Shown here: positions 1 to 64,000 of the stretch, piece by piece
Layout: each line of letters starts with the position of its first letter
Numbering within the stretch: position 1 is the first letter of the stretch
Source of the DNA: Belnapia moabensis DSM 16746
Lineage (GTDB): Bacteria > Pseudomonadota > Alphaproteobacteria > Acetobacterales > Acetobacteraceae
Assembly (NCBI RefSeq): GCF_000745835.1
Contig: NZ_JQKB01000011.1
Span: 62,001-126,000, forward strand
Direction of reading: 5' to 3'
DNA: 64,000 nucleotides
Position numbers and translations under genes: made by a program
Notes under the pieces: model-generated
Seen by the model: the letters and a program-made list of their open reading frames with translations, nothing else
Told to the model about the DNA's origin: nothing
The model's database searches: none

Positions 1-2423
<2,423 letters not shown>

Positions 2424-2448
2424 GGTGCGGGGGCCCTTTTTCCTCAAT

Positions 2449-2473
2449 CCGCATCGACTATGCTGCGATGCGG
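2449..2473. promoter_or_regulatory. Inverted repeat between acnA and ccmA
   Basis: CCGCATCG, nine bases, CGATGCGG: a perfect 8-bp inverted repeat in the divergent acnA/ccmA intergenic region, 26-50 bases upstream of the acnA ATG. It may be an operator or a 5' leader hairpin of the acnA message. No regulator can be named from the sequence. Confidence 0.4.
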
Positions 2474-2559
2474 GGCTGGCGGTTTTAACCACGCTGCCGC
2501 GGGCTGGTCCATGGGCCGCGCGGTTGTCAAGGCCAGATGAGAAAGGTTCGCAACTGGCC

Positions 2560-3150
2560 ATGCTGCATGCGGAAAACCTGGCCTGCCGGCGTGGTGAAAG
2601 AGTCGTCTTTGCCGGGCTTTCCTTCAAGGTGGAGCCGGGCGCGGCGGTGCTGCTGACGGGCGCGAACGGCGCCGGGAAATCGACCCTGCTGCGGCTGCTG
2701 GCCGGGCTGCTGGCGCCGGCCGAGGGGCGGCTGCTGTGGCAGGAGGCGGATGCATTCGCCGACCGTGCGGCGCATGCGGGGCGGCTGCGCTACCTGTCGC
2801 ATGCGGATGCGCTGAAACCGGCGCTGACGACGCGGGAGAATCTCGGCTTCTTCGCGCGGCTCTGGGGCGGGGATGCGGGCGCGGCGCTCGATGAGCTTGG
2901 GCTGGCGCCGCTCGCCGAGCTGCCGGCGCGGGTGCTGTCCTCCGGGCAGAAGCGGCGGCTGGCTTTGGCGCGGCTGGCCCTTGCCCCGGCGGCGCTCTGG
3001 CTGCTGGATGAGCCGACGGTGGGGCTGGATGCGGTTTCGGTCGAACGACTCGGTGCGTTGCTGGCGCGGCATCGCGCGGCGGGCGGGATGGTGCTGGCGG
3101 CGACGCATCTGCCGCTGCCGCTGCCGGATGCGCGGGAGTTGCGGCTTTGA
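2560..3150 (+). CDS. ccmA: Heme exporter ATP-binding protein CcmA
   Basis: ATPase of the CcmAB(CD) transporter of System I cytochrome c maturation, which drives release of holo-CcmE on the periplasmic side. 196 aa, the normal family length. Walker [10 protein letters not shown] at residues 34-42, a shortened signature motif SSGQKRR and Walker [10 protein letters not shown] are all visible. ATG at 2560 gives the family N-terminus; upstream in-frame codons are not CcmA-like. The stop overlaps the TTG start of ccmB, so translation is coupled. ccmC-ccmI do not follow here, so the rest of the pathway must be elsewhere. Confidence 0.95.
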
Positions 3151-3806
3151 GGGGGTTCGGGGCGCTGCTCGGGCGGGAGATGCGGCTGGCCATTCGGCAT
3201 CCGGCGGATTCGCTGGCGGCGGTGCTGTTCTTCGTGCTCGTGGCGGCGCTGTTCCCCTTCGGCATCGGGCCGGCGCCGGAGGCGTTGGCGCGGCTGGCGC
3301 CGGGGGCCTTGCTGGCTTCCGCCCTGCTCGCGGCGCTGCTGCCGCTCGACCGGCTGTTCGGCGCGGATGTGGAGGATGGGACGCTCGACCAATTGCTGCT
3401 GTCGGGGATGGGGGCGGCGACCGTCGCCTTGGCCAAGGCGCTGGCACATTGGCTGGTGACGGGGCTGCCGCTGCTGGTGGCGACCCCCATCGCCGGGGCG
3501 ATGCTCAACCTGGCGACGGAGGCCTGGCCGGCGGCGATGGCGGCGCTCGGGCTGGGGACTGCCTTTCTCTCGCTGCTGGGGACGGCGGGGGCGGCGCTGA
3601 CGCTGGGGGCTCGGCGCGGCGGCGTGCTGCTGCCGCTGCTGGTGCTGCCGCTGGCCATCCCCGCCGTCATCTTCGGCGCGGCGGGGATCGAGGCGGCGGC
3701 GGCGGGGCTGGAGGCGCGGCCCTATCTGCTGCTGCTGGGCGCGCTGGTGGCGGCGGCGTTGCCGCTGGCGCCGTTGGCGGCGGGGGCGGCGCTCCGGGTG
3801 GAGTAG
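3147..3806 (+). CDS. ccmB: Heme exporter membrane protein CcmB
   Basis: Integral membrane partner of CcmA in cytochrome c biogenesis. 219 aa, almost wholly hydrophobic with about six membrane segments after a short basic N-terminus (LLGREMRLAIRHP), as in the family. The start is TTG at 3147 overlapping the ccmA TGA (TTGA); the first downstream ATG (3180) would remove the conserved N-terminal arm. Very high GC with long runs of GCG/GCC alanine codons. Nothing of the ccm pathway follows; the next gene is a SOUL-family lipoprotein. Confidence 0.93.
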   Translation: MRGFGALLGREMRLAIRHPADSLAAVLFFVLVAALFPFGIGPAPEALARLAPGALLASALLAALLPLDRLFGADVEDGTLDQLLLSGMGAATVALAKALAHWLVTGLPLLVATPIAGAMLNLATEAWPAAMAALGLGTAFLSLLGTAGAALTLGARRGGVLLPLLVLPLAIPAVIFGAAGIEAAAAGLEARPYLLLLGALVAAALPLAPLAAGAALRVE

Positions 3807-3857
3807 CGGTGGCGGCGGGGCGGCTTATGTCATCGGGGCGATGAAGAGGGTGTTCGC

Positions 3858-4496
3858 ATGCTCGGCCGACTGCTTTCCGCCGCCTCGGGGCTGCTGCTCG
3901 GGGCCTGTTCGGTCGTCGGCGTGAGGTCGGGGACGGAGGAGCCGCGCTTCACCGTGGTGGAGCGGGTGGGCGAGGTGGAGATCCGCGACTATGCGCCGCG
4001 GGTCGCGGCCGAGACGCTGGTCGAGGCCGACAGCGAGGAGGCGGCGCGGCGCGAGGGGTTCCGGCGGCTGGCCGGCTATATCTTCGGCGGCAACCGGCGG
4101 CGGGCGCGGATCGCCATGACGGCGCCCGTGGCGCAGGGCTCGGCGCGGATCGCCATGACCGCGCCGGTCGGGCAATCGGCGGCGCCGGGGGGATGGATGA
4201 TCCGCTTCTTCCTGCCGGCGGAGATCGCCAGCGCCGAGGCGGCGCCGGTGCCGGAGGATGGGCGGGTCGGCATCGTCACCGTCCCCGGCGAGCGGGTCGC
4301 CGTGCTGCGCTATGCGGGGGTACCGGGTGCGGAGGCGGCGGCCGCGGCGCGGGCGCGGCTGTTGGAGGCGCTCGGTGCGGGACCGTGGCGGGCGGAGGGG
4401 GAGGCCTTCGACTGGTTCTACGATCCGCCCTGGACGCTGCCGCCGCTGCGGCGGAACGAGGCGGTGGTACGGGTCAGCCGCCGGACGGAGGGGTAG
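3858..4496 (+). CDS. SOUL-family heme-binding lipoprotein
   Basis: 212 aa. A lipoprotein signal with lipobox LLGAC at residues 13-17 is followed by a SOUL/heme-binding domain: EEPRFTVVERVGEVEIRDY near the start, two copies of IAMTAPV about 75-100 residues in (a SOUL hallmark) and a C-terminal FDWFYDPPWTLPP block. Members bind heme or related tetrapyrroles; a membrane-anchored envelope role is inferred. Lying just downstream of ccmAB hints at heme handling but is not proof. The 3' end overlaps the convergent MarR gene by 23 bp. Confidence 0.85.
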   Translation: MLGRLLSAASGLLLGACSVVGVRSGTEEPRFTVVERVGEVEIRDYAPRVAAETLVEADSEEAARREGFRRLAGYIFGGNRRRARIAMTAPVAQGSARIAMTAPVGQSAAPGGWMIRFFLPAEIASAEAAPVPEDGRVGIVTVPGERVAVLRYAGVPGAEAAAAARARLLEALGAGPWRAEGEAFDWFYDPPWTLPPLRRNEAVVRVSRRTEG

Positions 4497-4935
4497 CGAG
4501 GCCGATCGCCACGCGCTCCAGCACGGCGAGGCAGGCGGCGAGGTCCTCCTCCGGGATGCCGGCGAGGATCTCGGCGCGGACGACCGTCGCCGCGGCCTCG
4601 ATGCGCTGGATCAGCGGCAGGGCACGCTCGGTGAGGTGCAGGGTCTTGGCGCGCCGGTCTTGGGCGGAGCTGCGGCGCTCGACCAGCCCCTCCCCTTCCA
4701 GCCAGTCGAGGGTACGAACGAGCGTCGGGCCCTCGATCAGAAGGCGGTTGGCCAGCTCCTTCTGGGTGATGCCGTCGCCGCTGCGGGAGAGGGTAAGGAG
4801 GGCGAGCCAGCGCGCCTCGGTCAGGCCGAAATCGGCGATGCGTGCGTCCAGCCGCCCGCGCCAGCGCCGCGCGATCTGCGCGATGCTCATGCCGAGGCGC
4901 CACTGGGTATGGGCAAGCGTCGAGCCGTCCCGCAT
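4474..4935 (-). CDS. MarR-family transcriptional regulator
   Basis: 153 aa with the MarR winged-helix fold: an N-terminal dimerisation helix, the recognition region GITQKELANRLLIEGPTLVR (about residues 55-75), the wing SSAQDRRAKTLHLTERA and a C-terminal helix containing ILAGIPEEDL. Likely a small-molecule-responsive repressor; the target is unknown. It is convergent with, and overlaps by 23 bp, the SOUL lipoprotein gene, so it is not in an operon with it. Upstream is the 3' end of the M32 peptidase gene on the same strand. Confidence 0.9.
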   Translation of the reverse strand: MRDGSTLAHTQWRLGMSIAQIARRWRGRLDARIADFGLTEARWLALLTLSRSGDGITQKELANRLLIEGPTLVRTLDWLEGEGLVERRSSAQDRRAKTLHLTERALPLIQRIEAAATVVRAEILAGIPEEDLAACLAVLERVAIGLATPPSGG

Positions 4936-4979
4936 CGCCGCAGGCTAGACCGGAGCGGGATAGCTAGGAAGCTAGATAA

Positions 4980-6464
4980 TCAGCCCAAGTACCGGCTGCG
5001 GAGATGCGCCATGAAATCCTCCGGGTCGAGCGGCTTGCCGGTTGCGGCCCGCAGCAAGTCCTGGAAGCCGAGGCGGGAGCCTTGGCCGTGGACATGGATG
5101 CGCAGCCAGGAGAGCAGCGGGGCCATGTCGCCCTCGGCGAGCGAAGCGTCGAGCTCCGGCAGGGCGCGGCGGGCGGCGCCCATCAGCTGGGCGGCGGCCA
5201 TGGCGCCGAGGGTGTAGCTCGGGAAATAGCCGAAGGCGCCGTCATGCCAGTGGATGTCCTGCAGGCAGCCCCGGGCGTCGTCGGGCGGTGCGAGGCCGAG
5301 GAGGCGGGTGAAGCCCTCGGCCCAGGCGCCAGGGAGGTCGGCGACGGCAAGCTCGCCCGCGATCAGCGCGCGCTCCAAGCGGAAGCGGAGGATGACATGG
5401 GCGGGATAGGTCAGCTCATCGGCATCGACGCGGATGAAGCCGCGGGAGACGCGGCGCCAGAGGCGGGCGAGGTTGGCGGTGGCGTAGGGGGCCGGGTCGC
5501 CGCCGAAGGCCGCGTGCAGCTCGCCGCCGAGGAAGGCGAGGAACGCATCCGACCGGCAGGCCTGCATCTCCATCAGTAGGCTCTGCGACTCGTGGGCGGC
5601 CATGCCGGCGGCCTCGCCGACCGGCTGGCGAGCCCAGGCGGCGGGGAGGCCGGCCTCGTAGAGGGCGTGGCCGGTTTCGTGGATGACGCCCATCAGCGCC
5701 TTCCCGACCTCCGCCTCGCTGTAGAAGGTGGTGATGCGGATATCGGTGGGCGTGCCGCCGCAGAAGGGGTGGAGGCTCTCGTCGAGCCTTGCATGGGCGT
5801 AGTCGAGGCCGAGGCGGGCGGAGATCGACTGGCAGAGGCGGCGCTGGGTCTCGATCGGGAAAGGGCCTGGCAGCGGCTGGGGAGTGCCACGGGCGGCTTG
5901 CAGGGACTCGGCCCGGGGCAGCGCTTCGGCGAGGAAGGATTCGTAGGCGGCGAAGACGGGCTCGACATCGGCGGCCGCGATGCCGGGCTGGTAGCGGTCC
6001 ATCAGCGCGTCATAGGGCGACAGGCCGAGGGCGCCGGAGAGGGCGGCGGCGGTCTCGCGCTGGAGGCGGACGACCTCCTCCAGCTGGGGGCGGACCAGGG
6101 AGAAGTCGGAGCGGGCCTTGGCGGTGCGCCAGACCTTCTCGCAGGTGGCGTTGGCACGCTCCGTCGCTTCCACCAGATCGGTCGGAAGGGCCGTCGCGCG
6201 GCGGTGGGCGCGGCGCATGAGGGCGAGGTTGGCGCTCTCCCATTCGCCCTCGGCGCTGGCGGCGGCGAGGTCGTCGGTGACCTCGGGGGCAGTCAGCAGC
6301 TCGTGGCGGAGGCCGGCCAGCGTCGCCAGCTGCTCGCCGCGGGCGGCGCCGCCGCCGGGGGGCATCATCGCGCTGGCATCCCAGTGCAGCATGGCACTGG
6401 CCTCGCCGAGCGTTGCAAGGCGGGCGAAGCGGGTGGCGAGGCGAGCATAGGCAGTGCGGCTCAT
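4980..6464 (-). CDS. M32-family (Taq) metallocarboxypeptidase
   Basis: 494 aa, normal M32 length. The zinc motif HETGH lies at residues 262-266 (H262, E263, H266), inside the typical VIHETGHALYEAGLP block, with the later HESQSLLMEMQACRS segment carrying the third ligand glutamate. Predicted cytoplasmic, releasing C-terminal residues from peptides. The ATG at 6464 overlaps the SURF1 stop (ATGA-type), so the gene is translationally coupled to the cytochrome oxidase assembly operon. An in-frame extension upstream of 6464 reads through SURF1 in another frame and was rejected. Confidence 0.94.
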   Translation of the reverse strand: MSRTAYARLATRFARLATLGEASAMLHWDASAMMPPGGGAARGEQLATLAGLRHELLTAPEVTDDLAAASAEGEWESANLALMRRAHRRATALPTDLVEATERANATCEKVWRTAKARSDFSLVRPQLEEVVRLQRETAAALSGALGLSPYDALMDRYQPGIAAADVEPVFAAYESFLAEALPRAESLQAARGTPQPLPGPFPIETQRRLCQSISARLGLDYAHARLDESLHPFCGGTPTDIRITTFYSEAEVGKALMGVIHETGHALYEAGLPAAWARQPVGEAAGMAAHESQSLLMEMQACRSDAFLAFLGGELHAAFGGDPAPYATANLARLWRRVSRGFIRVDADELTYPAHVILRFRLERALIAGELAVADLPGAWAEGFTRLLGLAPPDDARGCLQDIHWHDGAFGYFPSYTLGAMAAAQLMGAARRALPELDASLAEGDMAPLLSWLRIHVHGQGSRLGFQDLLRAATGKPLDPEDFMAHLRSRYLG

Positions 6465-7144
6465 GCGGCGTGCTCCCGGCGGCTGCGGAGGAGGAAGGAG
6501 GCGACGACCCCGACCAGGGCGGCGGCGAGGCCGTACCAGGTGATGGCATAGCCGAGATGCGGGTTGTCCGGCCGCGGCAGGCTGCGGGCGGCGGCGGGGA
6601 GCGCCGTGGGGCTTGTCCCCGGCGGGGCGAGGGCGACGAGGCCGAAGGGAGCGGGCACCGGCAGGCCGAGCGCGGCGCCGATCACGGCCGGGTCGAAGAC
6701 ATAGAAGCGCCGGGCCGCCAAGTCGTCGCGCGGCGAGTTCCAGTCGCGGGTATCGGCCTGGCGGACATAGCCGATGACGGCAACCTCGCCCTCGGGCCGG
6801 TCGATGCCCTGGCTCCGCTCCATCGGCACCCAGCCGCGATCGACCAGGAGCGGCGGGGCACCCTGGCGGAGGAGTGGGGTGACGAGGCGGGCGCCGAGGG
6901 TGGTGCCGCGCAGCTCGATGCCGAGCATCGCCTCGCGCCCATGGTCGAGGCGGCCGGTGGCGACGACCTTGCTGTAGGGCGGCGGGTGGCCCGTCAGCGG
7001 CACCGGCGGGCCGGCCTCGGCGGCCGCGATGCGGTCGAGGATGTCGGCTTTCCAGTGCAGGCGGTGGACCTGCCAGGTGCCGAGGGTGATCAGCGCGGCC
7101 AGGACCGGCAGGCTGGCGAGGATGGGAAGGAGGAGGCGGCGCAT
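6461..7144 (-). CDS. SURF1-family cytochrome oxidase assembly protein
   Basis: 227 aa with two membrane segments (about residues 4-22 and 200-220) flanking a periplasmic domain, the SURF1 topology. Family motifs seen: LGTWQVHRLHWK after the first segment, the VDRGWVP block in the middle and NPHLGYAITWYGLA before the last segment. SURF1 proteins help insert heme a into subunit I. It follows ctaE by 95 bp in the same direction and overlaps the M32 peptidase gene by 4 bp. Confidence 0.92.
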   Translation of the reverse strand: MRRLLLPILASLPVLAALITLGTWQVHRLHWKADILDRIAAAEAGPPVPLTGHPPPYSKVVATGRLDHGREAMLGIELRGTTLGARLVTPLLRQGAPPLLVDRGWVPMERSQGIDRPEGEVAVIGYVRQADTRDWNSPRDDLAARRFYVFDPAVIGAALGLPVPAPFGLVALAPPGTSPTALPAAARSLPRPDNPHLGYAITWYGLAAALVGVVASFLLRSRREHAA

Positions 7145-7239
7145 CGCTCACCGATATGGGGCGGATCGGGCGACCGCCAAAGGAAAGGGCCGCCGCCGCG
7201 GATGCGGACGGCGGCCCTCGATGGGGAGCCCGGGGTGGA

Positions 7240-8091
7240 TCAGTGCTCGGCGATCTCGCCGGCGCCGAGGAAGTAGATGCAGACGAAGAGGAAGAGCCAG
7301 ACCACGTCCACGAAATGCCAGTACCAGGCGGCCGCCTCGAAGCCGAAGTGGCGCTGCGCGGTGAAGTGGCCCTTGATGGCGCGGACCAGGCAGACCGCCA
7401 GGAAGATGGTGCCGACCATCACGTGGAAGCCGTGGAAGCCGGTCGCCAGGAAGAAGGTCGAGGGATAGACACCGCCGGTGAACTTGAAGGGCGCCTCGGC
7501 ATACTCGACCACCTGGAAGGCGGTGAAGGAGAGGCCGAGCGCCACGGTGAGGGCGAGGCCCGTGATCAGCGACTTGCGGTCATTGTGCAGCAGGCCGTGA
7601 TGCGCCCAGGTGACCGTGCAGCCGGAGAGGAGCAGGATCATCGTGTTCAGGAAGGGCAGGCCGAAGGGGTCGAAGGTGAGGATGCCCTTGGGCGGCCAGA
7701 TCGCCTCCACCGCGCCGGAGACGTGCTGCGGGTAGAGGGCGTAGTGGAAATAGGCCCAGAAGAAGGCGACGAAGAACATCACCTCCGAGGCGATGAAGAG
7801 CATCATCCCATAGCGCAGGCCGATGCGCACGACGGGCGTGTGCATGCCCGGCGTGCGGGCCTCGCGGATGACGTCGCGCCACCAGAAGAACATCACGGCC
7901 AGCACGCTGGCGACGCCGAGATAGAGCATCCAGTGGATGCCGTAATGCGCCAGCAGCACGATGCCGAGCACCAGGGCGCCGCCCGCGAAGGCACCGGCCA
8001 GCGGCCAGGGCGAGGGATCGACCAGGTGGTAAGGGTGCTTGTGGAGCGGCGCGGGTTCCGCGGTCGCCGTCATGTCGGTGGAGCTGGCCAT
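7240..8091 (-). CDS. ctaE: Cytochrome c oxidase subunit III
   Basis: 283 aa, seven membrane segments, subunit III of the aa3-type oxidase in the cytoplasmic membrane. Recognised by HPYHLVDPSPWPL near the N-terminus, SEVMFFVAFFWAYFH, the GFHGFHVMVGTIFL block and the C-terminal WHFVDVVWLFLF. ATG 8091 was chosen because AGGA lies about eight bases upstream; ATG 8073 is an alternative six codons in. It follows ctaG in the same direction, in the usual alphaproteobacterial order. Confidence 0.96.
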   Translation of the reverse strand: MASSTDMTATAEPAPLHKHPYHLVDPSPWPLAGAFAGGALVLGIVLLAHYGIHWMLYLGVASVLAVMFFWWRDVIREARTPGMHTPVVRIGLRYGMMLFIASEVMFFVAFFWAYFHYALYPQHVSGAVEAIWPPKGILTFDPFGLPFLNTMILLLSGCTVTWAHHGLLHNDRKSLITGLALTVALGLSFTAFQVVEYAEAPFKFTGGVYPSTFFLATGFHGFHVMVGTIFLAVCLVRAIKGHFTAQRHFGFEAAAWYWHFVDVVWLFLFVCIYFLGAGEIAEH

Positions 8092-8177
8092 TGCGCGTCC
8101 TGATCTCTGCGGGAGGAGGCCCGCCGGTCGGGGCGCATCAATCCCCAAAAACCGGCCGTTATCAAGCCCTGAGGCGG

Positions 8178-8795
8178 CTATTGCGTCGTCGTGCGGGCCG
8201 GGCCGACATGCTGGCCGGCATTGGCCAACGCGCCGGAACGGGCGGCGTCGTCGAGGCTGCGGAAGAAGGTGTAGTTGATGGTGATGGTGCGGATGCCGAG
8301 CGTGTTCGGGTCGTCGGCGATGGCCGGATCGATCCAGAAGGTGAGCGGCATGTCGACCCGCTGGCCCGGCTCCAGCGTCTGCTCGTTGAAGCAGAAGCAG
8401 GCGGTCTTGTGGAAATACTTGCCCACCACCTCGGGCGTCACGTTGTAGGTGGCGATGCCGGTGACGGGGCGATCGGCAAGGTTCTCGGCCCGGTAGAAGC
8501 CCAGCCCCTCCTCGCCGACGCGGAGCGAGACGTTCGGCGCCTCCGGGGTGAAGCGCCAGGGCAGACCGGGATGGGTATTGGCGTTGAAGCGGACCGTCAT
8601 CGCCCTGGCGTCGGCGGCGGCGCCGGGCGCGGTGGGGCCGCCGGTCTGCACGGTGCCGTTATAGCCGGTCGCCCGGCAGAACATGTCGTAGAGCGGCACG
8701 GAGGCGAAGGCGAGGCCGACCATGCAGGCGACGCCGCCGCCGACCACGAGGCCGAGGCGGCGGTTGCGGCGGCGGAGGATCTCGGCGGGCGTCAT
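8178..8795 (-). CDS. ctaG: Cytochrome c oxidase assembly protein CtaG (Cox11)
   Basis: Copper chaperone that delivers Cu to the CuB site of subunit I. 205 aa: a short cytoplasmic N-terminus, one membrane anchor (about residues 14-32), the conserved VPLYDMFCRATGYNGT segment and a periplasmic immunoglobulin-like domain with the copper motif CFCFNEQ at about residues 132-138. It sits between the 42-aa CoxF-like gene (start 5 bp after that gene's stop region) and ctaE. Confidence 0.96.
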   Translation of the reverse strand: MTPAEILRRRNRRLGLVVGGGVACMVGLAFASVPLYDMFCRATGYNGTVQTGGPTAPGAAADARAMTVRFNANTHPGLPWRFTPEAPNVSLRVGEEGLGFYRAENLADRPVTGIATYNVTPEVVGKYFHKTACFCFNEQTLEPGQRVDMPLTFWIDPAIADDPNTLGIRTITINYTFFRSLDDAARSGALANAGQHVGPARTTTQ

Positions 8796-8799
8796 CGGA

Positions 8800-8928
8800 T
8801 CAACCCCTCAACACGCGGGCGGTGCTGATGGCGAAGAACAGCACCACGAGCAGGACCAGCACGCCAACCACCGCCCAGTTCTTCTGGCGGCGCCGGCGGT
8901 CGAAATCGAGGCGTTGCTCGGGCGTCAT
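8800..8928 (-). CDS. Small single-span protein, CoxF-like
   Basis: 42 aa. A basic N-terminus (MTPEQRLDFDRRRRQKNW) is followed by one membrane helix (about residues 18-37). Its ATG overlaps the ctaB stop and it ends just before ctaG, the place where alphaproteobacteria carry a small CoxF-type gene of the oxidase assembly cluster. Function is not established from sequence; position and topology suggest a small accessory or assembly protein. Short enough to be missed by automatic callers. Confidence 0.78.
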   Translation of the reverse strand: MTPEQRLDFDRRRRQKNWAVVGVLVLLVVLFFAISTARVLRG

Positions 8929-9851
8929 CAGCCGAGCAGGGCCTTGTCGGCGGCGAGCGCCATGAAGAGCAGGGCGAGGTAGAGCAGCGAGTAGCGGAAG
9001 GCCTTCTTCGCCGGCTTGTCGCCGGTGAGGCTGCGGCCGGCCTCGTCCTGCTCGTCGCGCCAGACGGCGATCGAGTGACGCAGGAATTCGGCGCCGAGCA
9101 GAAGGGCGGCGACGGCATAGAGCCAGCCCGCGAAGCCGAGCAGCGTCGGCAGCAATGTCAGCGGCAGCAGCACCAGGGTGTAGACGAGGACCTGCTTCCG
9201 CGTCTCCCGCGCGCCATGGGTGACGGGGAGCATCGGCACGCCGACCTTCTCGTAATCGGCATGGGCAAAGAGGCTGAGCGCCCAGAAATGCGGCGGCGTC
9301 CAGAAGAAGATGATGGCGAAGAGGATCATCGGCGCCAGCGTCACGTCGCCGGTGACGGCCGCCCAGCCGATCACCGGGGGGAAGGCGCCGGCGGCGCCGC
9401 CGATGACGATGTTCTGCGAGGTCCGCCGCTTCAGCCAGGCGGTGTAGACGAAGACGTAGAAGGCGATGGAGAGCGCCAGCACGCCGGCCGCGACCCAATT
9501 CGTCGCCAGTCCCATGATGAGAACTGAGGCGACGGCGAGGCCGACGCCGTAGGCGAGCGCGGCGCCAGGCTCGATCCGCCCGGCGGGGATGGGCCGGTTC
9601 TGGGTGCGGCGCATGACCGCGTCGATGTCGCGGTCGTACCACATGTTGATGGCGCCCGAGGCGCCGGCGCCGAGCGCGATGCAGAGCACGGCGGCGATGG
9701 CGAGCGTCGGGTGGAGGTGGCCGGGGGCGACGAGCAGGCCGCAGATGCCGGTGAGCACTACCAGCGAGATGACGCGCGGCTTGAGGAGGGTGACCCAGTC
9801 CTTGACCTCGGACAGGTCCTGCGGCGGTGCGGCTGCGGTGACGTCGCTCAT
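8928..9851 (-). CDS. ctaB: Protoheme IX farnesyltransferase (heme O synthase)
   Basis: 307 aa UbiA-family membrane prenyltransferase that converts heme b to heme o, the precursor of heme a. The first Asp-rich motif NMWYDRDIDAVMRRTQNRP lies near residue 85 and the second, HADYEKVGVPMLP, near 205; about nine membrane segments. ATG 9851 (MSDVTAAAP) was chosen because an ATG eight codons upstream (9875) falls on the T-run of an intrinsic terminator following ctaD. It heads the ctaB-coxF-like-ctaG-ctaE-SURF1-M32 run. Confidence 0.95.
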   Translation of the reverse strand: MSDVTAAAPPQDLSEVKDWVTLLKPRVISLVVLTGICGLLVAPGHLHPTLAIAAVLCIALGAGASGAINMWYDRDIDAVMRRTQNRPIPAGRIEPGAALAYGVGLAVASVLIMGLATNWVAAGVLALSIAFYVFVYTAWLKRRTSQNIVIGGAAGAFPPVIGWAAVTGDVTLAPMILFAIIFFWTPPHFWALSLFAHADYEKVGVPMLPVTHGARETRKQVLVYTLVLLPLTLLPTLLGFAGWLYAVAALLLGAEFLRHSIAVWRDEQDEAGRSLTGDKPAKKAFRYSLLYLALLFMALAADKALLG

Positions 9852-9873
9852 GGGGGCGATGTAGGCCCTCCCC

Positions 9874-9909
9874 ATGAAAAACGCCACACCCCGGACTGCG
9901 GGATGTGGC
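9874..9909 (-). terminator. Intrinsic terminator between ctaD and ctaB
   Basis: Read on the minus strand, the stem GCCACATCCCG / CGGGGTGTGGC (10 of 11 pairs, 5-base loop) is followed by GTTTTTC. It lies 25 bases past the ctaD stop and just before ctaB. It should end or attenuate ctaCD transcripts ahead of the assembly genes. Confidence 0.75.
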
Positions 9910-9934
9910 GCTTTCTCTGTGACCTGACGCGGGC

Positions 9935-12476
<2,542 letters not shown>

Positions 12477-12497
12477 CCCGTGTCCCGCCCGCCGCGC

Positions 12498-12513
12498 GCG
12501 GTGCGCGCACCGC
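12498..12513. repeat. 16-bp perfect palindrome upstream of ctaC
   Basis: GCGGTGCGCGCACCGC reads the same on both strands and lies 22 bases upstream of the ctaC ATG. It could be an operator or a leader hairpin of the oxidase operon. In DNA this rich in GC a short palindrome can be chance. Confidence 0.3.
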
Positions 12514-12668
12514 CTGAGAAAGGTCCTGCCGTCCGGACCAGCCGGCCGACGCGTCGCCGCGCCCCGAAGAGGCTGAGGCGACGCGGCCGGACCATAGTCG
12601 CGCAGCACCGCACCGCACAAGTGAGGGCCGGCGCGCGAAGCGCAAGTCCGGCCGGGAGGGGACGCAAT

Positions 12669-12995
12669 TCAGGGTGCGGATTCGGCCTCGGCATCGACCT
12701 CGGCGACGTGGTCAACCATGTCCGAGAGCATGGAGCGGATATGCTCGTCCATCACCGCGTAGAAGACCTGGCGGCCGCGGCGGTCGGCCTGGAGCAGCCG
12801 CGCCGCGCGCAGCAGGCGCAGGTGGTGCGAGACGAGGGAGGCGGAGATGCCGAGGCGCTCCGCCATCTCGCCCACCGCCGCCGGGGCGTCGAGGCAGGCG
12901 AGGATGATCTTGAGCCGCGTCGGGTCGCTCATCAGGCGGAACATTTCCGCCAATTCAACCACTTGATCGTCGCCGATCCGGATTCGTGCGCGCAT
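12669..12995 (-). CDS. ArsR/SmtB-family metal-sensing repressor with alpha-5 site
   Basis: 108 aa winged-helix protein: LMSDPTRLKIILACL, then the recognition helix SASLVSHHLRLL (residues 51-62) and the wing RRGRQVFYAV. The last helix holds D83, H85, H96 and E99, spaced D-x-H-x10-H-x2-E, exactly the SmtB/CzrA alpha-5 metal site (SmtB D104, H106, H117, E120). This predicts a dimer that binds Zn(II) or a similar ion and leaves DNA. It is divergent from the Nramp gene, with an inverted repeat between them that resembles SmtB-type half sites, so it probably controls that transporter and itself. Confidence 0.9.
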   Translation of the reverse strand: MRARIRIGDDQVVELAEMFRLMSDPTRLKIILACLDAPAAVGEMAERLGISASLVSHHLRLLRAARLLQADRRGRQVFYAVMDEHIRSMLSDMVDHVAEVDAEAESAP

Positions 12996-13086
12996 CTGCC
13001 CTCACCCCTGCTCCCATGCCTTGACAGGAAAGCCAGGCGGGCGCAACTGGACGTAACGGATAACCTACTGAAAAACAAGGAACCTT

Positions 13087-13108
13087 TGAACAGTTGAAGA
13101 CCTGTTCA
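13087..13108. promoter_or_regulatory. Candidate ArsR-family operator upstream of mntH
   Basis: TGAACAG, eight bases, CTGTTCA: a perfect 7-bp inverted repeat 24-45 bases upstream of the mntH ATG and about 90 bases from the arsR start. TGAACA half sites are typical of SmtB/ArsR operators, though the spacing here is wider than the classic 12-2-12 form. A consensus -35 hexamer TTGACA stands at 13021-13026, but I could not assign a matching -10. Confidence 0.6.
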
Positions 13109-13131
13109 GCCATCCGTGCGGGATTGGCCGC

Positions 13132-14439
13132 ATGCTGAGGCGGCCGCCCGAGGATCTCAGCCTGGCCGAGATGCATGCCAGCGTCCGCATCCCCAATGCC
13201 GCGGGGTGGCTGCGGCGGCTCGGCGCCTTCGTGGGACCGGGCTACCTCATCGCCGTCGGCTACATGGACCCCGGTAACTGGGCGACCGCGCTCGCCGGCG
13301 GCTCGGCCTTCGGCTACACGCTGCTCGCGGTGGCGCTGGCCTCCTCGCTGATGGCGATGCTGCTGCAGGCGCTCTGCGCCCGGATCGGCATCGCGACGGG
13401 GCGGGACCTGGCGCAGCTTTGCCGCGACCGCTTCCCCCGGCCGGTGAACCTGGTGCTCTGGGCGCTGGCGGAGGTCGCCATTTGCGCCACCGACCTCGCC
13501 GAGCTGATCGGCACGGCGATCGCCCTCAACCTGCTCTTCGGCATCCCGCTGCTGGCCGGAGTGGTGCTGACGGCGCTCGATGCGCTGCTGATCCTCTGGC
13601 TGCAGCACCGGGGCGTGCGCTGGCTGGAGGCGCTGGTGGCGGGGCTGATGTTCCTCGTCTTCGGCTGCTTCGCGGCGCAGATGGTGCTCGCCCAGCCGGA
13701 CTGGGCGGCGGTCTTCGCCGGCTATGTGCCGAGCGCCTCGATCGTCACCGACGAGCGGCAGCTCTACATCGCCATCGGCATCCTCGGGGCGACGGTGATG
13801 CCGCACAACCTCTACCTGCATACGGCGGTGGTGCAGTCGCGGGCCTATGGCGACGGGGTGGCGGACCGGCGCGAGGCGATCCGCTTCGCCACCATCGACA
13901 GCTCGGTGGCACTGACGCTGGCCCTGCTGGTCAACTCGGCGATCCTCATCACCGCGGCGGCGGTCTTCCATGCCGGGGGGCGGACCGAGGTGGCGGAGAT
14001 CCAGGAGGCCCATGAGCTGCTGGCGCCGATGGTCGGCACGGCGATGGCGGCCACCCTCTTCGCCGTGGCGCTGCTGGCTTGCGGGCTGAACGCGACCGTC
14101 ACCGCGACGCTGGCCGGGCAGGTGGTGATGGAGGGCTTCCTCGGCCTGCGCATGCCGCCGGTGCTGCGGCGGCTGGTGACGCGGCTGATCGCCATCGTCC
14201 CGGCGATCATCGTCACCTGGCTCTATGGCGAAAGCGGGACGGCGGAGCTGCTGGTCTTTTCCCAGGTGGTGCTTTGCCTGCAACTGCCCTTCGCCGTGAT
14301 ACCGTTGATGCTCTTCGCCGGGGATAAGACGCGGCTCGGGCCGCAGGCGGCGCCGCGCTGGCAGGTGGTGCTGGGCTGGGCGAGCACGGTCGTCATCGTG
14401 GCGATGAACCTGAAGCTGCTCTGGGACTTCGCCGGGTAG
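13132..14439 (+). CDS. mntH: Nramp-family Mn(II)/Fe(II) transporter MntH
   Basis: 435 aa proton-coupled divalent metal importer with about 11 membrane segments. The TM1 motif DPGN is at residues 46-49 and the TM6 motif MPHN at 223-226, whose methionine favours transition metals over Ca/Mg. Cytoplasmic membrane. ATG 13132 is used; ATG 13171 (MHASVRIPN) is a plausible alternative, and neither has a strong ribosome site. Divergent from an ArsR/SmtB-type sensor and preceded by a candidate operator. Converges on a LysR gene. Confidence 0.93.
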
Positions 14440-14462
14440 GGCGAATTCCTGATCGGATTGGT

Positions 14463-14478
14463 TTGCCCGACCGGGCAA
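14463..14478. terminator. Small stem-loop between convergent mntH and LysR gene
   Basis: TTGCCC, loop GACC, GGGCAA: a 6-bp perfect stem 24 bases after the mntH stop and 53 bases beyond the LysR stop. No T-run on either side, so a terminator role is only suggested by position. Confidence 0.3.
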
Positions 14479-14530
14479 TGGGTCGAGGCGGGGCCTGTGA
14501 GCCGGCGCGAACGGAGCCCGGCCCGGCTGC

Positions 14531-15424
14531 TCAGCCGCGGTGGCGCAGCGCCTCGACGAGCAGGGCGAAGGCCGGTGTCGGCTGGCGTCGGCTCGGGTAG
14601 TAGAGGTGGTAGCCGGGAAAGGGCGGGCACCAGTCCTCCAGCACCCGGACCAGCCGTCCCTCCGCGATCGGCGCCTGCACCTGGTCCTCGAAGATGCAGG
14701 CGAGGCCGAGGCCGGCCAGCGCGGCCTTGACGAGAAGCGGAGCGGTGTTGACCACCAGCGGCCCGTCCACCCGGACCCGCACCTCCCGCCGGTCCTGCTC
14801 CAGCTCCCAGGCATAGAGGCCGCCGAGGGTCGGCAGGCGCAGGTTGATGCAGGCATGCCCGGTGAGGTCCTGCGGCGTCGTCGGCCTGCCTCGTTGGGCG
14901 AGATAGGCGGGGGTGCCGACCACGGCCATGCGCAGGTCCGGCCCGATGCGCACCGAGACCATGTCCTGCGCCACCTGCTCGCCGAGGCGGATTCCGGCAT
15001 CGTACCGGCCGGCCACGATGTCGGTCAGGCTGTTATCGACATCGATCTCGACCTTGATGTCCGGGTAGCCGGGCAGCAGGCGCTCGAGGACGGGCCAGAG
15101 CAGCGTCTCGGCCGCATGCTCGCCGGCCGTGATGCGGATGGTGCCGGCGGGCGTCTCGCGTAGGGCGGTGAGGGCGGCCAGCGTCCGGTCGATGGCGTCG
15201 AAGGCCGGGCCGAGCGTGCCGAGCAGGCGCTCGCCCGCCTCGGTCGGCGCGACGCTGCGGGTGGTGCGGGTCAGCAGGCGGAGGCCGAGGCGTTCCTCGA
15301 GCCCGCGGATGGCGTGGCTCAGCGCCGATGGCGACAGGCCTAGCCGCGCGGCGGCGCGGGTGAAGCTCCGCTCCCGTGCCACGGCGAGGAAGGCGTGCAG
15401 GTCGTGGACGCTGTCCCGCGGCAT
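14531..15424 (-). CDS. LysR-family transcriptional regulator
   Basis: 297 aa, full length. N-terminal winged helix with SFTRAAARLGLSPSALSHAIRGLEERLGLRLLTRTTRSV (residues 20-57, typical LysR) and a C-terminal periplasmic-binding-like effector domain (from about residue 90). It resembles the group with IRITAGEHAAETLLWPVL. Divergent from a cupin gene with an 81-bp gap holding ATGA/TCAT inverted pairs, so it probably regulates the cupin-SDR pair; the effector is unknown. Confidence 0.9.
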   Translation of the reverse strand: MPRDSVHDLHAFLAVARERSFTRAAARLGLSPSALSHAIRGLEERLGLRLLTRTTRSVAPTEAGERLLGTLGPAFDAIDRTLAALTALRETPAGTIRITAGEHAAETLLWPVLERLLPGYPDIKVEIDVDNSLTDIVAGRYDAGIRLGEQVAQDMVSVRIGPDLRMAVVGTPAYLAQRGRPTTPQDLTGHACINLRLPTLGGLYAWELEQDRREVRVRVDGPLVVNTAPLLVKAALAGLGLACIFEDQVQAPIAEGRLVRVLEDWCPPFPGYHLYYPSRRQPTPAFALLVEALRHRG

Positions 15425-15505
15425 TGATGAACCTGGCTCATGACCTCATGCCGCTTTTGCCAGCTAATCGGGGGTAATCCCAGCGCCTAGCTTCCCGATC
15501 GACGC

Positions 15506-15919
15506 ATGATGAGGAGACAGGTGGTGGAGATCAGGCGCGCGGGCTCGCAGCCCTCCGGCAAGGGGCCGGCCGAGTGGTTCACCGGCACGGTACGGATCGA
15601 CCCGCTGTTCAGCCCGCCCGACCCGGCGCGGGTGGCGGGTGCCCTCGTCACCTTCGAGCCGGGGGCACGGACCGCCTGGCATACGCATCCGCTCGGCCAA
15701 ACGCTGATCGTCACCGCGGGCTGCGGCCGGGTGCAGCGCGAGGGCGGCCCGGTGGAGGAGATCCGGCCGGGCGACGTGGTGTGGTTCCCGCCCGGCGAGC
15801 GGCATTGGCACGGCGCCGCGCCGGCGACGGCGATGAGCCATATCGCCATCCAGGAGAAGCTCGACGGCAGCGCCGTCACCTGGATGGAGCAGGTCAGCGA
15901 CGAGCAGTACGGAGCCTAG
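15506..15919 (+). CDS. Cupin-domain protein
   Basis: 137 aa single cupin. Motif 1 [20 protein letters not shown] (about residues 53-72) and motif 2 [16 protein letters not shown] (about 91-106) supply His and Gln metal ligands. Similar to small cupins found next to SDRs, including the manganese hydroxynitrile-lyase-like group, but substrate cannot be told. Alternative start: the second codon is also ATG. The SDR gene follows after 4 bp, suggesting one transcript and a shared small-molecule pathway. Confidence 0.82.
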
Positions 15920-15923
15920 GGCG

Positions 15924-16694
15924 ATGACGCAGCGAGACGGGACCCTGGCGGGGAAGGTCGCCTTCGTGACCGGGGCGGCGAACGGCATCGGGCGGGCCAC
16001 GGCGCTGGCCTTCGCCCGCGAGGGCGCCAGCGTGGCGGTCACCGATGTGGCGGATGAGGGCAACCGGGAGACGGCTCGGATGATCGAGGCGCTCGGCGGC
16101 CGGGCGCTCGCCCTCCGCTGCGACGTGGCGCGGGCGGCGGATATCGAAGCCGCCCTCGCCGCGGCGGCCGAGGCCTTCGGGCGGGTCGACATCGCCTTCA
16201 ACAATGCCGGAATCGAGCAGCCGATCCGGGCGACGGCGGAGATCGGCGAGGAGGAGTGGGACAGGATCCACCGCATCGACCTCCGCGGCGTGTTTCTCTG
16301 CATGAAGCACGAGATCGCGCTGATGCTGCGGCAGGGGGGCGGTGCGATCGTCAACACCTCATCCGGTGCGGGGGTGAAGGGCTTCGCGGGACAGGCGGCC
16401 TATGTGGCGGCGAAGCACGGCGTCATCGGGCTGACGAAGTCGGCGGCGCTCGACTATGCAGCGTCGGGAATCCGGGTGAATGCGGTCTGCCCCGGCATCA
16501 TCGACACGCCGATGATGCAGCGCTTCGCCGGCGGCACGGAAGCGGGGCAGCAGAGGGTGATTGCGCAGGAGCCGGTCGGGCGGATGGGCCGGCCGGAGGA
16601 GATCGCCGAGGCGGTGCTCTGGCTGTGCTCGGATGCGGCGGGCTTCGTGACCGGGCTCGCCATGGTGGTCGATGGCGGGCAGACGGTGGGCTGA
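15924..16694 (+). CDS. SDR-family oxidoreductase
   Basis: 256 aa classical short-chain dehydrogenase/reductase. Cofactor motif TGAANGIG (residues 16-23), NNAG at about 93-96, catalytic serine in NTSSGAG and YVAAK (Y-x3-K) near residue 158, and the C-terminal VDGGQTVG. An aspartate at the end of beta-2 (VTDVAD) favours NAD(H). Lies 4 bp after the cupin gene, with a LysR regulator divergent from the pair. Substrate unknown. Confidence 0.9.
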
Positions 16695-16727
16695 CGGCGG
16701 TGGGCGGCGGCGGTTAGCCTGCCGCCC

Positions 16728-17384
16728 ATGCGCTGGCTCCTGCTCTGCCTGATCCTCCTCGCCGGCCCGGCCCGGGCGCAGGACGACCCGTGGACGGCGT
16801 GCCGGCGCGCCATCGCCGCCGCCGAGCGCGGCTCCGGCCTGCCGCCGGGGCTGCTGCTGGCGATCGCGCTGGTCGAGACCGGGCGGGGCGATGCGCGGAC
16901 TGGCCGCTTCGAGCCCTGGCCCTGGAGCTGGAATGCCGCGGGCGAGGGTCATGCCGAGCCGACGCGGGAGGCGGCCGTCGCCGCGGTGTCGGGCCTGCTG
17001 GCGAGGGGGCAGCGCTCGGTCGATATCGGCTGCATGCAGGTGAACCTGTTCTACCATCCGGAGGCCTTCCCTGGCGTGGCGGAGGGGTTCGATCCGGCGA
17101 CGAATGTGCGCTACGCGGTGCGCTTCCTGCTGGAGCTGCGGGGGCGGACGGGGAATTGGGCGGAGGCCATTGCGCAATACCACTCGGCCGACCCGGAGCG
17201 CAGGGCGGGGTATCAGCGGCGGGTGGTTCTGGCGCGGCTCGGGGCAGCCTGGGCGAAGGGGGGCAGCGTCCCCCTCCCCGCCCGCAGCCTGGCCGGGCTC
17301 TGCGCGCCGGGGCGGCAGCCGGCGCTCGTCATCCGGCGGGGCGGTGGCGGGGTGAGGCCGAGGGTCGCCTGCGGCCGGGGTTGA
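16728..17384 (+). CDS. Secreted lytic transglycosylase (SLT domain)
   Basis: 218 aa. A signal peptide (cleavage near ARA-QDD, residue 18) is followed by an SLT-type domain: the catalytic glutamate in IALVETGRGD (about residue 49), the RSVDIGCMQVNLFYHP block and AIAQYHSAD. Predicted to cut peptidoglycan in the periplasm with 1,6-anhydro-MurNAc formation, as in small VirB1/LtgG-like enzymes. The C-terminal 40 residues are low-complexity and rich in Arg/Gly. Starts 33 bp after the SDR gene; converges on the ABC exporter gene. Confidence 0.87.
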   Translation: MRWLLLCLILLAGPARAQDDPWTACRRAIAAAERGSGLPPGLLLAIALVETGRGDARTGRFEPWPWSWNAAGEGHAEPTREAAVAAVSGLLARGQRSVDIGCMQVNLFYHPEAFPGVAEGFDPATNVRYAVRFLLELRGRTGNWAEAIAQYHSADPERRAGYQRRVVLARLGAAWAKGGSVPLPARSLAGLCAPGRQPALVIRRGGGGVRPRVACGRG

Positions 17385-17391
17385 TCCGGCG

Positions 17392-19125
17392 TCAGGTCGA
17401 GGCCAGGCGCTCCGGGCCGAATTGTGCCTCGTGCAGCGAGCGGTAGGCGCCCCGGCCGGCGAGCAGCTCGGCATGGGTGCCCTGCTCGGCGATCCCCTCC
17501 CCGGTCACGACCAGGATGCGGTCCGCCCCGCGGATGGTCGCCAGGCGATGGGCGATGATGAAGGTGGTGCGGCCCTCGGCTAGCTCGGCGAGCGAGGCCT
17601 GGATGGCGCGTTCCGTCTCGGTGTCGAGGGCGCTGGTCGCCTCGTCGAGGATGAGGACAGGCGGGTTGCGCAGGAAGACGCGGGCGATGGCGAGGCGCTG
17701 CTTCTGGCCACCGGAGAGGCGGACGCCGCGCTCGCCGACCGGGGTGTCGAGCCCCTGGGGCAGCTCGGCGATGAGCCCGTCGAGCCGGGCGCGGCGGGCG
17801 GCCTCGGCGATGGCGGCGTCGGAGGCGCCGAGGCAGCCATAGGCGATGTTCTCTCGAATGGTCCCGGCGAAGAGGAAGACATCCTGCTGCACGATGCCGA
17901 TCTGGCCGCGCAGGCTGGCGAGGGTGATGTCGCGGATGTCGATGCCGTCGATGGTGATGCGGCCGCTCCAAGGCTCGTAGAAGCGCGGGAGCAAGGAGCA
18001 GAGCGTCGTCTTCCCAGCGCCGGAGGGGCCGACCAGCGCGACCGTCGTGCCGGGCGCGACGTCGAGGTCGATGCCGCAGAGCACGGGACGGCCGGGGGCG
18101 TAGCCGAAGGTCACGCCCTCGTAGCGGATGGCGCCGCGGAGGCCGGGGGCCGGGCGGGCGCCGGGGCGGTCGGCGATCTCGGCCGGCTGTGCCATCAGTT
18201 CCAGGTAGCTGCGGAAGCCGGCGATGCCCTTCGGGTAGGTCTCGATCACCGCGTTGATCTTCTCGAGCGGCCGGTAGAAGACGCCCACCAGCAGCAGGAA
18301 CGCGACGAAATCGCCGACCGACAGCGCGCCGCGGGTGATCAGCACCGCGCCGGCGAGCATGACGGCGAGCTGGACCAGGCGCATGCCGAGGTAGTTGAGC
18401 GTCTGGCTCGCCGCCATGATGCGGTAGGCGTCGAGCTTGGTGCGGCGGTAGCGGTCGTTGTCGGCGGCGAAGAGGGCGCGCTCATGCGCCTCGTTGGCGA
18501 AGGCCTTGACCACGCGGATGCCGCCGACGGCCTCCTCGATCCGGGCGTTGAAGGCGCCGACCCGGCCAAATTGCGCCTGCCAGTTCCGCGTCATCCGCCC
18601 GCCGTAGCGCGCGACCACCAGGCCCACCGCCGGGACGATCAGCGCCGTCAGCAGGGCGAGCACCGGGTTGACCCAGAGCATCAGGGCGAAGGCGCCGAGG
18701 AAGGTCAGCAGCGCGATCAGCAGGTCTTCCGGACCGTGATGCGCGACCTCGCCGATATCCTCGAGGTTCTTGGTGAGCTGGCCGACCAGATGGCCGGTCT
18801 TGCCCTGGTCGAAGAAGCGGTGGGAGAGGCTCAGCAGGTGGTCGAAGGCGCGGCGGCGCAGCTCCGTCTCGATGGCGATGCCGAGCACATGGCCCCAATA
18901 AGTGACAATCGCCATCAGCGCGGCATTCGCCGCATAGACCGAGAGCAGCGCCAGCACGGCCAGCAGGATCAGTTGCATATCGCCGACCGGGAGCAGCCGG
19001 TCGATGAAGGCGCGCACGGCGATGGGGAAGCCGAGCTCCAGCATGCCCGAGAGGGCAGCGCAGCCGAAGTCGAGCGCCACTAGCCGGAGATGCGGCCGGT
19101 AGCAGGCGAGGAACTGACGCAGCAT
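17392..19125 (-). CDS. ABC exporter, fused permease and ATPase (MsbA-like)
   Basis: 577 aa half-transporter working as a homodimer in the cytoplasmic membrane. Six membrane segments (residues ~15-300) with the ABC membrane-domain motif RFFDQGKTGHLVGQLT, then the ATPase: Walker A GPSGAGKTT near residue 370, Q-loop IVQQDVFLF, signature LSGGQKQR, Walker B VLILDEATSALD and the H-loop IIAHRLATI. Probably exports lipids or drugs. It follows a lipid-type methyltransferase gene by 9 bp, consistent with an envelope-lipid role, but the substrate is not determined. Confidence 0.92.
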   Translation of the reverse strand: MLRQFLACYRPHLRLVALDFGCAALSGMLELGFPIAVRAFIDRLLPVGDMQLILLAVLALLSVYAANAALMAIVTYWGHVLGIAIETELRRRAFDHLLSLSHRFFDQGKTGHLVGQLTKNLEDIGEVAHHGPEDLLIALLTFLGAFALMLWVNPVLALLTALIVPAVGLVVARYGGRMTRNWQAQFGRVGAFNARIEEAVGGIRVVKAFANEAHERALFAADNDRYRRTKLDAYRIMAASQTLNYLGMRLVQLAVMLAGAVLITRGALSVGDFVAFLLLVGVFYRPLEKINAVIETYPKGIAGFRSYLELMAQPAEIADRPGARPAPGLRGAIRYEGVTFGYAPGRPVLCGIDLDVAPGTTVALVGPSGAGKTTLCSLLPRFYEPWSGRITIDGIDIRDITLASLRGQIGIVQQDVFLFAGTIRENIAYGCLGASDAAIAEAARRARLDGLIAELPQGLDTPVGERGVRLSGGQKQRLAIARVFLRNPPVLILDEATSALDTETERAIQASLAELAEGRTTFIIAHRLATIRGADRILVVTGEGIAEQGTHAELLAGRGAYRSLHEAQFGPERLAST

Positions 19126-19134
19126 GGGCGGGCC

Positions 19135-19821
19135 TCAGCCCTGGTTCGGCACCCGCACCAGGGTGAAGAGGCCGAAGGGCGGGCAGGACTCGATCTCGGC
19201 GGCCTGGTGCGGGTCGTCCAGCAGGTCGGTCAGGGCGAAGTCCGGGTGCCAGCCGAGCACGCGGGAGAGCGGCGCCAAGGTCCGCTCGGCCCACCAGCGG
19301 AGACCGCCTTCCGCTGCAAAATGGTTGACGAAGAGCAACTCGCCGCCAGGGCGGACGACGCGGCGCATCTCGCGGAACAGGCGACGGGCATCGGGCACCA
19401 CGGTCGCGGTGAACATGGCGACGGCGATGTCGAAGCTGCCATCCTCGAAGGCCATGGACTCGGCATCCATCTCGAGCAGGCCGGTGACGTTGCCGAGGCG
19501 CTCCTTGGCGACGCGGTCGCGGGCGCGGCGGAGCATGTCGCTCGAGAGGTCGATGCCGACGACCTGCTTGCGCTTTTCGTAGAGCGGCAGGGCGAGGCCG
19601 GTGCCGACGCCGACCTCCAGCACCCGGTCGCCCGGCAGGCGGTTGGCGGCAGCAACGGCGCGACGGCGGCCGGCGCCGGAGACGCCGCCGAAGACCTCGT
19701 CGTAGACGCCAGCCCAGCGGCGATAGGCGTCGCGCACCGCGCCGGCGTCCAGCGCCGCCCGCGGATGCGGGTCGCGGTCGATCTGCTTGTGGTGGGGCTG
19801 TTCCAGCCTGGCGTGAGAAAT
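19135..19821 (-). CDS. Class I SAM-dependent methyltransferase, PmtA-like, apparent ATT start
   Basis: 228 aa from the proposed start. Motif I VLEVGVGTGLALPLY, motif post-I VVGIDLSSDML, and later VAMFTATVVPDARRLFREMRRVVRPGGELLFVNHF identify a Rossmann methyltransferase close to phosphatidylethanolamine N-methyltransferases. There is no ATG, GTG or TTG near the conserved N-terminus. GGAG sits nine bases upstream of an ATT (19821-19819), which would give MSHARLEQPHHKQIDRD. The nearest canonical start is TTG at 19878, with no ribosome site seen. Start assignment is uncertain; coding is clear. Probably co-transcribed with the ABC exporter. Confidence 0.85.
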   Translation of the reverse strand: MSHARLEQPHHKQIDRDPHPRAALDAGAVRDAYRRWAGVYDEVFGGVSGAGRRRAVAAANRLPGDRVLEVGVGTGLALPLYEKRKQVVGIDLSSDMLRRARDRVAKERLGNVTGLLEMDAESMAFEDGSFDIAVAMFTATVVPDARRLFREMRRVVRPGGELLFVNHFAAEGGLRWWAERTLAPLSRVLGWHPDFALTDLLDDPHQAAEIESCPPFGLFTLVRVPNQG

Positions 19822-19924
19822 GACCCGGCTCTCCTCGGTCGAGGCCCATGCGCTAGACCAAGCGCGACTGGGACGCAAGCGGGGGCCGGGGTCGAAGGTT
19901 CCGGATGAAACCTCTGTTGATCGA

Positions 19925-20791
19925 TCAAGCCGGCTTCCGATCCGGCAGGGCAACCAGGATGCCGCCCAGGGCGATGACCACGCCGCCGAGCAGGGTCCAG
20001 CCATCCGGCCAGTCGCCGAAGACGAGGATACCGGAGAGGCTCGCCCAGAGCAGCTGGGTATAGGAGAGCGGCGCCAGCAGGCTGACCGGGGCGCGAGCGT
20101 AGGCCAGCACCAGCAGCCCGTGGCCGAGCGCACCGAACAGGCCGAGCAGCATCAGCAACGGCCAGTCGAGGGCGGGCGGCCAGATCCAGAAGAAGGGTTG
20201 GACCAGCGTCGTCACCACGCAGCCGGCGAAGCCGGTATGCAGGATGGTGGTGCGCGGGTCGTCGATCGAGGCCAGCTTGCGCGTCAGGATCTGGTAGACG
20301 GCGAACATGCAGGCGGTGCCGAGCGGCAGGATGGCGGCCCAGTGCGGCGGCTCGGCGCCGGTGAGAAAGGGTGGGCGGAGCGCCACCATCACACCCCCGA
20401 GGCCGATGGCGACGCCGGCCCAGCGCCGCGCGCTCACCCGCTCGCGCAGCCAGAGGGCGGCGAGCGCCACGGTCAGCAGGGGCGAGGCGAAGCCGATGGC
20501 GGTCGCATCCGCGAGCGGCAGGTAGGGCAGCGCCGAGGAGAACATGAGGTTGGCGCCCGCCAGCATCAGGCTGCGCGCGGCCTGCATCCCCGGCGCGCGG
20601 GAGCGCCAGGGCAGCCGTCCCATCGTCAGGCGGAAGAGCAGGGCGACGGCGATCAGGCTGAAGAGGAAGCGGGCCCACATCAGCTGCGGCACGGCGTAGA
20701 AGGCGGTCATCACCTTCAGCAGCGTGTCCATGCAGACGAAGACGGCGAGGGCCGCGACCTGCAGGAGAAGCCCGGCGAGCCAGCCACTCAT
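19925..20791 (-). CDS. EamA/DMT-superfamily membrane transporter
   Basis: 288 aa with ten predicted membrane segments in two EamA repeats (residues ~5-140 and 150-285). Motifs such as LPLADATAIGFASPLLTVALAALWLRERV are typical of the RhaT/S-adenosylmethionine carrier-like DMT group. Likely moves small metabolites across the cytoplasmic membrane; substrate unknown. Followed on the same strand by the PmtA-like gene after about 100 bp. Confidence 0.9.
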   Translation of the reverse strand: MSGWLAGLLLQVAALAVFVCMDTLLKVMTAFYAVPQLMWARFLFSLIAVALLFRLTMGRLPWRSRAPGMQAARSLMLAGANLMFSSALPYLPLADATAIGFASPLLTVALAALWLRERVSARRWAGVAIGLGGVMVALRPPFLTGAEPPHWAAILPLGTACMFAVYQILTRKLASIDDPRTTILHTGFAGCVVTTLVQPFFWIWPPALDWPLLMLLGLFGALGHGLLVLAYARAPVSLLAPLSYTQLLWASLSGILVFGDWPDGWTLLGGVVIALGGILVALPDRKPA

Positions 20792-20894
20792 CGGCTGGCG
20801 ATTAGGATGAACATTTCGTCAGGATCGCTGGGCAGGGCTCGCTTGGCAACCATCCCGAGCCCTGACGCGGCTTTGCCGCGGCAGGGATGCAAGA

Positions 20895-20930
20895 CGCGGG
20901 GCCGTGGGCGCCCTCACCGGGGCCCCCGCG
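20895..20930 (-). terminator. GC-rich stem-loop downstream of gcrA
   Basis: GCGGGGCC and GGCCCCCGC pair across a 17-base loop, 28-63 bases past the gcrA stop; on the minus strand GTCTTGC follows. One base is bulged and the T-run is weak, so this is a possible rather than certain terminator. Confidence 0.4.
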
Positions 20931-20957
20931 GCAACGCGAAGCATTGTCGTGGGGAGT

Positions 20958-21404
20958 TTACGCCGCATCCTCGCGCCGGTCGCGGGCCTTCACATAGGCG
21001 ACGGAGGCATGCTCCTGGCAGTAGGGCTTGCCGGTCAGCGCATCGCCCGAGCAGAAGCGGAATTCCGGCGTGCCCGGCTCGCCGAGCGGCCAGCAGCAGG
21101 TCCGCGCCGAGACGCGCTGGAAGGGGCGCACCACGGCGGCAGGCGGGGAGGCCGGCTGCTCCAGGCGGCGGAGCGGCGCGGCGTCACGGACCGGTGGAGT
21201 GGTGCGGCGTGGCTGCGCGGCGCGTTCGCCATCGGCTTCGGCCTCGCGGCGGATGGGGCTCGGTCGGGCATCAAGGTTGAGGCGATGGGCCTTGCCAACG
21301 ACCGCGTTCTTGGAGATGCCCATGCGCCGGCCGATCTCGGCGGTGGAGTGACCCTCCGCCCAATAGGCGCGGAGTTGGTCGATAGCCTCTGCCGTCCACT
21401 CCAT
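20958..21404 (-). CDS. gcrA: GcrA cell-cycle regulator
   Basis: 148 aa. The N-terminal helix-turn-helix WTAEAIDQLRAYWAEGHSTAEIGRRMGISKNAVVGKAHRLNL and the C-terminal Cys/His block TCCWPLGEPGTPEFRFC...PYCQEHASVAY are diagnostic of GcrA, an alphaproteobacterial factor that binds sigma-70 holoenzyme and activates promoters with CcrM-methylated GANTC sites. The middle (residues ~55-95) is a disordered Arg/Pro linker. A good lineage marker. Upstream lies an inverted repeat (21425-21459). Confidence 0.95.
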   Translation of the reverse strand: MEWTAEAIDQLRAYWAEGHSTAEIGRRMGISKNAVVGKAHRLNLDARPSPIRREAEADGERAAQPRRTTPPVRDAAPLRRLEQPASPPAAVVRPFQRVSARTCCWPLGEPGTPEFRFCSGDALTGKPYCQEHASVAYVKARDRREDAA

Positions 21405-21424
21405 GTGGTTCTCCCCTAGCCCGG

Positions 21425-21459
21425 CCTACCAGATATGGTCGTCTACTAGATACGGTAGG
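21425..21459. repeat. Inverted repeat in the gcrA upstream region
   Basis: CCTACC and GGTAGG are separated by 23 AT-richer bases that include GATATGG and GATACGG. It lies 21-55 bases upstream of the gcrA ATG and may be an operator or part of the promoter. No known binding site is recognised. Confidence 0.25.
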
Positions 21460-21534
21460 ATATCGCGCAGGGGCACCACAAGTTCTGGCCGGTCGTCGCG
21501 CCTGTGAATCCTGTGGAAAAGCGTCGTTTCGGCC

Positions 21535-22254
21535 TCAACCGGCGAGCGCATGCCACAGAAGAGGCAGCAAAAGGGCGCTGGCGAGGGCGTTCAGCCCCAT
21601 CGCCAGGCCGCTGAAAGCCCCCGCGGCGGCGCTGACCGAGAGCGCCCGGGCGGTGCCGATGCCATGCGATGCAGTCCCCATGGCGAGTCCCCTCGCCCGC
21701 ATATCCTCGACTCGCGCCAGATTCAGGACCAGGGGGCCGAGCGCTGCGCCGGTGATGCCGCTGGCGATGACGAGGGCGGCCGTCAGCGAGGGCAGGCCGC
21801 CGATCCGCTCGGCGATTCCCATGGCGACCGGCGTCGTGACGGAGCGCGGGGCGAGGGAGGCGACGACCTCCGGCGCGGCACCCAGGGCAAGTGCGATGCC
21901 GACCCCGACGGCGGCGGCGAAGAGGCCGCCGGTGATGACGGAGAGGGCGGCGAGCAGGGCAGAGCGGCGGACGGCCTCCCACTGCCGGTGCAGCGGCACG
22001 GCCAGCGCGACGGTCGCGGGGCCCAGGAGGAAGTGGACGAATTGGGCGCCCTCGAAATAGCTGCGGTAGTCGATGCCGCTCAGCAGCAGCCCGGCGGCGA
22101 GGATCAGCACGGCAAAGAGCACCGGATTGGCCAGCGGATGCCGCCGGCAGAGGCGTTGCAGCCGGAGCGCGCCGATCCAGGCGAGCAACGTGGCGGTGAG
22201 CGCCGCCAGCGGCTCCCGCGCCAGGTAGACCCAGATCTCGCCGAGCTCGCTCAT
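21535..22254 (-). CDS. lrgB: LrgB-family membrane protein
   Basis: 239 aa with six to seven membrane segments. Contains the LrgB/YohK signatures: GIDYRSYFEGAQFVHFLLGPATVALAVPL, LAPRSVTTPVAMGIAERIGG and TASHGIGTARAL near the C-terminus. The family pairs with LrgA/CidA; roles proposed elsewhere include murein-hydrolase control and glycolate/pyruvate/lactate export. Its ATG overlaps the lrgA stop by 4 bp, so the two are one translational unit. Confidence 0.92.
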   Translation of the reverse strand: MSELGEIWVYLAREPLAALTATLLAWIGALRLQRLCRRHPLANPVLFAVLILAAGLLLSGIDYRSYFEGAQFVHFLLGPATVALAVPLHRQWEAVRRSALLAALSVITGGLFAAAVGVGIALALGAAPEVVASLAPRSVTTPVAMGIAERIGGLPSLTAALVIASGITGAALGPLVLNLARVEDMRARGLAMGTASHGIGTARALSVSAAAGAFSGLAMGLNALASALLLPLLWHALAG

Positions 22255-22592
22255 CGGCCGCGCAGCAGGCGCTGGGCGAGGCGGCCGGTGAAGGCGATCG
22301 CGGCAAGCGTCCCGGCCAGGACGCCGAGGGTGAGCGGGGGCCAGTCGCGTGCCAGGACGGGCAGATAGAGCATCACCCCGACGCCGGCCGGGACGAAGAG
22401 CAGGCCGAGATTGCCGAGCAGCGCATCGGCCGTGGCGTGCAGGGCGGGCGGGGCCTCGCGGCCGCGCAGCAGCAGGCCCGTGAAGAGCAGCGCCATGCCG
22501 ATCACCGGGCCGGGGACGGGCAGGTGCAGGGCCCGGGCGAGGACTTCGCCGGCGAGCTGGCAGGAGAGCAACGTGGTGAGGGGGCCGATCAT
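22251..22592 (-). CDS. lrgA: LrgA/CidA-family membrane protein
   Basis: 113 aa, four membrane segments, holin-like. LHLPVPGPVIGMALLFTGLLLRG and LGLLFVPAGVGVMLYLPVL are family hallmarks. Partner of the overlapping lrgB gene. A strong hairpin (22621-22653) precedes it, probably ending the upstream binding-protein transcript. Confidence 0.9.
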   Translation of the reverse strand: MIGPLTTLLSCQLAGEVLARALHLPVPGPVIGMALLFTGLLLRGREAPPALHATADALLGNLGLLFVPAGVGVMLYLPVLARDWPPLTLGVLAGTLAAIAFTGRLAQRLLRGR

Positions 22593-22620
22593 GCGCGGCG
22601 CCCTCCGTCCGGCAGCGGGG

Positions 22621-22653
22621 TCATGGCGGCGGGGTTCCTTGGCGCCGCCATGA
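22621..22653 (-). terminator. Perfect 11-bp stem-loop after the first family-5 binding protein
   Basis: TCATGGCGGCG and CGCCGCCATGA pair perfectly around an 11-base loop, 12 bases past the stop of the binding-protein gene ending at 22665. No T-run follows on the minus strand, so it resembles U-less terminators or 3'-protecting hairpins. Confidence 0.5.
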
Positions 22654-22664
22654 TCCGCCCTGCC

Positions 22665-24272
22665 CTACTGAAGGTCTACGGTGACCAAGTCCTGGAACCA
22701 GGATTGGGCGCTGACGAAGCCGCGCACGCGGCGCGACATCGCTCGTGGGTTGAGGTCGTGGACGATGTAGAGCCAGGGCGGGTTGTCCACCAGCCGCTCA
22801 TGCGCCTTCGCATAGGCGGCGTCGTAGGCGGCGGGGTCGCGGGCATTCTCGAGGGCGGCGAAGGCCTCCTCGAATTGCGGGTCGGTCCATTGGCCCCAGT
22901 TGAAGCCGTTGGGCGGGATGAAGGCCTGGAGGAAGTAGCGCGCCGCCACCGCCGGGTCGGAGGAGGGCGAGGAGGGGTTGACCGAGGTGGAGCCGTTCAG
23001 GATGGGCGCATCGGGGGCCTGGCGCACCGCGGTCAGCAGAGTGTTCCACTCAGTCACCTCGAAGGAGACCTCGACGCCGCAGGCCTCCTTCAGAGCCTGC
23101 TGCATGTACTCGTTCATCGGCAGAGGCAGCATCTGGCCGGAGCCGCTGGCCGAGATCATCACCTTGAAGCGCAGCGGGTTCTGCGCGGTGAAGCCGGCGG
23201 CCGCAAGAAGCGCCCTGCCCTTCGCCGGGTCGAAGCCGTAGCGGTTCTGTGGCGTGCCGAAATGCGGGTCGGAGGGTTTCAGCCAGCCGACCGAGGGCTC
23301 GGCGGTGCCGTTCAGCAGCTCGACGAGGCCGGCGCGGTCGACGCAGTAGTTGAGGCCCTGGCGGACGCGGACGTCGCGGAAAGGCGTGGTGGTTCCGCCC
23401 GTCTGGAAAAACCAGGGCCAGACATGGGGGTAGCTGTTGGTGACGACCTGGAAGCCGGCCTGCTTCAGGCTCGGGATGGCATCCGGCGGCGGCACCTCGA
23501 TCCAGTCCACCTGGCCGGAGCGGAGGGCTGCGAGGCGGGAATTCGCCTCCGGGATGGGCAGCAGCAGCACGCGGGCGAGCTTCGGGACGCGGGCATGGTC
23601 CCAGTAGTCGGCGTTCTTCGACAGCTCGGCCGAGACGCGGGGGGTGAAGCGCGAGAGGCGGAAGGGCCCGGTGCCCGCCGGCGGCAGCGCCGCGACCTTG
23701 GCCCAGTCACGGCCGCCCTGCTCGAAGCTCTGCGGACTCATCATCAGGATGTAGACCGCCATGTAGGGAAAGTAGCTGGCGACCCGCGTCGTGGTGATGG
23801 CGACGGTGAAGTCGTCGATCTTGCGATAGCTCGCCAGGATCGGGATGCGGGCGCGGGTGATGCCGCTGCCGGCCGGGTCGAATTGCGGGCTGTCCTGCTT
23901 CCAGAAGCGGTCGAGTGTCCAGATCACGCTGTCGGCGGTGAAGGGCGTGCCGTCATGGAACTTCACCCCGCGGCGGAGGTGGAAGACCCAGGTCTTCGGG
24001 TCGGCCGGGTCCTGCTCGTAGCGCTCGGCGAGGCCGGGGCGAAGCGTCGCCGGCTGGTCGGCGCGGGAGAGGTCCCAGAGGACCAGCCCTTCGAAGGCGG
24101 GATAGCCGAGGAAGCGGACCCCCTCGAAGCCGTTGTTCGGCGCGCCGGTCGTGGTCGGCACGTCGGCGGCAGTCATGGCGATGCGGAGCACCTTCGGCTG
24201 CTGCGCATCGCCCGGCGAGGCGCCGAGCAGGCCGGCGAGGGCGAGCGCCCCGATCAGTCCCAGTCTTTTCAT
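22665..24272 (-). CDS. Family-5 (peptide/nickel-type) ABC solute-binding protein, copy 1
   Basis: 535 aa periplasmic receptor: signal peptide (LIGALALAGLLGASPGDAQ, about residues 1-22), then an SBP_bac_5 domain with the conserved WVFHLRRGVKFHDGTPFTADSVIWTLDR segment near residue 95 and VRQGLNYCVDRAGLVELL in the middle. ATG 24272 is preferred because GGGA lies about seven bases upstream; ATG 24284 is an alternative. Strongly similar along its length to the next gene, so the two arose by tandem duplication. No permease or ATPase lies nearby. Confidence 0.92.
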   Translation of the reverse strand: MKRLGLIGALALAGLLGASPGDAQQPKVLRIAMTAADVPTTTGAPNNGFEGVRFLGYPAFEGLVLWDLSRADQPATLRPGLAERYEQDPADPKTWVFHLRRGVKFHDGTPFTADSVIWTLDRFWKQDSPQFDPAGSGITRARIPILASYRKIDDFTVAITTTRVASYFPYMAVYILMMSPQSFEQGGRDWAKVAALPPAGTGPFRLSRFTPRVSAELSKNADYWDHARVPKLARVLLLPIPEANSRLAALRSGQVDWIEVPPPDAIPSLKQAGFQVVTNSYPHVWPWFFQTGGTTTPFRDVRVRQGLNYCVDRAGLVELLNGTAEPSVGWLKPSDPHFGTPQNRYGFDPAKGRALLAAAGFTAQNPLRFKVMISASGSGQMLPLPMNEYMQQALKEACGVEVSFEVTEWNTLLTAVRQAPDAPILNGSTSVNPSSPSSDPAVAARYFLQAFIPPNGFNWGQWTDPQFEEAFAALENARDPAAYDAAYAKAHERLVDNPPWLYIVHDLNPRAMSRRVRGFVSAQSWFQDLVTVDLQ

Positions 24273-24352
24273 GCGTGGTCCCATCCCCGGATTGGTTCGG
24301 CCTTGGGGATGCAAGCGGCGTGCAAGCGCCAGGGACCGGGGCGCAGCCGGGT

Positions 24353-24385
24353 GGTGCCGCGGCTCCTGCCTAGAACCGCGGCACC
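24353..24385 (-). terminator. Perfect 10-bp stem-loop after the second family-5 binding protein
   Basis: GGTGCCGCGG and CCGCGGCACC pair perfectly around a 13-base loop, eight bases past the stop of the gene ending at 24393. No T-run follows. It separates the two paralogous binding-protein genes. Confidence 0.5.
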
Positions 24386-24392
24386 GGGCGCC

Positions 24393-25991
24393 TCACTGCA
24401 CGTCCACGCGCGTGAGGTCCTGGTACCAGGACTGCGCGCTGACGAAGCCGCGCACGCGCCGGGTCATGGCGCGCGGGTTGAGGTCGTGGACGATGTAGAG
24501 CCAGGGGGCGCCGTCCACGAGGCGCTCATGCGCGCGGCGCAAGGCGGCGCGGATGCGCTCCGGGTCGCGCTCGGTCTCGACCGCGGCGAAGGCGGCGTCG
24601 AACTCGGCGTCGCGCCAGTGGCCGGCATTGGAGCCGACCGGCGTCGCGTTGGAGGAGAGGAACCAGCGCGCCATCTGCGACGCGTCGGAGGAGACGAGGC
24701 TGATATTCAGCGCATCGGCGCCAAGCCATTGCGACGCGCTGGGCTCGGCGCGGAGGCCGGCGAGCAAGGTGTTCCACTCGACCACCTGGAAGCCGATCTC
24801 GACGCCGCAATTCTCGCGCAGGCTTTGCTGGAGGTATTCGTTCATCGGCAACGGCAGCATCTGGCCGGAGCCGCTAGTGGAGATGCCGATGGTGAGCTTC
24901 AGCGGCCGCTGCGGGCCGTAGCCGGCCTCGGCCAGCAACGCGCGGCCGCGGGTGGCGTCCAGCCGGTAGCGGTTCTGCGGCTGGCCGAAGAGCGGGTCGT
25001 TCGGCTTGTAGAAGCCGACCGAGGGCTCGGCCGTGCCGTTGAGCAAGGTCGTCATGCCGTCGCGGTCGAAGCAGTAGTTGAGCGCCTGGCGGACGCGCAC
25101 ATCGGCGGTCGGGCTGCCCGGCTTGCCGGCGGCGAAGACCCAGGGCCAGACATGCGGGTAGGAATTGGTGATCACCTGGAAGCCGCCGGAGCGCAGCGAG
25201 GGGATGGCATCCGGCGGCGGCACCTCGATCCAGTCCACCTGGCCGGACCGCAGCGCGGCGAGGCGGGTATTCGCCTCCGGCATGGGCAGCAGGAGGATGC
25301 GGTCGAGGCGCGGCCTGCGGTCCGGGTTCCAGTAGGCGTCGTTGCGCGAGAGCTCGGCCGACTGGCGCGGGACGAAGCGGCTGATGCGGAAGGGGCCGGT
25401 GCCGGCGGCGCCGGCGCTCGCCACCTTGGACCAGTCGCGGCCATTCGCCTCCCAGCTCTGGGGCGAGGTGAAGAGAATCCAGGTGAGGAGATAGGGCAGG
25501 TAGGAGACGGGGCGCGAGGTCTCGAGCTCGACCGTGCCGCCGTCGATCTTGCGGTAGCCCGTCATGATGGAGACGCGGCCGCGGGCGAGCGCGGCGCCGG
25601 CGGCATCGAATTGCGGGCTGTCGTTGCGGTAGAAGCGGTCGAGGTTCCAGATCACCGCATCGGCGTTGAAGGGCGTGCCGTCATGGAAGGTGACGCCCTG
25701 GCGCAGGGTGAAGCGCCATTTGCGCGGATCGGCGGCATCCTGCTCCCAGGCGGTGGCGAGGCCGGGGCGAATATCGGCCGGCTTGTCGGCGCTGGTGAGG
25801 TCCCAGTCGACCAGCGGCTCGAAGACCGGGAAGCCGAGGAAGCGCATGCCCTCTGAACCGTTGTTCGGCATGCCGGAGGTGGTCGGCACGTCGGAGGCGG
25901 TCATGGCGATGCGCAGCACCTTCTGCTGCGCGGCGGCAGGAAGCGGCAGGGCGAGGGCGGCTGCGAGGGCAAGGGGGATGGCGAGGCGCAA
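24393..25991 (-). CDS. Family-5 (peptide/nickel-type) ABC solute-binding protein, copy 2
   Basis: 532 aa. Signal peptide MRLAIPLALAAALALPLPAAAQ, then the same domain as its neighbour: RIAMTASDVPTTSGMPNNG at the mature N-terminus, FHDGTPFNADAVIWNLDRF near residue 105, GQVDWIEVPPPDAIPSL mid-protein and the closing RRVRGFVSAQSWYQDL. Binds a peptide-like or other small ligand in the periplasm. Differences from copy 1 are spread through the binding domain, suggesting different ligand preference. No transporter partners are adjacent. Confidence 0.92.
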   Translation of the reverse strand: MRLAIPLALAAALALPLPAAAQQKVLRIAMTASDVPTTSGMPNNGSEGMRFLGFPVFEPLVDWDLTSADKPADIRPGLATAWEQDAADPRKWRFTLRQGVTFHDGTPFNADAVIWNLDRFYRNDSPQFDAAGAALARGRVSIMTGYRKIDGGTVELETSRPVSYLPYLLTWILFTSPQSWEANGRDWSKVASAGAAGTGPFRISRFVPRQSAELSRNDAYWNPDRRPRLDRILLLPMPEANTRLAALRSGQVDWIEVPPPDAIPSLRSGGFQVITNSYPHVWPWVFAAGKPGSPTADVRVRQALNYCFDRDGMTTLLNGTAEPSVGFYKPNDPLFGQPQNRYRLDATRGRALLAEAGYGPQRPLKLTIGISTSGSGQMLPLPMNEYLQQSLRENCGVEIGFQVVEWNTLLAGLRAEPSASQWLGADALNISLVSSDASQMARWFLSSNATPVGSNAGHWRDAEFDAAFAAVETERDPERIRAALRRAHERLVDGAPWLYIVHDLNPRAMTRRVRGFVSAQSWYQDLTRVDVQ

Positions 25992-26039
25992 GGCGGACTA
26001 CTCCGATGGATGCCTCCCCTGTCCTTGCAAGGATCGTGC

Positions 26040-26423
26040 TCAGCGGGGCCGCTGCAGCAGCTCGACCATCACCCCCTCCGGCCCACGGACGAAAGCGAGG
26101 CGGAAGGCGCCGGCGGTGAGCGGGCCGATGGCGATGTCGGCGCCGAGGCGGCGCAGGTGCTCGCAGGCGGCGTCCACGTCATCGACGCCGAGGCCGATAT
26201 GCTCGAGCCCGAGATGCAGGAAGCCGGGAGCGGGCTCGGCCGGGAAATCCGGGTTGGAGGGGGCGATGAGCAAAAGCTGGCCGTCGAGGGTCAGCTCGTA
26301 GCGGCCGTCGCGGCCCTCGGGACGGCATTCGGCGCCGAAGAGGGTGGTGAAGAAGCGCGCCATCGCCGCCGGGTCGCGGGCGCGGAGATGGATGTGGTCG
26401 TAGCGGAAGCGGGGCGTGGCCAT
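26040..26423 (-). CDS. VOC (glyoxalase/dioxygenase fold) protein
   Basis: 127 aa, two beta-alpha-beta-beta-beta modules. Candidate metal ligands: His in [10 protein letters not shown] (about residue 11), His in [11 protein letters not shown] (about 75) and Glu in [10 protein letters not shown] near the C-terminus. The order fits lactoylglutathione-lyase-like or dioxygenase-like VOC enzymes, but the substrate is unknown. Divergent from rph with 56 bp between starts. The palindrome TCCTTGCAAGGA lies just past its stop. Confidence 0.85.
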
Positions 26424-26479
26424 GGCGGGAGTATAGCGCCCCCTCGCCTTCCCCGCGCGCCGGTGCTACCCCGCGCGGC

Positions 26480-27202
26480 ATGAACCGTCCCTCTGGTCGC
26501 GCGCCCGATGCGCTCCGCTCCGTCATCCTCGAGCCCAATGTCGCCCGGTATGCCGAGGGCTCCTGCCGCATCCGCATGGGCAATACCGAGGTGCTCTGCA
26601 CCGCGAGCATCGAGAGCCGGGTACCGCCCTTCCTGCGCGGCACTGGCCAGGGCTGGGTGACGGCCGAGTACGGGATGCTGCCCCGGGCGACCCATACCCG
26701 CTCCGACCGCGAGGCGGCGCGGGGCAAGCAGTCCGGCCGGACGCAGGAGATCCAGCGGCTGATCGGCCGCAGCTTGCGGGCGGTGACCGACCTCAAGGCT
26801 ATGGGCGAGATGTCCATCACCGTCGATTGCGACGTGCTGACGGCCGATGGCGGCACGCGCTGCGCCAGCATCACCGGCGGCTGGGTGGCGCTGCACCTCG
26901 CCTTCCGCCATGCCATGAAGATGAATGTCATCGGCACCGTGCCGCTGCGCGACCAGGTGGCGGCGGTGTCCTGCGGCATCTGGCAGGGCACGCCGGTGCT
27001 CGACCTCGACTATGACGAGGACAGCAAGGCGCAGACGGATGCCAATTTCGTCCTCACCGGCAAGGGCGGCATGGTCGAGGTGCAGGGCACGGCAGAGGGC
27101 GAGCCTTTCTCCGAGGCGGAGCTGCTGGCGCTGCTGAAGCTGGCGCGGCAGGGGACGGATGAGCTGTTCAAGCGGCAGCGCGCGGCGGTCGGCATTGGCT
27201 AG
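26480..27202 (+). CDS. rph: Ribonuclease PH
   Basis: 240 aa phosphorolytic 3'-5' exoribonuclease that trims tRNA 3' ends; hexameric, cytoplasmic. The start [26 protein letters not shown], the phosphate-binding region [29 protein letters not shown] and [19 protein letters not shown] are all canonical. Full length. The stop overlaps the TTG start of rdgB, the usual alphaproteobacterial rph-rdgB pairing. Confidence 0.97.
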
Positions 27203-27815
27203 GCGCCTGGAGCGTGGGCGGCTGGTGATCGCCACCCATAACGAGGGGAAGCGACGCGAGGTCGCCGAGTTGCTGGCGCCCTACGGCATGGATGTCGTGG
27301 CGGCCGGGGCGCTTGGGCTGCCAGTGCCGGAGGAAACCGAGGACAGCTTCCTCGGCAATGCTCGCATCAAGGCGCTGGCGGCGGCTCGGGCGACGGGGCT
27401 GCCGGCGCTGGCCGATGACAGCGGCTTCTCAGTCGCCGCGCTCGGCGGCGATCCGGGGGTGAGGACGGCGGACTGGGCCGAGCTGCCGGGCGGCGGGCGG
27501 GACTATGCGATGGCGATGGCAAAGGTCGCCGCGCTGGCCGCGCCCTTCCCCGACCGTCATGCCTGGTTCTCCTGTGCCCTGGTGCTGGCCTGGCCGGATG
27601 GGCACAGCGAGGGCTTCCTCGGCGAGGTGCATGGCACCTGGGTGCATCCGCCGCGTGGCGAGCGGGGCTTCGGCTACGACCCGATGTTCCTCCCCGAGGG
27701 CGGCCCAGGGGGAAGTACCGAGACATTCGGCGAGATGGAGCCGGCGGCGAAGCACGCCATCAGCCACCGGGCGCGGGCCTTCGCCCTGCTGCGCGAGGCC
27801 TGCCTCACGGCCTAG
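27195..27815 (+). CDS. rdgB: XTP/dITP diphosphatase RdgB (non-canonical purine NTPase)
   Basis: 206 aa from TTG 27195. Hydrolyses dITP, XTP and similar damaged nucleotides, keeping them out of [21 protein letters not shown] at the N-terminus, [25 protein letters not shown] with the catalytic Asp pair, and [12 protein letters not shown] are diagnostic. TTG was chosen because it places [16 protein letters not shown] at the family start and overlaps the rph stop; an ATG at 27159 would add an out-of-family Ser/Arg-rich extension inside rph. Confidence 0.95.
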
Positions 27816-27875
27816 GCCTCCCGGCGACTTTGGTGGTTTCCCCTTGCGGTTCTTTCGCCCCGCGGCCGCCATGCT

Positions 27876-28898
27876 TCAGCGCATCGGCAGGGCGTAGACG
27901 AGGCCGCCCTGGGTCCAGAGCCGGTTGGGGCCGCGGGGCAGGTCGATATTCGTCTCGGGGCCGAAGGAGCGGTCGTAGACCTCGCCGTAATTCCCCAGGG
28001 CACGCACCACATTGTAGGCCCAGTTGCGGTCGAGCTTCAGCGCCTCGCCGAGCTCGGGCGTGACGCCGAGCAGGCGGCGGGTGTTGGGGCTCGGGCTGGT
28101 GCGACGCATCTCCTCCGCATTCACCTGCGTCACGCCCTGTTCCTCCGCCTCGATCAGGGCGGTGGTGTACCAGCGCACGACGTCGAACCATTGCTGGTCA
28201 TCGCGGCGGATATAGGCGCCGTAGGGCTCCTTGCTGAAACGCTCGGGCAGGATGGTCCATTCGGCGGGCTTCGCCATGGTGGAGCGCACGCCGGCGAGCT
28301 GCGAGGCGTCGGTGCCGAAGCTGTCGCAGCGGCCGGCCTGGAGCGCCGCCGTCGCCTGGTCGGTGCGCTCGAAGAGCAGCGGACGGAAGGGCGTGTCGAT
28401 GCTGCGGAAGTAGTCGGCCGTCACCTGCTCGTTGGTCGTGCCCTGGACGAGGCAGATGGTGGCGTCGCGCATCTCGGCCACCTTCTGCACCGAGTTGGCG
28501 CGGACGATGAAGCCGTGGCCGTCGTAGAAATAGGTGACGACATGGCGCAGGCCGAGCGTCACGTCGCGCAGCATGGTCTGGGTGCTGGTGCGGAAGAGCA
28601 CATCAACCTCGCCGGCGCCGAGCGCGGTGAAGCGCGTCGAGGAGGAGAGCGGGACGAAGCGGACCTTGGCCGCGTCGTTGAAGATGGCGACGGCGAGGCC
28701 GCGGCAGAGATCGACATCCATGCCCTGCCAGACGCCGCGGCTGTCCGGCAGGCCGAAGCCGGCGACGCCGGTGCCGATGCCGCAGACGAGCTGGCCGCGC
28801 GCCTTGATCGCCTCCAGCGTCTGCTGGGCGCGGGCGGTGGTGGTGCTGGCGAGCGCGCAAGCGAATGCGGCCGCGGCGATGATGCCTCGTGTCAGCAT
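27876..28898 (-). CDS. Amino-acid ABC transporter solute-binding protein, AapJ-like
   Basis: 340 aa periplasmic family-3 binding protein. Signal peptide to about residue 24 (TTTARAQ), then TLEAIKARGQLVCGIGTGVAGFGLPDSRGVWQGMDVDLCRGLAVAIF, the AapJ/BztA opening for general L-amino-acid uptake, and the closing NIDLPRGPNRLWTQGGLVYALPMR. Length agrees with AapJ. The AapQMP permease and ATPase genes are not beside it in this window, so it is an orphan receptor or uses components encoded elsewhere. Confidence 0.93.
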   Translation of the reverse strand: MLTRGIIAAAAFACALASTTTARAQQTLEAIKARGQLVCGIGTGVAGFGLPDSRGVWQGMDVDLCRGLAVAIFNDAAKVRFVPLSSSTRFTALGAGEVDVLFRTSTQTMLRDVTLGLRHVVTYFYDGHGFIVRANSVQKVAEMRDATICLVQGTTNEQVTADYFRSIDTPFRPLLFERTDQATAALQAGRCDSFGTDASQLAGVRSTMAKPAEWTILPERFSKEPYGAYIRRDDQQWFDVVRWYTTALIEAEEQGVTQVNAEEMRRTSPSPNTRRLLGVTPELGEALKLDRNWAYNVVRALGNYGEVYDRSFGPETNIDLPRGPNRLWTQGGLVYALPMR

Positions 28899-28981
28899 GT
28901 TGGTTTGGCCTGCCCTGTTTGAACCTGGCGGCGATGCTCGCGGTTACGCCTTCGGCATGTCAACGCGATGCGGCAGGCGAA

Positions 28982-29689
28982 TCAGGGCGCCCGGACAGCG
29001 TTTGCTTCATTTGCGGGCAGGATGCGCCCATCTTCCATCGCGACGATGCGGTCGGCGATGTCGAGGATGCGCGGGTCATGCGTCACCATCAGGATCGGCA
29101 CGCCACGGCGGCGGGCGAGGTCGCGCAGCAGGCGGACGACATCGCCGCCCGATTGGCGGTCGAGCGCTGCGGTCGGCTCGTCGGCGAGGATGAGGCCGGG
29201 CTGGCCGGCGAGCGCACGGGCGACGGCGACGCGCTGGCGCTGGCCGCCGGAGAGCTGGTCCGGGCGGCTCTCGCATTTCTCGGCGAGGCCGACGGCGGCG
29301 AGCATCTCGCCGGCACGGGCAAGGCGCTGGCGCTCGGTGGTGGCGGGGTCGAGCTCGAGGGCCATCGCCACATTCTGCCGGGCGGTGAGGAAGCCGAGCA
29401 GGTTGTGCTGCTGGAAGATGAAGCCGATGCGGCGCCGGAGCGCAGTGCGCTCGCGCTCCGAGGCGCCGGCGAGTTCCTGGCCGAGCACGGTGGCGCTGCC
29501 TTGCTGCAGGGCGCGGAGGGCGCCGATCAGCGTCAGCAGCGTGGTCTTGCCGCTGCCCGAGGGGCCGGTGAGCAGCACCACCTCGCCCGGGGCGACGCTG
29601 AGATCGACGTCGCGCAGGACGGGGCGGGCGAGGTCGCCAGTGCCGTAGGCGTAGGTGACGCCGCGGAGGGCGACGGGGGGTGTCGCCAT
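28982..29689 (-). CDS. ABC exporter ATPase, DevA/LolD-type
   Basis: 235 aa. Walker A GPSGSGKTT at residues 42-50, Q-loop FIFQQHNLL, signature LSGGQRQRV, Walker B LILADEPTAALD, H-loop MVTHD. The pattern is that of MacB/LolD/DevA ATPases serving DevC-type permeases. The ATG overlaps the permease stop by one base (TGATG). Last gene of the TetR-small protein-HlyD-DevC-DevA operon. Confidence 0.92.
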   Translation of the reverse strand: MATPPVALRGVTYAYGTGDLARPVLRDVDLSVAPGEVVLLTGPSGSGKTTLLTLIGALRALQQGSATVLGQELAGASERERTALRRRIGFIFQQHNLLGFLTARQNVAMALELDPATTERQRLARAGEMLAAVGLAEKCESRPDQLSGGQRQRVAVARALAGQPGLILADEPTAALDRQSGGDVVRLLRDLARRRGVPILMVTHDPRILDIADRIVAMEDGRILPANEANAVRAP

Positions 29690-30972
29690 CAGAACATGTC
29701 GGCCGGGTTGGCGTCGCGGAGCTTGCGCATGGCGAGCAGGCCAGCGATGCCGCACATGGTAAAGATCATGGCGAAGACGCTAAGCGCGCGCGAGGCGTCC
29801 ATCTCGAGCGGCAGGAAGGTCCCCTTCCCCACCACATCGTAAAGCAGCGTCGAGAGCGCGAGGCCGGGGAGGAAGCCGAGCACGGCGAGGATCAGCGCCG
29901 CCGAGAGCACGGCGCGGCGGAGGAAGCCGTTGGAGTAGCCGATGGCCTTCAGCGTGGCGTATTCGCGCAGGTGGCTGGCGATGTCGCTGAAGAGGATCTG
30001 GTAGACGATGACCATGCCGACGACGAGGCCCATCAGGCTGCCGAAGGCGAAGATGAAGCCGATCGGCGTTGCCGTCTCCCAGTAGTTGCGCTCATGCGCG
30101 ACGAGCTGGGGCTGGCTCATCACCATGACGTCGCCGGGGAGCAAGGCGCGGAGGCGGGCGACGGCGGCATCGCGGTCGGCGCCGGGGCGCAGCTTGATCG
30201 CGACGAGATCGACCTGGCTCGCCTGGCGCTCCTTCATGATGCGGCGGAAATTCAGCTCCGACATGACGACATTGCCGTCGGCGCCGAAGGAGGGGCCGAT
30301 CTCGACCAAGCCGGCGACCTCCATCTGCCGGTTGCCGACCTGGACCTGGAAGGGACCGCGCTCCGCCAGCAGGCGGGGCACGGGGCCGAATTCGGGGCGG
30401 GAGCGTCGGTCGAAGGCCATGGTGTCGGGGCGCTTCAGCGTCTCGATCAGCGGGGCGAGGCCAGGGAAGTCCATCACCCCGGATTCGGTGTCGAAGCCGA
30501 CGAGCTGGACGGGGCGGCGGGTGCCGTCCTCCGGGTTCCGCCAGGTCGCCTGGGCCAGGTAGACGGGGACGGCGGCCTGCACCTCGGGCAGCGCCATGGC
30601 CTGGCTGGCGCGGATGCGGGGGAGCATCTCCGGCTTGAAGCTCACCGTGGTCAGCGGGTGCATCAGGAAGATGTCGGCGCGCATCGCCGAAAGCAGCGCC
30701 GTTGCGCTGTCGAAGAGGGCAGAGCGGAAGCCGAGCTGCATGAAGACCAGCACGCAGGCGAAGAGCACGCCGGCGATGGCCGAGGCCAGGCGGGCACGCT
30801 CGGCGCGGAGCTGGCGCCAGGCGAGGCGCAGCGGCAGCCAGAGCGCGCCGAGGACCGGCGTGGAGCGCGGCGGCGGCGGGGGCGCGGCGGCGGCGGGGGC
30901 GCCGGTGAGCTCGGGCGCCCAGGGCAGCAGGGTGGCCTCGGCCGTCGGCACGGTGCGGGGAACGGCATTCAT
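29689..30972 (-). CDS. ABC exporter permease, DevC/FtsX-type
   Basis: 427 aa. One N-terminal membrane segment (about residues 60-80) is followed by a large periplasmic domain and three C-terminal segments (about 300-410), the MacB/FtsX/DevC topology. SDIASHLREYATLKAIGYSNGFLRRAVL is the typical DevC cytoplasmic loop. The first 45 residues are a proline/alanine-rich cytoplasmic tail. It overlaps the HlyD gene by 4 bp and the ATPase gene by 1 bp. DevBCA systems export glycolipids in cyanobacteria; the substrate here is unknown. Confidence 0.91.
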   Translation of the reverse strand: MNAVPRTVPTAEATLLPWAPELTGAPAAAAPPPPPRSTPVLGALWLPLRLAWRQLRAERARLASAIAGVLFACVLVFMQLGFRSALFDSATALLSAMRADIFLMHPLTTVSFKPEMLPRIRASQAMALPEVQAAVPVYLAQATWRNPEDGTRRPVQLVGFDTESGVMDFPGLAPLIETLKRPDTMAFDRRSRPEFGPVPRLLAERGPFQVQVGNRQMEVAGLVEIGPSFGADGNVVMSELNFRRIMKERQASQVDLVAIKLRPGADRDAAVARLRALLPGDVMVMSQPQLVAHERNYWETATPIGFIFAFGSLMGLVVGMVIVYQILFSDIASHLREYATLKAIGYSNGFLRRAVLSAALILAVLGFLPGLALSTLLYDVVGKGTFLPLEMDASRALSVFAMIFTMCGIAGLLAMRKLRDANPADMF

Positions 30973-32009
30973 GGCTGGATGGAGACCTGCACCTGCATGC
31001 CGGCGCGGCGCTCGAGCGCGGCACGCCCCTCGGGCGAGAGGGTGAGGCGGACCTCGACGGTGCGGGCATCGACGGCGGCCACGGGGTCCGTGCCGGCCTG
31101 GGTGGTGCGGCGGACGAGCCAGCCGATCTCGCGCAGCTCGGCCGGGTAGCGCCGCGGGTCGCCGGGGACGATGACCTCGGCGGGGGCGCCCTGGCGGAGG
31201 CGGGGGACATCCGTCTCATAGACATCGGCGACGACGTCGAGGCGGGTGAGGTCGGCCATGTCGAGCAGGCCGTCGCCGCCGACCTGGTCGCCGGGGCGGG
31301 CGTAGATCTTCAGGATGGTGCCGGCGATGGGGGCCGTCACGCGCGAAAGGGTGGCATCGGCCCGGGCCTTGGCCAGCGCGGCCTCGGCGGCCTGGAGTTC
31401 GGCCTCGGCGACGGCGAGGTCCTCGGGGCGGGGGACCAAGAGGCGTTGCAGGGTCGCCTCGGCCTCGGCGCGCTCGGCGGCGGTACGGGCGGCGGCGAAG
31501 CGGGCGCGCTCGGCCGGCGCCGCGCCGCCGGCGCCGGAGGGAACCAGCGCCTCGGCCCGCTCGGCGTCGCGGCGGGCGCTCGATTCGGCATAGCGGAGGG
31601 CGTCGATGCGGGCGCGCTGGGCGGCGACCTCCTCCGGGCGGCCGGCGGCGCGGATACGGGCCAGCTCCGCACGGGATTGGGCGAGTTGCGCCTCGGCCTG
31701 GGCGATGGCGGCCTCCTTCTGCGCCAGGTCGCCGAATTCGGCGATGAGCTGGCCGGCCTCGACCCGGTCGCCCTCGGCGACCAACAGGCGGTCGAGGCGG
31801 GTGACGGCCATGCCGCCCGGCGGGTTGAGCCGGCGGATGCGGCTGGCGGGCTCGACGCGGCCGAGGGCGCCGACACCGGGGGGCGGCAAGGGCGCGGCCT
31901 CGGCGGGGGCGATGGGGGCGACCTCGCGTGCCCCGTATTGGACCCAGGCGAGGCCGGCCGCGGTCAGGGCCACCAGCATCAGGCCGAAGAGGACCGCGCG
32001 GCGCTTCAC
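30969..32009 (-). CDS. HlyD/DevB-family periplasmic adaptor protein
   Basis: 346 aa membrane-fusion protein linking the inner-membrane DevCA exporter to the outer membrane. N-terminal anchor (about residues 6-24), a split lipoyl domain (GDRVEAGQLIAEFGDL near 90; SRVTAPIAGTILKIYARPGDQV near 230) and a long Ala/Glu/Arg coiled-coil hairpin between them. The start is GTG at 32009 overlapping the stop of the 71-aa gene (GTGA); ATG starts further upstream belong to another frame. Confidence 0.92.
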   Translation of the reverse strand: MKRRAVLFGLMLVALTAAGLAWVQYGAREVAPIAPAEAAPLPPPGVGALGRVEPASRIRRLNPPGGMAVTRLDRLLVAEGDRVEAGQLIAEFGDLAQKEAAIAQAEAQLAQSRAELARIRAAGRPEEVAAQRARIDALRYAESSARRDAERAEALVPSGAGGAAPAERARFAAARTAAERAEAEATLQRLLVPRPEDLAVAEAELQAAEAALAKARADATLSRVTAPIAGTILKIYARPGDQVGGDGLLDMADLTRLDVVADVYETDVPRLRQGAPAEVIVPGDPRRYPAELREIGWLVRRTTQAGTDPVAAVDARTVEVRLTLSPEGRAALERRAGMQVQVSIQP

Positions 32010-32221
32010 TGGGAGGGCGCCTCGGGGTCCAGCAGGGCCTGGAATTCCACCTCGTCGAGCACGTCGAAGGCGAGCAACGCGCTGTCCGACGGGTCGCCGC
32101 GCAGGCATTCGCCGATCAGGCCGAAGAGACTGGGCATGGTGGGGTGATACTGCGTGCCGGCGGCGGCGCCGGCGGCCAGCATGGTGAGGAAGGCACCGGC
32201 GAGGGCGGTGGGGAGCTTCAT
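32006..32221 (-). CDS. Small secreted protein in the TetR/exporter operon
   Basis: 71 aa, unrecognised. A likely signal peptide (MKLPTALAGAFLTMLAAGAAAG, about residues 1-22) precedes a 49-residue acidic mature part with one cysteine (GECLRGD) and a run of Asp/Glu/Leu (DVLDEVEFQALLD). The ATG overlaps the TetR stop and the stop overlaps the HlyD GTG, so it is tightly coupled on both sides. It could be an exporter accessory, a periplasmic chaperone or even exported cargo; none of these is proven. Confidence 0.75.
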   Translation of the reverse strand: MKLPTALAGAFLTMLAAGAAAGTQYHPTMPSLFGLIGECLRGDPSDSALLAFDVLDEVEFQALLDPEAPSQ

Positions 32222-32805
32222 GGCAGAGCCTCCTCGATCAGGCGGGAGAGGGTGGCGTGCATGGCGTCCATCTCCTCCGGCGTAGCGGTGTAGGTGCCGA
32301 AGATACGCGCCATGAAAAGCCCATCCCCCGCGGCCATGACGAGGCCGCCGATGCCGGGGGGAAGGCCGTCCGCCGCGACCTGGCGGCGCATCCCGGCGAC
32401 GACGGCGCGGACCGGGTCGAGCAGCGCCGGGTCATGGTGGAAGGTGGCGAGGAAGACGGCGGCGGCACGGTCGCAGCGCTCCGTCATCTCCTCGGGCATC
32501 GCGCCCATCCCCTGGCCGAAGCCCCAGGCGAGCATGGCGCGGGCGACGCGGCCGGGGCCTTCCGGCTGGGCGGCGACGCCGGCGGCGAAATCCTCCTCGA
32601 TGAAGGCGGCCATGCGGGCGATGAGGCCGGTGAGCAGCGCCTCCTTGGAGGCGAAATGGTAGAGCAGCCCGCCCTTGGAGACGCCGGCGAGGCGGGCGGC
32701 AGCCTCCAGAGTGAGACCGGCGACGCCCTTGGCGCGGACCAGGGCCTCGGCCGCGTCGAGGACGCGGGTGCGGGCATCGATAGGGTTGGTTGATCCATCC
32801 GGCAT
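32218..32805 (-). CDS. TetR-family repressor
   Basis: 195 aa. N-terminal helix-turn-helix TRVLDAAEALVRAKGVAGLTLEAAARLAGVSKGGLLYHFASKEALL (residues 13-58) and an alpha-helical ligand domain of the TetR_C type. First gene of the operon with the small secreted protein and the HlyD-DevC-DevA exporter. A double palindrome 14-54 bases upstream of its ATG is the probable autoregulatory operator. Ligand unknown, but such repressors usually respond to the exporter's cargo. Confidence 0.93.
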   Translation of the reverse strand: MPDGSTNPIDARTRVLDAAEALVRAKGVAGLTLEAAARLAGVSKGGLLYHFASKEALLTGLIARMAAFIEEDFAAGVAAQPEGPGRVARAMLAWGFGQGMGAMPEEMTERCDRAAAVFLATFHHDPALLDPVRAVVAGMRRQVAADGLPPGIGGLVMAAGDGLFMARIFGTYTATPEEMDAMHATLSRLIEEALP

Positions 32806-32818
32806 GGTGACAACACTA

Positions 32819-32859
32819 TACCGGCTGGACGGTTCGTCAAGAAAACCGTCCGGCCGGTA
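32819..32859. promoter_or_regulatory. Double TetR-type operator upstream of the exporter operon
   Basis: TACCGGCTGGACGGTT, nine bases, AACCGTCCGGCCGGTA: 16-bp arms that match at 15 of 16 positions. Each arm is itself a near-palindrome of the form ACCG-N6-CGGT, so two TetR dimers could bind side by side. It lies directly upstream of the tetR ATG. Confidence 0.75.
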
Positions 32860-32887
32860 CAGTCACACTGGCGTCACCCCTGACGCG

Positions 32888-33751
32888 TCAGTTCGGCCAG
32901 CGGCGATGCAGCCAGAGCCACTCGGCCGGGCGCGCCGTGATCCAGGCAGAGAGGCGATCGTTGATGGCGGTCGTCAGCGCCAGGATCTGTGCCTGGCGGT
33001 CCTCGCCGGGCGGGACCGGGAGCGGCGGCTCCACAATCAGGCGGAAGCGGCAGGGGCCGAGGCGCTCGACATGGCCGGGGATGATCGGGCAGCCGAAGCG
33101 GAGCGCCAGCTGGGCGGGCGCCGGGGCGGTCATCGCCGGCAGGCCGAGCAGCGGGACGGCGATGCCGTCGTTCAGCTTCTGGTCGGCGAGCATGCCGAGG
33201 ACGCCGCCCTGCGAGAGGTAGCGCAGCGCGGCGCGGGCGCCGGTGGAGCCTTTCGGGAAGAGCGGCAGGGGGTCGCCGGCCACGGCCTCGGCGCGGCAGG
33301 CGGCGATGAGGGCATCGACCTCGGCATTGTCGGCGGCGCGGTAGACGCTGCCCATGCGGATGCCCAGGGTGGCGAGCGCCGGGGGCAGCACCTCCCAATT
33401 GCCGATATGGCCGGAGACGAGGATGGCGGGGCCGCCCCGCTCCGCGATGGGCTCGAGGTGCTCCCTCCCCTCCATCTCCCATTCCAGCGCCGGGATATGC
33501 GCCAGCTCGGCGGCGGTGCGGCCGAGATTGTCCCACATGGCGCGCACCACGCGGTTGCGCTCGGCCGCGGGCAGGGATGGCAATGCGCGGGCCAGGTTGC
33601 GGCGGGCGGTGCGGGTGACGGGCAGGACGGGGCCGATGGTCCGCGCCAGCCAGCCGCCGAAGTCGGAGGCGCGGCGCGGCCCGAGCCGGCGCGAGAGGCC
33701 GAGCAGCAGCCGGGCGGCTGCGGTTTCGATCCGGTGCTGGAAGCGCGCCAT
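32888..33751 (-). CDS. Lipid A late acyltransferase, LpxL/HtrB family
   Basis: 287 aa membrane-associated acyltransferase that adds a secondary acyl chain to lipid A. The HX4E catalytic motif is seen as HIGNWE (about residue 114), followed by VYRAADN and GMLADQKLNDGI, and ends with WLWLHRRWPN. It begins one base after the lpxK stop in a leftward run with waaA and a DUF374 acyltransferase, so it belongs to the conventional lipid A/Kdo pathway. A second family member (lpxXL-type) lies at 58261. Confidence 0.92.
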   Translation of the reverse strand: MARFQHRIETAAARLLLGLSRRLGPRRASDFGGWLARTIGPVLPVTRTARRNLARALPSLPAAERNRVVRAMWDNLGRTAAELAHIPALEWEMEGREHLEPIAERGGPAILVSGHIGNWEVLPPALATLGIRMGSVYRAADNAEVDALIAACRAEAVAGDPLPLFPKGSTGARAALRYLSQGGVLGMLADQKLNDGIAVPLLGLPAMTAPAPAQLALRFGCPIIPGHVERLGPCRFRLIVEPPLPVPPGEDRQAQILALTTAINDRLSAWITARPAEWLWLHRRWPN

Positions 33752-33752
33752 G

Positions 33753-34742
33753 TCAGGCCGGGATCGGCACCCGCTGGGCGAGCGGATCGAGCAGCGCCTC
33801 GATCGCCGCCGTGTCCTCCCATTCCAGGCCGATATTCACCACCGTCACCCGGCTGCGGAAGGCGGCCGGGATGCGGACGAAGTCCTTGCGGGTGGTGACG
33901 GGGATGGCGCGCAGCCGGTCGGCCTCGGCCAGGATCTCGCGCATGTCGCCCTCGTCGAAGGGGTAGTGGTCGGCGAAGGGGGCGCGGCCGGCGACGACGG
34001 CGCCGATCTCGGCCAGGGTTGCGAAGAACTTCTTCGGGTTGCCGATGCCGCAGAAGGCATGGACCGGCTGGCCGGCCAGCATCGACGCCTCCGGCGCCGG
34101 GCGCTGATGGGCGCGGAGGATGCGGGTGCCGGGGGGTAAGACGCTGGCCGCATCGGCTTCGTCCTCGCCGATGATGATGGCGGCGCGGCAGCGGGCAGCG
34201 GCGGCGGCGACCGGCTCGCGCAGCGGCCCGGAGGGAATGATGCGGTTGTTGCCGAAGCCGAAATTGCCGTCGACGATGAGGAAGGAGAGGTCCTTCTCCA
34301 GCGTCGGGTTCTGCAGCCCGTCATCCATGATGATGGCCTGGGCCCCGGCGGCGATGGCGGCGCGGGCGCCGGCGGCGCGGTCGGCCGAGATCCACGCCGG
34401 GCGCTCGGCGGCGAGCAGCAGGGCCTCGTCGCCAACCGCTTGGCTGTCATGTAGGGCGGGGTCGACGCGGACGGGTCCCTTCAGCTTGCCGCCATAGCCG
34501 CGGAGGAGGAAATGCACGGCGATGCCGCGATTGGCCAGGCGCTGGCCGAGATCGAGCGAGACGGTGGTCTTGCCGGCGCCGCCCGCAGTGGCGTTGCCGC
34601 AGCAGATCACCGGCACCGGAGCCTGCCAGCCGGGCTTCGCCATGCGCCGCGCCGTTGCCGCGCCATAGAAGGCGGCGATGGGCGAAAGCAGCAGCGGCAG
34701 CAGGCCGGAGCCGTCGCCGCCCCAGAAATCCGGGGCGCGCAT
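33753..34742 (-). CDS. lpxK: Tetraacyldisaccharide 4'-kinase LpxK
   Basis: 329 aa inner-membrane kinase phosphorylating the 4' position of the lipid A disaccharide. N-terminal anchor (PLLLSPIAAFYG), P-loop GNATAGGAGKTT near residue 50, FLLRGYGG, and the DDGLQNPTLEKDLSFLIVDG block are characteristic. Same strand and close spacing to waaA (15 bp) and the LpxL-type gene (1 bp). Confidence 0.96.
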   Translation of the reverse strand: MRAPDFWGGDGSGLLPLLLSPIAAFYGAATARRMAKPGWQAPVPVICCGNATAGGAGKTTVSLDLGQRLANRGIAVHFLLRGYGGKLKGPVRVDPALHDSQAVGDEALLLAAERPAWISADRAAGARAAIAAGAQAIIMDDGLQNPTLEKDLSFLIVDGNFGFGNNRIIPSGPLREPVAAAAARCRAAIIIGEDEADAASVLPPGTRILRAHQRPAPEASMLAGQPVHAFCGIGNPKKFFATLAEIGAVVAGRAPFADHYPFDEGDMREILAEADRLRAIPVTTRKDFVRIPAAFRSRVTVVNIGLEWEDTAAIEALLDPLAQRVPIPA

Positions 34743-34757
34743 CAGGCGGTCATCGCA

Positions 34758-36071
34758 TCAATGGGCATCGGGCGTCGATCGGTCCTCGTCCCTGGCCTGT
34801 GGCATGAGGTGCAGCAGCGCCTTGGCCACCTCGTCCGGCAGGGTGGCAGCCGGCGCGATGGCGGCGGCGGCGGCGTCTGCCAGATTTCGGCCATGATCCG
34901 GGTTGGATAGCACGGTGCGGATGGCTCCGGCCAGCGCCCCCGGCTCGGGTGGGATGACCAGGCGAACACCGCCGGCGGCCAGCAACCGGGCGGCGATATC
35001 GGCGAAATTGGCGGTGTTGGGGCCGAGCAGGATGGGGCAGCCGAGCCGGGCCGGCTCCAGCGGGTTTTGCCCGCCATGGGGTACGAGGGAGCCGCCGACC
35101 AGGGCGAGCCGGGCCAGGCGGTAGAGGAGGCCCAATTCGCCGAGCGTATCGGCGATGTAGATGGCCGTCTCCGGGCCGGGGAGCGCGCCGGTGCTGCGGC
35201 GGAGGGTGGGGAGGGTGCCGGCCTCGGTGGCGAGGGCAGCGCCGCGTTCCGGGTGGCGCGGGGCAAGGATGGTCAGCAAGCCGGGGAATTCCGGGGCGAG
35301 AAGGCGGTGGGCGGCGATCAGCATCGCCTCCTCTCCCGGATGGGTCGCGGCGCCGAGCACGACCGGGCGCGGGCCGATGGCGGCCTGCAGGGCGGCGAGG
35401 GCGGCCGGATCGGCGGGGAGCGGAGGCGCGGCCTCCTTCAGGTTGCCGGGAGCACGGACCTCGCGGGCGCCGAGGGCGGCGAAGCGGGCGGCATCGGCGG
35501 GGCCCTGCGCCAGGACGAGGGTGAAGGCGGCCATCAGCTCCCGCCCCAACGCCGGGGCAAGGCGCCAGCGGGCGGCGGAGCGGGCCGAGAGGCGGCCGTT
35601 GATGAGTACCAGCGGGATACGGCGGGCCCGGGCGGCGCGGATGAGGTTCGGCCAGAGCTCCGATTCGACGAGGCCGGCGGCGTCGGGGCGCCATGCATCG
35701 AGGAAGCTGGCGACCCAGGCGGGAACGTCGAGCGGGATGAAGCGGTGGATCACCTGGCTGCGAAGCGCGGGGGAGAGGCGCCGGTCGAGCAGGGTAGCGC
35801 TGGTGACGGTACCGGTGGTCAGCAGGATGGTCAGCGCCGGGGCGCGGGCGGTGAGCGCATCGAGCACGGGCAGCAGCGAGAGCGTCTCGCCGATGCTGGC
35901 GGCGTGCAGCCAGAGCAGAGGCCCCGGCGGGCGGGCGGCGCCGAGGCCGCGGCGCTCCGGCAGGCGGGCGGCGAGTTCCTTGCCGCGACGCTGGCGGAGG
36001 CGCAGCCAAGCCGGCAGCAGCGGGGCGGCGAGCGTCGCGCCGCAATGCCATGCGAAACTGGCCAGGCTCAT
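34758..36071 (-). CDS. waaA: 3-deoxy-D-manno-octulosonic acid transferase WaaA
   Basis: 437 aa glycosyltransferase that adds Kdo to lipid IVA at the inner membrane. N-terminal membrane-anchoring helix, RLPERRGLG, LLWLHAASIGET (catalytic glutamate region), FVESELWPN-type segment as LVESELWPNLI, and the C-terminal LVGGSLVPHGGQNPLEPARLGCPILLGPNTANF with the GGxNxLEP fingerprint. Whether it adds one or two Kdo cannot be read. Overlaps the DUF374 acyltransferase gene by 4 bp. Confidence 0.96.
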   Translation of the reverse strand: MSLASFAWHCGATLAAPLLPAWLRLRQRRGKELAARLPERRGLGAARPPGPLLWLHAASIGETLSLLPVLDALTARAPALTILLTTGTVTSATLLDRRLSPALRSQVIHRFIPLDVPAWVASFLDAWRPDAAGLVESELWPNLIRAARARRIPLVLINGRLSARSAARWRLAPALGRELMAAFTLVLAQGPADAARFAALGAREVRAPGNLKEAAPPLPADPAALAALQAAIGPRPVVLGAATHPGEEAMLIAAHRLLAPEFPGLLTILAPRHPERGAALATEAGTLPTLRRSTGALPGPETAIYIADTLGELGLLYRLARLALVGGSLVPHGGQNPLEPARLGCPILLGPNTANFADIAARLLAAGGVRLVIPPEPGALAGAIRTVLSNPDHGRNLADAAAAAIAPAATLPDEVAKALLHLMPQARDEDRSTPDAH

Positions 36072-36757
36072 CCGGCGGCGACCCAGGCATCGGCCGCGTC
36101 GCAGGCAGCGGTGAGCGCGGCCTCGATGGCCGGCAGCGCGTCGAGCGGGGTGGCGCGCTCCACCGCGACGGGCGGGCCCATCACCAGGACGCCGCGGGCG
36201 AAGGGGAGCGGCAGCACCATCCGGTCCCAGCTGCCGAGGATGCGGGCGCGGCTGGTGCGGGCGGCGCAGGGCAGGACGGGGATGCCGGCCAGCGCCGCCA
36301 GCTGGGCGACGCCGGGGGCGGCGCTGCGCCGCGGGCCACGTGGGCCGTCCGGGGTGATGACGACCATGTCCCCCTCCCCCAGCACCCGCAGCAGCCTGCG
36401 CATCCCAGCAGCGCCGCCGCGCGAGGTGGAGGCATGCACCAGCTCCAGCCGGAAGCGGCGGACGATGTCGCCGATGAAGCGGCCGTCGCGGTGGCGAGAG
36501 ACCAGCACATGGGCGCGGACGGCGGCGAGGCGTGGCTCGGCAGCGCGGGCGCGCAGCCAGAGCATCGGCATCATCGGCAGGCGCTCATGCCAGAAGGCGG
36601 CAAGGATGGGACGGCCAGTATCGCCGAGGGCGGCTGCCAGGTGGGGCTCGCCCAGCAGGGTCCAGCGCGTGGTGCGGAAGACCAAGGCGAGGTAGAGGCC
36701 GAGCGCCTTGGCGAGAGCCGCCTGGGTGGTGGGATGCCGGATCAGGCGGCGGAGCAT
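36068..36757 (-). CDS. DUF374-family lysophospholipid acyltransferase-like protein
   Basis: 229 aa. The DUF374 fold: an N-terminal hydrophobic segment, the acyltransferase-like ILAAFWHERLPMMP (about residue 52), VLVSRHRDGRFIGDIVRRFRLELV and the conserved ITPDGPRGPRRSAAPGVAQLAALAG. Members usually sit beside waaA and lpxK, as here, and are thought to act on lipid A/LPS or phospholipid. Overlaps waaA by 4 bp; first gene of this lipid A block. Confidence 0.9.
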   Translation of the reverse strand: MLRRLIRHPTTQAALAKALGLYLALVFRTTRWTLLGEPHLAAALGDTGRPILAAFWHERLPMMPMLWLRARAAEPRLAAVRAHVLVSRHRDGRFIGDIVRRFRLELVHASTSRGGAAGMRRLLRVLGEGDMVVITPDGPRGPRRSAAPGVAQLAALAGIPVLPCAARTSRARILGSWDRMVLPLPFARGVLVMGPPVAVERATPLDALPAIEAALTAACDAADAWVAAG

Positions 36758-36824
36758 GGCGGGCGGGGCATGGCGCCCGCCGCCCTAGCACGCCCCATGC
36801 GGAGCCGGAATAGGGTGGCCAGCC

Positions 36825-37010
36825 TTAGGCGAAGACGCTCTTCCGGCGGAGCGCCAGAACGGCGGCGGCAAGGCCGCTGGTCAGCGAGACGAGGCCGAGG
36901 ACCGGCGCGGCGAGCAGGACCGCCGAGGCGGCGGCGGTTCCGAGGGCGAGGCCGACGGCGGCGAGGCCACCGACAGCGGCAATGACGGCCAGGAAGCAGA
37001 GCGGAATCAT
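36825..37010 (-). CDS. Small membrane protein with two helices
   Basis: 61 aa, unrecognised. Two hydrophobic stretches (about residues 2-25 and 30-52) with a basic tail (RRKSVFA). ATG 37010 is supported by GGAGG about six bases upstream; longer in-frame starts lack this. Lies 67 bp upstream of the DUF374 gene on the same strand and may share its transcript. Confidence 0.6.
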   Translation of the reverse strand: MIPLCFLAVIAAVGGLAAVGLALGTAAASAVLLAAPVLGLVSLTSGLAAAVLALRRKSVFA

Positions 37011-37087
37011 GAGTGGCCTCCGGCGAATGGGACAAAGTCTGCCATGGTTATGCCATGATTTGGTCCCAGCCGGCCACAATTACGATT

Positions 37088-37118
37088 GTGCCGCCACCCC
37101 TAACCGGAATGGCGGCAC
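37088..37118. terminator. Perfect 9-bp stem-loop downstream of the Tim44-like gene
   Basis: GTGCCGCCA and TGGCGGCAC pair perfectly around a 13-base loop, 26-56 bases past the stop at 37144. No T-run on either strand. Position suggests a terminator or 3' stabilising hairpin for the Tim44-like/pmbA transcript. Confidence 0.45.
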
Positions 37119-37143
37119 CGTTGTGACAGAAGAGTGAAGGTTG

Positions 37144-38091
37144 TCAGCCGGTCTGCTGGATGGCCGAGAGCATCCAGGGGCCGCCCTGCACCCGCATGAA
37201 GGTCCAGACTTCCGTCGCCTCCGTGCGGCGGTTCGGGTCGCCCTCGACCACCACGCCGTCGCTGACCCGGCGGGTCACGTCGATCATCGAGAAGCGCATG
37301 GCGACCGTGGCGAACTCCCGGCTGCCCTCGCGCCAGGCCTCGGCGAGGTCACCCTGCTCCAGCTTCACGTCGCGGGTCTCGTTGCGGAGGCCGCGGCGGT
37401 CGAGATCGGCCAGGTCGTCGCCGAAGTAGCGCATCATCTCGGGCGTGGCGACGGCGCGCATCCCGGCTTCGTCATGGTTGTTCCAGGCCGCGTTGATGCG
37501 CTGGAGGGCCGATTCGAAAGCCTGGAAATCGGCCGGCGTGACCTGGATGGCGGCGGAAGGCGCGCCGCCGGCACCGCCCATTGGCTGCGGGCCGTTCATC
37601 GCCTCGCGGGCCATGCCCTGGGGCATGCCAGCCATGGCCGGCTGCGGCTGACGGCGACGGATGAAGCCCATCACCAGCCGGACCAGGAGGAAGATCAGCC
37701 CGATCTGCAGCAGCAGGCCAACGATGGAGCCAAGGCCGGTGAAGCCGGCGAACAGGCCGTTGCCGAAGAGCAGGCCGCCGAGGCCGACGCCGATCAGGCC
37801 GCCCATCATCGCTGCCATGAAGGGAGAGCGGGAGAAGAAGCCGCCGGCCGGGTTGGGCTGGCCAATCGGCGGGCGGGTAGCCTGCTGGCCCGCGGTCGCA
37901 GCCGGGCGGCCGGCATCCATCGAGCGCTCCATCGGCCGGGCGGCATTGGGCGCCGTGTTGGTGGCCGGCGGAGCGCTGTAGGTGCGGCTGCCGCGACTGC
38001 CCGTCGAGGTGCCGCCACCCGGCCGGGCATCCGCGAGCGCGGGGGCCAGCGCCAGGACGGCGGCGGCGAGGAAGAGGGCGGGGCGACGCAT
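37144..38091 (-). CDS. Secreted or anchored Tim44-like domain protein
   Basis: 315 aa. Signal peptide (MRRPALFLAAAVLALAPALADA), a low-complexity Gly/Ser/Ala/Arg/Pro linker, a glycine-rich hydrophobic pair of helices (MGGLIGVGLGGLLFGNGLFAGF... FLLVRLVMGFIRRR, residues ~100-155) and a C-terminal Tim44-like domain (FQAFESALQRINAAWNNHDEAGMRAVATPEMMRYF onward). Bacterial Tim44-like proteins are membrane-linked; their role is poorly defined. ATG 38091 chosen; an earlier in-frame ATG overlaps pmbA. Confidence 0.87.
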   Translation of the reverse strand: MRRPALFLAAAVLALAPALADARPGGGTSTGSRGSRTYSAPPATNTAPNAARPMERSMDAGRPAATAGQQATRPPIGQPNPAGGFFSRSPFMAAMMGGLIGVGLGGLLFGNGLFAGFTGLGSIVGLLLQIGLIFLLVRLVMGFIRRRQPQPAMAGMPQGMAREAMNGPQPMGGAGGAPSAAIQVTPADFQAFESALQRINAAWNNHDEAGMRAVATPEMMRYFGDDLADLDRRGLRNETRDVKLEQGDLAEAWREGSREFATVAMRFSMIDVTRRVSDGVVVEGDPNRRTEATEVWTFMRVQGGPWMLSAIQQTG

Positions 38092-38153
38092 CAGGACCGA
38101 ATCTCCGTGTTTCTGAATTATCGGCAATATAGGGAGGCGCATCGCCAATTGCA

Positions 38154-39485
38154 TCATCCGCCTGCCATGGTCAGGCCCTCAACGCGCACGGTCGGGCTGT
38201 CGGTGCCGCGGCGGAATTCCAGGTCGTCGGCCGGCGTCATGTGGAGCAGCATGTCTTTCACGTTGCCGGCGATGGTGACCTCGGAAACCGGCTCGGCCAG
38301 CGCCCCATCGCGGATCATGAAGCCGGCGGCGCCGCGGCTGTAGTCGCCGGTGACGCCGTTGACGCCCATGCCGATCAGCTCGGTGACGTAGAGCCCCTCC
38401 CGGATATCGGCCATCAGCGCAGTCGGCGTCAGGCTGCCGGGCGCGAGGTAGAGGTTGGTCGGCGCCGGGCCGGGCGGGCCGCCGGTGCCGCGGCTGGCAT
38501 GGCCGGTCGAGGCCATGCCGAGCTGGCGGGCGCTGCGCCAGTCGAGGATCCAGGTGGTGAGCACCCCGTCCTCGACGATGCTGCGGCGGATGCCCTGCAT
38601 CCCCTCGCCGTCGAAGGGCCGGCTGCGGAAGCCGCGGCGGCGGGTCGGGTCGTCGATCACCGAGACGCCGGGGGCCATGACCCGTTGGCCGAGCCGGTCG
38701 CGGAGGAAGCTGGTGCCCCGCGCCACGGCGGCGCCGTTGATGGCGCCCGCCAGATGACCGAGCAGCGAGGTGGCCACGCGCGGGTCGTAGACCACGGGGA
38801 TGCGAGCGGTCTTCGGCCGGGTCGGGTTGAGGCGGGCGACGGCCTTCTCCCCGGCGCGGCGGCCGATGGCGGCGGCATCCTCAAGGTCGGCGAGGAAGAC
38901 GGCGCTGGCATAGTCGTAGTCGCGCTCCATCCCCGTCCCCTGCCCCGCCAGCGCGGTTGCCGAGATCGAATGGCTGGTGCGGGCATACTCGCCGGCGAAG
39001 CCGTTGCTGGCCGCGAGCGCGATGGTGTAGCGGGAGAAGCCGGCATCGGCGCCTTCCGAATTGGTCACGCCCTGGATGGCGAGCGCGGCATCCTCGGCGG
39101 CGGCGCAGCGAGCGATGAGGTCCTCGGCGCTGGGCTCGGACGGGTCCTCCAGCTCGAGGGCCGAGGCGATCAGCCCGTCCGGCGCCTCGGGCAGGCCGGC
39201 GAAGGGGTCTTCCGGCACGACCTTCGCCATGGCGACGGCGCGCTCGGCCAGGGCCTGGAAGCCGCGCGGCGAGGGGTCGGTGGAGGCGACGATGGCCTGG
39301 CGCTGGCCGAGGAAAACGCGAAGGCCGAGGTCGAAGCCCTCGGCGCGTTCCAATTGCTCGATCTTGCCGAGGCGGCGCTGGACGGAGAGCGAGGCGGAGG
39401 CGACCAGCAGCGCATCCGCGGCGTCGGCGCCGGCGCGTCGAGCGGCGGCGACCAGGTCCTGGAGGAGTTCGGCATGAGAGGTCAT
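38154..39485 (-). CDS. pmbA: PmbA/TldE-family protein
   Basis: 443 aa, full length. TldE partner of the TldD/TldE metalloprotease, involved in peptide maturation (microcin B17, CcdA turnover) and general proteolysis. TSHSISATALAGQGTGMERDYDY, RPFDGEGMQGIRRSIVEDGVLTTWILDWRSARQLGMASTGHASRG and the C-terminal ELIGMGVNGVTGDYSRGAAGF are hallmark blocks. TldE lacks the HExxH zinc motif of TldD, as here. tldD is not in the window. Confidence 0.95.
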   Translation of the reverse strand: MTSHAELLQDLVAAARRAGADAADALLVASASLSVQRRLGKIEQLERAEGFDLGLRVFLGQRQAIVASTDPSPRGFQALAERAVAMAKVVPEDPFAGLPEAPDGLIASALELEDPSEPSAEDLIARCAAAEDAALAIQGVTNSEGADAGFSRYTIALAASNGFAGEYARTSHSISATALAGQGTGMERDYDYASAVFLADLEDAAAIGRRAGEKAVARLNPTRPKTARIPVVYDPRVATSLLGHLAGAINGAAVARGTSFLRDRLGQRVMAPGVSVIDDPTRRRGFRSRPFDGEGMQGIRRSIVEDGVLTTWILDWRSARQLGMASTGHASRGTGGPPGPAPTNLYLAPGSLTPTALMADIREGLYVTELIGMGVNGVTGDYSRGAAGFMIRDGALAEPVSEVTIAGNVKDMLLHMTPADDLEFRRGTDSPTVRVEGLTMAGG

Positions 39486-39550
39486 GCCGGCACCCTAGAC
39501 CAAGCCGGGCGGGGGCGAAGCAGGCAAATGCCCGCCCCGCCCCGCGTGCC

Positions 39551-41893
39551 TCAGCCGGCGGCGCCTTGCAGGGCGGCCCAGACCCGGGGCGGCGTCAGCG
39601 GCATCTGCAGGCGGAGGGCGGCGGCCTCGTGGCCGGCGCGGGCTAGCGCATCGGCGATGGCGCTGACCACGGCCGGCGTCGCGCCGATCGTGCCCAGTTC
39701 GCCGACGCCCTTCACCCCGAGCGGATTGGTGCGGCAGGGGATCGACTGGTCGAGCTGCGTGACGTAGCCATGGGCGAGGTCGGCGCGCGGCATGCCGTAA
39801 TCCATGAAGCTGGCCGAGAGCGGCTGGCCGGTATCCGGGTCGTAGGCGACCAGCTCGGAGAGCGCCTGGCCGATGCCCTGCAACGCGCCGCCGACGATCT
39901 GGCCCTCGACGATCAGCGGGTTGACGACGCGGCCGGCATCGTTGGCGGAGACGTAGGAGAGCACCTCGACCTCGCCGGTCTCGGGATCGACCTCCACCTC
40001 GCAGATGTGGCAGCCGTTCGGCCAGGTGGGGCCGGAGACGGAGTGGCTGATATCGACGAAGATGCGGCCCTCCGGCTGGCGCGCGGCAAGGTCGAAGAGG
40101 CCGATGCGGCGGTCGGTGCCGGCGACGCTGATGACGGCGTCGCGGTACTCGAGGTCGGCGGCGGCGGCTTCCAGCGCCTCGGCGGCGAGGTCCTTCGCGG
40201 TGTCGACCGCGCGGTCGGAGGCGACCTTGATCGCCGAGCCAGCGGTGAAAAGCGAACGGGAGCCGGCGCTGCCGAAGCCGCTGCCGCGGTCGGAATCACC
40301 GAGCACCACCTTGATCTGCTCGATGGGCACGCCGAAGACGTCGACGGCGAGCTGGGCGTAGCTGGTGGCGATGCCCTGGCCCATGGCCTGGGTCGTCGCA
40401 TAGACCTCGATCTCGCCCTCGCCCTTCACCGCGACGGTGACGCGCTCCTCGAAGACGTTGCCGCCGGTCCATTCGAGGAAGGTGGCGATGCCGCGCCCGC
40501 GCAGCTTGCCCCGCGTCCCGGAGGCATCGAAGCGGGCGGGGAAGCCTTGCCAGTCCGCGGCCTTCAGCCCCTCGTCCAAGATCTGAGCGAAGCTGCCGCT
40601 GTCATAGGTCTGGCCCATGGCGTTGGTGTATGGCATCTGCACCGGGCGGATCATGTTGCGCCGGCGCAGCTCGGCCGGGTCCATGCCCATCTTCCGCGCG
40701 GCGGCGTCCATCAGCCGCTCGATCAGGTAGATCGCCTCCGGCCTTCCAGCGCCGCGATAGGGCGCGGTCGGCGTCGTGTTGGTCAGCAGCGCGGTGAAGC
40801 GCAGGTCGATCGTGGTGATGTCGTAGATGCTGGTCGAGACCCAGGGGCCGATCATCAGCTGGATGGCGACGCCTGAGGCGCGCTGGTAGGCGCCCATGTC
40901 GGCGAGCGTCCGCACACGGAGGGCGAGGACCTTGCCCTCGGCATCGAGGGCAAGCTCGGCGCGGCTCTCGGTGTCGCGGCCATGGGTCGCTGAGAGGAAA
41001 TCCTCAAGCCGGGTCGCCGCCCATTTCACCGGTCGGCCGATCTTGCGGGCGGCGAAGGCGACGACGCCGTCCTCCGGGTAGAGGCCGGTCTTCATGCCGA
41101 AGCCGCCGCCGACATCGCCGACCAGCACGCGCACCTGCGCCGGGTCGATGCCGAGGATCTCCTTCGCCAGCGTGTCGCGCGCGCCGGAGGGCATCTGGCT
41201 GCTGAGGCGGAGGGTGATGCGGCTGCTTGCCGCGTCGTAATCGGCGAGCGCCATGCGCGGCTCCATGGAGGCCGGGGCGAGGCGCTGGTTGACGATGTCA
41301 AGCGAGACGGTATGCGCGGCGCGGGCGAAGGCGGCCTCGGCGGCCTCGGCGTCGCCGTAATGGGTCTCGGCGACGACATTGCCGGTGGCGGCGGGCCAGA
41401 CCAGCGGCGCGCCGGGGGCGCTGGCGCGGGCGAGGCCGATGACGGCGGGCAGTTCCTCATACTCGACCTCGACGGCCTCGGCGGCGTCGCGGGCCTGGCC
41501 GGGGCTCTCGGCGATGATCGCGGCGACCGCCTCGCCGGCGAAGCGGACCATGTCGGTGGCGAGGATCGTCCGCGGCGGGGCGGCGAGCGGCGAGCCGTCG
41601 GGCCGCTTGAAGGGCAGCGCGACGCCGAGCGGCTTCACCCCGGCCTCCGCCAGCTCGGCGCCGGTGATGACGGCAAGCACCCCCGGCATGGCGAGCGCCG
41701 CAGCGGTGTCGATGCCGGTGATGCGGGCATGGGCATGGGGCGAGCGGAGGAAGACGCAATGCGCCTGGCCGGGGAGCGAGAAGTCGTCGGTGAAGCGGCC
41801 GGTGCCGGAGAGCAGCGCCTCGTCCTCGATGCGCCGCACCTTCTGGCCGCTGCCGAAGCGGCCGAACCCGGCCTCCATGCCATCCGCTACCAT
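39551..41893 (-). CDS. Molybdopterin-binding large subunit, form II CoxL-like (xanthine dehydrogenase family)
   Basis: 780 aa, complete. Large subunit of the xanthine oxidase/CO dehydrogenase family. KVRRIEDEALLSGTGRFTDD at the start; the active-site loop reads PYRGAGR (form II type; true form I CO dehydrogenases have AYRCSFR), and the catalytic glutamate lies in GVKGVGELGTIG near residue 735. So a hydroxylase of unknown substrate, not a proven CO dehydrogenase. The FAD (CoxM) and Fe-S (CoxS) subunits are absent here. An alternative ATG lies five codons in (41878). Divergent from a DadA-like gene. Confidence 0.92.
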   Translation of the reverse strand: MVADGMEAGFGRFGSGQKVRRIEDEALLSGTGRFTDDFSLPGQAHCVFLRSPHAHARITGIDTAAALAMPGVLAVITGAELAEAGVKPLGVALPFKRPDGSPLAAPPRTILATDMVRFAGEAVAAIIAESPGQARDAAEAVEVEYEELPAVIGLARASAPGAPLVWPAATGNVVAETHYGDAEAAEAAFARAAHTVSLDIVNQRLAPASMEPRMALADYDAASSRITLRLSSQMPSGARDTLAKEILGIDPAQVRVLVGDVGGGFGMKTGLYPEDGVVAFAARKIGRPVKWAATRLEDFLSATHGRDTESRAELALDAEGKVLALRVRTLADMGAYQRASGVAIQLMIGPWVSTSIYDITTIDLRFTALLTNTTPTAPYRGAGRPEAIYLIERLMDAAARKMGMDPAELRRRNMIRPVQMPYTNAMGQTYDSGSFAQILDEGLKAADWQGFPARFDASGTRGKLRGRGIATFLEWTGGNVFEERVTVAVKGEGEIEVYATTQAMGQGIATSYAQLAVDVFGVPIEQIKVVLGDSDRGSGFGSAGSRSLFTAGSAIKVASDRAVDTAKDLAAEALEAAAADLEYRDAVISVAGTDRRIGLFDLAARQPEGRIFVDISHSVSGPTWPNGCHICEVEVDPETGEVEVLSYVSANDAGRVVNPLIVEGQIVGGALQGIGQALSELVAYDPDTGQPLSASFMDYGMPRADLAHGYVTQLDQSIPCRTNPLGVKGVGELGTIGATPAVVSAIADALARAGHEAAALRLQMPLTPPRVWAALQGAAG

Positions 41894-42007
41894 CGCGTCG
41901 CTCCACCAGATGTATCGTCGGGCGCAAGCTTAGCAGGGGCGGCGGGGGGCGACAGCCCCGGCGGGGCGATGTAGCCTCGCTCCGCTTCGCCGGAATGGAA
42001 GGACAGG

Positions 42008-43270
42008 ATGCCTCGATCCGCCATCGTGCTCGGCGCCGGGATGGTCGGCGTCTCCGTCGCGCTGCATCTGCGGCGGCGCGGCTATGACGTGGTGCTGGTG
42101 GACCGGCGGGAGCCCGGCGAGGGCGCCTCCTTCGGCAATGGCGGGCTGATCCAGCGCGAAGCGGTGTTCCCGCACCCCTTCCCCCGCGAGGCGAGGGAGA
42201 TCGGGCGGGTGGCCTGGAACCGCTCCATCGATGTCCGCTACCATCCGCTCGCCATGCCCGGCTTCATGGCGCCGCTGCTGCGCTATTGGTGGCATTCCGA
42301 GCCGGCGCGCTACGCGGCCGCGGTCGAGGGCCATGCGGCGCTGATCCGGACCTGCCTCGACGAGCACCTGGCGCTGGCGCGCGGCACGCCGGCGATGGCG
42401 CTGCTGCGGCCGATCGGCTGGATGCGGCTCTACAGCTCGGCGCCGATGCTGGAGGCGGCGCTGGCGCAGGCGGAGCAGGCGCGGCGGGAGTACGACGTCA
42501 ACTATGTCGCCCTCGACGGCGCCGCGCTGGCGGAGGCGGAGCCGCATCTGCTGGCGGCGCGGGCGGGGGCGATCCACTGGACCGATCCGCTCTCGGTCAG
42601 CGACCCGCATGCGCTGGTGCTCGCCTATGCCGGCTTCTTCCAGCAGGAGGGCGGCGCCTTCCGCATCGGCGATGCGGCGACGCTGCGGCGCGCGGGTTCG
42701 GGCTGGGCGGTGCGCACGGCCGATGGCGAGGTAGAGGCCGGGGAGGTCGTCATCGCCCTCGGCGCGGCGGCGGGCGAGGTGACGCGGCCGCTCGGCTATG
42801 CGCCGCCGCTCTTCGGCAAGCGCGGCTACCACATGCATTACGGCCTCCGCGGCAATGCGGTGTTGCACCGGCCGGTGCTGGATACAGAGAGCGGCTTCCT
42901 GCTGGCGCCGATGCGGGCCGGCATAAGGCTGACGACGGGGGCGGAATTCGCACGGCCCGGCGCGCCGGCGACCCCGGTGCAGCTGGAACGGGCGGAGCCG
43001 GTGGCGCGCGGGCTGCTGCCGCTCGGCGAGCGGGTGGAGGGCGTGCCCTGGATGGGCGTCCGCCCCTGCACGCCGGACATGCTGCCGGTCATCGGACGGC
43101 TGCCCGGCCAGGCGGGGGCGTGGTGCGCCTTCGGCCATGCGCATCAGGGGCTGACGCTCGGGCCGACGACAGGGCGCATGCTGGCCGAGATGATGACGGG
43201 CGAGCAGCCCTTCGTCAGCCCGGAGGCCTATCGGGCGGAGCGGTTCCTACGGCGCGGGATGGCGGCCTGA
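42008..43270 (+). CDS. FAD-dependent oxidoreductase, D-amino-acid dehydrogenase (DadA) type
   Basis: 420 aa DAO-family flavoprotein. FAD-binding GAGMVGVSVALHLRRRGYDVVLVD (residues 8-31), FGNGGLIQREAVFPHPFP, GKRGYHMHYGLRG in the substrate domain and the closing GHAHQGLTLGPTTGRMLAEMMTG. Probably deaminates a D-amino acid or related amine at the membrane face. The FMN reductase gene follows after 17 bp, suggesting a flavin-linked operon. Confidence 0.9.
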   Translation: MPRSAIVLGAGMVGVSVALHLRRRGYDVVLVDRREPGEGASFGNGGLIQREAVFPHPFPREAREIGRVAWNRSIDVRYHPLAMPGFMAPLLRYWWHSEPARYAAAVEGHAALIRTCLDEHLALARGTPAMALLRPIGWMRLYSSAPMLEAALAQAEQARREYDVNYVALDGAALAEAEPHLLAARAGAIHWTDPLSVSDPHALVLAYAGFFQQEGGAFRIGDAATLRRAGSGWAVRTADGEVEAGEVVIALGAAAGEVTRPLGYAPPLFGKRGYHMHYGLRGNAVLHRPVLDTESGFLLAPMRAGIRLTTGAEFARPGAPATPVQLERAEPVARGLLPLGERVEGVPWMGVRPCTPDMLPVIGRLPGQAGAWCAFGHAHQGLTLGPTTGRMLAEMMTGEQPFVSPEAYRAERFLRRGMAA

Positions 43271-43287
43271 CGGAAGGAGACAGGGTC

Positions 43288-43878
43288 ATGGGGCGGTCGA
43301 TTCTGGTCTTCTACGGCTCCTACCGGTCGGACCGCACCGGCATCCGGCTGGCGCGCTACGTGACCGAGGGCTTCGCCGCGCGCGGCAATGCGACCGAGCT
43401 GATCGACGCGCAGGCGGTCGGCCTGCCGATGCTCGACCGGATGTACAAGGAATACCCGAAGGGCCAGGCGCCGGAGGCGATGGAGACGCTCGCCGGCAAG
43501 CTTCGGCAGGCGGATGGCTTCGTCTTCGTCGCGGGCGAGTATAACTGGGGCGTGCAGCCGGGGCTGAAGAACCTCACCGATCATTTCCTCGAGGAGTGGT
43601 TCTGGCGGCCGGCGGCGATCGCCAGCTACTCCGCCGGGCGGCTGGGCGGGGCGCGGGCCAATCTCGTCTGGCACGGGACGCTGTCGGAGATGGGGATGGT
43701 CGTCATCTCCAGCACGCTGATGGCGGGGCCGGTCACCGCGGCGCTGGATGCCGAGGGCAAGCCGACGGGCGATGGCGGGGCCGCGCTGGAGCGGGCCTTC
43801 CCGCGCTTCGCGGCCGATCTCGAATGGTGGGTGGATGCTGGGCGGGCACAGCGGGAGAGGCAGGCGCCGCCCTATTGA
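43288..43878 (+). CDS. NADPH-dependent FMN reductase (flavodoxin-like)
   Basis: 196 aa. Flavodoxin fold: ILVFYGSYRSDRTGIRLARYV at the phosphate loop (residues 5-25), GFVFVAGEYNWGVQPGLKNLTDHF (the Y-N-W-G-x-x-P-x-L-K motif of the family, about 76-99). Reduces free or bound FMN, quinones or azo dyes with NAD(P)H. GGAAGGAGA precedes the ATG. Likely co-transcribed with the DadA-type gene; converges on the sirtuin gene with a 9-bp gap. Confidence 0.91.
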   Translation: MGRSILVFYGSYRSDRTGIRLARYVTEGFAARGNATELIDAQAVGLPMLDRMYKEYPKGQAPEAMETLAGKLRQADGFVFVAGEYNWGVQPGLKNLTDHFLEEWFWRPAAIASYSAGRLGGARANLVWHGTLSEMGMVVISSTLMAGPVTAALDAEGKPTGDGGAALERAFPRFAADLEWWVDAGRAQRERQAPPY

Positions 43879-43887
43879 GCGCCCGGG

Positions 43888-44655
43888 TCAGTTCACCCCG
43901 ACGGCGCCGCCGAGCACGTCGCCGATGCCACGGTGGATGACGAGGTCAGCGATGTCGTCGAGCCCGGTTTCCTGGTTGTTGACGATGGCGAGCCGCGCGC
44001 CGATGCGCTTCGCCAGTTCGGGGAAGCCGGCGGCGGGGTAGACCACCAGCGAGGAGCCGAGGACGAGGCAGAGATCGGCGGCCAGCACCGCCTCCTGAGC
44101 GCGGCGCATCGGGCCCTCGGGCATGGACTGGCCGAAGCTGATGGTCGCGGTCTTGATGAGGCCGCCGCAGCGGCTGCAATCGGGGATGTCGCCGTTGCGC
44201 TCGAAATCCTCGCGCAGCTCCTCGATCGAATAGCGGGCGGCGCAGTCGAGGCAGGCGCCGTAGGTGGTGTTGCCATGCAGCTCGATCACCTGACGTTCCG
44301 GGATGCCGGAGGCCTGGTGCAGGCCGTCGATGTTCTGGGTGATGACCTCGGCGACCTTGCCCTCGCGCACCAGTCGGGCGACGGCGCGGTGCCCGCGATT
44401 GGGCTCGGCGGCGCGGAGCCGGGCATCGGCGGCGAAGCGGCGGCGCCAGCTCTCGCGCCGCGCCTCGGCGGAGGCGAGGAAGTCCTGGAACATGATGGGC
44501 TTCATCTGCTCCCAGACGCCGCCCGGGCTGCGGAAGTCCGGGATGCCGGATTCGGTGCTGATGCCGGCGCCGGTGAAGACGACGACGCGGCGCGCGGCCT
44601 CGATCATGCCCCGAAGGTCGGCGATGTCACGGTCGGCGATGTCGCGGTCGTCCAT
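43888..44655 (-). CDS. cobB: Sirtuin NAD-dependent protein deacylase
   Basis: 255 aa class sirtuin. FTGAGISTESGIPDFRSPGG (residues 28-47), TQNIDGLHQASG, the catalytic His in ELHGNTTYGACLDC, a Cys4 zinc site (C-x2-C at ACLDC and C-x2-C at DCSRC), and LVLGSSLVVYPAAGFPELA. Removes acetyl or other acyl groups from lysines using NAD. The N-terminus contains the repeated peptide DRDIADRDIADLR, encoded by a 15-bp tandem duplication; ATG at MIEAARR is an alternative start. Confidence 0.94.
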   Translation of the reverse strand: MDDRDIADRDIADLRGMIEAARRVVVFTGAGISTESGIPDFRSPGGVWEQMKPIMFQDFLASAEARRESWRRRFAADARLRAAEPNRGHRAVARLVREGKVAEVITQNIDGLHQASGIPERQVIELHGNTTYGACLDCAARYSIEELREDFERNGDIPDCSRCGGLIKTATISFGQSMPEGPMRRAQEAVLAADLCLVLGSSLVVYPAAGFPELAKRIGARLAIVNNQETGLDDIADLVIHRGIGDVLGGAVGVN

Positions 44656-44658
44656 GGC

Positions 44659-45249
44659 TCAGCTCCGGTGAAAGACCAAAGTGAGGTTGTTCGCCGGCAT
44701 GGGTTCGACAATGGGCGGGGCGAAGCCCTGCGCCGCCGCGGCCTCGGCCACCGCCTCGAGGTCTCGGAGGCCCCAGGCCGGGTCGCGGGCGCGGAGCTCG
44801 GCATCGAAGACGGCGTTGCCAGGGGCGGTATGGGCGCCGCCCCGCCGGAAGGGGCCGTAGAGGATCAGCGGGCCGCCGACGGGGAGGCTGGCCGCGGCGC
44901 CGCGCATGAGGCCGAGCGTCGCCGCCCAGGGGGCGATGTGGATCATGTTGACGCAGAGCACGGCAGCGGCGGCGGGCCAGCGGGGCGCGGTCGCGTCGAG
45001 CCGCAGGGCGGGGCGGCAATTGGGCAGGCCGGTGCACCAGGCGTCGATTCCGGGCAGGGCGTCGGGGTCGCGCTCGGTCGGCTGGAGGGTCAGGTGCGGC
45101 AGGGCGGCGGCGAGGAAGGCCGCGTGCTCGCCGGTGCCGCTGGCGATCTCCAGCAGCAGGCCCGTGGCGGGCAGGTGGCGGCGGAGGGTGACGAGGAGGG
45201 GCTCGCGGTTGCGGAGCGTCGCCGGGGCGTGGCGGCGGGGGTCGGTCAT
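44659..45249 (-). CDS. DUF938-family SAM-dependent methyltransferase
   Basis: 196 aa. The DUF938 layout: RRHAPATLRNREPLL at the start, motif I LLEIASGTGEHAAFLAAALP (about residues 32-51), VLCVNMIHIAPWAAT and GPLILYGPFRRGGAHTAPGNAVFDAELRARDPAWGLRDLEAV. A Rossmann methyltransferase fold of unknown substrate. Ends 3 bp before the sirtuin start, same strand, so probably one operon. Confidence 0.9.
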   Translation of the reverse strand: MTDPRRHAPATLRNREPLLVTLRRHLPATGLLLEIASGTGEHAAFLAAALPHLTLQPTERDPDALPGIDAWCTGLPNCRPALRLDATAPRWPAAAAVLCVNMIHIAPWAATLGLMRGAAASLPVGGPLILYGPFRRGGAHTAPGNAVFDAELRARDPAWGLRDLEAVAEAAAAQGFAPPIVEPMPANNLTLVFHRS

Positions 45250-45414
45250 GCGAGGCCGATGCGCTCGCGGATCCCGGCCGACCGCCAGGCGGTGATCCGG
45301 GAGGCTCTTCCCTCGGCAGCCTCGCCGAGAGGGATGGAGACAGGGGCACCGATGGCGCTTACTCCTGTTGCAGCGCGAATCTAGTCGTCAGAAGCGTTGC
45401 GATCAACGACGCCG

Positions 45415-45456
45415 GCGCCCCGCTTTGGCCCGACCGGCCCTTGGTCGGCGGGGCGC
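45415..45456 (+). promoter_or_regulatory. Two-part stem-loop upstream of thrC
   Basis: Outer stem GCGCCCCG/CGGGGCGC (8 bp) and inner stem CCGACC/GGTCGG (6 bp, 7-base loop), separated by a 7-base bulge on the left side only. It lies 85 bases upstream of the thrC ATG in the 291-bp gap 45250-45540, which holds no gene I can support. A leader structure is possible; no T-run follows. Confidence 0.35.
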
Positions 45457-45540
45457 GCATGGCAGGTCCCCGGCCTCACCCAGCATCGCAACCGCCATGC
45501 CAGCTTGGTTCCGCCGGGCCGAGGCACTAGTTTGGCCTGG

Positions 45541-46941
45541 ATGCGCTATCTCAGCACCCGCGGCGAGGCCGCACCCCGTGATTTCGAAGGCGTCCTGCTG
45601 GCGGGCCTCGCCGAGGATGGCGGCCTCTTCCTGCCCGAGGCCTGGCCCAGCCTTTCGGCCGCCGAATGGCGTGGGCTGCGCGGCCTGCCCTATGCCGAGT
45701 TGGCGGCGCGGCTGATCCACCCCTTCGCCGGGGGGTCGCTTTCCTTCGAGACGTTGAGGGAGATGACGGGCGAGGCCTATGCGGGCTTCGGCCATCCGGC
45801 CATCGCGCCCCTTGTCCAGCTCGATGCGCGCTGCTTCGCGCTGGAGCTGTTCCATGGGCCGACGCTCGCCTTCAAGGATATGGCGATGCAGCTGCTCGGG
45901 CGGCTCTTCGACCATGCGCTGGCGCGGCGGGGGGAGCGGATCACCATCGTCGGCGCCACCTCGGGCGATACCGGCTCGGCGGCGATCGAGGCTTGCCGGG
46001 ACCGCAGCGCGATCGATCTCGTCATGCTGCATCCCGAGGGGCGGACTTCCGAGGTGCAGCGGCGGCAGATGACGACGGTGCTCTCGCCGAACATTGCCAA
46101 CCTCGCCGTCCGGGGCAGCTTCGACGACTGCCAGGACCTGGTGAAGGCGATGTTCAACGACGCGCCATTCCGCCGGGAGATGCATCTGGCCGCCGTCAAC
46201 TCGATCAACTGGGCGCGGGTCGCGGCGCAGATTCCCTATTATGCCTATGCGGCTCTCGCCCTCGGCGCGCCGGATCGGCCTGTCGCCTTCTCGGTGCCGA
46301 CGGGGAATTTCGGCAATGTGCTGGCGGCCTGGGCGGTGCGGCGGATGGGGCTGCCGGTCGAGCGGCTGATCATCGGCGCCAACCGCAACAACATCCTGGC
46401 GCGCTTCCTTGCCTCGAACGACATGTCGATGCGCCCGGTGGAGCCGAGCCTGTCGCCGAGCATGGACATCCAGGTCAGCTCGAATTTCGAGCGGCTGCTC
46501 TTCGAGCTGCTGGGCCGCAACGGGGCGGCGACGGCGGCGGTGATGGGGCGCTTCCGCAGCGAGGGACGGATGCCGGTGCCGGATGCCGCCTGGCGCGAGG
46601 CGACGCGGCTGTTCCACGGCTTCACCCTCGACGACGAGGGGACGCTCGGCGAGATTCGGCATCTCTGGTGGCAGGCCGGGTATCTCGCGGACCCGCATAC
46701 GGCGATCGGCACGGCGGCGGCGCGGGCGCTGGCGCCGGAGGATCCCGCGATCCCCGTCATCGTCGCGGCGACGGCGCATCCGGCGAAATTCCCCGATGCA
46801 GTGGAGGCGGCGATCGGCCTCCGTCCGCCCCTGCCGCCGCGCCTGGCCGACCTCTATGAGCGTGAGGAGCGCTTTGTGAGGGCCGAGCCCGACCTCGGCG
46901 CGGTGGAGGCGCTGGTGCGCAGCCATGCGCGGCGGAACTAG
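45541..46941 (+). CDS. thrC: Threonine synthase
   Basis: 466 aa PLP enzyme converting O-phosphohomoserine to threonine. MRYLSTRGEAAPRDFEGVLLAGLAEDGGLF at the N-terminus, the PLP lysine in GPTLAFKDMAMQLLGRLF (about residue 112), VGATSGDTGSAAIEA and the phosphate-binding VPTGNFGNVLAAW. The long (class I, bacterial/fungal) form. ATG 45541 chosen by homology of MRYxSTRG; an in-frame TTG at 45397 would add 48 non-conserved residues. Confidence 0.97.
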   Translation: MRYLSTRGEAAPRDFEGVLLAGLAEDGGLFLPEAWPSLSAAEWRGLRGLPYAELAARLIHPFAGGSLSFETLREMTGEAYAGFGHPAIAPLVQLDARCFALELFHGPTLAFKDMAMQLLGRLFDHALARRGERITIVGATSGDTGSAAIEACRDRSAIDLVMLHPEGRTSEVQRRQMTTVLSPNIANLAVRGSFDDCQDLVKAMFNDAPFRREMHLAAVNSINWARVAAQIPYYAYAALALGAPDRPVAFSVPTGNFGNVLAAWAVRRMGLPVERLIIGANRNNILARFLASNDMSMRPVEPSLSPSMDIQVSSNFERLLFELLGRNGAATAAVMGRFRSEGRMPVPDAAWREATRLFHGFTLDDEGTLGEIRHLWWQAGYLADPHTAIGTAAARALAPEDPAIPVIVAATAHPAKFPDAVEAAIGLRPPLPPRLADLYEREERFVRAEPDLGAVEALVRSHARRN

Positions 46942-47013
46942 CCGCCACTCGCGCCCTCCCCTCACCGGCCCCATATTCACACGATGACCGCATCCCCTGC
47001 CACAAGGTCCCCC

Positions 47014-48276
47014 ATGTCCGAAGCCATCCGCGTCACCCGCCTCGCCAATGGCCTCACCGTCGTCTCCGAGGCCATGCCGCGGGTCGAGACCGTGTCCTTC
47101 GGCGCCTATGTCTCCGCCGGCACCCGCCATGAGAGCGAGGCGGAGAACGGCGTTTCCCACTTCCTCGAGCACATGGCCTTCAAGGGCACGGCGACGCGCG
47201 ACGCGGCCGCCATCGCCCGCGAGATGGAGAATGTCGGCGGCCATCTGAACGCCTACACCGCCCGCGAGCAGACCGCCTATTACTGCAAGGTGCTCAAGGA
47301 GGACCTGCCGCTCGCCGCCGACATCATCGGCGACATCCTGACGCATTCCACCTTCATCCCCGAGGAGCTGGAGCGCGAGCGCGGCGTCATCCTGCAGGAG
47401 ATCGGCCAGGCGAACGACACGCCGGACGACATCGTCTTCGACCATTTCCAGGCGACGGCCTATCCTGGCCAGCCGATGGGCCGCCCGACCCTCGGCACCG
47501 AGGATGTCATCCGGCGGATGAAGCGCGAGGCGCTGACCGGCTACATGCAGCACCATTACGGGCCGGAGCGCATGGTTGTCGCCGCCGCCGGCGCGCTCGA
47601 CCATGACACGCTGCTGGGGCTGGTGGAGCGGCATTTCCGCGACCTGCCGACCGTGGCGCCGCCGCCGCCGGAGCCCGCGCGCTATGCCGGCGGCGAGTTC
47701 CGCGAGGAGCGCGACCTCGACCAGGTGCACATCGTCCTCGGCTTCCCCTCCTGCGGCTACAAGGACCCGCTGCACTATCCGAGCATGCTGCTGAGCACGC
47801 TGCTGGGCGGCGGCATGTCCTCGCGGCTGTTCCAGGAGATCCGCGAGAAGCGGGGGCTGGTCTATTCGATATACTCCTTCGCCCATCCCTTCGACGACAG
47901 CGGCCTCTTCGCAGTCTATGCCGGCACCGGCGAAGAGGAGGCGGAGGAGCTGGTGCCCGTCACCCTCGAGGAACTGCGCAAGGTGCAGACCTCCGTCACG
48001 CAGGACGAGTTGGACCGCGCCAAGGCGCAGCTCCGCGCCAGCCTGCTGATGAGCCTCGAGAGCACCGGCAGCCGCACCGAGCAGCTGGCGCGGCAGATCC
48101 AGGTGCATGGCCGCATCATCCCCATCGAGGAGACCAAGGCGAAGATCGCCGCCGTCACCATCGAGCAGGTGCAGGAAGCGGCGCAGCAGGCCTTCCGCGG
48201 CACGCCGACGCTGGCCCTGCTCGGCCCGGCGGGGAAGGTGCCGGGCGTCGCGGAGATCGCCGCCAGCCTGAGGTGA
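47014..48276 (+). CDS. M16-family zinc peptidase (processing-peptidase-like)
   Basis: 420 aa. The inverted zinc motif HFLEH is at residues 49-53 (H49, E52, H53), with the third ligand glutamate in the ERGVILQEIGQANDTPDD segment about 75 residues later. GGHLNAYTAREQTAYYCKVL and the C-terminal GGGMSSRLFQEIREKRGLVYSIYSF are typical of mitochondrial-processing-peptidase-beta relatives of alphaproteobacteria. ATG 47014 has AAGG seven bases upstream and gives MSEAIRVTRLANGL; ATG 46984 is possible. Follows thrC, a common alphaproteobacterial neighbourhood. Confidence 0.95.
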   Translation: MSEAIRVTRLANGLTVVSEAMPRVETVSFGAYVSAGTRHESEAENGVSHFLEHMAFKGTATRDAAAIAREMENVGGHLNAYTAREQTAYYCKVLKEDLPLAADIIGDILTHSTFIPEELERERGVILQEIGQANDTPDDIVFDHFQATAYPGQPMGRPTLGTEDVIRRMKREALTGYMQHHYGPERMVVAAAGALDHDTLLGLVERHFRDLPTVAPPPPEPARYAGGEFREERDLDQVHIVLGFPSCGYKDPLHYPSMLLSTLLGGGMSSRLFQEIREKRGLVYSIYSFAHPFDDSGLFAVYAGTGEEEAEELVPVTLEELRKVQTSVTQDELDRAKAQLRASLLMSLESTGSRTEQLARQIQVHGRIIPIEETKAKIAAVTIEQVQEAAQQAFRGTPTLALLGPAGKVPGVAEIAASLR

Positions 48277-48401
48277 CGGGCGCGCGAGCGAATATGTGAA
48301 TATTCAATCACGCCGCATCCCCCCTACCCTCCCCTGATCGAGAGCCCCGGCCAACGGGGCATACGGTGCAGAAGCGCCGGGACGTCCAGGGGGAGTAAGG
48401 C

Positions 48402-49361
48402 ATGAAGCGGCGCGATTTCCATCTGCTGGCGGGCGGCAGCCTGGCCTTCGGCCTGGTAGCCCCGGCGGTCCGGGCGCAGGCGAAGAAGAGCCTCGCCTTC
48501 GTCGTCAATGTCTCGGCCGATTTCTGGACCATCGCGCGGCGCGGCATCGAGAAGGCGAACCGCGAGCATCCCGATTTCGACATGGAGATGATCATCCCGA
48601 GCCAGGCGAGCGCCGCCGAGCAGCGCCGCATCCTGGACGAGCTGGTGGCGCGCAAGGTCGCGGGCGTCGCCATCTCCGCCATCAACCCGGCGAGCCAGAC
48701 CGACGTGCTGAACCGCGTCGCCGAGCAGTCCGTGCTCTTCACCACGGACAGCGACGCGCCGGCGAGCAAGCGGATGCTTTATATCGGCACGGACAACGTT
48801 GCCGCCGGGCGCCGCGCCGGCGAGCAGATGAAGCAGGCGATGCCGGAGGGCGGCCGCGCCATGCTGTTCGTCGGCACCATGGATGCCGACAATGCGCGCG
48901 AGCGCGTGCAGGGCATCCGTGAGATCTTACAAGGCGGCAACATCACCATCGCCGATATCCGCACCGACGAGAGCGACTTCGCCCGCGCCCGTCGCAACGC
49001 CGAGGATGCGCTGGCGCGCGAGCGCGACCTGAAGATGATGGTTGGCCTCTGGGCCTACAACACGCCGCAGATCTACCAGGCGGTGCGCGAGGCCGGGCGG
49101 CAGGGCCAGGTGAAGATCGTCGGCTTCGACGAGGATGCGCTGACCTTGCGCGGCGTGGCCGACGGCACCATCCACTCGACCGTGGTGCAGCAGCCCTACG
49201 AGTTCGGCTACCGCTCGATGAAGGGGCTGATCCGCGTGGTCAACGGCGACCGCGGCTGGATTCCGGCCAACAAGCAGGACATCGTCGAGACCAAGGTCAT
49301 CGACAAGACCAATGTGGGCGAGTTCCAGTCCTACATGCGGGGCCTGCTGCGGGGCAGCTAG
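48402..49361 (+). CDS. Sugar ABC transporter periplasmic binding protein (RbsB-like)
   Basis: 319 aa family-1 type binding protein. Begins with a twin-arginine-like signal (KRRDFHLLAGG, residues 2-12; cleavage near VRAQA), then SLAFVVNVSADFWTIARRGIEKA and ILDELVARKVAGVAISAINPASQTDVL, as in ribose/allose/galactofuranose receptors. GGGGGAGTAAGG precedes the ATG. First gene of a binding protein-ATPase-permease operon; the 125-bp upstream gap holds GTGAATATTCAATCAC, whose core GAATATTC is palindromic. Confidence 0.92.
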   Translation: MKRRDFHLLAGGSLAFGLVAPAVRAQAKKSLAFVVNVSADFWTIARRGIEKANREHPDFDMEMIIPSQASAAEQRRILDELVARKVAGVAISAINPASQTDVLNRVAEQSVLFTTDSDAPASKRMLYIGTDNVAAGRRAGEQMKQAMPEGGRAMLFVGTMDADNARERVQGIREILQGGNITIADIRTDESDFARARRNAEDALARERDLKMMVGLWAYNTPQIYQAVREAGRQGQVKIVGFDEDALTLRGVADGTIHSTVVQQPYEFGYRSMKGLIRVVNGDRGWIPANKQDIVETKVIDKTNVGEFQSYMRGLLRGS

Positions 49362-49362
49362 C

Positions 49363-50889
49363 GTGCTGCTCGAGCTGGAGGGGATCGGGAAGAGCTATCC
49401 CGGCATCCGCGCGCTGGACGGCGTCTCGCTGCATCTCGACGCCGGCGAGGTGCTCGGCCTTGTCGGCGAGAACGGCGCGGGCAAGAGCACGCTGATGAAG
49501 GTGCTCGGTGGGGTGGTGCAGCCGGATGCCGGGCGCATCCGCCTGCACGGGCGGGACTTCCCGCAGCTCAGCGTCGCCGAGGCGGGGGCGCAAGGCATCG
49601 CCTTCGTCCATCAGGAGCTGTCGGTCTTCGACAACCTCGATGTCGCGGCCAATGTGCTGATGGGGCGGGAGCCGGTCTGGGGCGGGCCGCTGCAGCTGGT
49701 CAACCGGCAGGCGGCGCGGGCCGCGGTGGCGCCGCTGCTGGCGCGGCTCGGCGCGGATTTCGGGCCGGAGGCGCCGGTCGCCACGCTCTCCATCGCGCAG
49801 CGGCAGATGGTCGAGATCGCCCGCGCGCTGTCCATGCGGGCGCGCATCATCATCTTCGACGAGCCGACCAGCAGCCTGACGCTGTCGGAGACGGACCGGC
49901 TGCTGGCGACCATCGCCGCGCTGCGCGAGGCAGGGACGGGCATCATCTATATCAGCCACCGCCTCGGCGAGATCACCACCTGCGCCGACCGCGTCACCTG
50001 CCTGCGCGACGGGCGGGTCGTCGGCCATCTGGCGCGCGGCGAGATCAACCATGCGACGATGACGCGGCTGATGATCGGGCGCGACCTGAAGTCGCTCTAC
50101 ACCCCGCCCGCTGCGATGCCGCGCGAGGATGGCGGGTTGCGCATCGAGGGGCTGGTAACAGAGGCCTTTCCCGACCGCAGCATCGACCTCGCGTTGCGGC
50201 CGGGGGAGATCCTGGGCCTCGCCGGGTTGGTCGGGGCGGGGCGGACTTCGCTGGCGCGGGCGCTCTTCGGCGTCGAGCCGGCGCTTGCGGGCCGGATCAG
50301 CCTTGGCGGCCAGGCGCTCAGCATCGGCAGCCCGCGCGAGGCGATCGCGCAGGGCATCTATCTCGTGCCGGAGGACCGCAAGCGCTCCGGCCTCGTGCTC
50401 GACATGTCGATCGCCGAGAATGTCTCGCTGCCGGATTTGCCGGACCATGCCCGCGCCGGGCTGGTACAGGGTGGCTCCGAGGCGCGGGCGGCCGAGGCGC
50501 AGCGGCAGTCGCTGCGCATCCGGGCGCCCGGCGTCGCGGTGAAGGCGGGCACGCTCTCGGGCGGCAACCAGCAGAAGGTGGTGCTCGGCAAGTGGCTGGC
50601 GATGCGACCGCGCGCGCTGATCTTCGACGAGCCGACGCGCGGCGTCGATGTCGGCGCCAAGGGCGAGATCTACGCGCTGATGCGCGGCCTCGCCGATCGC
50701 GGCGTCGCCGTATTGATGATCAGCAGCGACATGGAGGAGGTGATCGGCGTGAGCGACCGTGTCGCGGTGATGCATGAGGGCCGGATCGCCGGCACCCTCG
50801 AGCGCCATGAGGTGAACGAGCCGAACATCCTCCGCCTCGCCACCGGGCAGCGGCCGGAGGAACATGTGGCGACGGCGGAGGCGGTGTGA
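49363..50889 (+). CDS. Sugar ABC transporter ATPase with two ABC domains (RbsA-like)
   Basis: 508 aa. First ABC domain: Walker A GENGAGKST at residues 35-43, Walker B IIIFDEPTSSL. The second has the usual degenerate Walker A (GLVGAGRTSLARALFG) but a full LSGGNQQKVVLGKWL signature and LIFDEPTRGVDVG. GTG 49363 starts one base after the receptor stop; an upstream in-frame ATG lies inside the receptor gene and was rejected. Its stop overlaps the permease ATG (TGATG). Confidence 0.95.
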   Translation: MLLELEGIGKSYPGIRALDGVSLHLDAGEVLGLVGENGAGKSTLMKVLGGVVQPDAGRIRLHGRDFPQLSVAEAGAQGIAFVHQELSVFDNLDVAANVLMGREPVWGGPLQLVNRQAARAAVAPLLARLGADFGPEAPVATLSIAQRQMVEIARALSMRARIIIFDEPTSSLTLSETDRLLATIAALREAGTGIIYISHRLGEITTCADRVTCLRDGRVVGHLARGEINHATMTRLMIGRDLKSLYTPPAAMPREDGGLRIEGLVTEAFPDRSIDLALRPGEILGLAGLVGAGRTSLARALFGVEPALAGRISLGGQALSIGSPREAIAQGIYLVPEDRKRSGLVLDMSIAENVSLPDLPDHARAGLVQGGSEARAAEAQRQSLRIRAPGVAVKAGTLSGGNQQKVVLGKWLAMRPRALIFDEPTRGVDVGAKGEIYALMRGLADRGVAVLMISSDMEEVIGVSDRVAVMHEGRIAGTLERHEVNEPNILRLATGQRPEEHVATAEAV

Positions 50890-51875
50890 TGGGGCGGAAG
50901 GAGCTCGGCCTCGCGGTCCTCATCGTCGGCATCGCGGCCATTACGGCGGGGCTGAACCCGCAATTCCTCTCGACCGTCAACCTGATGAACATGGCCAACC
51001 TCATCGGCCTGTTCGGCATCTTCTCGATCGGCCAGGGGCTGATCATCATCACCGGCGGCATCGACCTCTCCGTCGGCTCGATCTTCGCACTGCTCGGCGT
51101 GGTCTTCCTCGACCTCACGGCGAATATGGGGATCGCCTGGCCCATTGCGGTGCTCGTCGTGCTGGCGCTCGGCCTGCTGATGGGGCTGGTCCATGGGCTG
51201 CTGGTGACAAGGCTCGGGCTGCAACCCTTCGTCGTGACGCTCTGCGGGCTGCTGATCTATCGCGGGGCGGCGCGCTACTACACCGGCGATTCCACCATCA
51301 GCCTCGGCTATGCAGAGGGGCTGGATGCCATCACCTGGCTGGCGGCAGGGCGCAGCTTCGGCGTGCCGCACAGCTTCTTCGCGCTGATCCTCGTCGCCAT
51401 CGTCGTGGGCGTGGTGCTGCATCGCTCGGTCTTCGGGCGATACCTCTTCGGCGTCGGGCGGAACGAGGAGGCGGCGCGCTATTCCGGCATCCGCACCGGG
51501 GCGGTGGTCACCGGCGCCTATGTGCTGGGCGGGCTGCTGGCGGCCTTCTCGACCATCCTGCTGGTCTTCTACACCAGCTCCGTCTCGCCCTCCTCCTTCG
51601 GCAATTTCTACGAGCTCTATGCCATCGCCGCCGCCGTGCTCGGCGGCTGCTCGCTGCGCGGCGGCGAGGGCAGCGTGCTCGGGATCGTGCTGGGGACGGT
51701 GCTGCTGCAGGTCCTGCAGAACCTGGTGAACATCCTTGGCATCCCCTCCTCGCTCAATTTCGCGGTGATGGGGGGCGTGATCCTGATCGGCGCGCTGGCC
51801 GACCGGCAGCTCGCGCGGCGCAAAACGGCGCCGGCGCGGGTGGCAGCGAAGGGGGCGGTGGCGGCGGCGGAGTAG
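50889..51875 (+). CDS. Sugar ABC transporter permease (RbsC-like)
   Basis: 328 aa, eight to ten membrane segments, BPD_transp_2 family. GLIIITGGIDLSVGSIFALLGV (residues ~52-73), GLQPFVVTLCGLLIYRGAARYYTGDSTISL and GIRTGAVVTGAYVLGGLLAAFS match RbsC. ATG 50889 overlaps the RbsA-type stop; GTG 50886 is equally possible. Last gene of the sugar uptake operon; a candidate terminator follows. Confidence 0.94.
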   Translation: MGRKELGLAVLIVGIAAITAGLNPQFLSTVNLMNMANLIGLFGIFSIGQGLIIITGGIDLSVGSIFALLGVVFLDLTANMGIAWPIAVLVVLALGLLMGLVHGLLVTRLGLQPFVVTLCGLLIYRGAARYYTGDSTISLGYAEGLDAITWLAAGRSFGVPHSFFALILVAIVVGVVLHRSVFGRYLFGVGRNEEAARYSGIRTGAVVTGAYVLGGLLAAFSTILLVFYTSSVSPSSFGNFYELYAIAAAVLGGCSLRGGEGSVLGIVLGTVLLQVLQNLVNILGIPSSLNFAVMGGVILIGALADRQLARRKTAPARVAAKGAVAAAE

Positions 51876-51878
51876 GCC

Positions 51879-51907
51879 GGGTCACCACGGCCCGGGCCTG
51901 ACCCTTT
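51879..51907 (+). terminator. Stem-loop with short T-run after the sugar ABC operon
   Basis: GGGTCA and TGACCC pair across a 14-base region that contains the self-complementary GGCCCGGGCC, followed by TTT. Starts 4 bases after the permease stop, between convergent genes. Confidence 0.45.
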
Positions 51908-51932
51908 GCGCCGGCTAGATTTGGGCCCCCAA

Positions 51933-52547
51933 TTAACGTCTCGGGGACGCCGGAACTGCAGCAAGCGGCTGATAGTCGGCTGGCCGTTGGAAACGGGCAG
52001 GGTCCTGCGGCCCGTAGGTGACGCGCGTAGCGACATACAGCGTCGATGCGTCCGAACCGCTTCCCTCGACAAGCCGCAACGGCACTCCGTCCGCGGTGAT
52101 GCAGGCATGCCGCGCCTCGTCCGCGCTGCCCCCATCCTTCGGTTCGATCCGCCAAACCGTGCAGGCTTGCCCGGCAACCGTATCGGTCCCTTCGCGCGTC
52201 AGCTTGGCATCGGGGCGGACCAGGACGATGTCCTGGGTCATCACGGCAGCCATCCTGCCAAGGTCATGGTAGGTGCGATCCGCGTCGACCAACACGACCA
52301 CTCCACCGCTGCGGGTGTCGATGATGTGGACCACGCGATTGATCAGGCTCCGGCCTTCCGTCCGAATCCGGCCTTCAGACGCGAGCCAAGCCACGGCGTC
52401 CACGGTAGGTGGCCTGTTCTTGACCTGATAGGCAACGGCGACGTCGCGCGTCGGCATCGCCGGAGGGCGCTCCTGCGCATGGGCGACGGAGACGGCGGAA
52501 GCGGCTAGGAGGCACGTCATAACGGCTTGCAAGGCGAATGGGCGCAC
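51933..52547 (-). CDS. Secreted hypothetical protein
   Basis: 204 aa, unrecognised. Signal peptide (CLLAASAVSVAHAQ, cleavage near residue 24) and a mature domain of about 180 residues rich in beta-strand-like stretches (VVHIIDTRSGGVVVLVDADRTYHDLGRM). Two cysteines (ACTVW, HACITADG) might form a disulfide. GTG 52547 has GGA about eight bases upstream; ATG 52520 is an alternative. Resembles DUF4412-like secreted proteins in layout only. Codon use is a little less GC-biased than its neighbours. Confidence 0.75.
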   Translation of the reverse strand: MRPFALQAVMTCLLAASAVSVAHAQERPPAMPTRDVAVAYQVKNRPPTVDAVAWLASEGRIRTEGRSLINRVVHIIDTRSGGVVVLVDADRTYHDLGRMAAVMTQDIVLVRPDAKLTREGTDTVAGQACTVWRIEPKDGGSADEARHACITADGVPLRLVEGSGSDASTLYVATRVTYGPQDPARFQRPADYQPLAAVPASPRR

Positions 52548-52755
52548 GATTTCCAATCCTTGGTGGCGCTCGATATTCCTTCGTGACGCCTGGGAGTCAA
52601 TTGGCGTCCTTCGGACTCGCCTGACCTGCATTCACCTGCCCCCCTGCGCGGGCCGGACATCTTGCAGGCTTCGCTTGCCCTGCCGCGAGGACAGGGCGGA
52701 GGCATCGGGGCGTTGGTGAGGCGGCGCGTGAGCCTCCCGGCAGGGCAGGACGGTC

Positions 52756-53922
52756 TCAGTAGCTCTTCGGCTGCTCCAGCACGCGCTCGGCGATGAAGGA
52801 GAGGATCATCTGCTCCGAGACGGGGGCGATGCGGCAGATCATCACCTCGCGCAGCAGGCGCTCGACGACGTACTCCTTCGCATAGCCCATGCCGCCATGG
52901 GTCAGCATGGCGCGGAGGCAGGCCTCGTAGCCGGCCCGGGCACCGAGCAGTTTCGCCGCATTGGCCTCGGCGCCGCAGGGGCGGCCGGCGTCGTAGAGCC
53001 AGGCGGCCTTCATCGCCATCATCCAGGCGCTCTCGAGCCCGGTCCAGCATTCGGCGAGCGGGTGCTGGATCGCCTGGTTCTGCCCGATGGGGCGGCCGAA
53101 GACCTGGCGCTCGCGCGCGTAGCGGCTGGCCCGGTCCAGCGCGTCGCGGCCGATGGCGATGGCCTCGGCGGCGATCAGGATGCGCTCCGGGTTCAGGCTG
53201 TCGAGGATGTAGGAGAAGCCGCGGCCTTCCTCGCCGATGCGGTCCTCCTCCGGGATGAAGAGGTCGTCGATGAAGACCATGTTCGAATCGACGGCGGCAC
53301 GGCCCATCTTCGGGATGCGCTGCACCTCGACGCGGCTGCGGTCGAGGTCGGTGTAGAAGAGGGTGATGCCCTCGGAGGGGCGCCGCGCCTCCTCCTTCCG
53401 CGTGGTGCGGGTCAGCAGCATGATCTTGTTGGCGACCTGGGCCGTCGAGGTCCAGATCTTCCGGCCGTTCACGCGGTAGCCGCCGGGCACCTTCTGGGCG
53501 AAGGTGGTGATGCTGGTGGTGTCGAGCCCGGCATTCGGCTCGGTGACGCCGAAGCAGGCCTGGTCGGTGCCGGCGACGAGGCGGGGAATCCAGCGCGCCT
53601 TCTGCTCCGCCGTGCCGTGGACGACGATCGGGTGCGGGCCGAACATGTTGATGTGGAGCGCCGAGGCGGCGCCCATCGCCCCGCCATGGCGGGCGACGGT
53701 GTGCATCATCAGCGCCGCTTCCGTCACGCCGAGGCCGGCGCCGCCATGCTCGGGCGGCATGGTGATGCCGAGCCAGCCGCCCTCGGCCATGGCGCGGTGG
53801 AACTCGCGGGGGAAGCGGGCCTCGGCCTCGCAGTCGCGCCAGTAGTCGTCGCCGAAACGGCGGCAGACGGCGCCGACGCCCTCGACGATCGCCTCCTGCT
53901 CGGGGGTGAGGCCGAAATCCAT
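52756..53922 (-). CDS. Acyl-CoA dehydrogenase
   Basis: 388 aa FAD enzyme introducing an alpha-beta double bond in acyl-CoA. MDFGLTPEQEAIVEGVGAVCRRF at the start, ACFGVTEPNAGLDTTSITTFAQ (flavin contact), RKIWTSTAQVAN, and C-terminal LTHGGMGYAKEYVVERLLREVMICRIAPVSEQM. GGAGG lies six bases upstream of ATG 53922; a longer in-frame start (54033) lacks family residues. Divergent from the VLCFA lipid A operon, perhaps by chance or as a fatty-acid-linked neighbour. Chain-length preference unknown. Confidence 0.94.
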   Translation of the reverse strand: MDFGLTPEQEAIVEGVGAVCRRFGDDYWRDCEAEARFPREFHRAMAEGGWLGITMPPEHGGAGLGVTEAALMMHTVARHGGAMGAASALHINMFGPHPIVVHGTAEQKARWIPRLVAGTDQACFGVTEPNAGLDTTSITTFAQKVPGGYRVNGRKIWTSTAQVANKIMLLTRTTRKEEARRPSEGITLFYTDLDRSRVEVQRIPKMGRAAVDSNMVFIDDLFIPEEDRIGEEGRGFSYILDSLNPERILIAAEAIAIGRDALDRASRYARERQVFGRPIGQNQAIQHPLAECWTGLESAWMMAMKAAWLYDAGRPCGAEANAAKLLGARAGYEACLRAMLTHGGMGYAKEYVVERLLREVMICRIAPVSEQMILSFIAERVLEQPKSY

Positions 53923-54002
53923 GGTGATCCTCCCGCGGTTGCGGCGAGGATCGGCCGGCGCGGGCGCCAGGGCAAGCTCGCACCCTGCAAGCTCCCGCCC
54001 TG

Positions 54003-54014
54003 TTGGCTTGCCAA
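54003..54014. promoter_or_regulatory. Palindrome upstream of acpXL
   Basis: TTGGC-TT-GCCAA, a perfect 5-bp inverted repeat in the 145-bp divergent gap between the acyl-CoA dehydrogenase and acpXL genes, 54 bases before the acpXL ATG. A possible operator; the regulator is unknown. Confidence 0.3.
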
Positions 54015-54067
54015 GGGCGGCGGTTCGGGCCAAGACCCCCTAACAGCCACTGCCCCCGGAGACAGCC

Positions 54068-54352
54068 ATGGCCTCGGCGTTCGACCGCATCGCCGACATC
54101 ATCGCGGAGACCAGCGATGTCCCGCGCGAGACGATCCGGCCGGAAAGCCATGTGATCGAGGATCTCGGTATCGACAGCCTCGACTTCCTCGACATCGTCT
54201 TCGCCATCGACAAGGCCTTCGGCATCAAGGTGCCGGTCGAGACCTGGACGCAGGAGGTCAACTCGGGCGCGGCCCCGGCCTCGCAGTATTTCGTCATGGA
54301 GAACCTGGCGAAGCGGATCGAGGAGCTGGTGGCCGCCAAGTCCGGCGGCTAG
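54068..54352 (+). CDS. acpXL: Acyl carrier protein AcpXL for very-long-chain lipid A acyl groups
   Basis: 94 aa, longer than housekeeping AcpP (~78). The phosphopantetheine serine is S37 in [23 protein letters not shown]; the DIIAETS start and the [25 protein letters not shown] insert are typical of rhizobial AcpXL. It carries the growing C26-C28 chain for LpxXL. GGAG lies eight bases upstream of the ATG. First of six tightly packed genes in the order acpXL-fabZ-fabF2-fabF1-adh-lpxXL. Confidence 0.93.
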
Positions 54353-54356
54353 CGCC

Positions 54357-54809
54357 GTGCAGCTCGAATATTTCCGGATGATCGACCGGGTTGTCTCGGT
54401 CGATGACGGGTCCATCGCCGCGGAGGCGGTGGTGCCGGAGGCGAGCCCAGTCCTCGAGGGGCATTTCCCCGGCCATCCGCTGGTGCCCGGCGTGCTGCTG
54501 CTGGAGACCATGGCGCAGGCCTCGGGCTACCTGCTGCTGGCGCGGCTCGGCTTCTCCCGCATGGCCTTCCTCATCGGCAACAAGGAGCTGAAGCTGCGGC
54601 GCTTCGTCCGGCCAGGGGAGCGGCTCTCCGTGACCGCTCGGCTGGTGCATGAGGGCTCGGGCTATGCAGTCACGGATGCGGCCATCACCGGCGAGGGCAA
54701 GCGTATCTGCGAGGTGCGCGAGATGAAGTTCAGCCTGGCCGATTTCCCGGCGCCGGAGCTGGCCGCGGCGATGCGGGCGCAGGCCGAGCGGATCGGGCTC
54801 GCGCCATGA
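54357..54809 (+). CDS. 3-hydroxyacyl-ACP dehydratase, FabZ-like (VLCFA cluster)
   Basis: 150 aa hot-dog-fold dehydratase. Catalytic motif GHFPGHPLVPGVLLLE at residues 35-50, with H36 and E50 as the expected pair. Starts with GTG 54357, five bases after acpXL, giving MQLEYFRMIDRV as in the XL-type FabZ proteins; its stop overlaps the next ATG (ATGA). Acts on AcpXL-bound 3-hydroxyacyl chains during VLCFA elongation, by analogy to rhizobial fabZXL. Confidence 0.92.
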   Translation: MQLEYFRMIDRVVSVDDGSIAAEAVVPEASPVLEGHFPGHPLVPGVLLLETMAQASGYLLLARLGFSRMAFLIGNKELKLRRFVRPGERLSVTARLVHEGSGYAVTDAAITGEGKRICEVREMKFSLADFPAPELAAAMRAQAERIGLAP

Positions 54810-55933
54810 GCGGGGCGGTCTGGATCACCGGGATCGGCCTCGCCTCCTCGCTCGGCGAGGGGGTGGAGGCGCATCGGGCGGCGCTGCGGGACCCGGTGGC
54901 GCGGCCGGTGGTGGATGCGGCGGGCTTCGCCCCCTTCCCTGTCCATCCGATGCCCAATCTCGCCTTCGATGCGCAGATCCCGAAGAAGGGTGACCAGCGG
55001 CAAATGGAGCCCTGGCAGCGGCTCGGCACCTATGCCGCGGGCCTCGCGCTCGACCATGCGGGGGCGCGGGGACTGGTGGGGGAGATGCACCTGCTCGTCG
55101 CCGCTGGCGGCGGGGAGCGGGACGTGGGGCTCGACGAGGCGATCTGCGCCGAGCTTGCCGGGCTGCCGCCGGAGCAGGCGGGGCCGCTGCTCAACGAGCG
55201 CCTGGCCAACGGGCTAAGGCCGACACTGTTCCTGGCGCAGCTCTCCAACCTGCTGGCGGGCAACATCTCCATCGTGCATGGCGTCACCGGCTCATCGCGG
55301 ACCTTCATGGGCGAGGAGGCGGCGGGGGCGGAGGCGGTGCGCATCGCGGCCGCCAGGCTCGCCGAGGGACGCGGCGAGGTGGCGCTGGTCGGCGGCGCCT
55401 ATGTGGCGGGGCGGTGGGACATGCTGCTGCTGCATGCGGCCTCGGGCGGGCTGTGGCGCGGCGACTGGGCGCCGCTCGCCGAGCGGCGGGGTGGCGGGAT
55501 GGTGACGGGGAGCATCGGCGCCTTCCTGGTGCTGGAGACGGAGCGGCATGCGCGGGGGCGCGGCGCGGCCTGCCTTGCGCGGCTGGCGGCGGTCAGGAGC
55601 GGCGCGGCGCGGCGCCAGGGCGAGGACAGCGCGCGGGCGAGTGCGGCGGCGCTGGCCGAGGGGCTGGCGCTGCGGCCGGGGCTTGCAGTGGTGTCGGGCG
55701 CGAGCGGGATGCCGGAGGCGCTGGCGGAGGAGCGGGCTTTCCTCGCCGGCCTGCCGGAGCCGGGGGCGGTGCGCTTCACCGCGGACCTGCTGGGGCATGG
55801 CGTGGAGGCGAGTTTTCCGGCGAGCCTGGCGCTCGGGGCGCTTGCCCTTGCTGAGGGCATGGCGACGCAGGCGCTTGTGACGGGGTTCGGGCTCTGGCGC
55901 GGCGAGGCGCTGGCCTTGCTGGAGGCGGCGTGA
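54806..55933 (+). CDS. Ketosynthase-like protein without catalytic Cys (FabF2-type, VLCFA cluster)
   Basis: 375 aa thiolase-fold protein. Where FabF has TACATG with the nucleophile Cys, this has VTGSSRTFMGEE; no HGTGT motif is present, and only a remnant LLGHGVEASFP of the last GH motif remains. So it is unlikely to condense chains alone. It sits between fabZ and a fully catalytic FabF and overlaps both, as does fabF2XL in rhizobia, which suggests a heterodimer like type II polyketide KS-alpha/chain-length-factor pairs. That partnership is inference. Confidence 0.9.
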   Translation: MSGAVWITGIGLASSLGEGVEAHRAALRDPVARPVVDAAGFAPFPVHPMPNLAFDAQIPKKGDQRQMEPWQRLGTYAAGLALDHAGARGLVGEMHLLVAAGGGERDVGLDEAICAELAGLPPEQAGPLLNERLANGLRPTLFLAQLSNLLAGNISIVHGVTGSSRTFMGEEAAGAEAVRIAAARLAEGRGEVALVGGAYVAGRWDMLLLHAASGGLWRGDWAPLAERRGGGMVTGSIGAFLVLETERHARGRGAACLARLAAVRSGAARRQGEDSARASAAALAEGLALRPGLAVVSGASGMPEALAEERAFLAGLPEPGAVRFTADLLGHGVEASFPASLALGALALAEGMATQALVTGFGLWRGEALALLEAA

Positions 55934-57168
55934 TGCGGGACCATCTCGGGCGGCCGCTCGTCGCGGTGACGGGGATGGGGCTGGTGACGCCGCTGGGCTT
56001 CGGCGTGGCGGAGAGTTGGCGGGCCCTGCTCGCCGGGCGGTCGGGCATCCGGCGCATCACCCGCTTCCCGACCGAGCATCTGAAGACGCGGATCGCCGGG
56101 CAGGTGACGCTGCCGGGAGAGGAAGCGATGGCCTCGCCGGAGCGGGTGGAGCGGATGGCCGCAATGGCGGCGGCGGAGGCGGTGGGGCAGGCCGGGATCG
56201 GCGAGCGGTTCCCCGGGCCGCTGCTTCTCGGCATGCCGCCGGTCGAGGTGGAATGGCCGCAGCGGCTGGCGCTGGCGCGGGCGGGTGCCGGTTATCCGGC
56301 GATGGTCGAGGCGGTGGCGGGGCAGCGGGGGCTGTTCGAGACCTTCCTCTTCGGCGGGATCGGGGAGCGGCTGGCGGAGCGGTTCGGGACGCACGGCGTG
56401 CCGGTTTCCGTCACCACGGCCTGCGCGACGGGGGCCTCCGCGATCCAGCTCGGGCTGGAGGCGATCCAGCGCGGCGAGGCGAAGGCGGCGCTCTGCATCG
56501 GCGCCGAGGGGAGCGTGGCGCCGGAGCCGCTGGTGCGCTTCTCGCTGCTCTCGGCGCTGTCGACACGCAATGACGAGCCGGAGCGGGCCTCGCGGCCCTT
56601 CGAGAAGACGCGCGAGGGCTTCGTGCTCAGCGAGGGCGCGGCGGCACTGGTGCTGGAGAGCCTGGAGGCGGCGCAGGCGCGTGGGGCGGAGGTGCTGGGG
56701 CTGGTGCTCGGGGCCGGGGAACGAGCCGACAGCTTCCACCGCACGCGGAGCAACCCGGATGGCGGGGCGATCATCGGGGCGATGCGCGCGGCTATCGCCG
56801 ATGCGGGGCTGCGGCCGGGCGACATTTCCTATGTGAACGCGCACGGCACGGGAACGCCGGAGAACGACAAGATGGAGACGCTCGGCATGCGCGCGGTCTT
56901 CGGCGATGCGCCGCCGCCGATCTCGTCGAACAAGTCGATGATCGGGCACACGCTCTCGGCGGCGGGAGCGATCGAAGCGGTGGCGAGCCTGCTCACCATC
57001 CGCGACGGAATGCTGCCGCCGACGATCAACCATGAGGTGCCCGATCCGGCGATCGCGCTCGATGTGGTGCCGAATGTCGCGCGGGCGGCGAAGGTGGAGC
57101 GGGTGCTGTCGAACAGCTTCGGCTTCGGCGGGCAGAATGTGTGCCTGGTGCTGGGGGCGGCGCCGTGA
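55933..57168 (+). CDS. 3-oxoacyl-ACP synthase, catalytic (FabF1-type, VLCFA cluster)
   Basis: 411 aa. Full catalytic triad: C164 in VTTACATGAS, H304 in NAHGTGT and H339 in SMIGHTLSAAGA. Condenses malonyl-ACP with acyl-AcpXL to lengthen the chain. ATG 55933 overlaps the previous stop (TGATG), so it is made together with the FabF2-type protein. A 67-bp gap follows before adh, containing two copies of a GCGCCGGAGG(T/C)GC sequence, the second acting as ribosome site. Confidence 0.94.
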   Translation: MRDHLGRPLVAVTGMGLVTPLGFGVAESWRALLAGRSGIRRITRFPTEHLKTRIAGQVTLPGEEAMASPERVERMAAMAAAEAVGQAGIGERFPGPLLLGMPPVEVEWPQRLALARAGAGYPAMVEAVAGQRGLFETFLFGGIGERLAERFGTHGVPVSVTTACATGASAIQLGLEAIQRGEAKAALCIGAEGSVAPEPLVRFSLLSALSTRNDEPERASRPFEKTREGFVLSEGAAALVLESLEAAQARGAEVLGLVLGAGERADSFHRTRSNPDGGAIIGAMRAAIADAGLRPGDISYVNAHGTGTPENDKMETLGMRAVFGDAPPPISSNKSMIGHTLSAAGAIEAVASLLTIRDGMLPPTINHEVPDPAIALDVVPNVARAAKVERVLSNSFGFGGQNVCLVLGAAP

Positions 57169-57235
57169 GCGGCGCGATGCTCGGAGCGCCGGAGGTGCGG
57201 AAAGCTAAATCGCGCCGCGCGCCGGAGGCGCAGCA

Positions 57236-58258
57236 ATGAAAGCGTTGCAGCTTTTCGGTGATCGCGACACGCGGCTCGTCGAGGTGGCGGAGCCGGCGGC
57301 GCCGGGGCCGGGCGAGTTGCGGCTCAGGATGCGGGCGGTGGCGCTCAACCACATCGATGTCTGGGGCTGGCGGGGGATGGCTTTCGCCAAGCGGAACCTG
57401 CCGCTGACGGTGGGGGCGGAGGCGGTGGGCGAGGTTGTCGCCATCGGCGAGGGCGTGGAGGGGTGGCGCGTCGGGCAGCTCGCCGTGCCTTATGGGGCGC
57501 AAACTTGCGGCGTCTGCCGGGCGTGCCGGGAGGGGCGGGACAATCTGTGCGAGAATGTCGCGGGGGTGAAGGGATTCCACCTCGATGGCTTCGCGCAGGA
57601 GATCGTCAATCAACAGGCGCGGCTTTGCGTGAAGGTGCCGGAAGGCATCGCCGTGGAGGATGCGGCCTGCGCGGGGATCACCTTCTCGACCGTGGAGCAC
57701 ATGCTCTTCGACAATGCGCGGCTGGAGCCGGGCGAGACGATCCTGGTGCAGGCGGCGGGTTCGGGGATCGGCACAGTCGCCGTGCGCATGGCGAAGGCGA
57801 TGGGGTGCACCGTCATCGCGACCGCCGGGTCGGACGAGAAGTGCGAGCGGGTGCGCGCGCTCGGGGCGGATCATGTCGTCAACTATACGAATGACCGCTT
57901 CGAGAGCGTTGCGCGGAAGGTGACGAAGAAGCGCGGCGTCGATGTGGTGTTCGAGCATGTAGGCGCCACGACCTGGGCGGGGTCGCTGCTGTCGCTCAGG
58001 ATGGGTGGCAGGCTGGTGACTTGCGGCAGCACCTCGGGTGTCTCGGCGGAGACCAACCTGATGATGCTGTTCCAGCGGCAGCTGCGCATCATCGGCAGCT
58101 TCGGTGCGGCGATGCGCAACATCGGCGACGGGCTTGGCAAGATGGCGGGCGGCCTCCGGCCGGTGATCGACAGCACGGTGCCGCTGGAGGGCTTCGCCGG
58201 GGCGCTGGCGCGGCTCGAGGAGCGGCGGGTCTTCGGCAAGATCGTCGTCATGCTCTGA
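57236..58258 (+). CDS. Zinc-binding dehydrogenase, Adh2XL-type (VLCFA cluster)
   Basis: 340 aa MDR-family oxidoreductase. Catalytic-domain core LNHIDVWGWRGM, a structural zinc site with cysteines in QTCGVCRACREGRDNLC, and the cofactor loop VQAAGSGIGTVAVRMAKAMGC (about 170-190). Most likely performs the enoyl- or keto-reduction step in VLCFA synthesis, by analogy to adh2XL in rhizobial clusters; the exact step is not shown. GGAGG sits seven bases before the ATG; lpxXL starts 2 bp after its stop. Confidence 0.91.
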   Translation: MKALQLFGDRDTRLVEVAEPAAPGPGELRLRMRAVALNHIDVWGWRGMAFAKRNLPLTVGAEAVGEVVAIGEGVEGWRVGQLAVPYGAQTCGVCRACREGRDNLCENVAGVKGFHLDGFAQEIVNQQARLCVKVPEGIAVEDAACAGITFSTVEHMLFDNARLEPGETILVQAAGSGIGTVAVRMAKAMGCTVIATAGSDEKCERVRALGADHVVNYTNDRFESVARKVTKKRGVDVVFEHVGATTWAGSLLSLRMGGRLVTCGSTSGVSAETNLMMLFQRQLRIIGSFGAAMRNIGDGLGKMAGGLRPVIDSTVPLEGFAGALARLEERRVFGKIVVML

Positions 58259-58260
58259 CC

Positions 58261-59136
58261 ATGCGCGATGCGGCGGTGGCGGCGCTGGTGCGGGGGCTCT
58301 TCGCGCTCGTCGGGGCGCTGGGGCCGGATCGCGCGGGGGCGCTGGGCGGTGCCGTCGCGCGGCGGGTCGGGCCGTTGGTGAAGGCGCATCGGATTGCGCT
58401 CGAGAATGTGGCGGCGGCGTTTCCCGAACTGTCGGAGGCGGAGCATCGACGGATCGTCGGGGAGGCCTGGGAGAATCTCGGGCGGACGGCGGCGGAATAC
58501 GTGCATCTGGAGCGGATCTGGGATTTCGACCCCGATGGCGCGCCGGGGCGGATCGAGGTCGCGCCGGAGGCGGTCGCGCGGTTCGAGGCGCTGCGCGAGG
58601 ATGGCAAGCCGGCGCTGTTCTTCGCGGCGCATCTGGCGAATTGGGAGCTGCCGGCGGTCGCGGCGGCAAAGCATGGGCTGCCCTCCGCCGTGCTCTACCG
58701 GACGCCGAACAACAAGGCCGTCGCGGCGGATATCCGTGCGCTGCGCGAGGGGATCATGGGGCGGCTGATCGCGGCGGATGTCGCGGCGCCGGTCCGCATG
58801 ATGGAGGCGCTCGACGAGGGGCTGCATGTCGGCATGCTGATCGACCAGCGCTTCGGGCGGGGGCCGCGGGTGCCCTTCCTCGGGCGGCCCGCGGCAGCCA
58901 ATCCGTTGCTGGCGCGGCTGGCGCGGCGCTTCGACTGCCCGGTGCATGGGGCGCGGGCGATAAGGCTGCCGGGGGGCCGGTTCCGGCTGGAGCTGACCGA
59001 GGCGGTGGAGCTGCCGCGGGATGCGCGGGGACGAGTGGATGTGGAAGCGGCGACGGCGCTGCTCAACCGGATCGTCGAAGGCTGGGTCAGGGAGCATCCG
59101 GGGCAGTGGCTGTGGATGCACAGGCGGTGGCGGTAG
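58261..59136 (+). CDS. lpxXL: Lipid A VLCFA acyltransferase, LpxXL-type
   Basis: 291 aa LpxL/HtrB-family acyltransferase. Motif HX4E as HLANWE (about residue 124), LYRTPNNKAV, GMLIDQRFGRGPRVPFLGRPA and the ending WLWMHRRWR. In Rhizobiales LpxXL moves the C28 acyl chain from AcpXL to lipid A; gene order argues for the same role here. ATG 58261 begins 2 bp after adh. It is distinct from the LpxL-type gene at 32888, so the genome has two late acyltransferases in this window alone. Confidence 0.92.
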   Translation: MRDAAVAALVRGLFALVGALGPDRAGALGGAVARRVGPLVKAHRIALENVAAAFPELSEAEHRRIVGEAWENLGRTAAEYVHLERIWDFDPDGAPGRIEVAPEAVARFEALREDGKPALFFAAHLANWELPAVAAAKHGLPSAVLYRTPNNKAVAADIRALREGIMGRLIAADVAAPVRMMEALDEGLHVGMLIDQRFGRGPRVPFLGRPAAANPLLARLARRFDCPVHGARAIRLPGGRFRLELTEAVELPRDARGRVDVEAATALLNRIVEGWVREHPGQWLWMHRRWR

Positions 59137-59295
59137 AAGTTGAGGAATTGAAGAGGGGGCGGGTCAAAGCGTTGAGACTGGCGGATTTTCGGGCGAATTT
59201 TAGGAATTCAGGGTTTTAAGGACTGCCTGCGAACAACCGTAGACCGGGTTGCCCTGCCGCCTCGGATGCGAGGCCGGCCTCCGGCGCGTGCAGCC

Positions 59296-60030
59296 TCAGC
59301 GCCAGTAGGCCCCCTTGGTGCCCGGCGGCGGCCCGATCAGGCGATCATAGGCGCGACGTTCGATGCCGTAGCACTCGCAGGAAGCCGCTTCGAGGCCCGG
59401 CCGGTCGGTGATCGTAATCCGGCCCCGTTCGTAGCGGATAAAGCCCGCCTTCTGCAGCACCCCCGCGGCAACGGTAACCCCGGCGCGGCGCACGCCGAGC
59501 ATCATCGACATAAACTCGTGCGTCATGGGGAAGTCGTCAGTCCCCACGCGGTCATGCGCCATCAGCAGCCAGCGCGCGAGGCGCTGTTCGATATGGTGCC
59601 GACCGTTGCAGGCCGCGCTCCGCGTCACCTGCTCGAAATGCGCCAGCGCGTAGCGGCTCAGGGTCGGGCGGAGCGATGGGATGCGCTCCAGCTCCTCCCG
59701 GAACGCGGCAGTGCCGATCCGCAGCCCGGTGCCAGGCACCTGGACCATGATCTCGAAACCCTCGATGTCGGCGCCGAGCAGCGGCGCCAGCCCCATCATC
59801 CCTTCCGGGCCTATGAGGCCGACCTCGGCACTGTCGCCGTTGTCCATGTAGGCCAGCCGGGAGAGATAGCCTGTCCCCGGGAAGTAGACCGCCCGGATCG
59901 GCTGCTCCACTTCCTGCAGGATCTGACGCAGCGAGAGCTCGACAAGTTCGAGCCGCGGCAGGAAGCGCGCGAGGTCGTCGGGCGGCAAGGCCGCGAGCAG
60001 GCGGTTGCGGGGTGCGGGCTGATCGGTCAT
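59296..60030 (-). CDS. Crp/Fnr-family transcriptional regulator
   Basis: 244 aa. N-terminal cyclic-nucleotide-binding-like beta barrel (residues ~20-130; AVYFPGTGYLSRLAYMDNGDSAEVGLIGPEGMMGLAPLLG) and a C-terminal winged helix (MTHEFMSMMLGVRRAGVTVAAGVLQKAGFIRYERGRITI). The Fe-S cysteines of FNR are absent; a CEC pair lies near the C-terminus. Signal unknown. ATG 60030 starts MTDQPAPRN; an upstream in-frame extension is less family-like. Its promoter must lie in the 291-bp gap 60031-60321, which is visibly less GC-rich. Confidence 0.88.
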   Translation of the reverse strand: MTDQPAPRNRLLAALPPDDLARFLPRLELVELSLRQILQEVEQPIRAVYFPGTGYLSRLAYMDNGDSAEVGLIGPEGMMGLAPLLGADIEGFEIMVQVPGTGLRIGTAAFREELERIPSLRPTLSRYALAHFEQVTRSAACNGRHHIEQRLARWLLMAHDRVGTDDFPMTHEFMSMMLGVRRAGVTVAAGVLQKAGFIRYERGRITITDRPGLEAASCECYGIERRAYDRLIGPPPGTKGAYWR

Positions 60031-60321
60031 GGCCACGCATGGCTCCTGCGACAGAATGTCGGCGGGAGCACGGTCGCGTCTCACAGTCGCCTGCGCCGAA
60101 AGGATCGCGGCAGGCGATGCGTGGTTATAGAATCCGCAACGGAGGTTGTCGGGGCGAAACCGTACAGGACTGGAAAGTTCTTTCAAAATTCCAGCAAGTA
60201 TGCTCCGGGTTGTACCCGTCCGTGCGGATGCATCATATTGCTCCGCTGCCGTTCAAAGACTGTTTCTTCGGTGGCGTCCGGGAACGGATGGGCCGCAGGC
60301 CTCGCAGGCTGTCGGGTCGGG

Positions 60322-60462
60322 TCAGACTTCCTCATCGATGCGGTTCTGTTCGATCGCCTCGAGAGGGGTCAGGCCAGCGTCGAAATACTTCCGCCATAGC
60401 TCCGCATCGATGTCGAAGGTCACAACGGCCTCGATTTCGGCGATCCAGGTGTCGAAGTCCAT
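60322..60462 (-). CDS. Small acidic hypothetical protein
   Basis: 46 aa (MDFDTWIAEIEAVVTFDIDAELWRKYFDAGLTPLEAIEQNRIDEEV in parts), strongly acidic with aromatic and aliphatic spacing suggesting two or three short helices. GGAG lies eight bases upstream of ATG 60462. In-frame codons continue upstream to 60600, so a longer form cannot be excluded. No family recognised; it may be a small regulatory or antitoxin-like protein, but no partner is identifiable. Confidence 0.55.
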   Translation of the reverse strand: MDFDTWIAEIEAVVTFDIDAELWRKYFDAGLTPLEAIEQNRIDEEV

Positions 60463-60720
60463 GTGCCTGCTCCGGTGCTGCACCACGTGGTTGCCAGGGC
60501 CGCCTGACCGGATCGCCGACATTGGGGGGGTCCCGAAGGTCCGCGATGGGTCGAGGCTGTAGGAGAACACGGCCTCCGTCGATAGTGGTTCCTCCGGCAC
60601 GGTTATGGGGCTGGCACCCCGGGCGCCGGACGGAACCAGCCCTCGCCTGCCCTTCCGCGGCTCGGCCGAGGCCGGCGGCGCGAGGCGCCGGGCGCCTGCA
60701 CCGCCATAGCCAGCCTTCGG

Positions 60721-61374
60721 TCAGGCTACGGCCTCGTGCTCGGCTGCCACCGCTGCCGGCAGGAGGCCATAGGTCGAGACCCAGTCCCAGTCCCTCGCCG
60801 TCCAGGCGATCGGCGTCATGTTCGGCCCCAGGAAGACCTGCGGCCAGGTATTCTTCACGTTCTGGTCCCAGCCCGGCTTCATGGCGAAGAGCGAGTAGCA
60901 CCAGGCCAGGATGACGATCCGGTTCTCGCTCAGGTGCCGCCTGATCTCCGTCGTCAGCTTCCCGACCGTGTCGAAGGACCCATCGCCCACATCCTGCACC
61001 ACGACATGGATGCCAGGCAGCGCCTGGCTGCCGTTCAGCTGCCGGGCGATGGTCCGGTCATCCTCCGGGTTGATCGCGGTGTCGGCCGGCCTGTTCGGGT
61101 TACGGGGATGGATTCGGCCCGTTCTCGTGTCCACCTCCTGGCCGAGCTGGTCGCCATGGCGCCCTGCCAGCACCGTGAAGGTCTGCTGCCCCTTGCCGTA
61201 CAGGTCGCGGACGATCTCCCGCCAGGACCCGTCGCCGGTGAAGGTCACCGAGACGCAGAGATTGCCCTTGATCACCCAGGGGCAGTCGTCGAAGGACCAG
61301 TCGCCGCTGTTGAGCTTGTCCCAGACATTCTTCGGTGAAAGGGGACTGGTAGGCTTGATGTATTTGGCGGCCAT
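60721..61374 (-). CDS. Hypothetical protein of unknown family
   Basis: 217 aa, no recognised domain. No signal peptide or membrane span. Aromatic-rich (WDKLNSGDWSFDDCPWVIKG; WTARDWDWVSTYG), with two cysteines near residues 31 and 40 and a third in ILAWCYSLF. The central GRHGDQLG and the DTAINPEDDRTIARQL segments look like a functional core. CAGGAG is placed correctly for ATG 61374; an earlier ATG (61392) is less likely. Lies between small unknown genes in a less GC-biased accessory-looking patch. Confidence 0.75.
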   Translation of the reverse strand: MAAKYIKPTSPLSPKNVWDKLNSGDWSFDDCPWVIKGNLCVSVTFTGDGSWREIVRDLYGKGQQTFTVLAGRHGDQLGQEVDTRTGRIHPRNPNRPADTAINPEDDRTIARQLNGSQALPGIHVVVQDVGDGSFDTVGKLTTEIRRHLSENRIVILAWCYSLFAMKPGWDQNVKNTWPQVFLGPNMTPIAWTARDWDWVSTYGLLPAAVAAEHEAVA

Positions 61375-61488
61375 CGTCGCCTGCTCCTGCATTCGATACT
61401 TCAAAAAACGATGCGGAGCCAGCGGGAGCGAGGCAAGCTAAAAGGCGTTAACCTTGTAACAAGCCGCCAAATCTTAAAACGGCGATGC

Positions 61489-61716
61489 TCAGGGCTGGTT
61501 GGCGGCGGGAGCGGTGACCCAGCCTTGGAAGGGCGGCTCGCCGCAGTCGCCGCACCAGAGCTCGCGGTTCAGGCCGATCAGGTGGAGACGCGCATCGCGG
61601 CCGACCAGGGCGATCAGCCGGGCGCGGCTATAGGTGTGGGACCGGCAGCCGCAGCGGAGGCAGAGCGCCTCGTCGCGCGCCAGGTCGTTGACCGTGAGGG
61701 CGAAGGCAGGGTCCAT
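61489..61716 (-). CDS. Small Cys-rich (zinc-ribbon-like) protein
   Basis: 75 aa. Five cysteines in two groups, C-x2-C-x-C (LCLRCGCRSH) and C-x2-C (LWCGDCGEP), about 32 residues apart: the layout of a structural zinc ribbon. No family named. ATG 61716 chosen (MDPAFALTV); no good ribosome site is visible and an ATG at 61755 would add 13 residues. Confidence 0.6.
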   Translation of the reverse strand: MDPAFALTVNDLARDEALCLRCGCRSHTYSRARLIALVGRDARLHLIGLNRELWCGDCGEPPFQGWVTAPAANQP

Positions 61717-61787
61717 GATGAGGACAAAGATAGAACATCGCCGCCGGTTCCGCAAGCGCTTTCTATCGGTTCCGCATCATTCACCGG

Positions 61788-62186
61788 TCACGTCGTGGTG
61801 GCGGTGCAGCCAGGGCCGTTGCGGTTGAAGCTGGTGATGCGGCCCTCGCGGGATTCGAAGACGAGGACGCAGCCCTCGACGCCGCCGCCATAGCCGCCGA
61901 GGCCGAGACCGAGGCCGGTGCCAACCCCCACGCCGCCGCCGAAGCTGCCGAAGCCGAGGCCGATGCTCGGGAAGATGGCGGGGCGGCTGGAGGGGCGGGC
62001 GAACTCGTACTGCAGCAGGCGGCGGCCCTCATTCTCATAAGTGCGGTTGGGGACGCCGAGATTGGCGACGACATCCGCTTCCGGGCGGCCGACATAGGTG
62101 CCGATGCGGCGGTCGAATTCCGCCGTGGTGCCGGAGGAGCCGCAGGCGGCGAGCAGCAGCGGCAGCAGGAGGAGAAGGCGGTGCAT
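61788..62186 (-). CDS. Small lipoprotein with Gly-rich segment
   Basis: 132 aa. Lipobox LLAAC at residues 11-15 after MHRLLLLLPLL, predicting an acylated envelope protein. TTAEFDRRIGTYVGRPEADVVANLGVPNRTYENEGRRLLQYEF resembles small outer-membrane-assembly-like (SmpA/BamE-type) folds at low confidence, followed by a glycine-rich repeat (GFGSFGGGVGVGTGLGLGLGG) and a C-terminal strand with two cysteines. Function unknown. Confidence 0.8.
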   Translation of the reverse strand: MHRLLLLLPLLLAACGSSGTTAEFDRRIGTYVGRPEADVVANLGVPNRTYENEGRRLLQYEFARPSSRPAIFPSIGLGFGSFGGGVGVGTGLGLGLGGYGGGVEGCVLVFESREGRITSFNRNGPGCTATTT

Positions 62187-62262
62187 CGGTCGGGGCCCCG
62201 TCCGCGGGTGGCGGGATTGCCGGCGCGGCAACTGATAACGTTCGGCGGCCGGGCTGGATGCA

Positions 62263-63162
62263 TCAGGCGGTGAGATGGGCGCTGCGGCCGGCATTCACAT
62301 CGAGGGTGGTGCCGGAGACGTAGAGGGCGCCGGGGCCGCAGAGGAAGGCGATGGCGTCGGCGATCTGGTCGGGCGGCAGCACGGGGATGGGGAGCGCATG
62401 GCCGGCGAAGGCGGCGGCGCGGCGCGGGTCCGGCTGCGGGGCGCCGCCGCCGCGATGCACCATGGGCGTCTCCACCGCCGTGGGGGCGACGGCGTTGACG
62501 GTGATCTCCTCCGGGCCGAGTTCGGCGGCGAGGGACTTCATCAACCCGGTCAGGCCCCATTTCGTCGCGGCATAGGCGCCGGAGTCGCGGACGCCCATCC
62601 GCGCCTGGACGGAGGTGACGATGACGATGCGCCCTCCCCTGCCCTTCCGGCGCATGCCCGGCAGCATCGCCTGGATGGTGTTGAGGGTGCCGGTGAGGTT
62701 GACGTCGAGCATCGCCTGCCAGGCCTCCGGGGCGGGCTCGGCGAGGGAGCCGTTGATGGCGATGCCGGCATTGGCGACGAGGATGTCGGGGCCGCCGAGT
62801 TCGGCGTCGAGGCGGGTGGCGGCGGCGCGGAGGGCGGCGGCGTCACGGATATCGGCGACGAGCGGGAGGGTGCGGACCTGCTGCTCGGCGGTGAGGCGGA
62901 CGGCCTCGTCGAGCTCGGCGCGGGTGGCGAGGCGGTAGCCGCGCAGCGCCGGGATGGCCCCTGGCTCGGCGATGTCGAGCAGGGCGACATCGGCGCCGAG
63001 GCGGGCGAGGGCGAGCGCGGTGGCGCGGCCGATGCCGCGGGCGGCGCCGGTGACCAGCGCCGTGCGGCCGGCGAGCGGACGGGCAGGCTGGGCCTCGGCC
63101 GTGGTCGTGGCGAGGGCCAGGGTCGTGGCGGCGGCGGCGAAGAGCTGGCGGCGTTCGGTCAT
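62263..63162 (-). CDS. SDR-family oxidoreductase with Tat-like signal sequence
   Basis: 299 aa. TERRQLFAAAATTLALATTTAEAQ looks like a twin-arginine signal peptide (R4-R5, cleavage near residue 25). The SDR core follows: TGAARGIGRAT (about 38), NAGIAING, catalytic VTSVQA serine, YAATKWG (Y-x3-K) and the ending LDVNAG. A 20-residue insertion after beta-2 (RGYRLATRAELDEAVRLTAEQ) recalls mycofactocin-coupled SDRs, which bind NAD tightly. GGAGG is well placed for ATG 63162. Periplasmic location is inferred. Confidence 0.88.
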   Translation of the reverse strand: MTERRQLFAAAATTLALATTTAEAQPARPLAGRTALVTGAARGIGRATALALARLGADVALLDIAEPGAIPALRGYRLATRAELDEAVRLTAEQQVRTLPLVADIRDAAALRAAATRLDAELGGPDILVANAGIAINGSLAEPAPEAWQAMLDVNLTGTLNTIQAMLPGMRRKGRGGRIVIVTSVQARMGVRDSGAYAATKWGLTGLMKSLAAELGPEEITVNAVAPTAVETPMVHRGGGAPQPDPRRAAAFAGHALPIPVLPPDQIADAIAFLCGPGALYVSGTTLDVNAGRSAHLTA

Positions 63163-63376
63163 GGGCATCCTCCGATGGGGCAACGCGGTGGGGCGCGGGA
63201 TGCTCCATGGAAGGAGGCTTGATGGTGCCCGGGGAGTTCACCGACCCGCTGGCGCGGAGGATGGCGCCGGGCCTCGGGCAGGCTCCGACCGGGTGCCACC
63301 ACCCGATCGGAGGTATCCGCTCCATCGGACAACGGCTCGGAGCGGGGTCCTTGAGCCGGTGCGGACGGAAGCCGCT

Positions 63377-64000
63377 CTAGCCGCGGTCCGGCGCGTTGAG
63401 CTGGCGCGGGGCGCCGAGCTGCTTCTGGCGGAGCGCGGAGAGCCGGTCCGACAGGGTGTTCGGCAGGGCGGGACGGCCGGAGGCGGCGGCCATGGCGGCG
63501 GCGATGTTCGGGTCGTCCTGTTCCGGGCGGCTCGGCTGCAGCAGCTTGGCCTTCGAGTTGGCGGCCTCGGCGGCGGCCAGGTTGCGCGCGGCGTTGTCCT
63601 GCATCGCCTTCAGCGCGACGGAGAGGCCGCTGGTGGCGCTGGAAAGGCCGGCGGCCTGGCGGGCGGCCTCGGCGCGGCGCTCGGCGACCTCGCGCTGCTG
63701 CTCGGCGCGGCCCATGTCGCGCTGGGCGCGGTTCAGCGCGTCGCGGGCGCCCTTCAGCTTCTGGCCGGCCTGGGCGTAGGTGTCCTCGAGCATGTGGAGG
63801 AACTGGGCGGCGTCGGCGGCATCCTGCCGCTCGCGGTCGATGTCGGGGGCCATCTGCTCGAGCATGCCGACCAGGGTGGCGAGGCTGCGCTCCAGCTCGG
63901 CCTTGCGGGTGGGGTCGGCCTCGGCCTGCATGCGCTGCTGGAGCTGCTCGGCGGCGGCCATGCGCTGCTGCGAGAGCTGGCTGATGGCATCGGCCTCGCG
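63377..64000 (-). CDS. Coiled-coil hypothetical protein (5' end beyond window)
   Basis: At least 207 residues; the frame stays open to the right edge, so the start is missing (M at 63961 is internal to READAISQLSQQR...). Heptad-rich Ala/Glu/Arg/Gln sequence (LERSLATLVGMLEQM; AQRDMGRAEQQREVAERRAEAARQ) predicts a long coiled coil, then a Pro/Asn/Arg-rich tail. No catalytic motif. Family not recognised. Confidence 0.72.
   Translation of the reverse strand, partial: READAISQLSQQRMAAAEQLQQRMQAEADPTRKAELERSLATLVGMLEQMAPDIDRERQDAADAAQFLHMLEDTYAQAGQKLKGARDALNRAQRDMGRAEQQREVAERRAEAARQAAGLSSATSGLSVALKAMQDNAARNLAAAEAANSKAKLLQPSRPEQDDPNIAAAMAAASGRPALPNTLSDRLSALRQKQLGAPRQLNAPDRG

Follow-up and report, generated by a model that had tools for sequence, protein, structure and literature searches.

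The window, by which we mean the whole 64,000-nucleotide stretch of DNA analysed here, belongs to a draft assembly of 6.7 Mb that is 98.95% complete and 4.24% contaminated. Positions 54068-59136 of its forward strand carry six genes, acpXL, fabZ, fabF2, fabF1, adh and lpxXL, in the order known from Agrobacterium/Rhizobium. The first gene, acpXL (54068..54352, +), encodes a specialised acyl carrier protein of 94 amino acids. It is followed after a 4-bp gap by fabZXL (54357..54809, +; 150 amino acids, GTG start), a 3-hydroxyacyl-ACP dehydratase gene, which overlaps fabF2XL by 4 bp. fabF2XL (54806..55933, +; 375 amino acids) encodes a ketosynthase fold without the catalytic Cys, a proposed chain-length-factor-like partner, and a second 4-bp overlap leads into fabF1XL (55930..57168, +; 412 amino acids, GTG start), a beta-ketoacyl-ACP synthase gene with an intact active site. 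Beyond a 67-bp gap, adhXL (57236..58258, +; 340 amino acids) encodes a medium-chain dehydrogenase/reductase proposed to be a trans-2-enoyl-ACP reductase. A 2-bp gap separates it from lpxXL (58261..59136, +; 291 amino acids), the lipid A secondary acyltransferase for the very long chain, whose start was taken as the ATG at 58261; the mechanical ORF list instead begins at an upstream TTG at 58021. Three ORFs downstream gave no match in a PADLOC scan.

Four of the six proteins score over curated NCBIfam equivalog cut-offs: AcpXL (NF005079, 157 bits versus a cut-off of 83), FabF2 (NF005084, 451 versus 320), FabF1 (NF005076, 631 versus 629, a margin of only 2 bits) and LpxXL (NF005120, 406 versus 273; also Pfam Lip_A_acyltrans, 142 bits). 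FabZ matched the FabZ/FabA family over the Pfam cut-off (FabA-like domain, 69.8 bits), with the FabZ models under their equivalog cut-off, and Adh matched medium-chain dehydrogenase families (Pfam ADH_zinc_N/ADH_N) and reached no equivalog cut-off. AcpXL matched the solved 'specialized acyl carrier protein' structure 2kw2 (E 2.7e-42) and carries the motif LGIDSLDF, which we take to be the phosphopantetheine site. In LpxXL, H124-x4-E129 is invariant in 18/18 sequences. The ORF coordinates and the four equivalog matches confirm what a preliminary description of this DNA had claimed, namely a six-gene acpXL-to-lpxXL cluster in rhizobial order, with overlaps or short gaps between its genes.

The same description had suggested that the host, a soil bacterium, belongs with Acetobacteraceae/Rhodospirillales rather than Rhizobiales (Hyphomicrobiales), and this also proved right. 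No SSU rRNA (16S) gene was found in a search of the assembly, so the genome was placed by protein identity, by collinearity with Belnapia and by the kinship codes that the genome search gives, all of which put it in Acetobacterales near Belnapia and not within Rhizobiales. FabF2 has 94% identity to its counterpart in Belnapia sp. F-4-1; for the Belnapia rosea protein the figure is 82%. Window positions 46963-64000 are collinear with Belnapia sp. F-4-1 in five blocks, four of them at 89-93% identity and a short one (302 columns) at 78%. In the taxonomy used here, Belnapia belongs to the Roseomonadaceae of the Acetobacterales (PMC10715153, available part of the text).

The cluster proved to be widespread in the order. 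In a sample of 250 Acetobacterales genomes, all coded to the window's own family and including the window, LpxXL was over its cut-off in 72. FabF2 was matched at E <= 1e-60 in 72 as well, 67 of them over the cut-off, and the two positive sets are the identical 72 genomes when split clusters are included. FabF2 was over the cut-off in 18 of 385 genomes of the class, spread across 12 families; in the phylum it was found (E <= 1e-40) in 28 of 299 genomes, every one from the window's own class. A scan of named relatives covered at least 592 stretches from at least 588 relatives, and loci were counted in the best 80 of these. Among these best 80 of at least 588, the full six genes in matching order and direction were present in 55, a recurrence that excludes a chance arrangement; 13 of the 55 have a fabF1-adh spacing above 500 bp. 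Eleven lack adh and are titled Bradyrhizobium (nine) and Nitrobacter (two), six have the first four genes only, two have adh and lpxXL divergent, and six have fewer genes with contig ends nearby (L105, L112, L125, L141, L142 and L151). Five 'adh-lpxXL only' loci (L034, L037, L038, L039 and L042) were considered as losses of the synthesis genes, which was rejected on finding FabF2 elsewhere in those genomes. The cluster can be split: the four synthesis genes are grouped at a separate site in G018, G105 and others and lie about 16 kb from adh-lpxXL in G220, and G216 has an adh-lpxXL-only locus together with a FabF2 match in the genome. From the spread seen in the order sample and the named loci, it is normal for a part of the Acetobacterales to carry this cluster. 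The locus is thus a real and complete example of a known cluster, not unusual and apparently little described, rather than an isolated oddity.

With good confidence, we read the cluster as a module dedicated to type II fatty-acid elongation together with its lipid A acyltransferase. This reading draws on the equivalog matches, the 55 conserved loci among the best 80 of at least 588, the identical FabF2 and LpxXL sets (72/250), the phenotypes of rhizobial mutants, the intact FabF1 and broken FabF2 sites and the FabG-like ORFs described below. AcpXL would carry the growing acyl chain, which FabF1 would condense with malonyl-ACP; FabF2, with no usual acyl-enzyme, would pair with FabF1 as a chain-length-factor-like subunit and so allow the chain to grow beyond ordinary length. 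Housekeeping FabG presumably reduces the ketone, FabZ would dehydrate, Adh would reduce the enoyl intermediate, and LpxXL is predicted to hand the completed very long chain over from AcpXL to lipid A, where it would form a secondary acyl substituent. The VLCFA is lost or altered in rhizobial lpxXL, fabF2XL and adhlA2XL mutants (PMC5613085 and PMC11901934, both in partial text), and C28 acylation fails when acpXL is mutated (cited in PMC9045160, available portion).

For the 'adh' product, an enoyl-ACP reductase, the natural missing step, is the probable role judging from its residues and relatives. Adh has Asn at the position of the catalytic-zinc Cys and Ala/Val for the His in 93/93 rows, and keeps the four structural-zinc Cys in the same 93/93. 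Acryloyl-CoA, crotonyl-CoA and quinone reductases are among the relatives of Adh, as are alcohol dehydrogenases. Since 11 of the best 80 loci (of at least 588 relatives) do without adh, Adh must be dispensable or replaced in those. In at least 12 loci a FabG-like ORF lies between these two genes, fabF1 and adh, which means that a whole elongation cycle can be encoded in the cluster. This inserted ORF was also considered as the missing hydroxylase and rejected: at those loci where the ORF examined was the coding one, it was by eye a FabG-like short-chain dehydrogenase.

These genes indicate neither an exact chain length nor (omega-1)-hydroxylation. The preliminary description had derived a C26-C28 (omega-1)-hydroxy chain from them, but no recognisable hydroxylase is present among the six and nothing fixes the chain length, and its claims of product and of rarity were both too strong. 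That the cluster acts just as its Sinorhizobium counterpart does, putting 27-hydroxyoctacosanoate (or 25-hydroxy-C26) on lipid A, strikes us as an even bet. The likeness of the genes and their order favours it, as does the occurrence in nearly all rhizobia of hydroxylated lipid A chains of 26 to 34 carbons (PMC7663294, partial text). On the other side stand the absence of a recognisable hydroxylase (0/6 genes), the absence of the word 'hydroxylase' from the main text of the rhizobial VLCFA papers PMC5613085 and PMC11901934, and the variation of chain length among rhizobia (PMC5613085 and PMC7663294, as far as their available text goes). The genome encodes a squalene-hopene cyclase; a lipid A carrying a hopanoid, like that of Bradyrhizobium, is therefore conceivable, as pure speculation. 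Routine whole-cell fatty-acid analysis is not aimed at C26-C28 chains. Published whole-cell profiles of five strains of Belnapia list no fatty acid above C19 (PMC8489839, Table 2), which counts against the very-long-chain reading. No chemical study of Belnapia lipid A came up in the literature searched. For Granulibacter, which shares the order with Belnapia, a penta-acylated lipid A is described in a paper whose text nowhere uses the words 'very long' (PMC8036547).

The two ketosynthase-like proteins differ sharply in their active sites. FabF1 has the Cys-His-Lys-His set (C165, H305, K335 and H340) in 115/115 rows. In FabF2, the Cys, the first His and the Lys are found at the catalytic positions in 0/118 rows, two of which are gapped at the His and Lys, and the last His is kept in 106/118. 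The Cys region is replaced by SSRTFMGEE, and the motif form R[TS]xxGxE is present in 123/124 rows; the exception, L077, has Cys for Arg and keeps GEE. Only 2/124 rows have a Cys anywhere in the 22-residue stretch surrounding the motif, and that of L077 sits in the place of the Arg and not of the nucleophile. E171, the second Glu of the motif, is invariant in 46/46 sequences and aligned on Cys163 of E. coli FabF in an HMM alignment. Three alignments, one of them FabF1-based, put Glu at the position of the FabF Cys and a FabF2-based alignment put Met/Leu there; none put Cys or Gln. The invariant Glu most likely stands in the nucleophile's place. In the AlphaFold model of FabF2 (pLDDT 90), a helix starts at residue 171, and Foldseek matched the model to KAS II and to ketosynthase/chain-length-factor structures with similar scores. 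By sequence FabF2 is nearer KAS II than the known chain-length factors.

We read the FabF1/FabF2 pair as a unit resembling a ketosynthase/chain-length factor. A silent FabF2 partnering FabF1 would explain both the lost active site and the need for fabF2XL in A. fabrum, where the gene is reported necessary for VLCFA synthesis (PMC11901934, partial text). More broadly, we incline slightly towards the view that in all alphaproteobacteria with very-long-chain lipid A, FabF2XL is a silent, Glu-bearing chain-length factor pairing with FabF1XL in a membrane-lipid rather than a polyketide machine, carried by at least two separately placed Acetobacterales lineages. It is unlikely, in our estimate, that FabF2 is instead a malonyl-ACP decarboxylase, a priming enzyme and not a length-setting partner. 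KSQ and CLF proteins have Gln at the nucleophile position, and the FabF2 Glu would then act likewise. A carboxylate side chain does align at the FabF Cys163 position, and the Foldseek matches of the FabF2 model include FabF structures with the C163Q change. However, the first His and the Lys, which aid decarboxylation in ketosynthases, are absent from FabF2, and only the last His is kept (in the 106/118 rows given above). Quite improbable is the reading of FabF2 and FabF1 as two independent ketosynthases with different chain-length ranges: it agrees with the annotation of both as 3-oxoacyl-ACP synthases in the literature (PMC11901934, available text) and with the KAS II-like model, but not with the loss of the nucleophile Cys, first His and Lys from all 118 FabF2 rows, the two gapped at His and Lys included. 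A narrow literature search found no paper describing FabF2 as a catalytically silent partner of FabF1. That FabF2 has lost its active site in all the sequences that could be read is new here and is the most useful new observation. It offers a testable answer to the question of why C26-C30 chains need two ketosynthase genes.

Trees of AcpXL+FabZ+FabF2+FabF1 were built from 104 rows (FastTree) and from 47 and 46 rows (LG+C20), and an adh+lpxXL tree from 41 rows; all are unrooted, include only rows with all the genes concerned, and in the 47-, 46- and 41-row sets use hand-picked subsets. In the three four-gene trees, the window copy and Belnapia lie inside a Roseomonadaceae clade. In all four unrooted trees the window copy falls together with those of Belnapia, Siccirubricoccus, Roseicella and further Roseomonadaceae, and the copies from Hyphomicrobiales lie apart from this group. 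L128/L145 fall in or out of the window's clade depending on the run (47- versus 46-row four-gene trees). Rhodopila-type Acetobacteraceae, including G062, G176 and G220, which are coded to the window's own family, form a second clade in the four-gene trees, grouping with Phreatobacter and other Hyphomicrobiales. In the adh+lpxXL tree this clade is likewise apart from the Roseomonadaceae, but it lies next to the Hyphomicrobiales and not inside them, so a Hyphomicrobiales source for it is backed by one half of the cluster only. A single clade of Acetobacterales copies was rejected for the four-gene set (AU p 1.3e-120; in the 47-row set, bringing all 23 Acetobacterales rows together cost 168.6 log-likelihood units) and for adh+lpxXL (AU p 0.00026). 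The sampled Acetobacterales copies therefore have at least two histories, read without direction from unrooted trees. Although the cluster is best known from Rhizobiales, a recent transfer of the window's copy from there is very improbable, given its grouping with Roseomonadaceae apart from Hyphomicrobiales in the four trees as sampled and the collinearity of the surrounding DNA with Belnapia sp. F-4-1.

The very-long-chain lipid A gene set is thus a standing trait of Roseomonadaceae and some other Acetobacterales rather than a speciality of rhizobia, which makes it unlikely that it serves only symbiosis or intracellular life. The co-occurrence of FabF2 and LpxXL in one order also provides a clean presence/absence set in which to look for genes still missing, the (omega-1)-hydroxylase for example. 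The trait had been called little described in this group, and this stands as far as the open-access literature goes (most subscription journals lie outside it): no paper was found there joining acpXL or lpxXL with Acetobacteraceae, or 27-hydroxyoctacosanoic with Acetobacteraceae, and none of the open-access matches listed joined acpXL/lpxXL with Roseomonas, Belnapia or Rhodopila. Outside Rhizobiales, acpXL is annotated in 23/24 Brevundimonas species (PMC9045160, partial text) and a published table gives weak homologues in Caulobacter (PMC7663294, available portion).

The closest known system is the acpXL-lpxXL (acpXL-msbB) VLCFA cluster that Agrobacterium fabrum has in common with other Rhizobiaceae. 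It shares the six genes, their order and direction (in A. fabrum; PMC11901934, in the part available) and the curated families; the Belnapia copy differs in its setting in Acetobacterales and in its separate protein clade. The Bradyrhizobium/Nitrobacter cluster likewise has acpXL, fabZ, fabF2, fabF1 and lpxXL in order, but in a five-gene form without adh (11 of the best 80 of at least 588; PMC5613085, partial text), whereas Belnapia has adh. The ketosynthase/chain-length-factor pairs of actinorhodin (1TQY), ishigamide (6KXD/6KXF) and AntDE (6SMO/6SMP), whose chains were matched by the FabF2 model in Foldseek, resemble FabF1/FabF2 in having adjacent ketosynthase folds, of which only one retains an intact active site. 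They work in a polyketide setting, in contrast to the fatty-acid setting here, and FabF2 is nearer in sequence to KAS II than to their chain-length-factor chains. Polyketide chain-length factors have Gln at the nucleophile position, whereas FabF2 has Glu (Met/Leu in one alignment) and never Gln.

Immediately upstream of acpXL in the Belnapia moabensis cluster, and divergent from it, lies an acyl-CoA dehydrogenase gene (52756-54033, minus strand). Among the 43 loci searched, a gene of this type occurs near the cluster in the two Belnapia records and in none of the remaining 41, some of which stop close to the cluster. Beyond lpxXL, a segment of about 1 kb (59219-60266) is absent from the otherwise collinear record of Belnapia sp. 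F-4-1, and this segment contains the gene for a Crp-like regulator (59296-60186, minus strand). Elsewhere in the window, a second LpxL-type acyltransferase is encoded at 32897-33691 on the minus strand (Pfam PF03279, 148 bits); it is a paralogue separate from the lpxXL of the cluster. A third match, a partial one, lies on contig C37.

The compared loci also differ in cluster organization. In genera g9 and g37, acpXL-fabZ-fabF2-fabF1 lies apart from adh-lpxXL (L034 and L037-L039 with L174-L176 and L178-L180; also L177), and about 16 kb separates the two halves in genome G220. Several loci (L075-L077, L079, L080, L086, L117, L123, L130, L137, L140 and L166) have a seven-gene form in which an ORF, assigned by eye as a FabG-like short-chain dehydrogenase, is located between fabF1 and adh.

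Three metagenome bins all titled Asaia bogorensis (L105, L123 and L124) encode FabF2 proteins with 64%, 55% and 54% identity, respectively, to that of the window. These bins look like different organisms, and their titles are therefore doubtful. In L080, L081, L083, L084 and L090, which come from several other alphaproteobacterial families, lpxXL is placed 5' of acpXL rather than at the cluster terminus, and the encoded LpxXL proteins share 33-53% identity with the window LpxXL.
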